The notes under the pieces were generated by a model. It made no database searches, had not been told where the DNA came from, and saw only the letters and a program-made list of their open reading frames with translations. The position numbers and the translations under genes were made by a program. From a virus, in the IMG/VR virus record IMGVR_UViG_3300042731_002777, positions 1 through 26,805 of that record: a stretch of 26,805 nucleotides of DNA; one strand, given 5' to 3'. Position 1 is the first letter of the stretch, and every line of letters begins with the position of its first letter. This document shows, in pieces, positions 1-26,805 of this stretch.

Positions 1-62
1 AAGGCGATGACGTAACTGACGTTAATTGGGCTGTAAGTTTAGAAATCTTAGATATCATTTAA
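1..62 (+). CDS. 3' end of an unrecognised protein (start outside window)
   Basis: An open frame entering from the left edge (codons from base 3) ends at TAA 60-62; the last residues read GDDVTDVNWAVSLEILDII. Too little remains to name a family. It is taken as a real gene end because the next promoter and a well-placed ribosome binding site follow directly. Confidence 0.45.
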   Translation, partial: GDDVTDVNWAVSLEILDII

Positions 63-92
63 TAAATATTACTGCAAACCAATACTTTTTGG

Positions 93-121
93 TTGACAAG
101 CAAGTCATCTTGCCATAGTAT
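93..121 (+). promoter_or_regulatory. sigma70-like promoter
   Basis: TTGACA (93-98), a 17-base spacer and TAGTAT (116-121). The -35 box and spacing match the other early-type promoters in the window; the -10 is the most divergent. It would drive the genes from 152 or 195 to about 1389. Confidence 0.6.
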
Positions 122-151
122 CTTACATAGTAAGAAATTATGGAGGATGTC

Positions 152-226
152 ATGGCACATGACAATACATATTTAGGCACTGAAAGGCACAACAATGAGA
201 AGCAAAGACACTGGCAACGGACGTAA
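152..226 (+). CDS. possible 24-residue small protein or leader peptide
   Basis: ATG at 152 follows a good ribosome binding site (GGAGG, 142-146) and opens a 24-codon frame, starting MAHDNTYLGTERHNN and ending at TAA 224-226. It overlaps the start of the next gene (195) in another frame. That next gene has only a weak site of its own, so this frame may serve to couple translation into it. No family is recognised. Confidence 0.35.
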   Translation: MAHDNTYLGTERHNNEKQRHWQRT

Positions 227-485
227 AATATTGGCAAAGGTAGAGGTCCCATTAAGTATCGATGATATTACTACATATGCCTTACGATACTTAGATGATT
301 TAGGCGACAATGATATGCGTGAAACAATACTGTCTAGTAATAAAAGACAAATATTCAGTTTTGCAAAACAAGCAATCTACAGATTTGGTACAGAAGAACC
401 CAAATCGTACGTTAAAGAAAAACTTAACGGACATTATAAACCTATCAAGAAAATCGTAGAATACAAATTCCCAGAGTGTGATTAA
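195..485 (+). CDS. hypothetical protein, 96 aa
   Basis: A 96-residue soluble, charged, mostly helical-looking protein with no signal peptide, membrane segment or recognised motif. The basic C-terminal half is rich in Lys, Tyr and Phe. Its stop overlaps the next start (TAATG at 483-487), so the two are translationally coupled. A weak AAGG lies 7 bases before the ATG. It sits in the first early-type transcription unit, behind the promoter at 93-121. Function unknown. Confidence 0.7.
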   Translation: MRSKDTGNGRKILAKVEVPLSIDDITTYALRYLDDLGDNDMRETILSSNKRQIFSFAKQAIYRFGTEEPKSYVKEKLNGHYKPIKKIVEYKFPECD

Positions 486-850
486 TGGATAATGTAATTG
501 ACTTTGCACTGGAACGTGCATACCATAAGAGTGGCATTAAAGATCGTGCACTATTAAAAGACATGATCAAAGAAGGATACAATCCTTGCAACAGCGATGA
601 TGTAAATCAGTACCATCGTTGGTGTGGATTCTTAAATGTAATTCAAGATGTTGAACTACCTGCAAATCATGGCTGGACAGATGAAGCACTTGGCAGACTT
701 TGGAGAGATATCCAAACACTGGATACAGAACAAGTATATAATGTAAGTTATAATTTTGATACAGAAGATCTGTTTGAGGTTGAACTTGAAGACGGTGAAG
801 AATTTATATATGAACCCGATTTAAGCGCCTTCTTTGATGACGAAAAATAA
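485..850 (+). CDS. hypothetical acidic protein, 121 aa
   Basis: A soluble 121-residue protein with a strongly acidic C-terminal third (runs of Asp/Glu around residues 85-121) and an aromatic central stretch (QYHRWCGFLNV near residue 42). The acidic tail could mimic nucleic acid or bind a basic partner, but that is only a guess from composition. The start overlaps the previous stop by one base. Nine bases separate its stop from the HNH gene. Family not recognised. Confidence 0.75.
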   Translation: MDNVIDFALERAYHKSGIKDRALLKDMIKEGYNPCNSDDVNQYHRWCGFLNVIQDVELPANHGWTDEALGRLWRDIQTLDTEQVYNVSYNFDTEDLFEVELEDGEEFIYEPDLSAFFDDEK

Positions 851-853
851 ATA
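846..853 (+). promoter_or_regulatory. T4-late-like box AATAAATA
   Basis: AATAAATA overlaps the stop of the previous gene and lies exactly 5 bases before the ATG at 859. By T4 late-promoter geometry (box at -13 to -6) transcription would start on the A of that ATG, giving a leaderless mRNA. The box is AT-rich, so chance is possible. Confidence 0.35.
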
Positions 854-858
854 TTAGT

Positions 859-1389
859 ATGAGCGATACACTTGTTTTAAATGCCGATGGGCAACCCGTA
901 AACTTTCTCCCACTTAGCGTTGTACAATGGAAAGAGGCTATCATGTATATGTATCATGATAAGTGTACAGTAATGGAGTGGTATGATGATTGGATGGTCC
1001 GGAGTCCCTCCTGGGAGACAAAAGTCCCCGCTGTGATTATGTTAAAGGATTATCTAAGACGCACCAGACAGGTGCGTTTTTCACGAGCAAACCTGTATAT
1101 GAGAGACATGTATGTTTGCCAGTATTGTGAAAACAAATTTGCTAAATCGTCATTGACATTAGACCATGTACATCCGTTAAGTAGAGGTGGACAAACTACA
1201 TGGGAAAACAGTGTAACAGCATGTAACCCTTGCAACAGTCGCAAAGGTAATAAAGTAGGTCCAGAATGGAGACCTAAAACGAAGCCTTATAGACCTGGAT
1301 ACTTTGAACTTGTGCGTAAACGCAAACAAATGGAAATACAAGTCAGGCATCCAAGTTGGTATCAATGGCTTGATTTAGAAAATAATTAA
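859..1389 (+). CDS. HNH homing-type endonuclease
   Basis: A 176-residue HNH (beta-beta-alpha-metal) nuclease expected to cut DNA using a divalent metal. A zinc-ribbon pair CQYC (about residues 87-90) is followed by the core LTLDHVHPLSRGG (about 100-112), the Asn of TWENSV and a second cysteine pair in ACNPCNSRKG. All HNH positions are present, so it looks intact. Small HNH proteins like this are common in T4-like cyanophages, as mobile nucleases or in DNA processing. There is no Shine-Dalgarno site and the ATG sits 5 bases after an AATAAATA box. A promoter for the next unit follows immediately. Confidence 0.88.
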   Translation: MSDTLVLNADGQPVNFLPLSVVQWKEAIMYMYHDKCTVMEWYDDWMVRSPSWETKVPAVIMLKDYLRRTRQVRFSRANLYMRDMYVCQYCENKFAKSSLTLDHVHPLSRGGQTTWENSVTACNPCNSRKGNKVGPEWRPKTKPYRPGYFELVRKRKQMEIQVRHPSWYQWLDLENN

Positions 1390-1407
1390 AAAAGATTAAA
1401 AAAACTC

Positions 1408-1436
1408 TTGACCTTTGGGTTTAGAAACACTATATT
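1408..1436 (+). promoter_or_regulatory. sigma70-like promoter (TTGACC/TATATT)
   Basis: TTGACC (1408-1413), exactly 17 bases, TATATT (1431-1436), then TGTAAC starting 6 bases after the -10. It drives the ParB-like gene at 1492. Confidence 0.8.
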
Positions 1437-1491
1437 ATAGTTGTAACGGAGGACATGGTGTCCCGAGTAACTTTATTGTAAAGGAAACAAA

Positions 1492-2571
1492 ATGAGCAAT
1501 AAGCGACCAACAAAAACCCTACGTGAGGTTATTAAACAAGCACGTTTAACTTTGATTGCAGAATACGGATTCAAAGAAGCAGATTTCCAAAGACTACGTG
1601 AACAAGTTGAAGCAGCAGGACATGCATTTGCTGAAGGTTGTCCAATGGTTGAAATCGACATGGAAAATCCAGTAATTGATTATCAAGTACAGCGTGATCT
1701 GCGTTGGAAAAACCTAATTCAAATTATTACAAATTTTGATCCACGCCTAGTACGTATTGCAGAAGGCTGTATTGTTACTGCAAATAACGACGGTAAAATT
1801 CAAATCTATGATGGTCAGCACACTGTTGTTGCAATGGGCTTGCTTGGATACACTGCAGTACCACTAAAAGTAGTACGCACAGAAGATCCTAGTTTTCCTA
1901 GTTATGCGTTTGAAATGCTAAACGAAACAGGTATTAGTAAACTTACTCCAGGTGATTTGCACCGCAACCGTTTAACACGTTTTGACTTGGGTAACCGTGA
2001 ACTTAAAACAGTACAAGCACGTAAGATGCAAGATGCATTTGATTTCTGTGATATTGACTTGTGTGATAAAAATGCACGTAAGAGCATGGGCACCGAACAG
2101 CGTAAGCCATGGTTCTTTAGTCACTTTAAGTTTGCACAAAAAGGCATTGAACTTGACAAGACTGGACAAACACTACGTAACATACTAGAAGCAATTATCT
2201 CAGTTTATCCAGATGACGAAGAAGTTAACCAAGACTTGTACATTGGTTTGTATGAACTATCACGTTTGGACGAGTTTGATTTGTTGCCAGAAGGATGGAT
2301 GACAGAAGTGTTACAAACTGTAGCAAAAACTTACCCACGCAGCACCATGTTCAGCAGCACTGGACAAGCAAGCAGTTTGTTTAAGAACCAGTGTAAAATT
2401 CAAGTTGAACACATTTCACCAGGTCGTACTTGGAGTGCTCCGCAGATGATGTCCAACTTCTTGCGTGAAGTATACATGCTAAACGGTGGTTCGATTGCAC
2501 TGCCAACACACGGTAGTGGTGCTAACTTGCAAATCTCTGTAAACCCAAGCCGAGAGTTGGTACTAGCATAA
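1492..2571 (+). CDS. ParB/Sulfiredoxin-fold (ParB N-terminal-like) protein
   Basis: A 359-residue protein with a ParB/Srx-type domain at about residues 55-130. The segment VQRDLRWKNLIQII leads to the hallmark IYDGQHTVVAMGLLGY (about 104-119), where GQH matches the G[EQ][RH] nucleotide-binding or catalytic motif of ParB-like nucleases and DndB/DGQHR-type proteins. The remainder is an unassigned, mostly helical C-terminal region. It has its own promoter (1408-1436), an AAGGAA ribosome site and a strong terminator downstream, so it is a single-gene unit. Likely roles are DNA binding or nicking, or regulation early in infection; partition is unlikely without a ParA partner in view. Confidence 0.65.
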   Translation: MSNKRPTKTLREVIKQARLTLIAEYGFKEADFQRLREQVEAAGHAFAEGCPMVEIDMENPVIDYQVQRDLRWKNLIQIITNFDPRLVRIAEGCIVTANNDGKIQIYDGQHTVVAMGLLGYTAVPLKVVRTEDPSFPSYAFEMLNETGISKLTPGDLHRNRLTRFDLGNRELKTVQARKMQDAFDFCDIDLCDKNARKSMGTEQRKPWFFSHFKFAQKGIELDKTGQTLRNILEAIISVYPDDEEVNQDLYIGLYELSRLDEFDLLPEGWMTEVLQTVAKTYPRSTMFSSTGQASSLFKNQCKIQVEHISPGRTWSAPQMMSNFLREVYMLNGGSIALPTHGSGANLQISVNPSRELVLA

Positions 2572-2594
2572 AAAAATTATAAGTCATTGAAAAC
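2569..2594 (+). repeat. 26-bp direct repeat, copy 1 (second copy 3529-3554)
   Basis: The stop codon and following bases, from TAAAAAAATTATAAG to CATTGAAAAC, are identical in both copies. Each copy starts exactly at the TAA of the upstream gene and leads into a terminator plus sigma70-like promoter. Confidence 0.85.
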
Positions 2595-2618
2595 GCAAGA
2601 TTCTTTTCTTGCGTTTTT
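2590..2618 (+). terminator. Rho-independent terminator
   Basis: An 11-bp stem AAAACGCAAGA (2590-2600) / TCTTGCGTTTT (2607-2617) with a 6-base loop and a T run. It ends the ParB-like unit only a few bases before the next -35 box. Confidence 0.88.
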
Positions 2619-2620
2619 GG

Positions 2621-2649
2621 TTGACATTTGGTTGTTAAAATACTATATT
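2621..2649 (+). promoter_or_regulatory. sigma70-like promoter (TTGACA/TATATT)
   Basis: TTGACA (2621-2626), 17 bases, TATATT (2644-2649), with TGTAGG starting 6 bases after the -10. It drives 2720-3531. Confidence 0.85.
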
Positions 2650-2719
2650 AATAGTGTAGGCGATATTGCTTTGCTTACAAAACTTAATTGACAAAAAGGA
2701 TACAAAAAGGAGATTTCTT

Positions 2720-2989
2720 ATGTCAAACTATGAACTTGCTTATAAAATCAAAGTACCAAACTTTTCCGTAACTGCTCGAGATTTTGAAAAGAGCAAGCAT
2801 TGGAAACAAGATCCAGTCACTGGTTTGTATGATGATACAAATCCATATCTTGTTACAGAAAACAAAGGATGGACAAAATTACCTAAAAAGTATTCAACAA
2901 TGTCCGATGCAAACAAAGCAGAGCAAATTTTGATAGATACACTTACTAAGTTAGGTCTAACAAAAGTAACTCAAGCCAAGGTAGCATAA
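2720..2989 (+). CDS. hypothetical protein, 89 aa
   Basis: A soluble basic 89-residue protein. The start at 2720 is preferred over in-frame 2666 because AAGGAG lies 7 bases upstream and the promoter's transcript would start near 2656, leaving a sensible leader. Visible features are an aromatic stretch (KGWTKLPKKYSTM) and a helical C-terminus, KAEQILIDTLTKLGL. The stop overlaps the next start (TAATG). No family recognised. Confidence 0.72.
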   Translation: MSNYELAYKIKVPNFSVTARDFEKSKHWKQDPVTGLYDDTNPYLVTENKGWTKLPKKYSTMSDANKAEQILIDTLTKLGLTKVTQAKVA

Positions 2990-3531
2990 TGTTACGTGAA
3001 GCACTAGAAAACTTTATTCAACCTGTTTATACAAAAGCAACACGTGGATCAGAAACATATGCGGCAACAGCCGCATATACCTACGCACAGTTGGAAATTG
3101 CTGTTGAAGCGTATCGTAACAGCAACGACGATGTACAAACACGTCGACTAATACGTGACACAATTGATCATCACTTGCGTCGGTATCACGGTTACTGTAT
3201 CAAAGAAAACATTGGTAGCCATTATCGTGAACGCAACATCACAGGCAAAAGTGTGTTTGAACATATGATTCCAAACAGCACAGTACGTGACTTGCTATTA
3301 GCAGGACATATTACACCACAGCAAGCCTGTAACGTGCCTACGTGCACACTAAGTGAAGAAAACGATATCAAGTTGCGTAAAGCAGGTTGGGCTAGTAAGA
3401 CGCCCGATGTGTACAACTTCTGGGAACGTTACAACTATTGCTTTAATACAGAAGGCTTATTTGAAACATACACTGGTAAAGATGTCAACACAACCATGAC
3501 AATTGAAGATCATTTTGAAATGTTTTTGTAA
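2989..3531 (+). CDS. hypothetical protein, 180 aa (weak nuclease-like hints)
   Basis: A 180-residue soluble protein translated in coupling with the gene before it. The middle carries VFEHMIPNSTVRDLLLAG followed by a cysteine pair (CNVPTC) and LSEENDIKL. The Glu-His-x-Ile-Pro pattern is reminiscent of His-Me-finger nucleases, but a full motif cannot be traced, so no activity is assigned. Its stop codon begins the second copy of the 26-bp repeat, and a short terminator follows. Confidence 0.72.
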   Translation: MLREALENFIQPVYTKATRGSETYAATAAYTYAQLEIAVEAYRNSNDDVQTRRLIRDTIDHHLRRYHGYCIKENIGSHYRERNITGKSVFEHMIPNSTVRDLLLAGHITPQQACNVPTCTLSEENDIKLRKAGWASKTPDVYNFWERYNYCFNTEGLFETYTGKDVNTTMTIEDHFEMFL

Positions 3532-3554
3532 AAAAATTATAAGTCATTGAAAAC
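3529..3554 (+). repeat. 26-bp direct repeat, copy 2
   Basis: Identical to 2569-2594, beginning at the stop codon of the 180-aa gene and leading into another terminator/promoter pair. The two copies bracket the two-gene unit 2720-3531. Confidence 0.85.
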
Positions 3555-3569
3555 TAAAGAAACTAAATT

Positions 3570-3597
3570 AGGGCTAGGGGTTGACTTTAGCCCTTTT
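3570..3597 (+). terminator. short terminator whose loop contains a -35 box
   Basis: Stem AGGGCTA (3570-3576) / TAGCCCT (3588-3594) followed by TTTT. The 11-base loop holds TTGACT, the -35 of the next promoter, so termination and initiation signals occupy the same bases. Confidence 0.6.
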
Positions 3598-3609
3598 GGC
3601 ACTTATATT
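3581..3609 (+). promoter_or_regulatory. sigma70-like promoter (TTGACT/TATATT)
   Basis: TTGACT (3581-3586), 17 bases, TATATT (3604-3609), then TGTAAGCGTTA (3615-3625). The 25 bases 3602-3626 recur exactly at 4188-4212. Confidence 0.82.
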
Positions 3610-3639
3610 ATATATGTAAGCGTTAAAAAGGAGTTAATA

Positions 3640-3789
3640 ATGTTTGCAGTAGTAGATTTCGACCGTCAAAAAAGTTTCTTTTTCACCGACTTTCAGTCAG
3701 CGTCCGACTTTATTACACAGTATCCTGTAATAGATAATGTTGTTGTAGTAGACCTGTCCGAAGGTGAAGCAGCATGTGAGCAACTTTAA
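3640..3789 (+). CDS. small hypothetical protein, 49 aa
   Basis: The start at 3640 is supported by AAAGGAG about 6 bases upstream and lies downstream of the promoter's expected start. The longer in-frame start at 3547 would precede the promoter and is rejected. The product is a small mixed alpha/beta-looking protein beginning MFAVVDFDRQKSFFF, with a hydrophobic strand NVVVVDL. The stop overlaps the next start by one base. Family unknown. Confidence 0.65.
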   Translation: MFAVVDFDRQKSFFFTDFQSASDFITQYPVIDNVVVVDLSEGEAACEQL

Positions 3790-3914
3790 TGTTAGCAGTT
3801 AGTTATCCGACATACAAAGCATATTGTGCAGCACGTGCTGCACAAGGCTATTACGTAATTCCCGAAACATTTTGGAACGCACTAAAGGAAGAATACAATG
3901 AACATGGGTACTAA
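3789..3914 (+). CDS. small hypothetical protein, 41 aa
   Basis: ATG 3789 overlaps the previous TAA; 41 codons run to TAA 3912-3914. It begins MLAVSYPTYKAYCAARAAQGY and ends EEYNEHGY, a compact aromatic, helical peptide. It overlaps the start of the next gene (3898) by 17 bases in another frame, as expected in a coupled cluster. Codon use (GCA, ACA, CGT) matches its neighbours. Function unknown. Confidence 0.6.
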   Translation: MLAVSYPTYKAYCAARAAQGYYVIPETFWNALKEEYNEHGY

Positions 3915-4170
3915 GATTAACGAGATACTTAAATCGCAAGGCTTTGATCATTTTGATTATGGCAGAACCAGTTCTTATAGTACTCCTACTGGTTTGCAAA
4001 TTATGTTATACACACGCACTCCAGATGCAACACACTATAATATTGACCAAGAAGAAGATGGTACATACACTATTTCAAAAGGTTTGATGCGTGATACAGT
4101 GCTAGCATCAGGTGTTGCAGAAAAAGCACTAAAAGATACTTTTGTAAAAAAAGTTCAAATCAACTCTTGA
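3898..4170 (+). CDS. hypothetical protein, 90 aa
   Basis: A soluble 90-residue protein with an AAGGAAG ribosome site just upstream. It looks like an N-terminal helix, a beta-rich middle (TGLQIMLYTRTPD) and a C-terminal helix with basic residues. It is the last gene of the unit driven from 3581; its final codons overlap the -35 box of the next promoter (4167-4172). Family not recognised. Confidence 0.7.
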   Translation: MNMGTKINEILKSQGFDHFDYGRTSSYSTPTGLQIMLYTRTPDATHYNIDQEEDGTYTISKGLMRDTVLASGVAEKALKDTFVKKVQINS

Positions 4171-4195
4171 AAAACACATCGAGACATCTTATATT
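4167..4195 (+). promoter_or_regulatory. sigma70-like promoter (TTGAAA/TATATT)
   Basis: TTGAAA (4167-4172), 17 bases, TATATT (4190-4195), then TGTAAGCGTTA (4201-4211). The -10/start region is identical over 25 bases to that of the promoter at 3581. Confidence 0.78.
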
Positions 4196-4224
4196 ATATA
4201 TGTAAGCGTTAATAGGAGACTAAA

Positions 4225-4590
4225 ATGGAAGTAACAGTAATTCATACAGCATTCGAAGAAGAAGCAAACACAGTAGCGGTAGTTGAGGTTCCGTTTGAAT
4301 GTCCTCCAGAAGATGCAATGTCTTATGCTTATCGTTGGACTAATAACATTATGGGTTCGTGGAGCATTAAAGAAGAGTTTTTTGAAATGCCCGACGGCAC
4401 AACACACATCAACGGTGATTACAATGAGAACGTTACAGTGCTAGCAGACTTGCACGATGTTGGCGGTAAGAAGATGGGTCTTCGTTCTACTTCAATGGGA
4501 GACATAATGGTCATTGGTGCCGACAAGTTTCGTGTTGCAATGATTGGATTTGAAAAACTAACTCCAGACACAGATGCGGAGGCAGAATAA
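4225..4590 (+). CDS. hypothetical protein with RSxSxGD motif, 121 aa
   Basis: A 121-residue acidic soluble protein with an AGGAG ribosome site. The C-terminal third reads LRSTSMGDIMVIG, then hydrophobic strands ending GFEKL. This RS-S-GD pattern plus a terminal GF-x-x-L recalls small YodL-like domain proteins of plasmids and phages, but the match is by eye and weak. The stop overlaps the next start (TAATG). Confidence 0.7.
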   Translation: MEVTVIHTAFEEEANTVAVVEVPFECPPEDAMSYAYRWTNNIMGSWSIKEEFFEMPDGTTHINGDYNENVTVLADLHDVGGKKMGLRSTSMGDIMVIGADKFRVAMIGFEKLTPDTDAEAE

Positions 4591-4892
4591 TGTCGGGTGA
4601 GTTGCCAATTACAATTGCTTCAAAAGTTACACAGCCAGAATACTTTGAATATAAAGGTAAAAAATATGATCTTGACTTCGAAAGCAGTAATGAACTTTTG
4701 CGACATGGTGGTCCGTTTGATCGTGGTAGTGCTGATAGTTATTATGGCAGGTCACCACATCCTCACTTTTATGTAGAAGGTACTGGTACTAGTGCAAAGG
4801 TAGAACGTAGTATGATGTCACAAGATCAAATTGATGCATACTATGCAGGATACGAATGGAACGAACAAGAAGGTCTGAAAAAAGATTGGTAA
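4590..4892 (+). CDS. conserved-looking phage hypothetical protein, 100 aa
   Basis: A 100-residue soluble protein containing GGPFDRGSADSYYGR (about residues 40-54) followed by PHPHFYVEG. From memory, small proteins with a PFDRGSADSYY-type signature occur in T4-like cyanophages; their role is not established. It is coupled to the previous gene, and the next promoter begins 5 bases after its stop. Confidence 0.72.
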   Translation: MSGELPITIASKVTQPEYFEYKGKKYDLDFESSNELLRHGGPFDRGSADSYYGRSPHPHFYVEGTGTSAKVERSMMSQDQIDAYYAGYEWNEQEGLKKDW

Positions 4893-4896
4893 TCGC

Positions 4897-4925
4897 TTGA
4901 CATTTGTAAACAAACGTACTATATT
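4897..4925 (+). promoter_or_regulatory. sigma70-like promoter (TTGACA/TATATT)
   Basis: TTGACA (4897-4902), 17 bases, TATATT (4920-4925), TGTA at 4931. It drives 4950-5171 and possibly the SleB-like gene. Confidence 0.83.
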
Positions 4926-4949
4926 AAGTGTGTATTAGGAGTTATTTTT

Positions 4950-5171
4950 ATGGCAACATTTGAAATTCAAACTATTGAGTATAATGCACACGGAAGTGTT
5001 AAGAAAGAATTTGAGTTGTTTGGATCTAAAAATGCAGCGATCCAACACATGCGGAATAAAGTAAAAGATCGTCATGGCTTGACACAACAAGGACAAGTTA
5101 AAGACGGCGAAGTTAAACTTCTCGATGACCGAGGTGCTGTCCGTAAAGTAATCAGGTTTGGACAGTTATAA
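4950..5171 (+). CDS. hypothetical basic protein, 73 aa
   Basis: A 73-residue Lys/Arg-rich protein with an AGGAG ribosome site. It looks like beta strand, helix (SKNAAIQHMRNKVKD), then strands. It could bind nucleic acid by charge alone, but no family is recognised. It is the first gene after the promoter at 4897. Confidence 0.7.
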   Translation: MATFEIQTIEYNAHGSVKKEFELFGSKNAAIQHMRNKVKDRHGLTQQGQVKDGEVKLLDDRGAVRKVIRFGQL

Positions 5172-5198
5172 TCAATCCAAAAAAAAATGAGGCAGAAG

Positions 5199-5702
5199 AT
5201 GAAACGACTTCTACTGAGCATTGTTGCGGTTATGTTTACAACAAGTGTACACGCAACAGAACAAACGTTTGCTGGTTACAGCGAAGAACATTTTCCCGAA
5301 ACATACTGCATGGCATTAAACATCTACTATGAAGCACGTGGATCTAGCATGGCTGATCAGATTGGTGTAAGTGATGTTGTGTTAAATCGTGTACGTGACA
5401 GTCGTTATCCTAATACAGTATGCGAAGTTGTTAAGCAAGGACGTATAGATGCTAACGGAAATATGATTCGTAATAAGTGTCAATTTAGTTGGTATTGTGA
5501 CGGAAAAGCAGATGTGCCTGCAGATCAAGACGCTTGGGTAAGTGCACAAACACTTGCTTGGCGTATTATGAAGTTTGAAGATTTTCGTGGGTTAACTGAA
5601 GGTGCAACACATTATCATGCTAACTATGTAAAGCCTAGTTGGGCACGTAAAATGACATTTATTGGCACAATAGGAGTACACAAGTTTTATCGTGCAGATT
5701 AA
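5199..5702 (+). CDS. secreted SleB-type cell-wall hydrolase (endolysin candidate)
   Basis: A 167-residue peptidoglycan hydrolase of the SleB/CwlJ (Hydrolase_2) family, which cleaves the glycan strand. Start 5199 is chosen over 5187 because GAGG (5189-5192) is correctly spaced from it. A signal peptide ends near TSVHA, residue 18. The catalytic domain has the diagnostic NIYYEARGSS with its catalytic Glu, QIGVSDVVLNRV, CQFSWYCDGKAD and GATHYHANYVKPSW. All family landmarks are present and the length is normal. In T4-like marine phages such proteins are probable endolysins; the signal peptide would allow Sec export without a holin. Confidence 0.85.
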   Translation: MKRLLLSIVAVMFTTSVHATEQTFAGYSEEHFPETYCMALNIYYEARGSSMADQIGVSDVVLNRVRDSRYPNTVCEVVKQGRIDANGNMIRNKCQFSWYCDGKADVPADQDAWVSAQTLAWRIMKFEDFRGLTEGATHYHANYVKPSWARKMTFIGTIGVHKFYRAD

Positions 5703-5713
5703 CTTCATATTTG

Positions 5714-5721
5714 CATAAATA
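5714..5721 (+). promoter_or_regulatory. T4-late-like box CATAAATA
   Basis: CATAAATA exactly 5 bases before the ATG at 5727, the same geometry as at 846/859 and 19250/19263. No Shine-Dalgarno site lies between, so this would give a leaderless late transcript. Confidence 0.5.
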
Positions 5722-5726
5722 TATGT

Positions 5727-6416
5727 ATGAAAATTTATGAAGTAGTACAACCTATCGAAGAAGGTCCAAACGACCCTCACATTTTTAAAGCAGTGTTTAT
5801 GGCTGGTGGCCCTGGTAGTGGAAAGTCGTTTGTGGCTGGTAAACTACTTAGAGGCACCGGCCTTCGTACTATTAACAGTGACGAAATATATGAATATATG
5901 ATGAAAAAACAAGACTTGGAGTTAGATCCTGAGACTATTTTTTCGCCACAAGGACAAGAAATACGTAACCGTGCTAAAGAAATTACCAAGCGCAAGCAAG
6001 ATAGTCATTTAGATGGACGTTTAGGTTTAATCATTGATGGCACAGGTAAAGATGTTGCTAAAGTTTCAAAAACAAACGACATGCTGAAAGAACTAGGTTA
6101 TGAAACAATGATGTTGTTTGTTAACACTAGTTTGGATGTAGCACAAGATCGTAACTTACAAAGACCTAGAAGTTTAGATCCAAAAGTTGTTGAAAAGATG
6201 TGGAATGATGTGCAACAAAATATAATGGCATTCCAACAAGTATTCGGTGGTTCTAAATTTTCAGTAGTTGATAATAGCGGCGGTTTAGAAGATCCTAGCA
6301 GAGCAAAGAATTTTAATGAAATACAAAAAGATTTACATAGATTTTTAGAAACTCCTCCTCGTATGCCAGCGGCTAAAAAATGGCTAGCAAGTCAAAAGCC
6401 AGGTAACAAGGAGTAA
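5727..6416 (+). CDS. zeta-toxin-like P-loop kinase with possible capsid-targeting leader
   Basis: A 229-residue P-loop NTPase. Walker A is GGPGSGKSF (about residues 27-35), followed by INSDEIYEY with a candidate catalytic Asp, a Walker-B-like LIIDGTGK, a substrate-lid arginine region RNLQRPRS and a helical C-terminus. This layout fits zeta-toxin/polynucleotide-kinase-like phosphotransferases. The N-terminus MKIYEVVQPIEEG precedes the kinase fold and resembles T4 capsid-targeting leaders, with an I-x-E site (after residue 12) of the kind the T4 prohead protease cuts. Together with the late-type box upstream, this suggests a packaged internal enzyme; that part is inference. The next gene starts 3 bases after the stop. 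Confidence 0.72.
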   Translation: MKIYEVVQPIEEGPNDPHIFKAVFMAGGPGSGKSFVAGKLLRGTGLRTINSDEIYEYMMKKQDLELDPETIFSPQGQEIRNRAKEITKRKQDSHLDGRLGLIIDGTGKDVAKVSKTNDMLKELGYETMMLFVNTSLDVAQDRNLQRPRSLDPKVVEKMWNDVQQNIMAFQQVFGGSKFSVVDNSGGLEDPSRAKNFNEIQKDLHRFLETPPRMPAAKKWLASQKPGNKE

Positions 6417-6419
6417 TCC

Positions 6420-6767
6420 ATGTACGAATATAAATGTTTAACTATCAGAGTGATTGACGGTAGCACAATTGATGCAGAGATTGATCTAGGATTTAATATA
6501 TTAGTAAGACAACGTATTAAATTATTTGGTGTTAATCCCCCAGATTTAAAAAGTTATTCATCTGATGAAAAAGAACGAGCGGCTCGTTGTAAAAATAGAT
6601 TGATAGAATTAATCGGTAAAGAATTTTACTGTAATACAATATTAAATAAACGTGGAAAAGCAGGACGCACATTAGGATATGTACACGTCTTAGATGAAAA
6701 CGGAAATAAAATAGACGTAAACAAAAAATTAGTGGAAGAAGGCTTAGCCTCACACTACGGAGATTAA
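6420..6767 (+). CDS. staphylococcal-nuclease-fold protein with altered catalytic residues
   Basis: A 115-residue SNase (thermonuclease)-like OB-fold protein without a signal peptide. The order RVIDGSTIDAEIDLG, RIKLFGVNPPDL, KAGRTLGYVHV and NKKLVEEGLASHYG follows the family. Several key positions differ from the classic enzyme by eye alignment: the DGDT motif is DGST, the usual R-L-x-G-[IV]-D-x-P-E stretch has Lys for Arg, Asn for Asp and Asp for Glu. The later active-site Arg in GR is kept. It may be a weak nuclease or only a nucleic-acid-binding fold. The start, with AAGGAG upstream, lies 3 bases after the kinase stop. Confidence 0.75.
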   Translation: MYEYKCLTIRVIDGSTIDAEIDLGFNILVRQRIKLFGVNPPDLKSYSSDEKERAARCKNRLIELIGKEFYCNTILNKRGKAGRTLGYVHVLDENGNKIDVNKKLVEEGLASHYGD

Positions 6768-6769
6768 TT

Positions 6770-8818
6770 ATGTTTTTTGGTTTACTTACACTCTTAATAG
6801 CCCTTACAATTAGTGCGGTTGCAATATATTACAGTGTTGCTGGACTAGTTGCTATTTTTGCGGCTGCAGCCATTCCAATTATTATTATGGGTGGCGCATT
6901 AGAAATTGGTAAACTAGTAACGGCTGTTTGGTTACACCGTTATTGGAGTAGAGCACGTTGGTGGATGCGATTGTATTTAGGTACAGCCGTACTAGTTCTT
7001 ATGTTTATTACAAGTATGGGTATTTTTGGTTTCTTATCAAAAGCGCATATTGAACAAACAGCAGCGGCACAAGAACAAGTAGCACAAATAGCACGTATGG
7101 ACGAAGAAGTTGAGCGCCAACGTGAAATTATACAACGTGCAGAAAATCGTATTGTAAAAGCAGAAGAAGATGCTGATAAAAAAGATGTAGGTATTCAAGA
7201 AAAAATTGATCGTGAACAAGAACGTATTGACAGTGCATATACAAGACGTCAGCCTAGTATTGAAGAACAGCAAGGCATTATTAGTGCACAAGAAACAGCA
7301 TTACTAGGACGCATTGCAGTTTACGAAGATGAAATTCAAAGTTTGGATACCGAACTAGATCGTTTAAATGGATTAGTTGAACAGTATAGAACAGAACTTT
7401 CTAATACAAATGTAGCAAGTGTTGAAGAACAAGTACAGCCTTATATAGATCAAATTGCACAACTAGATGCAGACATTGCTAGATTAGATGAACAGGCTGC
7501 AGCATATGAAGCACGTATTGCAGAACTACAACCGGACTACAGTGCAGTTGACACACTTAAAGCACAAATTGCTGCAATTGAAGAATCAATTGTTGTAACT
7601 ACAAACAAACTACAAAGTAGAGAGCGTGACAAAATACGTGAAGGACAGGCTGTAATTGGTGTTACCAGCGATGGTTTGTTTGGAGGCAATACACGTAGAG
7701 CATTAGAAGCATGGGTAACAGCACAACAGGATCGTATTGCAAGTTTACAAGCACAAGAAACAGAACTACGTGCTCAAGCACAATCAGTTATCGCACAAGA
7801 ACGTGATAGACTTACAGGTCTTATAACAAGTTTACGTGGTGATCAAACTGAAGCAGTACAGGATCGCAAGCAAGGATTGTTGGATACAATTGATCGCATT
7901 AGAACAGATGCAGCCAGCAGTTTACAGTCACAGCGTGACAACATACAAGCAAAAATCGATGCAGTACTAGATACAGACATTCCTGCTAACAGAGAATCTC
8001 GTAGTATAGCACAAGATACTATTACCGATTTACGTAATGCAGATAATGCAATAATTACTGCAGCACGTACCGAAATTGCTAGATTGCGTCAATTAGCAGA
8101 AGACGAAATTGCACAAGCACAAAATGTTATTGAGCGTTTACGTGCCGAAATCCAAATTGGAGAAGATGTTGATTTAGATTCAATTATTGATGAACAAACT
8201 GCTCGTATTAAATCAGCAAACGATGAAATAGATACAATTACAAACCGTAAATTTGCATTACAAGCAGAAGCACGTAAATTAGAAGCAGAAGTAGGACCTG
8301 TAAAATATCTAGCAGAATTTATATACGAAGATGCAGATAGAGATGTATTAGAAGATGCAGTACGTTGGGTAATACTTATTATTATATTTGTATTTGATCC
8401 ACTAGCAGTTGCACTACTAATTGCAGCACAGTATATCTTTGAATGGAGACGTGAAGATAATCCACGTCCTGCTCCATCTCCTAAAAAAAAGAAATCTGAT
8501 CCAAAGCCTGAACCTAAGCCAGAGCCAGTAACAAGTAAATGGGAAGAAGCAGAAATTGAAGAAACAACTGGTGATCCACTAGTATTGACACCAGAATTAA
8601 AGGTCAATGAACCTACACAAAGTTATAGCGACTTTAAAGAAGATAGTAGTAAAGAAATATTACAACCAAAAGAAGTTGACAAAGATAACTATAACCCGTA
8701 TACTGATAGTAGATCAGATAAAGAATTAACTAAAGAAGAACTTAAACTTCGACGTGAAATTTGGCCTGACGGTTATACAGGTAAACTAGCCCCAACAAAA
8801 CCTTTTAAAGAGGAATAA
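6770..8818 (+). CDS. large inner-membrane coiled-coil protein, 682 aa
   Basis: A membrane protein with hydrophobic segments near residues 1-25, 28-48 and 65-90. A very long Gln/Glu/Arg/Ala-rich coiled coil (about 95-510) is interrupted near residue 295 by GVTSDGLFGGNTRRALEAW, which resembles a peptidoglycan-binding-like repeat. Another membrane segment lies near 525-550 (DPLAVALLIAAQYIFEWRR), then a disordered Pro/Lys/Glu-rich tail. The layout recalls DUF4407-like membrane proteins. It may span the periplasm and touch the wall, for example in lysis control or superinfection exclusion; this is inference. It begins 2 bases after the nuclease-like gene. Confidence 0.8.
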   Translation: MFFGLLTLLIALTISAVAIYYSVAGLVAIFAAAAIPIIIMGGALEIGKLVTAVWLHRYWSRARWWMRLYLGTAVLVLMFITSMGIFGFLSKAHIEQTAAAQEQVAQIARMDEEVERQREIIQRAENRIVKAEEDADKKDVGIQEKIDREQERIDSAYTRRQPSIEEQQGIISAQETALLGRIAVYEDEIQSLDTELDRLNGLVEQYRTELSNTNVASVEEQVQPYIDQIAQLDADIARLDEQAAAYEARIAELQPDYSAVDTLKAQIAAIEESIVVTTNKLQSRERDKIREGQAVIGVTSDGLFGGNTRRALEAWVTAQQDRIASLQAQETELRAQAQSVIAQERDRLTGLITSLRGDQTEAVQDRKQGLLDTIDRIRTDAASSLQSQRDNIQAKIDAVLDTDIPANRESRSIAQDTITDLRNADNAIITAARTEIARLRQLAEDEIAQAQNVIERLRAEIQIGEDVDLDSIIDEQTARIKSANDEIDTITNRKFALQAEARKLEAEVGPVKYLAEFIYEDADRDVLEDAVRWVILIIIFVFDPLAVALLIAAQYIFEWRREDNPRPAPSPKKKKSDPKPEPKPEPVTSKWEEAEIEETTGDPLVLTPELKVNEPTQSYSDFKEDSSKEILQPKEVDKDNYNPYTDSRSDKELTKEELKLRREIWPDGYTGKLAPTKPFKEE

Positions 8819-8827
8819 TAATATTAT

Positions 8828-9244
8828 ATGAGCGAAAATAGTGTATACATTATTACACCACCTGACATGCAACTTTTAGAGTCAGGTCCAACTGTAACAG
8901 TATTAAGTAAAGATCCGTTGTTTATACAATCAGTGGAAACTGTACATGAAAATTTATTTAAAACAGTTCCTATTAATTTATATCATCCTGACGGAGATAT
9001 CAATGAAGGAAATCTTGCATGGATACTTAGTGTAATGAGATTGAGTGATAATGTATTTGTTGATATAGATAGTATAAACGAATTTGAATTACTAACTGCA
9101 ATTTTAAGTGATGCAAATTTAGTAATGATAAATCAAAATAGTAAAAAACCAACAGTTATACAATTGTTAAATTCAATTAAAGATTTTACAATTTATAAAT
9201 CACCTGAGGACTATATGGATATGGTAGTTGCTCAGTATGTATAA
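8828..9244 (+). CDS. hypothetical protein, 138 aa
   Basis: A soluble 138-residue protein with alternating hydrophobic strands and helices (SVYIITPP, VTVLSKDP, NVFVDIDS, NLVMINQNSKKPTVIQLL), suggesting a small Rossmann-like fold. No catalytic motif is recognised. It has no well-spaced ribosome site (the nearest GAGG is 14 bases upstream), so it probably depends on the preceding gene. Its stop runs straight into the strong ribosome site at 9243-9248. Confidence 0.75.
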   Translation: MSENSVYIITPPDMQLLESGPTVTVLSKDPLFIQSVETVHENLFKTVPINLYHPDGDINEGNLAWILSVMRLSDNVFVDIDSINEFELLTAILSDANLVMINQNSKKPTVIQLLNSIKDFTIYKSPEDYMDMVVAQYV

Positions 9245-9253
9245 GGAGAATAA

Positions 9254-9298
9254 ATGACATCGAACATACCAAGTGCAGGTAAAAATGCGCAAGTTTAA
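9254..9298 (+). CDS. possible 14-codon leader peptide overlapping infC
   Basis: ATG 9254 follows a strong site (AAGGAG, 9243-9248) and encodes MTSNIPSAGKNAQV, ending at TAA 9296-9298, past the IF-3 start at 9285 in another frame. The strong site belongs to this frame and not to IF-3, so IF-3 may be translated by re-initiation or coupling. It could also be a chance frame. Confidence 0.4.
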   Translation: MTSNIPSAGKNAQV

Positions 9299-9818
9299 CA
9301 AACCAGAACCAAAGCCATTGATAAATGGCGAAATTAAATTTAATACACTGCGAGTAATTGAAGAATCAAACCAATTAGGTGTATTAAGTAAAACAGATGC
9401 ATTACGTATTGCAGAGAGTAAAGGATTAGATTTAGTAGTAATTACAGAATCAGCCGACCCTCCTGTTGCAAAAATTTTAAATGCGAATAAATACTTCTAC
9501 GAGCAAAAGCGTCGAGAAAAAGATGCAGCAAAACGACAACGTGAAAGTCGTGTTGAAGTAAAAGAAATACAGTTTCGCCCAGGAATTGGTGATCACGATT
9601 TCGAAACCAAACTAAAAAATATTGATAAGTTTCTTGCTAAAGGAAACAAAGTCAAGTTAATGGTGCGTTTTCGTGGTAGAGAAAATGCTAACAAGCAAAT
9701 AGGGTTTGAAATACTTAACAGAGTGTTTGATTCATTTAATGAAATTGAATGGGATAGTAAACCAAACTTAAACGGAAATAGATTAATTGGAATAATTAAA
9801 AGAGGAAAGAATGCCTAG
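9285..9818 (+). CDS. infC: translation initiation factor IF-3
   Basis: A complete IF-3 of about 177 residues, the normal length. IF-3 binds the 30S subunit, blocks premature 50S joining and proofreads start codons. The N-domain has the typical FNTLRVIEESNQLGVLSKTDAL and GLDLVVITESADPPVAKI. A basic linker (KRREKDAAKRQRES) follows, then the C-domain with VKEIQFRPGIGDHDFETKL and KVKLMVRFRGRE. ATG 9285 has AGGT 6 bases upstream; GTG 9273 is an in-frame alternative. It overlaps the bS21 gene by 8 bases, making an initiation-modifying pair. IF-3 is a housekeeping bacterial gene, so a phage copy is notable. Confidence 0.93.
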   Translation: MRKFNKPEPKPLINGEIKFNTLRVIEESNQLGVLSKTDALRIAESKGLDLVVITESADPPVAKILNANKYFYEQKRREKDAAKRQRESRVEVKEIQFRPGIGDHDFETKLKNIDKFLAKGNKVKLMVRFRGRENANKQIGFEILNRVFDSFNEIEWDSKPNLNGNRLIGIIKRGKNA

Positions 9819-10059
9819 AAGAAATCCAAATGAAGAACAGCAACTTAAACGTGGATTACATGTTGAAGTTCGTAATAACGATGTTAATCGTGCAATGCGT
9901 AAACTAAAAAAGATGTGCAATAACGAAGGTCTATTTAAAGACATGCGTGATAAAGAATTTTATGAAAAGCCTAGTTTAAAAAAGAAAAAAGAAAAAGCAG
10001 CGGCTCGTAAGCGTTGGTTAAAACAAGTAGAAAAAAATAAAGAAAAATACGGCTACTAG
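9811..10059 (+). CDS. rpsU: ribosomal protein bS21
   Basis: An 82-residue bS21 homologue, slightly longer than the usual ~71. It shows HVEVRNNDVNRAMRKLKKMCNNEG, then the basic helix EKPSLKKKKEKAAARKRW and a short tail. bS21 sits near the anti-Shine-Dalgarno end of 16S rRNA and is needed to initiate on many mRNAs. Phage copies are known in pelagiphages and large phages and may replace the host protein to bias initiation. Its start (AGAGGAAAG ribosome site) lies inside the end of infC. A promoter follows 2 bases after the stop. Confidence 0.92.
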   Translation: MPRRNPNEEQQLKRGLHVEVRNNDVNRAMRKLKKMCNNEGLFKDMRDKEFYEKPSLKKKKEKAAARKRWLKQVEKNKEKYGY

Positions 10060-10061
10060 TC

Positions 10062-10090
10062 TTGACAATTGTTGTTGTCAGTACTATATT
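10062..10090 (+). promoter_or_regulatory. sigma70-like promoter (TTGACA/TATATT)
   Basis: TTGACA (10062-10067), 17 bases, TATATT (10085-10090). The start region reads TATAAG, one base off the TGTAAG seen elsewhere. TGACAA/TTGTCA form a 6-bp inverted repeat over the -35 box (10063-10080). The leader to hsp20 is about 180 bases. Confidence 0.83.
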
Positions 10091-10187
10091 AATTATATAA
10101 GAAAAAACACCAACACGAAAAGAAAAACTTAAACAAAAACATTTTTAACAATTTAATAAGACTGGGGTTGCTACCTAATAAGCACGT

Positions 10188-10209
10188 GGAGGGCCACGGT
10201 TAGCCCTCC
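10188..10209 (+). other. GC-rich hairpin in the long hsp20 leader
   Basis: A 7-bp stem GGAGGGC (10188-10194) / GCCCTCC (10203-10209) with an 8-base loop and no T run. It stands out in a leader (10097-10279) that is otherwise A-rich. It may be a leftover terminator, an mRNA stabiliser or part of a structured regulatory RNA. Confidence 0.6.
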
Positions 10210-10211
10210 GA

Positions 10212-10219
10212 CATAAATA
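10212..10219 (+). promoter_or_regulatory. T4-late-like box CATAAATA before hsp20
   Basis: CATAAATA placed 60 bases before the hsp20 ATG and 2 bases after the GC-rich hairpin. By T4 geometry transcription would start near 10225, giving hsp20 a late promoter besides the upstream sigma70-like one. Confidence 0.5.
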
Positions 10220-10279
10220 AACATTGGATGCCTATGAAGGGTCCATAACATTAATCTTGCTTTTATAAGGAGAAACAAA

Positions 10280-10714
10280 ATGACAAGACTAACAACATTC
10301 GACTTGAATAAACTCACACCACACAGTGTTGGATTTGACAGAATATTTGATGATATGTTCAGATATGTAGAACACTCAAATAACACAGGATACCCCCCTT
10401 ACAATATTATCCAACAGGAAGAGAACTTCCAAATTGAAATGGCAGTTGCCGGAGTAACTTTGGAGGATTTAGATATTGAAGTCGCAGACGGTGTACTAGC
10501 GATACGTTACACACCACAAGAAGTGGAACAGCCTGAATGGACATATATTCACAAAGGTGTTGCACAGCGTAGATTTGAACGTAAATTTACACTTGCGGAT
10601 GATGTAGTAGTAAATGGTGCTCGTATGGAAAACGGTATGCTTTATATTGAACTAGAGCGTATTATTCCAGAAGAGAAGAAACCTCGCAAAATTGAAATTG
10701 AATATGTAAAGTAA
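10280..10714 (+). CDS. hsp20: small heat-shock protein (Hsp20/IbpA family)
   Basis: A 144-residue Hsp20 chaperone that holds unfolding proteins in a refoldable state without ATP. After an N-terminal arm (FDRIFDDMFRYVE) comes the alpha-crystallin domain: YPPYNII, ENFQIEMAVAGVTLEDLDIE, GVLAIRYTP, the IbpA-like YIHKGVAQRRFERKFTLADDV and MENGMLYIELERIIPEEKKPRKIEI with the C-terminal I-x-I-type motif. It is complete and of IbpA length. An AAGGAG site precedes the ATG. Hsp20 genes are common in T4-like cyanophages and are thought to aid assembly or stress tolerance. It has both an early-type and a late-type promoter upstream. Confidence 0.93.
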   Translation: MTRLTTFDLNKLTPHSVGFDRIFDDMFRYVEHSNNTGYPPYNIIQQEENFQIEMAVAGVTLEDLDIEVADGVLAIRYTPQEVEQPEWTYIHKGVAQRRFERKFTLADDVVVNGARMENGMLYIELERIIPEEKKPRKIEIEYVK

Positions 10715-10721
10715 TACACCC

Positions 10722-10745
10722 GGGGGGCTAGGCAACTAGCCCCTC
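10722..10745 (+). other. GNRA-capped hairpin between hsp20 and clpS
   Basis: GGGGCTAG (10724-10731), tetraloop GCAA, CTAGCCCC (10736-10743), extendable to 10 bp. No T run follows, so it is more likely an mRNA-end stabiliser or processing site than a full terminator. Confidence 0.7.
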
Positions 10746-10760
10746 TGATTTGGAATAGAT

Positions 10761-11060
10761 ATGAGCACACAACTTTCAGTAACCGAAGATACAACAATTA
10801 GTTTCACTACGCCTAGTAAATACAAAGTTATTTTACTAAACGATAATCAAACTCCAATGCAGTTTGTTATTGAATTACTAATAGCAATTTTTAACAAGTC
10901 TGCTGTAGAAGCAGAACAAGTTACTATGGAAGTGCATAATAACGGAAAAGGTATTGCTGGAATTTATTTTTACGAAATAGCAGAACAAAAAGTTCATGAA
11001 GCAACACTAGTGAGTCGTACTAACGGCTTCCCACTATCATTTAAAATAGAAGAAGAGTAA
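10761..11060 (+). CDS. clpS: ClpS, N-degron adaptor of the ClpAP protease
   Basis: A 99-residue ClpS. This adaptor captures proteins with destabilising N-terminal residues, delivers them to ClpA and also inhibits ClpA handling of ssrA-tagged substrates. The core is KYKVILLNDNQTPMQFV (residues 20-36), VTMEVHNNGKGIAGIY and ATLVSRTNGFPLSFKIEEE. By alignment to E. coli ClpS the N-degron pocket residues Asn27, Asp28, Thr31, Met33 and His59 are kept; the usual second Asp is Asn29. The N-terminal extension needed to engage ClpA is present but divergent. It lies 3 bases before guaC and some 3.9 kb from the tmRNA. Confidence 0.92.
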   Translation: MSTQLSVTEDTTISFTTPSKYKVILLNDNQTPMQFVIELLIAIFNKSAVEAEQVTMEVHNNGKGIAGIYFYEIAEQKVHEATLVSRTNGFPLSFKIEEE

Positions 11061-11063
11061 ACA

Positions 11064-12260
11064 ATGAGAATTGAAAACGAAATCCTTTTGGATTATGGCG
11101 ATGTCTTGATTCGTCCGAAGCGTAGCACACTTGGCTCACGTAAAGAAGTAGACTTAAATAGAGAATTTAATTTTGTAAACTATAGCAACGAGTCAGAAAA
11201 TATTCATTATTATGGTATTCCTATTATGGGTAGTAACATGGATGGAGTTGGTACATTTAAACAAGCAGATATAATGGCAACAGGCGGATTGTTTACTTGC
11301 CTTGTAAAAACATATACATCCGATGAGTTAATTGCATATTTTGGAGAGGGTATCAGTGATCGTACTTCTAATGTTGCAATGAGTATCGGTATTAAAGATT
11401 CTGACAGAAATAAATTTGATATAGTTTATAAAGAAGTTGGCGAACGGTTGAAATATGTTTGTATTGATGTAGCAAATGGCTATAGCGAACGTTTTGTAAA
11501 TTATGTAAAACAATTCCGCACGGACTATCCAAATGTTGTAATCATTGCAGGTAATGTAGTTACTGCAGACCAAACACAGGAGTTAATCTTAAATGGCGCA
11601 GATATTGTTAAAGTTGGTATTGGTCCTGGCAGTGTTTGTACTACTCGTATCCAAACTGGTGTTGGTTATCCTCAGTTATCTGCTGTTATTGAATGCGCAG
11701 ACGCCGCTCATGGTCTTGGCGGTCATATTATTGCTGACGGCGGCTGTACTTGTCCTGGTGATGTGGCTAAAGCATTTGCTGCTGGTGCTGACTTTGTAAT
11801 GCTCGGTGGTATGCTTGCTGGACACGATGAAGGCGGCGGCGAAGTAATTAAGCAAACACATGAAACCGGCAGAGCAGTACAACCACCATATCCTCCGGAA
11901 ATGCCAGAAGAAGAAATAAAAAAGATACAAGAACAAATCGAATCTGGCGAAATTGAGCCACCGATGCGTCCTGAGTTCGAAGAAAAAAAGTTTGTAAAGT
12001 TTTACGGTATGAGCAGCGATGCAGCAAATACTAAACATTTTGGCGGTCTAAAAGATTATCGCAGTAGTGAAGGACGTGAAGTACTTGTTCCGTATCGTGG
12101 GGCAGTTGCAGCAACAGTACAAAATATCTTAGGTGGTATTCGCAGTACTTGCACTTATGTTGGTGCACCTACATTGAAACAACTTAGTAAGTGTACAACA
12201 TTCGTTCGTGTTAACAATCAATTCAATCGTGTATATGAAAGTACAACCACTAAAATGTGA
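11064..12260 (+). CDS. guaC: GMP reductase with an acidic insertion
   Basis: A 398-residue GuaC-type (beta/alpha)8 enzyme that converts GMP to IMP with NADPH. The catalytic loop GPGSVCTTR with Cys192, [72 protein letters not shown] and [14 protein letters not shown] are diagnostic of GuaC, not IMP dehydrogenase; there are no CBS domains. GuaC is usually about 345 residues. The excess is a charged Pro/Glu-rich insertion at about 262-308, just before the flap FVKFYGMSS. During infection it could channel host guanine nucleotides to IMP and adenine nucleotides, useful for an AT-rich genome (inference). Start follows clpS by 3 bases. Confidence 0.93.
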
Positions 12261-12266
12261 TAAATA
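12259..12266 (+). promoter_or_regulatory. T4-late-like box GATAAATA
   Basis: GATAAATA overlaps the guaC stop and lies 22 bases before the ATG at 12289, leaving room for a start near 12272 and the AGGA ribosome site. Confidence 0.5.
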
Positions 12267-12288
12267 TTCTTAATACAGGAATATTTTA

Positions 12289-13113
12289 ATGAGAGCAAAT
12301 GAATTACTAGACCTAGATGAGGGCGTCGGACAAGCAGGTGTTGATTACGAAAACCGTGTTGCAAAAGCAATCGTAGATGCACAACTTCCTATATTACAAT
12401 TAACTAAATCAGGCGGTGCTGCATATAGTGCCGCTGATCCTGCTGATATTGAAGCCACGCTCAATGGTAAGCCGTTTTTAGTAGAATGTAAATCAGGGCC
12501 TAGCGACACAATGGGTAGTTTTCTAATGGCGTACAATAAACAAAGTGGTGAATTTATTCCTAGTAAGAAAGCCTTAGAAAAAGTAGAACCAGAAGATTTA
12601 CAAATTGCTCAAGTTGCATTACAAAACCGCAAGTCGGCAATTGATGCTTACTTAGATGAAATTGCAACACGTGAACCAGTAGCATTGCATCAACAAGCCC
12701 TTAAAGGTGTTCCTTTTGTAGCAGAGTATAACACCAAAGAAGAGATGAAAAACGAAGGTTATCAGCGAGCAATTCAGCAAATGGTAACCGCAGGTCCTAA
12801 CTTTATTGCTAACCTATATAACTCAAAGGGCGTGTATTACATCCAAGTTGGTAGCCGTGGATTGTTTTACATGGGCAAAGATATTTTTAATTTAGGTGTT
12901 CCTAAATTTAACGGTGAAGTTAAAATGGAAATACGTTTTAAACCAGCCGGCGACTCAACTGGTGCAACTAGCCGTAGAGCAAGTGCAGCCGTTGGCGAAG
13001 AAATTCAAGCACGTAAAGTTGATTTAGTATGTGGTGGTAAAATTGTTACAAAAGATAAATCACCATTCACACTAGACGATCCTGAAAGTATTCGTACATT
13101 ATTCAATCAATAA
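12289..13113 (+). CDS. PD-(D/E)XK-like nuclease candidate with possible capsid-targeting leader
   Basis: A 274-residue protein. Near residues 50-68 it has SAADPADIEATLNGKPFLVECKSG: an Asp, a hydrophobic strand and an E-x-K, the arrangement of PD-(D/E)XK nucleases. An upstream Glu (DYENRVAKAI) fits the family's first helix. The rest is unassigned. The N-terminus MRANELLDLDEGVG looks like a separate leader with an L-x-E site (after residue 11) as recognised by the T4 prohead protease, resembling leaders of T4 internal proteins. A late-type box lies upstream. It could be packaged and injected, for example to attack host DNA; this is inference. Confidence 0.6.
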   Translation: MRANELLDLDEGVGQAGVDYENRVAKAIVDAQLPILQLTKSGGAAYSAADPADIEATLNGKPFLVECKSGPSDTMGSFLMAYNKQSGEFIPSKKALEKVEPEDLQIAQVALQNRKSAIDAYLDEIATREPVALHQQALKGVPFVAEYNTKEEMKNEGYQRAIQQMVTAGPNFIANLYNSKGVYYIQVGSRGLFYMGKDIFNLGVPKFNGEVKMEIRFKPAGDSTGATSRRASAAVGEEIQARKVDLVCGGKIVTKDKSPFTLDDPESIRTLFNQ

Positions 13114-13245
13114 ATTAGCTATGCAATTTGTGCATATCGAGAATGCAAAAATCTTGAGTGATTTTCTTGGTTTTATGTGTTAAATAAGTATGAAGAACAA
13201 GAGAAGTTCGATAATACACATATATATACATAGAAAGAGAAAAAA

Positions 13246-13497
13246 ATGACACAAGCAATTATTGCAGCAAGCAATGCATTACACATCAGTGCAATACTAG
13301 ACTTCTTCCGTGATCTAAAAAGAAGTTATGCTCATGCTAAAAGAGTTAAAGCAACAATAAAAGAACTGTCTAGATTAAGTGATCGTGAACTAAACGATAT
13401 TGGTTTAGCACGTGGAGACATTTGGGCTATCGCACACGAAGATGCAGATTATAAAAGATTTGCAGAAACAAACAACAACTTAAAAGGATGGGTGTAA
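13246..13497 (+). CDS. DUF1127 (YjiS-like) small protein
   Basis: An 83-residue protein whose central part, IKELSRLSDRELNDIGLARGDI (about residues 44-65), is the DUF1127 signature. The family is abundant in Alphaproteobacteria, where short members affect RNA turnover and phosphate or carbon metabolism. An N-terminal amphipathic helix (ISAILDFFRDLKRSYAHA) precedes it. The family is host-type, so the gene was probably acquired from, or mimics, an alphaproteobacterial regulator. It overlaps the next gene's start by one base (TAATG). Confidence 0.85.
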   Translation: MTQAIIAASNALHISAILDFFRDLKRSYAHAKRVKATIKELSRLSDRELNDIGLARGDIWAIAHEDADYKRFAETNNNLKGWV

Positions 13498-13676
13498 TGA
13501 GTACACTAGTAATGAACACAATCGTAAATCCATTTAAAGGATTTGGCAGAGGTTTTTGGAACTTCTGTGAAGTAGCAGGTTATGCAAGAGCAGCATCAGA
13601 ATTATCACGTCAAGGGTTACATAAAGAAGCAAAGGCTTGTATGATGCAAGTTGCAAAACTAAGACAAGCAAAATAA
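13497..13676 (+). CDS. DUF1127-associated small basic protein, 59 aa
   Basis: Start 13497 overlaps the previous TAA; an alternative in-frame ATG at 13488 exists, and AAGGATG upstream could serve either. The product has a hydrophobic N-terminus (FKGFGRGFWNFCEVAGYARAA) and a helix ASELSRQGLHKEAKACMMQV. That ARAA-x-EL-x-R-G...EAK pattern often accompanies or extends DUF1127 proteins in Alphaproteobacteria. A terminator follows. It probably works with the preceding DUF1127 protein. Confidence 0.68.
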   Translation: MSTLVMNTIVNPFKGFGRGFWNFCEVAGYARAASELSRQGLHKEAKACMMQVAKLRQAK

Positions 13677-13701
13677 TTTGCCACATAACAACAAACTAAA
13701 A

Positions 13702-13730
13702 AGAGACGCCCGGTCTAGGACGTCTTTTTT
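13702..13730 (+). terminator. Rho-independent terminator
   Basis: Stem AGACG-C-CC / GG-A-CGTCT (one mismatch, loop around GGTCTA) followed by TTTTTT. It ends the DUF1127 unit directly before the next -35 box. Confidence 0.8.
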
Positions 13731-13731
13731 C

Positions 13732-13760
13732 TTGACAAAATTTAATACGATAAATATACT
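13732..13760 (+). promoter_or_regulatory. overlapping sigma70-like and late-type promoters
   Basis: TTGACA (13732-13737), 17 bases, TATACT (13755-13760). A GATAAATA late-type box (13749-13756) overlaps the -10, so the unit from 13782 could be read in both phases. Confidence 0.75.
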
Positions 13761-13781
13761 TGTACACGGAGGTACTTGTTT

Positions 13782-13943
13782 ATGGACAATAGCGGACTAA
13801 CACTAGACCCGACAGGCAACGAATTATACCGTCGTGAACTATTAGCATTAACTCAAGAAAATGAAATATTAAGAAAAAATGTACAAGAACTTCAAGAGCA
13901 ATTGCAAAATAGTTATAAGCGAATAGGTGAATTAACAAAGTAA
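13782..13943 (+). CDS. small coiled-coil protein, 53 aa
   Basis: ATG 13782 has a GGAGG site upstream and encodes 53 residues. After a short N-terminus (MDNSGLTLDPTGNEL) comes a leucine-zipper-like helix, LLALTQENEILRKNVQELQEQ, to the C-terminus. It is likely a dimeric coiled coil. The stop overlaps the next start (TAATG), coupling it to the YqgE-like gene. No family is recognised. Confidence 0.75.
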   Translation: MDNSGLTLDPTGNELYRRELLALTQENEILRKNVQELQEQLQNSYKRIGELTK

Positions 13944-14488
13944 TGGAATTAGCAGACAGATTTTTAGTTAGCATGCCAACATTGCGTGACGTCAGTTTCA
14001 ATAAGACTGTAATTTATATGAACGAGTTTTCAATGAATGGCGCTAGCGGCTGGGTCGTTAATAGACAACTTGATAATCAAGTTAGTGAACGCTTACGTAA
14101 AGGAATGGGTTTACATAAAAATGTTCCTCTTTATTATGGCGGACCAGTAGAAGTAAATCATGCATACGTTTTACATACAAATGATTTTAAAATTCCAAGT
14201 ACAGTACAATTAAATGATACATTAAGTGTTACTCGTGATAAAGCAATTATTAATGTTTTTAATTTAGGACAGTTTCCTGAATACTGGCGTATTATAATTG
14301 GCAACAGTCAATGGGGACCAGGACAGTTAGAAGATGAAATTGTTGGACTACATCGACAAGGACGTAGTAGTTGGACCAATTGTCCTTACAGTCACGATTT
14401 AATGTGGAACACTCAACCACCTAGGCAGTGGGACACTGCAATTCAAACTGCAGCAGAAAATTTAACAGAAAAATTCCTCAATTTTTAA
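13943..14488 (+). CDS. YqgE/AlgH family protein (UPF0301)
   Basis: A 181-residue protein of the YqgE/AlgH (DUF179) family, widespread in Proteobacteria, of unsettled biochemical role. The hallmark blocks are in order: LADRFLVSMPTLRDVSFNKTVIYM (split here by an extra Ala-Asp after Leu), GASGWVVNR, VPLYYGGPVEVNHAYVLH and WGPGQLEDEIV. It is complete and of normal length (about 185). AlgH was named from alginate control in Pseudomonas, but mechanism is unproven. It is co-translated with the upstream coiled-coil gene. A phage copy may act on host envelope or stress physiology (speculative). Confidence 0.85.
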   Translation: MELADRFLVSMPTLRDVSFNKTVIYMNEFSMNGASGWVVNRQLDNQVSERLRKGMGLHKNVPLYYGGPVEVNHAYVLHTNDFKIPSTVQLNDTLSVTRDKAIINVFNLGQFPEYWRIIIGNSQWGPGQLEDEIVGLHRQGRSSWTNCPYSHDLMWNTQPPRQWDTAIQTAAENLTEKFLNF

Positions 14489-14492
14489 TACT

Positions 14493-14557
14493 ATGTTAGC
14501 GTACAACTTTGTAACAGTTCTGTAAATAAAGTTACAATAACAATGTGAGGCTAACAT
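14493..14557 (+). repeat. nested inverted repeats enclosing a start codon
   Basis: Outer arms ATGTTAGC (14493-14500) and GCTAACAT (14550-14557); the right arm covers the first two bases of the ATG at 14556 and abuts the GTGAGG ribosome site. Inner arms TTGTAAC (14509-14515) and GTTACAA (14531-14537). It may fold as an mRNA stem hiding the start, or bind a regulator. Confidence 0.7.
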
Positions 14558-14753
14558 GACACAAGAACAATGGAAGTTCGCAAACGAACTGCATTATGCA
14601 GTAAAAGGCCATCTAATCAATCCCAATTATGACGAAGAAACTGTATGGAGTATACACGACTCTTATATGAAACGACTTTGGGGAAATCATGAACGGATGG
14701 TATATAGTAGAGAACACTTTGAGAAACTTTGGGAAGAAACTTATGGTAAGTAA
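14556..14753 (+). CDS. hypothetical protein, 65 aa
   Basis: A 65-residue soluble, aromatic, His-rich protein (LHYAVKGHLINPNYDEETVW; RLWGNHERMVY) with no recognised family. Its ribosome site and start lie in the right arm of a nested inverted repeat, so its translation may be controlled by structure. It overlaps the following gene by 11 bases. Confidence 0.7.
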   Translation: MTQEQWKFANELHYAVKGHLINPNYDEETVWSIHDSYMKRLWGNHERMVYSREHFEKLWEETYGK

Positions 14754-14952
14754 AGCAATAGCAAGTCTAAGTAATGATGATTTAACATACTTAGAAAAAC
14801 TACTTGGGCAAGAGTTTGCTCAACTTAACGAACGCAAACAACAATTTAAAACAAAAAACGGCTGGGTACCAAAGGACAACAGCCAAAAAGTATTAAGACT
14901 ATTAAATGCAGTTCGTGCACAAAAACACTTGACAAATATACCCAAATGGTAG
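14743..14952 (+). CDS. hypothetical protein, 69 aa
   Basis: Start 14743 has GGGAAG upstream and overlaps the preceding gene by 11 bases; a longer in-frame start at 14689 would overlap far more and is disfavoured. The product is helical and basic (LTYLEKLLGQEFAQLNERKQQ; LRLLNAVRAQKH). The tmRNA promoter is embedded in its last codons and stop region (14929-14960). Family unknown. Confidence 0.68.
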   Translation: MVSKAIASLSNDDLTYLEKLLGQEFAQLNERKQQFKTKNGWVPKDNSQKVLRLLNAVRAQKHLTNIPKW

Positions 14953-14960
14953 TATAAATA
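14929..14960 (+). promoter_or_regulatory. dual promoter of the tmRNA
   Basis: TTGACA (14929-14934), 18 bases, TATAAA (14953-14958). The same -10 is a perfect T4 late box TATAAATA (14953-14960). TGTAAGCGTTA (14964-14974) follows at the same offset as in the promoters at 3581 and 4167. Confidence 0.78.
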
Positions 14961-14963
14961 ATC

Positions 14964-15187
14964 TGTAAGCGTTACAAAGCGTATTTGGACTCCGGGGCAG
15001 TACCGGACGCCTCCACCATAAACACTATGGGGGCGAAATAGGTTTCGACAGGTAGGCAAGTTTACAAAACACAAATGCAAACGATAACTTTGCACCTTCT
15101 GGTTACGCTCTAGCAGCATAATTAAGGGGGCGGCCACTGCCTAGCAACAGAAGTGTGGCACTAAATACTAACGTTCAATAGAACATA
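14964..15187 (+). ncRNA. ssrA: circularly permuted (two-piece) tmRNA
   Basis: The acceptor piece comes first: a T-arm-like stem with CCGG arms, CGCCTCC (15008-15014), discriminator A and encoded CCA (15016-15018). A 10-base spacer (15019-15028) follows, then the 5' end GGGGGCG (15029-15035) and the usual AGGTTTCGACAGG. The two ends form a 7-bp acceptor stem with G-U at the third pair, the alanine identity element. The tag frame from GCA 15077 to TAA 15121 encodes ANDNFAPSGYALAA. A GC-rich pseudoknot or hairpin region follows. This permuted layout and the ANDNFA start are typical of Alphaproteobacteria. tmRNA rescues stalled ribosomes and tags products for ClpXP. Outer ends are approximate. 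Confidence 0.93.
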
Positions 15188-15216
15188 CACATAAACACAC
15201 ACACAAGGAAAATACA

Positions 15217-15510
15217 ATGAACGAACAAATGACAAAACAATTCGAGCAATTTGCTGACATGATGAAATCGGCAATGCCGACAGTAAAGCCAAATAAAAAC
15301 GGCTACGAAATCCGCACTAAAGTATTAGAAATGGCACAAAATCAAATGTGGAATGACTATCATACAAAGTGGGGTCAGTTTGAAACTTCAATGAAAAAAG
15401 ACGGCGATGAAATTGTAACTGAAGTTACAATGCCCGAAGTTCCTGGTGCAGAAAAAGTACTAGAAGCAGCAGAACTATTTTATAATTTCGTAAGCGGAAA
15501 TAAAAAATAA
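15217..15510 (+). CDS. hypothetical protein, 97 aa
   Basis: A 97-residue soluble, mostly helical protein (KQFEQFADMMKSAM; YEIRTKVLEMAQNQMW; AEKVLEAAELFYNFV). Its amphipathic helices recall phasin-like or structural phage proteins, but no family is assigned. It starts about 30 bases after the tmRNA and has an AAGGAAA site, so it may be transcribed through the tmRNA gene from the same promoter. Confidence 0.72.
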   Translation: MNEQMTKQFEQFADMMKSAMPTVKPNKNGYEIRTKVLEMAQNQMWNDYHTKWGQFETSMKKDGDEIVTEVTMPEVPGAEKVLEAAELFYNFVSGNKK

Positions 15511-15536
15511 TTATCAAGTAACTGCTACGTTTTAAC

Positions 15537-15572
15537 GCACGTCAAGACTGTTGATTTTCAGTTTTGACGTGC
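15537..15572 (+). repeat. 14-bp inverted repeat at the operon promoter
   Basis: GCACGTCAAGACTG (15537-15550) and CAGTTTTGACGTGC (15559-15572), a 14-bp stem with one G-U pair and an 8-base loop TTGATTTT. No T run follows. It covers the -35 region of the operon starting at 15610, so it may be an operator or a terminator-like structure for the upstream gene. Confidence 0.75.
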
Positions 15573-15580
15573 TATATATT
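15551..15580 (+). promoter_or_regulatory. probable promoter of the 12-gene membrane/copper-protein operon
   Basis: TTGATT (15551-15556), 18 bases, TATATT (15575-15580). TTGACG (15564-15569) is an alternative -35 but is poorly spaced. It is weaker than the other promoters and overlaps the inverted repeat, consistent with a regulated promoter. Confidence 0.5.
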
Positions 15581-15609
15581 ATTATATACATAGACACACG
15601 GAGAACGAT

Positions 15610-15960
15610 ATGAATCAAACACCAAAGCCCATTGGTTGGGCAACAACTCTCATTACAATTAGAAAAGACTTAGGATTGATGTATTCAAGCGTTATGACTA
15701 TTGAAAATTCGCCGCTACGCAAATTAGATCCACGTGTAGCACACATGGTATTTCAATGCCTGGCATTTGTATGGAGTGGTATTTTTGCTGCAATGCTAGG
15801 AAGTTATATAGCATTTGGTATTAGTGCTTCAATACACGTTTTATTTCTTGCAGGCGTGTTTATTACAGCAATGACAATGCGTGAAGCAGATAAGCGTCCA
15901 CAAACATTCAATCGCTTTGGCGGGTATAATGGACGTGGTAATGGAGGTGAGCATGAGTGA
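15610..15960 (+). CDS. two-TM membrane protein, operon gene 1
   Basis: A 116-residue protein with a cytoplasm-type N-terminus and two membrane segments at about residues 48-68 (VFQCLAFVWSGIFAAML) and 72-92 (AFGISASIHVLFLAGVFIT). A basic Gly-rich tail (RFGGYNGRGNGG) follows. It has a GGAG ribosome site and heads a run of 12 overlapping genes. The family is not recognised. Position suggests a membrane partner of the pseudoazurin/DoxX-like proteins further down. Confidence 0.75.
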   Translation: MNQTPKPIGWATTLITIRKDLGLMYSSVMTIENSPLRKLDPRVAHMVFQCLAFVWSGIFAAMLGSYIAFGISASIHVLFLAGVFITAMTMREADKRPQTFNRFGGYNGRGNGGEHE

Positions 15961-16111
15961 TCGTATTAATTACTGCACATTGAAAGACCTAGGCAAAGCA
16001 TTTGCTATTATTGCTTTCTTTATGGTAGGTGTGCCTATTTTGCTAGCCGATCAAAAGTATTGTAAGCAAAGTATTATTTTACCTTGCTTTCCATGGGCAG
16101 AGACCGAATGA
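15953..16111 (+). CDS. single-TM small protein, operon gene 2
   Basis: Start 15953 has a very strong GGAGGTGA site and overlaps the previous stop by 8 bases; a longer in-frame start at 15881 lacks one. The 52-residue product has one membrane helix (AFAIIAFFMVGVPILLA) and three cysteines, two in the short segment after it (DQKYCKQSIILPCFPW). These two might be disulfide-bonded or bind metal in the periplasm. Function unknown. Confidence 0.7.
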   Translation: MSDRINYCTLKDLGKAFAIIAFFMVGVPILLADQKYCKQSIILPCFPWAETE

Positions 16112-16293
16112 TGTATAATATTTTCAATAACAACACAGGCGAAACTGTTGCCATGGAGTTTGATAGCGAACAGCAAATGAAAGATTGGATAGCAGAAACT
16201 GGTTGGACTTGCTTAGGCGAGCAAACAACCTATTTGCCTACTAGGCACGAACGTATGAAAAACAAAGAGGAGTTTGCAGGATGGGGAAGTTAA
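16108..16293 (+). CDS. small soluble protein, operon gene 3
   Basis: ATG 16108 overlaps the previous stop (ATGA); a second ATG follows directly at 16111. The 61-residue product is soluble and acidic-aromatic (MEFDSEQQMKDWIAETGWTC), without a signal peptide. The gene overlaps the next small gene by 13 bases. Not recognised. Confidence 0.65.
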   Translation: MMYNIFNNNTGETVAMEFDSEQQMKDWIAETGWTCLGEQTTYLPTRHERMKNKEEFAGWGS

Positions 16294-16355
16294 AAGAACT
16301 ACTACGTGTAGAATTTCCTTGGGCTAAAGATTTGCCAGAGGTAACAGGCAGATGA
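16281..16355 (+). CDS. 24-residue peptide, operon gene 4
   Basis: ATG 16281 after GAGGAGTTTGCAGG encodes MGKLKELLRVEFPWAKDLPE and four more residues, ending in TGA that overlaps the next ATG (ATGA). The continuous coupling before and after supports real translation, as a peptide or a coupling device. Confidence 0.5.
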   Translation: MGKLKELLRVEFPWAKDLPEVTGR

Positions 16356-16567
16356 GCAATCCAAAAGCACAAGCACAAAAAACAGCAGAAGAAACTTATG
16401 TAGGTTTTATGAACTGGACCAAATACACAGTTTATGGATCACTTGCTTTCTTTCTAGCAGTAGCCAGTTGTAACTTTGGCGTAGAAACTGGAGAAGGTAA
16501 AACAGGATCACAATATGATGGGAGTGTATATTCTCCATCAAATCTAAATGTAAAGGATAAAAAATGA
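16352..16567 (+). CDS. CoxIV-like small membrane protein, operon gene 5
   Basis: A 71-residue protein with one membrane helix (residues about 27-43). The stretch AEETYVGFMNWTKYTVYGSLAF resembles the bacterial aa3-type cytochrome c oxidase subunit IV peptide of Alphaproteobacteria, whose conserved part is a similar [EK]T[FY]-x-GF-x-[RKN]W-T run before a single helix. The match is short and by eye. An alternative reading is a lipoprotein, since VASC looks like a lipobox, although the n-region would be long. It overlaps the pseudoazurin gene by 4 bases (ATGA), which supports a respiratory-chain link. Confidence 0.5.
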   Translation: MSNPKAQAQKTAEETYVGFMNWTKYTVYGSLAFFLAVASCNFGVETGEGKTGSQYDGSVYSPSNLNVKDKK

Positions 16568-17010
16568 AACTTAGACTAGCAGCACTAGGTGCATTACTTG
16601 CACTATCATTTGCATTGCCAACAGGAGTGTTGGCAGCAGATATGACAATTGATATGTTAAACAAACGTGACGATGGCGCTAAGATGGTGTATTCAGAGGA
16701 CATTGCAACGATTGATGTCGGCGACACTATTACTTGGCTACCAACACAAAAAGGTCACAACGTTGAGTTTATCGCAGGCCCAGATGGTTGGGAAGCACCA
16801 AAGAAATCAAAATTATCAAAAGAATATTCCTACACATTTGATACACCAGGTGTTTATTTGTATCAGTGTACACCACATAAATCAATGGGTATGATTGCCA
16901 TTGTAGTTGTAGGTGATCTAACACAAGAAGGTGTAGATGCCATTCGTGATGCCAAGGTAAAGGGCAAGTCAAAAAAGAAACTTAAAGAGTTGTTGGCAGA
17001 ACTACCATGA
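16564..17010 (+). CDS. pseudoazurin (periplasmic type-1 blue copper protein)
   Basis: A 148-residue cupredoxin. A signal peptide ends near VLAA (residue 24-25). The mature protein has the pseudoazurin blocks IDMLNKRDDGAKMVY, ATIDVGDTITWLPTQKGHNVEF, YSYTFDTPGVYLYQCTPHKSMGM and a helical Lys-rich C-terminus. All four copper ligands are visible: His65, Cys102, His105 and Met110, with the right Cys-x2-His-x4-Met spacing. Pseudoazurins shuttle single electrons in the periplasm of Proteobacteria, for example between cytochromes and terminal reductases or oxidases. It is co-translated with the CoxIV-like and DoxX-like genes (ATGA overlaps on both sides). It parallels cyanophage plastocyanin, but for a heterotroph. 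Confidence 0.92.
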   Translation: MKLRLAALGALLALSFALPTGVLAADMTIDMLNKRDDGAKMVYSEDIATIDVGDTITWLPTQKGHNVEFIAGPDGWEAPKKSKLSKEYSYTFDTPGVYLYQCTPHKSMGMIAIVVVGDLTQEGVDAIRDAKVKGKSKKKLKELLAELP

Positions 17011-17423
17011 CAGCATTAGCACAGAGAATTACCTCCGCAATTCCTGAATTCTGTATGAGTCACTGGCTCATACGGATACCCCTTATAATTGTATTTCTAA
17101 CGCAAGGTATTAGCAAACTACCATTTACAGTAGAAGATGCTGAAGCAATGGACTTGCCAGCATTGGTTTGGTGGTTTGTTGTGTATGGCGAAATTGGTGC
17201 TGGAATTGGACTAGCAATTGGCGGACTTGTTATTGTCAAAGCATTAAAAGAACTACAAGATCTAATCACACGTTTCTCAGGTATTGTTATTTGTAGTATT
17301 ATGACAGGTGTTATTTGGACACTGGAGCCAGAAAACTTATGGACCTTTATGATAGATGATCCATTCCACGTTATGTTGTGGGTCGGTGGTCTGTTTTTTG
17401 CACTGAGAGGTAATCGTACTTAA
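17007..17423 (+). CDS. DoxX-like four-TM membrane protein
   Basis: A 138-residue inner-membrane protein with about four hydrophobic helices: LIRIPLIIVFLTQGISKL (about 21-38), LVWWFVVYGEIGAGIGLAIGGLV (about 53-75), FSGIVICSIMTGVIW and FHVMLWVGGLFFAL. The R-x-PLII..F..GI-K-L first helix and GE-x-GAG second helix fit DoxX/DoxD-like proteins, a family tied to quinone-linked thiosulfate or thiol oxidation and membrane redox. It overlaps pseudoazurin by 4 bases, strengthening the idea of an electron-transfer pair. Substrate unknown. Confidence 0.7.
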   Translation: MTALAQRITSAIPEFCMSHWLIRIPLIIVFLTQGISKLPFTVEDAEAMDLPALVWWFVVYGEIGAGIGLAIGGLVIVKALKELQDLITRFSGIVICSIMTGVIWTLEPENLWTFMIDDPFHVMLWVGGLFFALRGNRT

Positions 17424-17599
17424 TGTGGGTAACAAGGGATAAAGAAGGAGAACTTGTTTCGATGTCCCCGCTTAGAGCAGAAGCAATTCAGATAGCAGAA
17501 AAATATTTGACTAGAGATGAATTTATTATTCACGAGTCGTTAGATCAAATTGAACTGTTTGAGATTTATCGCAACTATTTTAATAGGAAGTATAAATGA
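17423..17599 (+). CDS. small soluble protein, 58 aa, operon gene 8
   Basis: ATG 17423 overlaps the DoxX-like stop (TAATG) and encodes 58 residues (MWVTRDKEGELVSMSPLRAE..., then helix AIQIAEKYLT and a basic aromatic end NYFNRKYK). Soluble, no signal peptide, family unknown. It is coupled to the next gene by ATGA. Confidence 0.65.
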   Translation: MWVTRDKEGELVSMSPLRAEAIQIAEKYLTRDEFIIHESLDQIELFEIYRNYFNRKYK

Positions 17600-17706
17600 T
17601 TTATGTTTATTTTGGAGCAGCATATGGAATACCTTTGCTAATGATGCTATTTGCATATGCAATGGAGCCAAAGCCTAAAAAAGGTAATAGTGGTGTAAGA
17701 CTATGA
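17596..17706 (+). CDS. 36-residue membrane peptide, operon gene 9
   Basis: ATG 17596 (AGGA upstream, ATGA overlap) encodes MIYVYFGAAYGIPLLMMLF followed by a short Lys/Pro-rich tail. It is a single-TM peptide like small subunits of respiratory complexes. The evidence is coupling and composition only. Confidence 0.6.
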   Translation: MIYVYFGAAYGIPLLMMLFAYAMEPKPKKGNSGVRL

Positions 17707-17831
17707 TAGAAATTATCGGAATATTTAAAGACCGCACTATTAAAAAAACATTTAATAATGTATTAGATGCTATTGATTTTAGAGATGATCTTGATGCACA
17801 GTATGCTCGAGTGATTTGGAAAAAACTATGA
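17703..17831 (+). CDS. small soluble protein, 42 aa, operon gene 10
   Basis: ATG 17703 overlaps the previous stop (ATGA). The 42-residue product begins MIEIIGIFKDRTIKKTFNNV and ends with a charged helix, ARVIWKKL. No signal or membrane segment. It overlaps the next start by 4 bases. Not recognised. Confidence 0.6.
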   Translation: MIEIIGIFKDRTIKKTFNNVLDAIDFRDDLDAQYARVIWKKL

Positions 17832-18061
17832 AGTGGTTAATAGTTTTTTATATGTCAGTAGCAGGTCCGTTTGATATTCCGTATTTAGAATTTGAAACAC
17901 GTAACGAATGCGTGGATTATGTAAACGATCCAGATAATGCTAGTAGACTTGCTATAGAAGTTATTGATGTAGCAGGATTTAATGATCAAATATTAGCAGT
18001 TGTATGTTTACCTGAGAATGAAGTGAGAGAAAACATAAATGAAACCGAATCGAACGTTTGA
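17828..18061 (+). CDS. small exported protein, operon gene 11
   Basis: Start 17828 (ATGA overlap) is preferred over the in-frame TTG at 17816. The 77-residue product has a signal-like N-terminus (MKWLIVFYMSVAGPF). An acidic domain with two cysteines (RNECVDYVND and VVCLPENE) could form a disulfide in the periplasm. It overlaps the next gene by 23 bases. Family unknown. Confidence 0.65.
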   Translation: MKWLIVFYMSVAGPFDIPYLEFETRNECVDYVNDPDNASRLAIEVIDVAGFNDQILAVVCLPENEVRENINETESNV

Positions 18062-18263
18062 ACTATCTGTACAAGATATTGAGATTATTGAAACTGCACT
18101 TAGTGCAAAAATTGATCGTCGTACTAGAAAAGCAATTGTAGACGATAGTGTTGATAAAGAAAAACTACTAGACGAAGCAAATATGATTAGAGATTTGCTA
18201 GGTCGTATACATAATCAAAAAGCATGGTATCGTCCAAAAGACGGTACTTATGTAGGAGGTTAG
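18039..18263 (+). CDS. conserved-looking small phage protein, operon gene 12
   Basis: A 74-residue soluble helical protein (FELSVQDIEIIETALSAKIDR; KEKLLDEANMIRDLLGRIHNQ). The helical hairpin and WYRPKDGTYVGG tail resemble small conserved phage proteins of unknown role. It is the last gene of the overlapping run, and a hairpin follows 92 bases later. Confidence 0.7.
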   Translation: MKPNRTFELSVQDIEIIETALSAKIDRRTRKAIVDDSVDKEKLLDEANMIRDLLGRIHNQKAWYRPKDGTYVGG

Positions 18264-18354
18264 TTGTTGCTTTAATGCAACATGTATTACTGAAAATATT
18301 TTTAGGTATTGATTTTTACCTTAAAAGTATATAAGTAATACGTAATAAAAAAAA

Positions 18355-18376
18355 GGGCTGTACCTTAGTACAGCCT
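18355..18376 (+). terminator. hairpin between the copper-protein operon and the porin-like gene
   Basis: GGCTGTAC (18356-18363), loop CTTA, GTACAGCC (18368-18375), preceded by eight A and followed by a weak ATAGTTTT. It could terminate the 12-gene operon or stabilise the porin-like mRNA. No convincing promoter was found in 18264-18354, so read-through or processing is possible. Confidence 0.6.
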
Positions 18377-18401
18377 ATAGTTTTATGAAAGAGAAAAAAT
18401 C

Positions 18402-19196
18402 ATGAAAAACACAATCTTTTCTGTTGTAGCAGTATTTAGCATGGCCGGTGCGGCATTTGCTGAAACTGAAAATGTAACAGTTCCAAGCCCAGTATTGTCA
18501 GGCGAAGTATCACTAAACTTTGCTGAAACAGCAGCAGGTGACTGGGGTGGTGCAATGGGTCTGGACTTAGGTGTAGACGCAGCAGGTCTAGCATCAGTTG
18601 ACTTAGATTTTAGTGCAACTGACGGAAATGCAGTAACACTAGACAACTGGACAGTTGGCACAGAAGTTGGCGGCATTGCTGTAGCATTTGGTGACGACAA
18701 TGGCGTTATGCCAGGTGCAGAAGGTGAACAAACACTAGCAGCACCAGCAATGACTGAATCACTACTAGTAACTGTAGGCGATGCACAAGTTGCAGTAGGT
18801 CTTACAGACTGGACAGCAGATGTAACAGACATCTCAAACATTCAAGGTGCATACACACTTGACGTAGCAGGACTTGATGTAACTGCAGCAGGTGACATGA
18901 ACCTAGACACAGACAACGTTGTACTAGGTGCAGGCGTTGACGGACTAGCAGTAGGTGAAGCAGTAATCGGCGGCGCATTAACATATGATACAGACGCAGA
19001 GATGCTAGGCTTCGAAGGTGTTGCAAATGTTGCAAGTATTACAGCATATGCAAACGGTGACCAAGATGACATGCTACAAAACGTAGGTGGCGAGTACACA
19101 TATGCACTAGGTGGCGCCGAATTAACAGCAGGCGCAAACTATAACCTAGACACAGAAGACTTTACACCAACAGTTGGCGTAAGTTTCTCGTTCTAA
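18402..19196 (+). CDS. porin-like outer-membrane beta-barrel protein
   Basis: A 264-residue secreted protein with signal peptide MKNTIFSVVAVFSMAGAAFA. The mature chain is very acidic and Gly/Ala/Val-rich, with alternating patterns such as YTLDVAGLDVTAAGDMNLD and ending in TPTVGVSFSF, the C-terminal aromatic strand recognised by the Bam machinery. About 12-14 strands are plausible. It has strong isolation signals: a hairpin before and a strong terminator after. It looks like a small porin of alphaproteobacterial type; a phage could use it to change uptake or block superinfection. That role is inference. Confidence 0.72.
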   Translation: MKNTIFSVVAVFSMAGAAFAETENVTVPSPVLSGEVSLNFAETAAGDWGGAMGLDLGVDAAGLASVDLDFSATDGNAVTLDNWTVGTEVGGIAVAFGDDNGVMPGAEGEQTLAAPAMTESLLVTVGDAQVAVGLTDWTADVTDISNIQGAYTLDVAGLDVTAAGDMNLDTDNVVLGAGVDGLAVGEAVIGGALTYDTDAEMLGFEGVANVASITAYANGDQDDMLQNVGGEYTYALGGAELTAGANYNLDTEDFTPTVGVSFSF

Positions 19197-19220
19197 TACT
19201 GCTGAATTATTAAGCAATTA

Positions 19221-19246
19221 AAAGGACCTTTAATGGTCCTTTTTTT
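19221..19246 (+). terminator. strong Rho-independent terminator
   Basis: AAAGGACC (19221-19228), loop TTTAAT, GGTCCTTT (19235-19242) and a run of T. It ends the porin-like gene. Confidence 0.9.
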
Positions 19247-19249
19247 ATG

Positions 19250-19257
19250 AGTAAATA
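19250..19257 (+). promoter_or_regulatory. late-like box AGTAAATA
   Basis: AGTAAATA lies exactly 5 bases before the ATG at 19263, the same leaderless geometry as at 859 and 5727. The N5 is CTAGT, close to TTAGT at 854-858. Confidence 0.4.
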
Positions 19258-19262
19258 CTAGT

Positions 19263-19598
19263 ATGAAAACAACAGAACGTATTAAGCGTCAAATTACAAT
19301 TTGGATGATGTTAGCAAGCATAATGCCCAGCACAGCATTATGCTTTGTTTTTTTGTTCTATTTTTTAAAATTTGACACATTACTAGATATTGCAATAGTA
19401 CTAGGAGGAACATTTATGTTTTTCATAGGTGTTGTTTGGTGGTGGTGGGCAATATGTACACTAAAAGTACTAACAGATTACAGATACAAAAATCTAAGAC
19501 TATATGAACGTTTGTTTTTAATACGAAATAAAAAACTAGAAACCATCGAAAGTGAAATAAATCATATCAAAAAACAAGTAAATACTATTGGAGAGTGA
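19263..19598 (+). CDS. two-TM membrane protein with coiled-coil tail
   Basis: A 111-residue inner-membrane protein. Its helices lie at about 13-38 (MLASIMPSTALCFVFLFYF) and 45-68 (IAIVLGGTFMFFIGVVWWWW). A cytosolic tail predicted to coil (ERLFLIRNKKLETIESEINHI) follows. There is no ribosome site; the ATG follows an AGTAAATA box by 5 bases. The size and shape fit holin or antiholin-like proteins as well as generic membrane anchors; no family is confirmed. The next gene starts 7 bases after the stop. Confidence 0.7.
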   Translation: MKTTERIKRQITIWMMLASIMPSTALCFVFLFYFLKFDTLLDIAIVLGGTFMFFIGVVWWWWAICTLKVLTDYRYKNLRLYERLFLIRNKKLETIESEINHIKKQVNTIGE

Positions 19599-19605
19599 GA
19601 ATACA

Positions 19606-19962
19606 ATGGAAGGTATAATTTTTGCACTAGGTTTAAGTGTTCACGGTGGTTTAGCAGGCGACTATAATAGTGTGCATCCACACATACGAATTGTAGAAGA
19701 TGGCGCTATTGCAGGAGCATACTACAATAGTGTAGAAAGATTAAGTGTATATGCAGGACAAAGAATGGAATTTGGATCGTTTGGAGCAGAATTTGCACTA
19801 GTAACTGGTTACCCAGCATTTGGTCCAATTGCTCCGTTTATTAGAGGAACATATGACATCGGAGATAATGTTAGAATGTTTGCTAGCCCTGCAGTAGAAA
19901 ACTATTCAGACAACGGTATAGATAAAGGGATAGTGTTTGGTGTCGAATTAATGTTAAAATAA
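19606..19962 (+). CDS. small beta-rich protein, 118 aa
   Basis: Start 19606 follows the previous stop and a GGAGAG site; an earlier in-frame start at 19588 overlaps the upstream gene. The product is Gly-rich with alternating strands (LSVHGGLAGDYNSVHPHIRI; LSVYAGQRMEFGSFGAEFALV; VRMFASPAVENYS; GIVFGVELMLK), as in small beta-barrels, but it lacks a clear signal peptide. It may be an outer-membrane or tail-associated protein. Family unknown. Confidence 0.62.
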   Translation: MEGIIFALGLSVHGGLAGDYNSVHPHIRIVEDGAIAGAYYNSVERLSVYAGQRMEFGSFGAEFALVTGYPAFGPIAPFIRGTYDIGDNVRMFASPAVENYSDNGIDKGIVFGVELMLK

Positions 19963-19965
19963 CTC

Positions 19966-19994
19966 TTGACATTCAAGACATCTTACACTATATT
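19966..19994 (+). promoter_or_regulatory. sigma70-like promoter (TTGACA/TATATT)
   Basis: TTGACA (19966-19971), 17 bases, TATATT (19989-19994), then TGTAAC at 20000. It drives the two small genes 20026-20429. Confidence 0.83.
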
Positions 19995-20025
19995 ATAAAT
20001 GTAACAGAAAAGGACTATGTAAATC

Positions 20026-20208
20026 ATGGATGGCACAACACAAGGCATAATTGCAGTTATTATAGGAATGATATTATTTGTAATGGGATATTATAAAGGT
20101 AGAGATCACGGTGCAGCAACAGCACTTGACGCACTTATTAGTTTACGTTTACTAAAAATAAATCCAGATGGTAATATTGTTCGTGGTGACAGACTAGATT
20201 TAGAATAA
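20026..20208 (+). CDS. single-TM small protein, 60 aa
   Basis: A 60-residue protein with an N-terminal membrane helix (GIIAVIIGMILFVMGYYKG) and a short cytosolic domain ending DGNIVRGDRLDLE. The ribosome site (AAAAGGA) is about 12 bases upstream. The stop overlaps the next start (TAATG). It may be a membrane anchor; family unknown. Confidence 0.7.
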   Translation: MDGTTQGIIAVIIGMILFVMGYYKGRDHGAATALDALISLRLLKINPDGNIVRGDRLDLE

Positions 20209-20429
20209 TGTATACAGTTGAATTTGACCACGACGAAGTTTGTATTACAATATTAGATGACACTGGTACACATGAAGATGTAGTCATAAACAGTTTTGAT
20301 GATATTGTTTACATAAGACAAGAAGATGAAGATACTGGACGCTGGCATACAATATCAATGAGTCCTCAACAGTGGGAAGAACTTATAGCATCTATACACA
20401 GTAAAGAAGGCGCATTTATCAGAAGATAA
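20208..20429 (+). CDS. hypothetical acidic protein, 73 aa
   Basis: A 73-residue soluble, beta-rich protein (YTVEFDHDEVCITILDDTG; IVYIRQEDEDTGRWHTISM) with a terminal helix (SPQQWEELIASIHSKEG). Coupled to the single-TM gene before it and ended by a strong terminator. It may be a small partner of that membrane protein. Not recognised. Confidence 0.7.
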   Translation: MYTVEFDHDEVCITILDDTGTHEDVVINSFDDIVYIRQEDEDTGRWHTISMSPQQWEELIASIHSKEGAFIRR

Positions 20430-20431
20430 TT

Positions 20432-20464
20432 AAGTATCAAGATATCATGCTTGGTACTTTTTTT
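20432..20464 (+). terminator. strong Rho-independent terminator
   Basis: AAGTATCAAG (20432-20441), 8-base loop, CTTGGTACTT (20450-20459; one G-U pair) and seven T. It separates the early-type unit from the curli block. Confidence 0.9.
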
Positions 20465-20475
20465 ATGAACTCTCC

Positions 20476-20483
20476 TATAAATA
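20476..20483 (+). promoter_or_regulatory. perfect T4 late promoter box TATAAATA for the curli block
   Basis: TATAAATA placed 19 bases before csgF, just after a terminator. The start would fall near 20489, followed by GAGGAGAG. The leader TTGAGGAGAGTGA recurs at the box before 26370. Confidence 0.75.
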
Positions 20484-20501
20484 GTGTTGAGGAGAGTGAT
20501 A

Positions 20502-20972
20502 ATGAAATTTGGTACAATAGTGTTATCTATTGTTCTGACTCTTGCAACCACAGCAAGTGCAGACTTAACATATCAATTTAAAAATCCTAGTTTTAGTGGC
20601 ATTGGATACAGTGCACACGTACTTAGTCTTGAGCAATTGGAATTTAATCGCAGCGAAGATATACGAAAAGAAGCTGAAGCAGAAGCGGATCGTATTGAAC
20701 GTGAATTACAAAACAGCACACTAAACAAGTTCATTAAAAATCTTGAATCAAGAATATATGCTACACTTTCAAAGCAAATGGTAGACAATATGTTTGCCGC
20801 TTGTGGAGATGAAACAGGTGTTACTTGTGCTAATAGTGGCACGACAACAGTAGAAGGTGCAACTATTGCTTGGGTTAAAGATACAGAAACAGGCAGTATT
20901 ACACTTACAATAGACGGCGATGATGGTTATACAGAAATAACTATCCCGGGTCCTGGGGAGTTTACATTTTAA
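20502..20972 (+). CDS. csgF: CsgF-like curli assembly protein
   Basis: A 156-residue secreted protein. ATG 20502 (GAGGAG site) is preferred over the in-frame GTG at 20484. After the signal peptide (ending TASA) comes DLTYQFKNPSFSG (about residues 21-33), the CsgF hallmark in which the N-terminus inserts into the CsgG pore. A helix with many Glu/Arg residues (EDIRKEAEAEADRIERELQ) and a beta-rich C-terminal part with two cysteines follow. CsgF couples curlin secretion to surface nucleation. The C-terminus is longer than in E. coli CsgF (~138). It overlaps csgG by one base, matching the order F-G seen in bacterial operons. Confidence 0.85.
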   Translation: MKFGTIVLSIVLTLATTASADLTYQFKNPSFSGIGYSAHVLSLEQLEFNRSEDIRKEAEAEADRIERELQNSTLNKFIKNLESRIYATLSKQMVDNMFAACGDETGVTCANSGTTTVEGATIAWVKDTETGSITLTIDGDDGYTEITIPGPGEFTF

Positions 20973-21751
20973 TGTGGAAAATATTACCATTAGCATTTTT
21001 ACTAACAGCATGTAGTTCAGGACTAAAAACTTTACCTGACAAATTTAATCAACCTGCAACTGTACAAGAAAATCCAATGACATATGAACTAAGAGATCTT
21101 CCTCCATTGGATGGTCCTGCAATGACTGTAGGTGTTTACAGTTTCTTAGATAAAACAGGACAACGTGCTCCTAGTGATGGAGCAGCAAGTTTGAGCAGTG
21201 CAGTTACACAAGGTGCAGAAGTATGGGTCATTGACGCACTATTAGAAGCAGGCGGTGGTAAATGGTTTGAAGTTGTTGAACGTGTTGGTATGGACAATGT
21301 TGTAAAAGAACGTCAACTTATCCGCAGTACAAGAGAAAATTATGAAAAAGAAGTAACACCGTTAAAGCCAATGAAGTTTGCTGGTATAATATTAGAAGGC
21401 GGTATTGTAGGTTACGATAGTAATATAGTTACAGGTGGTAAAGGCGCAAGATATTTTGGAATCGGTGCAACACAAGAATATAGAATAGACACAGTTACAG
21501 TAGGAATGCGCATCGTAAGTGTTAGCACAGGCAGAGTACTAGCAAGTGTAGCAGCACAAAAAAGTATAGCCAGTTATAGAACTGGTATAGACGCATTTAA
21601 ATTTATTGAATTAGGCACACGAAGTGTTGAAGTTGAAACTGGTTACAGTATAAATGAACCGACTAACTTAGCAGTAAGATCGGCAATTGAAGCAACTGTT
21701 ATAGAACTAGTTTATGAAGGCGTTCGCAAGGGTTTGTGGAATTTTAAGTAA
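20972..21751 (+). CDS. csgG: CsgG-like curli secretion channel lipoprotein
   Basis: A 259-residue outer-membrane lipoprotein that forms the nonameric channel exporting curlin subunits. A signal peptide with lipobox LTAC (Cys14) precedes CsgG-domain blocks: MTVGVYSFLDKTGQRAP, TQGAEVWVIDALLEAGGGKWFEVVER, ILEGGIVGYDSNIVTGG, ARYFGIGATQEYRIDTVTV and VLASVAAQKSI. The region before AMTVGVYS has the PL-DGPA junction typical of the family. Length is normal (~260-277). It is translated in coupling with csgF. csgG homologues are known in T4-like marine phages, where their use is unproven. Confidence 0.92.
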   Translation: MWKILPLAFLLTACSSGLKTLPDKFNQPATVQENPMTYELRDLPPLDGPAMTVGVYSFLDKTGQRAPSDGAASLSSAVTQGAEVWVIDALLEAGGGKWFEVVERVGMDNVVKERQLIRSTRENYEKEVTPLKPMKFAGIILEGGIVGYDSNIVTGGKGARYFGIGATQEYRIDTVTVGMRIVSVSTGRVLASVAAQKSIASYRTGIDAFKFIELGTRSVEVETGYSINEPTNLAVRSAIEATVIELVYEGVRKGLWNFK

Positions 21752-21782
21752 GCACCAACCCCGTAAAAAAAGGACATGAATA

Positions 21783-22517
21783 ATGCATAAAATAATTTTA
21801 CTTATTGCAAGTATGTTGTTCGCTACGGGTGCAATGGCTAATGAAATATACATAGAACAAGTAGGCGATGGATTAGATTTAGACATAACCCAAGACGGAC
21901 AAGACAACTCTTTTGGTAATAGTACTACAGGTGTAACACTAAATGGTGACGATATGACTTTTAGTATTACACAAACTGGAAGTGATAATACAATAGCGGC
22001 AACTATCAAGGGCAACAACTACACAGGTACTTGGAGTATACTGGGCAGTTACAATGACATTGATTTGTTGTGTAGTAGCACAACAACAGGTAACTGTGAT
22101 ACAGCAACTCTAGATATAGACATTGACGGAGACTATACAACATTTGACTTTGATATTGGCGAAACAAGTGACGCAGATAATGCAGATATAAGTTTTACAA
22201 TTGATGGCGCTGGTAATGTTGTAGAAATGACTGTAGATGGCACAAGTGCACTAATTGACGTTGTTATTAACAACAGTGCAGGTACAGGTACAGCACCAGG
22301 CACAAATGGAACACTTACTGCAGCAACAGGTACAACTGGTAATGTTGTAGACATTGATGTGGATGGCAACGGAGATGTTGTGGGACACACAATTGATCTA
22401 ACAATTACAGGTGGTGGTAGTTACTACAACATCACACAAAGCGGCATTTATGATAATCACTTAGATGCAACTTTTACAGGTGATGATCAATCAGTAGATA
22501 TTACACAGACAGACTAA
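21783..22517 (+). CDS. curlin-repeat amyloid subunit (CsgA/CsgB-like) 1
   Basis: A 244-residue secreted protein with signal peptide ending GAMA. Curlin-type repeats are visible at both ends, NEIYIEQVGDGLDLDITQDGQDN, MTFSITQTGSDNTIAATIKGNN and YYNITQSGIYDNHLDA, DDQSVDITQTD, with the x-Q-x-G-x2-N spacing. The middle is Asp/Thr/Gly-rich with degenerate repeats (IDIDGDYTTFDFDIG) and two cysteines. Very acidic and low in Lys. It has an AAGGAC site, 31 bases after csgG. It would be the fibre subunit exported by CsgG/CsgF. Confidence 0.82.
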   Translation: MHKIILLIASMLFATGAMANEIYIEQVGDGLDLDITQDGQDNSFGNSTTGVTLNGDDMTFSITQTGSDNTIAATIKGNNYTGTWSILGSYNDIDLLCSSTTTGNCDTATLDIDIDGDYTTFDFDIGETSDADNADISFTIDGAGNVVEMTVDGTSALIDVVINNSAGTGTAPGTNGTLTAATGTTGNVVDIDVDGNGDVVGHTIDLTITGGGSYYNITQSGIYDNHLDATFTGDDQSVDITQTD

Positions 22518-23611
22518 TGTGGAAATACATAGTTGTTCTATTATTACTAACAAATACATCTTGGGCAAGTATAGGCGAAATTACAGCCGCAACTGGCCCG
22601 GGACAAATTAAACGTGAAGAAAATAAGTTCGACGGCGCAGTTGGCACTGGACTTGAAATGATGGATACCATCACAACAGACAATGGCGCTTGGCAATTAG
22701 AATTTGTAGATGACACACGTGTTGATGTTACTGAACATTCACGTATGGTAATTGATGAATTTGTATACGATCCCGACAGTAAAAAAGGTGCATTAAGTAT
22801 GCGAGCAACACTTGGCGCTGTTCGTTATGCAAGTGGACAAATAGCAAAGAATTCAAGACAACGAGTAAACATACGTACACCGAGTGCTAAAATTACAGTG
22901 CGTGGCACAGACTTTATGATGATTGTAGACGAAATCGGTGGCAGTATGATTACACTATTGCCAAGTTGTGATACTAGCGGACTATGTGAAGTAGGTGAAA
23001 TTGCAGTTGAAAGTGACGTAGGAATGGTTATAATGAATCAAGCATTTGAAACTACAGTTGTGAAGTCACCATGGGCTGCACCTGCAAAACCTGTTATACT
23101 ACAACTGCCAAGTGACATGCTACGTGCAATGCTAATTGTACGTAAGCAGCCAGTATACGACGAAGAATTAGAAAAACAATATCCTGTAACAAACTTATTA
23201 GATATTGACTTTTTAAAATTTGATGAATTAGATAAAGATCCATTGGTTGAAGGTATAAAAAACATTTGGGTAACAGATTTAGATAACTTAACATATTTAG
23301 ATGAAGTCTTTACAGATGAAATGGAAAGACAAATGCAGCAAATACTTGCACAATGGTTAGACGAATTAGGCACACAAAATATTGAGTTATTTGCTGTTAA
23401 GGATCGTGGATTAGACAGAGAAACAAATATATTTTATGATGAAGATCCAAACTACATTGTAAGCAGAAAGCAAGGCGATGATCATTTCTTTCAGTTATAC
23501 TTACATGTAGATCAAGGATATGTTATAGATATGGTACAGGAGGGGTTCAGTGCATACGGTTATCGTGTTGGCGTTGGCGGCGGCAGTAGCATTAGCATCA
23601 ACCAGCAGTAA
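22517..23611 (+). CDS. FecR-domain periplasmic protein
   Basis: A 364-residue exported protein; signal peptide ends near SWAS. A FecR domain occupies about residues 20-150: IGEITAATGPGQIKRE, the GTGLEMMDTITTDNGAWQLEFVDDTRVDVTEHSRMVIDEF core and the RATLGAVRYASGQI / RTPSAKITVRGTDF strands. The C-terminal half is acidic and helical and unassigned. FecR domains act in periplasmic sensing or bind envelope structures; stand-alone secreted forms near surface-fibre genes may anchor or nucleate fibres. It overlaps the previous stop by one base and the next curlin gene by 62 bases. Confidence 0.82.
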   Translation: MWKYIVVLLLLTNTSWASIGEITAATGPGQIKREENKFDGAVGTGLEMMDTITTDNGAWQLEFVDDTRVDVTEHSRMVIDEFVYDPDSKKGALSMRATLGAVRYASGQIAKNSRQRVNIRTPSAKITVRGTDFMMIVDEIGGSMITLLPSCDTSGLCEVGEIAVESDVGMVIMNQAFETTVVKSPWAAPAKPVILQLPSDMLRAMLIVRKQPVYDEELEKQYPVTNLLDIDFLKFDELDKDPLVEGIKNIWVTDLDNLTYLDEVFTDEMERQMQQILAQWLDELGTQNIELFAVKDRGLDRETNIFYDEDPNYIVSRKQGDDHFFQLYLHVDQGYVIDMVQEGFSAYGYRVGVGGGSSISINQQ

Positions 23612-24230
23612 TGCCAGCGAAATATATATAAATCAATCTGGCGATAGTATCTCCTTGGAAATGACACAGCGCAGTACTGACAACTATGCTCAACTGTATT
23701 CTACAGGTGATTACAATAACATAGTAATACGTCAAGGTGTGCATAGTGACGACAGTTATGACGGCGATGAAACAGGCGGGCACGAAGCATACTGGACCGT
23801 GGATGGTGACTTCAACATTGTAGGCAGTTACCAAACAGATGTAAACAGAGGCGGTGGCGGAGGAGATCCGCATCACCTAGCAAATATAGTAAACGGTGAC
23901 AACAACATAGCATATCACACACAAAGAGGTAAGGCTGGTCACACAGGATTTATAGAAATACAAGGTAGTGACAACACAGTAGATTTATATCAACGAGGCA
24001 ATGGTGGACAAAAGTGGGCAGATGTTTATCTTACAGGTGATGATAATGTTGTTGATATAGATCAAAGAGGCAGTAACAGTGCAAGCGCCGCAGTTGATTT
24101 AACAAATAGCGGCGGAGCACATAATTTTACACTGACGCAAAATGTTACCACAAGTGCAGACAGTATTAGTGTAACTGGTTATTGTTACAATAGCGCAGGT
24201 TGCGCACTTACAGTAGATAGAAATAACTAG
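23550..24230 (+). CDS. curlin-repeat amyloid subunit (CsgA/CsgB-like) 2
   Basis: A 226-residue secreted protein starting with GTG 23550 after a strong AGGAGG site inside the end of the FecR gene. Signal peptide ends SSNA. Curlin-type repeats are clearer than in the first subunit: SEIYINQSGDSISLEMTQ, NNIVIRQG, NNIAYHTQRG, DNTVDLYQRG, DNVVDIDQRGSNSASA and HNFTLTQNV. Each pairs a Gln with an Asn in the strand-turn pattern of stacked amyloid strands. Both subunits open with EIYI-x-Q-x-GD, suggesting duplication; one may nucleate (CsgB-like) and the other polymerise. Confidence 0.84.
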   Translation: MHTVIVLALAAAVALASTSSNASEIYINQSGDSISLEMTQRSTDNYAQLYSTGDYNNIVIRQGVHSDDSYDGDETGGHEAYWTVDGDFNIVGSYQTDVNRGGGGGDPHHLANIVNGDNNIAYHTQRGKAGHTGFIEIQGSDNTVDLYQRGNGGQKWADVYLTGDDNVVDIDQRGSNSASAAVDLTNSGGAHNFTLTQNVTTSADSISVTGYCYNSAGCALTVDRNN

Positions 24231-24255
24231 TACTTTAATTATAGGTACAACACAC

Positions 24256-24263
24256 CTTAAATA
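24256..24263 (+). promoter_or_regulatory. late-like box CTTAAATA
   Basis: CTTAAATA 30 bases before the ATG at 24294, next to a 13-bp palindrome TACGTTTAACGTA (24262-24274). The following TGAGGAGTGAC leader resembles those at csgF and 26370. Confidence 0.4.
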
Positions 24264-24293
24264 CGTTTAACGTAGACTGAGGAGTGACGTAAT

Positions 24294-25781
24294 ATGAAAA
24301 CAATAAAAAATCTAGTAGGCGGAGCAATCATTGGTTCGCTACTTTCAACAACAGCGTTAGCACACACTAACAGCATAGGTTATGTTAGTGACGCAAATGC
24401 TAACGTGACTTTTTGGTATGGTACATACCATACTACCAGTAACTTTAATGAAGGTGAATTAAAATTAGAAGGTGCTAATGGCACAACATACACAACAACA
24501 ATTACAAAGTTTGACCTAAATCAAAACACAACACCCAATGGACTGTTTCCGGGTATTAACTATTTCTCAACTGACCAAATGGGTACACAGTTAATCGATT
24601 ACAGCGATAGCACCGCAGTAGGCGGGCAATCTAACTATTGGCAAGGTGTGACTTTTAATAGTCTTTCAAGTGGTGATTACACATTCACTTATATTCCGTT
24701 AGGTGATACAGAATCATACTGTACAACTTGTTCGCCAACACAAGACTGGGCACCTATGAATGAAATGATTCGCAGTTTAACAGTGACTATTGATAGTGCA
24801 TTGTTATCGGGTGATGCTAACGGTAATGGCATACTTGATAGTTTGGAAACATCTCCGGCATCAAACGCCGGTCCTACAGTAGACAGTACTGGCTCAAGCA
24901 GCAGTATTGCATACAGTATGGGCATTGCAGCAGGCGTACAAACAGTAGCAAGAACACAAACAGACACCACATGGGACAACATGAGTGATGGCACTACACA
25001 AAACACACAAAGCACAACAACTACATTAGATCCGTTTGTTGGGCGTGTTGATCAAGCAAACGAAATGTTGAGACTTGGCGTACCACATCAAACTGGTTTT
25101 GCACAAGGAGTAAATGGTAGTCGTACTACACATGACATGGGCAATGGCTACAGTGCGGAAACAAGAACATACAGTCTTGGACACACAGTTGCTACAGAAA
25201 ATGGTATGAGTATTACAGGTGGATTCAGTAAAGCAGACACAGAACTAACTGGTGAAAACAGCACAGGAACAATGGCTACAACACAGTTTGGTGTAAGAGT
25301 AGGCAAAGCACTTGACGACAGAGACTTAACCGTCAGTGGTGAAGGACATGTTGCCAACAGTGAACTAGGATATGATAGAACAGTTGGAACATTTGGAGCA
25401 GCAGGTTCTACAAACAGTTCAGAGCGTTGGGGTAGACTCCAAGTTGAAAAATCAACAGGAAACTTGCGTCCGTTTGCAGCATATACCGTAGGCAACCGCA
25501 GTGTAGATGAGTGGACAGAGACAGGTGATTCAACTATTGCTATCACTCACGCAGCAAGTGATGAATCATATCGTTATGCTACAATTGGTGTAAACCTTGA
25601 TACAGGATTACTTACTGCAAGTTTTGCAAGAGACTTTGATGACGCAGAAACAATGCGTGTAGGTGTAGGAATTAACAAACATCTAAACGAGCGTGTAAGT
25701 ATTGGTGGCAATATCAACAGAGTTACAGCAGGCGACAACACAAGCACAAAAATCAGTGCGGGTCTTAAAATTCGATTCTAA
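24294..25781 (+). CDS. autotransporter-like outer-membrane protein, 495 aa
   Basis: A secreted protein with signal peptide ending ALAH. An N-terminal beta-rich surface domain (about 25-170) has a CTTC pair. Then GDANGNGILDSLE (about 174-186), a dockerin/EF-hand-like calcium loop. A Ser/Thr-rich linker (200-250) precedes a C-terminal barrel (about 275-495) with alternating strands ending STKISAGLKIRF, a terminal Phe fit for Bam insertion. Overall it looks like an autotransporter or adhesin. It has GAGGAG before the start. It follows the curli genes and may display a domain on the cell surface. Its 3' end overlaps the minus-strand gene by 17 bases. Confidence 0.72.
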   Translation: MKTIKNLVGGAIIGSLLSTTALAHTNSIGYVSDANANVTFWYGTYHTTSNFNEGELKLEGANGTTYTTTITKFDLNQNTTPNGLFPGINYFSTDQMGTQLIDYSDSTAVGGQSNYWQGVTFNSLSSGDYTFTYIPLGDTESYCTTCSPTQDWAPMNEMIRSLTVTIDSALLSGDANGNGILDSLETSPASNAGPTVDSTGSSSSIAYSMGIAAGVQTVARTQTDTTWDNMSDGTTQNTQSTTTTLDPFVGRVDQANEMLRLGVPHQTGFAQGVNGSRTTHDMGNGYSAETRTYSLGHTVATENGMSITGGFSKADTELTGENSTGTMATTQFGVRVGKALDDRDLTVSGEGHVANSELGYDRTVGTFGAAGSTNSSERWGRLQVEKSTGNLRPFAAYTVGNRSVDEWTETGDSTIAITHAASDESYRYATIGVNLDTGLLTASFARDFDDAETMRVGVGINKHLNERVSIGGNINRVTAGDNTSTKISAGLKIRF

Positions 25782-26298
25782 TAATCGAACAACCTAACAC
25801 AGTGGCAGTCGCATCTTCCATATCAAAGCGGCTGTCACTTAATTCTTTAGCAACACCTACAGCAAGTGCGGCAGCACAGCCTTTCCATCTACTATCAGTA
25901 TAGTATGATACTGTTTCACTTATAGCAGAACCAATTAAAATATGTCCTATTTTATCGTCGTTGCCAGTTAATCTATAATTACTATACGCAGCGTGAGCAT
26001 GAATAATGCTAACTGGCATTGCCAAATAATCATATCCTTGATCGTGCATCCAATAGTTTAATCCGACACGTGCAGCAAAGTATAGTGCTACTTCTCCTTG
26101 ACTAGGATATGGACCCATAATTTTATTTTTTTCTCTGTAACCGTCCCAGCCTGTAGCAGCAATCATATCTGTACTATGCCAATCTAGCATAATCCAATTA
26201 GTAGTTCGCCAAAAGTTATCACGGGTTTGTTTGTCCCAATCTTCCCACGCCCATGCTGTGGAAGGAATGAATAATAATAAAAATAGTATCACTCTCAT
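25765..26298 (-). CDS. YfiM/VanZ-like envelope protein (only minus-strand gene)
   Basis: A 177-residue exported or membrane protein; signal peptide MRVILFLLLFIPSTAWA. The first half, MLDWHSTDMIAATGWDG with KIMGPYPSQGEVALYFAARVGLNYW, resembles a DUF5658-like D-x2-T...E-N-P-x2-G layout. The second half has DKIGHILIGSAISE, then GVAKELSDSRFDMEDATATVLG, the D-K-x2-H-x3-G and KE-x2-D...D motif of YfiM/VanZ-like proteins. It is transcribed against all other genes, converges with the autotransporter-like gene and diverges from the one at 26370. Opposite strand and end of the surface block suggest a separately acquired cargo gene. Function unknown. Confidence 0.7.
   Translation of the reverse strand: MRVILFLLLFIPSTAWAWEDWDKQTRDNFWRTTNWIMLDWHSTDMIAATGWDGYREKNKIMGPYPSQGEVALYFAARVGLNYWMHDQGYDYLAMPVSIIHAHAAYSNYRLTGNDDKIGHILIGSAISETVSYYTDSRWKGCAAALAVGVAKELSDSRFDMEDATATVLGCSIIRIEF
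25771..25789. other. inverted repeat at the convergent gene junction
   Basis: TTCGATT (25771-25777), 5-base loop, AATCGAA (25783-25789). It sits where the 3' ends of the convergent genes overlap, but lacks T runs, so it is at best a weak bidirectional terminator. Confidence 0.5.
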
Positions 26299-26343
26299 AC
26301 AAGTATTTAAAGGCTAATCACTGTACAATTATAACGGTATTTA

Positions 26344-26351
26344 AATAAATA
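26344..26351 (+). promoter_or_regulatory. T4-late-like box AATAAATA
   Basis: AATAAATA 18 bases before the ATG at 26370, followed by TTGAGGAGAGTGACAATG, nearly identical to the csgF leader. The 26299-26343 gap is the divergent promoter region for the minus-strand gene too; no clear minus promoter was recognised. Confidence 0.55.
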
Positions 26352-26369
26352 CACTTGAGGAGAGTGACA

Positions 26370-26768
26370 ATGAAATATTTAATTATGACAGTATTGCTGT
26401 CGGTGTCTTTACCTGCGTGGGCGGACAACACAGCAACAAAGGCATGCTTAAATCAAACAGGATACTCAATTGAAAATTTTGACACATTTGATTGGAGCAA
26501 AGCAGCCGCTTGTGCTAGCAAAGCAAGACAAGAAAAACGTGCAGCAGAACTTGCTGAACTAAGAGACTTCTTAAAACACAACCCGAGATATCGTGTACCA
26601 GGACAAAGTTTAAATCGTTGTTGGGGTAAACCACGTGAAATGCCATTTGAAAGCAGTTATATAAAAGTAACTGGTAATAGTTTTGAAGCAGGTGTAAATT
26701 ATAAAGATAAATTACCAGCAGGATGCTATGAAAACGCACCATGGGACAACCGTGATGCTCAAAAATAG
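26370..26768 (+). CDS. secreted hypothetical protein, 132 aa
   Basis: ATG 26370 (GAGGAG site) is preferred over the in-frame TTG at 26355. Signal peptide MKYLIMTVLLSVSLPAWA. The mature protein has four cysteines (KACLNQTG, AACASKAR, NRCWGKPRE, GCYENAPW), which could form two disulfides in the periplasm, and a helix rich in Glu/Arg (KARQEKRAAELAELRDF). Family not recognised. It overlaps the next start by 14 bases and probably shares late expression with the curli block. Confidence 0.72.
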   Translation: MKYLIMTVLLSVSLPAWADNTATKACLNQTGYSIENFDTFDWSKAAACASKARQEKRAAELAELRDFLKHNPRYRVPGQSLNRCWGKPREMPFESSYIKVTGNSFEAGVNYKDKLPAGCYENAPWDNRDAQK

Positions 26769-26805
26769 TTTAATTGTATTAGTTTTAATTTTTATTATTG
26801 TTAGA
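26755..26805 (+). CDS. 5' end of an exported or membrane protein (runs off window)
   Basis: ATG 26755 inside the end of the preceding gene opens a frame to the window edge: MLKNSLIVLVLIFIIVR. This is a signal peptide or membrane anchor; nothing else can be said. Confidence 0.5.
   Translation, partial: MLKNSLIVLVLIFIIVR

Follow-up and report, generated by a model that had tools for sequence, protein, structure and literature searches.

Within a 26,805-nucleotide stretch of DNA (the window), identified by record look-up as an IMG/VR virus record, an operon encodes a pseudoazurin-type cupredoxin alongside a CoxIV-like peptide (g4), a DoxX-like membrane protein and two further membrane proteins, g1 and g2. 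These five genes form a recurring core whose order is shuffled from phage to phage; in related phages pseudoazurin gives way to a cytochrome c of mitochondrial type. The core is probably a phage auxiliary module that sustains aerobic respiration of the host during infection.

Twelve overlapping frames had been described from 15610 to 18263, and all of them are present there. From 5' to 3' their junctions overlap by 8, 4, 13, 4, 4, 4, 1, 4, 4, 4 and 23 bases, and the operon is bracketed by two strong hairpins. The features, all on the + strand, are as follows.

15537..15572, +, 5' hairpin of 14 pairs (z -6.0, MFE -25.4 kcal/mol; matched by none of 200 shuffles)
15610-18263, +, operon of twelve overlapping frames
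15610..15960, +, g1, two-TM protein of 116 aa in which a PLR motif and a C-terminal GEH motif are conserved; recurs in the module
15953..16111, +, g2, single-TM peptide of 52 aa with conserved cysteines (YCT, YCKQS, PC)
16108..16293, +, g3, small soluble protein of 61 aa; variable companion (23/80 best loci)
16281..16355, +, g3b, frame of 24 aa; weakly supported (6 of best 80 loci)
16352..16567, +, g4, CoxIV-like, 71 aa; N-in TM segment and phage-specific periplasmic tail of ~30 residues
16564..17010, +, pseudoazurin precursor of 148 aa with a type-1 copper site (H65/C102/H105/M110) and a signal that by eye is Sec-type
17007..17423, +, DoxX-like four-TM protein of 138 aa
17423..17599, +, g7, 58 aa; variable companion (10/80 best loci)
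17596..17706, +, g8, single-TM frame of 36 aa; weakly supported, with relatives only in two near-identical contigs
17703..17831, +, g9, 42 aa; variable companion (25/80 best loci)
17828..18061, +, g10, 77 aa with hydrophobic N-terminus; variable companion (28/80 best loci)
18039..18263, +, g11, soluble, 74 aa; frequent pseudoazurin companion (15/23 dereplicated loci)
18355..18376, +, 3' hairpin closing the operon (z -4.2); terminator-like on the opposite strand too
18402..19196, +, beta-rich protein, predicted to be exported and porin-like by eye; often adjoins the module

The 5' hairpin is either the terminator of the upstream gene or a 5' processing site. Overlapping starts are by themselves common among phages and conservation was therefore used as the test beyond chance: the other operon genes have relatives at 2 to 62 of the best 80 pseudoazurin-bearing loci, and the ten genes tested show median pN/pS values of 0.23-0.48 when compared with their relatives. 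The beta-rich gene beyond the 3' hairpin, whose product has no Pfam or NCBIfam match, lies within 2.5 kb of the module in 8/23 dereplicated loci.

The complete pseudoazurin with four copper ligands that had been claimed is borne out. The protein matches Pfam Copper-bind at 2e-16 (60.6 bits against a cut-off of 21.2), and its ligands H65, C102, H105 and M110, set in GHN and CxPHxxxGM contexts, are invariant in 33/33 aligned phage sequences. In a PDB profile search the top solved relatives are pseudoazurins (3tu6, 1.9e-31). It resembles the bacterial pseudoazurins (3tu6, 1bqk; TIGR02375) in fold family, as judged by sequence, and in its copper ligands, with the C-terminal region also aligned; unlike them, it is phage-borne and falls below the equivalog cut-off. 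NCBIfam TIGR02375 is its top-scoring family by a wide margin, but the score of 102.2 bits (100-104 among phage copies) misses the cut-off of 109.85, as do those of five marine bacterial relatives (93.4-109.4 bits); it is thus called a pseudoazurin-type cupredoxin, and equivalog status is not claimed. Relatives (n=335) are widespread on marine viral contigs. Cultured phages in INPHARED hold none except a distant plastocyanin, and the gene is absent from 15 large contigs sharing a phage GMP reductase gene. With bacterial relatives and a patchy distribution among related phages, it has the host-derived and variable character of an auxiliary metabolic gene.

A CoxIV-like single-TM peptide had likewise been proposed beside the pseudoazurin. 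The window copy of g4 scores E 0.0072 against PF07835 (17 bits, below the cut-off of 22), while 25/30 of its relatives match the family (best 3.6e-6), one of them, L080, above the cut-off with 24.4 bits. Comparison with host CoxIV by hhalign gave 96.1% and E 2.9e-9; a PDB profile search with g4 gave a chance match only. At the level of profile comparison, these matches indicate that the N-terminal and TM part of g4 is homologous to the bacterial CoxIV, an accessory subunit of aa3-type cytochrome c oxidase, with which it shares an N-terminal amphipathic part and a single TM segment. It differs in lacking the HKHG start of host Rhodobacteraceae CoxIV and in having gained the conserved tail, which opens CN.GV and in the alignment begins V-x-[SGA]-C-N-x-G-V. 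As the invariant cysteine at the TM end (V-x-[SGA]-C) fits a lipobox, g4 could be a lipoprotein.

Membership of the 138-aa protein in the DoxX family, also suggested earlier, agrees with a PF07681 match above cut-off (1.7e-7; 32.2 bits against 23.6) and with four TM helices. Its AF2 model is a helical bundle (pLDDT 70.5; helices H14-36, H52-77, H81-106 and H119-134), and that of g1 has two long central helices (pLDDT 70); PDB fold searches returned no meaningful match to either. The DoxX-like protein has no relative among cultured phages, a Mosig 'methylamine utilization protein' having been rejected as such for showing no TM helices by eye. The gene neighbourhoods of roseobacter DoxX relatives gave no clue to its role.

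Reciprocal scans found each core gene adjoining the others. Linkage was counted within 2.5 kb on the same strand in dereplicated loci, from the best 80 matches per window-seeded query, so that the following counts are inflated and related phages are not independent: g4 loci (n=27) have g2 in 23, pseudoazurin in 19, the DoxX-like gene in 17 and g1 in 16, which makes g2 the strongest companion of g4; DoxX-like loci (n=31) have g4 in 20 and pseudoazurin in 19; and pseudoazurin loci (n=31) have g4 in 20 and the DoxX-like gene in 15. The preliminary description had suggested that all twelve genes might form one respiratory system. This was rejected, as the order is shuffled, g3, g3b, g7, g8, g9 and g10 are variable, and only about five or six genes widely co-occur.

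In related phages a class I cytochrome c of mitochondrial type (PF00034 6e-10; PDB cytochrome c 2.8e-19) adjoins the DoxX-like gene, g2, g4 or g1. Dereplication left 82 module loci, of which 50 have only pseudoazurin, eight only cytochrome c, 24 neither and none both (Fisher one-sided p 3e-4, related phages being non-independent). These loci show the cytochrome replacing pseudoazurin. At the nucleotide level the block had no match among cultured phages, and no paper describing the module was found in the literature.

The preliminary description had seen here a respiratory counterpart, in a phage of a heterotroph, of cyanophage plastocyanin. The core of that idea is well supported by the viral contig, the recurrence of the block, the copper site and the cytochrome c swap; the function itself we infer. 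Pseudoazurin and cytochrome c share little beyond one-electron carriage in the periplasm, which makes the cytochrome c oxidase of the host the most likely recipient of the module's electrons. No oxidase catalytic subunit was found on 11 phage records, and any partner must therefore be the host's. Pseudoazurin would be exported to the periplasm of an alphaproteobacterial host, acquire its copper there with no need of haem or of cytochrome-c maturation, and pass single electrons to the terminal oxidase, replacing or supplementing host cytochrome c; in related phages the mitochondrial-type cytochrome would be the carrier. g4 would probably be located within or next to the oxidase of the host and favour docking of the phage carrier, with the DoxX-like protein, g1 and g2 as putative membrane partners co-varying with g4 and the carrier. 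It is conceivable, and we propose it tentatively, that T4-type marine phages thereby remodel the host terminal oxidase, supplying their own periplasmic donor, copper or haem interchangeably, and a CoxIV-like subunit with a donor-docking tail, along with these membrane partners. A donor role to cytochrome oxidase has also been proposed for cyanophage plastocyanin (PMC5083919).

Among bacterial pseudoazurins whose neighbouring genes are clearly bacterial, the nearest come from marine Rhodobacteraceae; SAR11, whose genomes had been named for comparison, is not indicated as host. Host proteins reach 73% identity to the phage protein, and their loci lack the phage companion genes; L098 and L123, both from bacterial MAGs, look like phage contigs and were excluded from the host evidence. 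With genes named by eye, the neighbours of host pseudoazurins are coxBA together with a Cox11-like gene at 7 loci, soxYZCD-like genes at 5 and a sulfite-dehydrogenase-like gene at 2. Among 24 pseudoazurin-bearing marine alphaproteobacterial genomes, COX1 occurs in 20, NirK (the nitrite reductase searched for, as distinct from cd1-type NirS) above cut-off in 1 and NosZ in none, its positive control being silent. The presence of coxBA and the near absence of NirK and NosZ support the oxidase reading. Counted against respiration were the 24 loci with neither carrier nearby, and also the sulfur-type neighbours of some host pseudoazurins and the lipobox fit of g4.

DoxX/DoxD-type proteins participate in thiosulfate:quinone oxidoreduction, and phages carrying dsr or sox genes offer a parallel. 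The module might thus serve oxidation of reduced sulfur, its carrier taking electrons from host Sox or sulfite dehydrogenase, as the DoxX match and the host neighbours just listed would allow. This is unlikely: neither sox nor sulfite-dehydrogenase relatives occur in 1.33 Mb of phage loci, the affinity of g4 is with cytochrome oxidase, the substitute cytochrome is of the type that classically donates to oxidase, and the electrons would still finish at the same oxidase. A little less probable again is a role in copper or redox-stress handling, with the exported copper protein buffering copper or scavenging oxidants, the DoxX-like protein in a membrane oxidative-stress complex and g4 a small lipoprotein. 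The lipobox pattern and the conserved cysteines of g2 favour it; however, pseudoazurin is replaced by a haem cytochrome rather than a copper protein, and the N-terminal half of g4 matches host CoxIV. Support of denitrification, with electrons passed to the nitrite or nitrous oxide reductase of the host, is the textbook role of Paracoccus pseudoazurin, described as donor to denitrification reductases (PMC12848317), which counts against the oxidase reading; the host genome counts and the CoxIV link of g4 nonetheless make it very improbable here. Bacterial contamination or assembly artefact, for which the close host pseudoazurins might speak, is already refuted by capsid-bearing contigs; the virus record, the structural genes of an 83.6-kb contig and the lack of companions at host loci also speak against it, and its likelihood is negligible.

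The phage origin of the module, and its recurrence beside T4-like structural genes, which had been put forward as a check, are seen on contigs bearing gp23. These include pseudoazurin module contigs of 135, 152, 178 and 119 kb (L363, L364, L603 and L339), a further one (L020), and cytochrome c module contigs of 71-300 kb. The 83.6-kb contig, which holds a relative, carries gp20, gp18, gp17 and further T4 core genes. On a 113-kb relative syntenic with the window no T4-type capsid gene was found; it has a tail fibre common to Mosig and T4-type cyanophages. Its PHROG 'tail protein' (phrog_27398) is apparently an anion/xanthine-type permease instead.

How phages sustain photosynthesis with genes of their own is a classic topic in marine biology; for respiration in phages of heterotrophs, the larger group, we know of no clear gene set so far. 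The module, widespread and conserved and with a carrier that can be either copper or haem, opens the question to direct testing. Such a system would also tie phage fitness to the supply of copper and iron in the ocean, and would assign a role to several hypothetical genes that are frequent in phages.

Among known systems, the pelagimyophages and Melnitz (HTVC008M, Mosig; PMC9004378) share curli genes, tmRNA, Hsp20 and a large TM protein in one or another, but in INPHARED they have no relative of the pseudoazurin, DoxX-like protein or cytochrome c. Viral respiratory-chain genes, possibly of heterotroph viruses, were claimed earlier from a viral-fraction cbb3-type CoxI of the Indian Ocean (PMC3474794); that was a catalytic subunit from metagenomic sequences, whereas here a linked module without one lies on long phage contigs. 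Cyanophage plastocyanin (petE, e.g. P-RSM6) is, like the window protein, an exported blue-copper carrier encoded by a marine phage. The window protein is of pseudoazurin type, only 29.8% identical to that of P-RSM6 over 53% of the length, and its module differs in the CoxIV-like and DoxX-like proteins, the cytochrome c alternative and a non-cyanobacterial host. If oxidase remodelling does occur, these phages would be taking over aerobic respiration with their own genes, much as cyanophages take over photosynthesis.

The twelve overlapping frames of the preliminary description were confirmed at 15610-18263 of the 26,805-base IMG/VR virus record, with overlaps of 1 to 23 bases. The operon is bracketed by two hairpins, and its members include the five genes of a recurring module (g1, g2, g4, the pseudoazurin and dox):

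15537-15572, hairpin on the 5' side, z -6.0
15610-15960 (+), g1, two-TM protein
15953-16111 (+), g2, single-TM peptide
16352-16567 (+), g4, CoxIV-like single-TM protein
16564-17010 (+), pseudoazurin
17007-17423 (+), dox, DoxX-like four-TM protein
18039-18263 (+), g11, soluble 74-aa protein
18355-18376, hairpin on the 3' side, z -4.2

Median pN/pS against relatives is 0.23-0.48 for ten of the twelve frames, so these ten behave like real genes; the other two, the 24-aa g3b and the 36-aa g8, had too few relatives to be included. At 19168-19256 there is a weak match to the Rhizobiales sRNA Atu_C8 (33 bits, cut-off 50), ending in a terminator-like hairpin.

The pseudoazurin matches Copper-bind at 2e-16, and the first matches of a 33-copy phage profile are solved pseudoazurins (3tu6, 1.9e-31). 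All four copper ligands previously read from the sequence are there (H65, C102, H105 and M110), and they are invariant in the alignment of the 33 phage copies. The window copy falls slightly below the cut-off of the NCBIfam pseudoazurin equivalog (102.2 vs 109.85), which is also missed by all five marine bacterial relatives tested. Relatives are encoded on 335 viral contig stretches; a search of cultured phages returned only a distant plastocyanin from cyanophage P-RSM6 (29.8%). Two stretches binned as bacterial, L098:1-12381 (Muricauda sp. TMED12) and L123:1-6815 (Rhodobacteraceae Water_Bin34), look like phage and carry the module's pseudoazurin.

Linkage was scanned among the best 80 matches to window-seeded queries, so the shares are upper estimates. 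Around 23 dereplicated pseudoazurin loci, same-strand neighbours within 2.5 kb were g4 (17), g11 (15), dox (12), g2 (10) and g1 (8), in varying order. Reverse scans agree: 27 dereplicated g4 loci had g2 in 23, pseudoazurin in 19 and dox in 17, and 31 dereplicated dox loci had g4 in 20 and pseudoazurin in 19. In some dox loci lacking pseudoazurin, its position is taken by a small exported CxxCH protein, a class I cytochrome c (PF00034) whose nearest solved structures by sequence are mitochondrial-type cytochromes c. This cytochrome is present in 51 viral loci, and in 11 of 14 dereplicated loci it has one or more of the genes dox, g1, g2, g4 and g11 nearby. Across 82 dereplicated module loci, 50 have pseudoazurin alone, 8 cytochrome alone, 24 neither and none both (Fisher one-sided p 3e-4, which is optimistic because the loci are related).

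Recurrence on contigs with T4-type structural genes had been proposed as a check; the genes do recur on contigs with gp23, but their order changes.

Contigs bearing gp23 and module genes
135 kb: dox, g2, g4, g1, pseudoazurin
152 kb: dox, g2, g4, g1, pseudoazurin
178 kb: g1, g4, pseudoazurin, dox
119 kb: g1, g2, g4, pseudoazurin

gp23 also occurs on contigs with the cytochrome, one of 299,910 bases, and an 83.6-kb pseudoazurin contig has gp20, gp18, gp17 and further T4 core genes. A 113-kb contig syntenic with the window encodes a clamp loader, ribonucleotide reductase, PhoH, an endolysin and a tail fibre common to Pelagibacter phage Mosig and T4-type cyanophages; a search of it for a capsid gene found none. 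Since a 76-kb contig with pseudoazurin, dox and g4 has tail genes of siphovirus instead of T4 type, the module genes have probably crossed between phage types. The 113-kb contig (L082-L087) also encodes CHASE2 and adenylate/guanylate cyclase domains, DnaJ, a periplasmic binding protein and a permease of the xanthine/uracil type. Here phrog_27398 (L086:5450-6739), labelled 'tail protein', matches anion/xanthine-type permeases, and the label seems to stem from bacterial DNA inside phage records.

A permuted (two-piece) alphaproteobacterial tmRNA gene adjoining the operon at 14925-15162 (RF01849, 76.9 bits; RF04321, 79.6 bits) fits an alphaproteobacterial host. Its tag, read by eye, is ANDNFAPSGYALAA; ARAGORN did not detect the gene. 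Marine phages are already known to have tmRNAs of this two-piece kind (PMC9004378). In a tree with many weak forks, the phage pseudoazurins group with marine Rhodobacteraceae copies, apart from SAR11-type cox-linked copies.

The commonest named companion in the module, g4, resembles an accessory subunit of aa3 cytochrome c oxidase. PF07835 is matched by 25 of 30 g4 relatives (best 3.6e-6); the window copy lies below the CoxIV cut-off of 22 bits and one relative (L080) above it, at 24.4. Compared with a CoxIV profile of proteins from six host genomes, the g4 profile aligns over the amphipathic start and TM segment (96.1% probability, E 2.9e-9). Unlike host CoxIV, g4 has an extra tail of about 30 residues starting V-x-[SGA]-C-N-x-G-V; as this motif is compatible with a lipobox, g4 might instead be a lipoprotein.

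Unrelated as proteins, pseudoazurin and cytochrome c have a common job, single-electron transfer in the periplasm, and aa3 oxidase is the classical acceptor for mitochondrial-type cytochrome c. The bacterial relatives of the pseudoazurin, mostly from pelagic alphaproteobacteria, adjoin coxB, coxA and cox11 in seven loci (one, ending at a contig edge, has coxB and cox11 only), a soxYZCD-like cluster in five and a nearby sulfite-dehydrogenase-like gene in two, all named by eye from sequence. Among 24 pseudoazurin-bearing host genomes, haem-copper oxidase subunit I is found in 20, NirK in one and NosZ in none, the NosZ search having had no positive control. Subunit I was sought in 11 phage records and not found. 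Taken together, the shared job of the carriers, the classical acceptor, the likeness of g4, the host gene context and the phages' lack of subunit I make it reasonably probable that the module feeds electrons to the host oxidase. As a further step, g4 would dock the electron carrier to that oxidase.

Elsewhere in the window, 9273-14488 encodes phage versions of IF3 (translation initiation factor), Hsp20, ClpS, an AlgH-like protein and an enzyme of the GMP reductase/IMPDH type; relatives keep several of these genes. Consecutive genes at 20484-24230 encode csgF, csgG, two curlin-repeat proteins (one above the Pfam cut-off, one below) and a FecR-domain protein. Since csgF and csgG, but no csgA or csgB, were reported in Melnitz and the described pelagimyophages, the window may hold a fuller phage curli operon.

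No account of pseudoazurin, cupredoxin or DoxX as phage auxiliary genes was found in the literature, supplements and subscription papers aside, and the main text of a global ocean auxiliary-gene survey has plastocyanin only, with no cytochrome, azurin or oxidase (PMC11360552). The module belongs to an already-known category, that of auxiliary metabolic genes. The closest ideas are cyanophage plastocyanin as a proposed donor to cytochrome oxidase (PMC5083919), CoxI sequences in the viral fraction (PMC3474794) and the proposal that haem synthesis by phages supports alphaproteobacterial respiration (PMC11480375).
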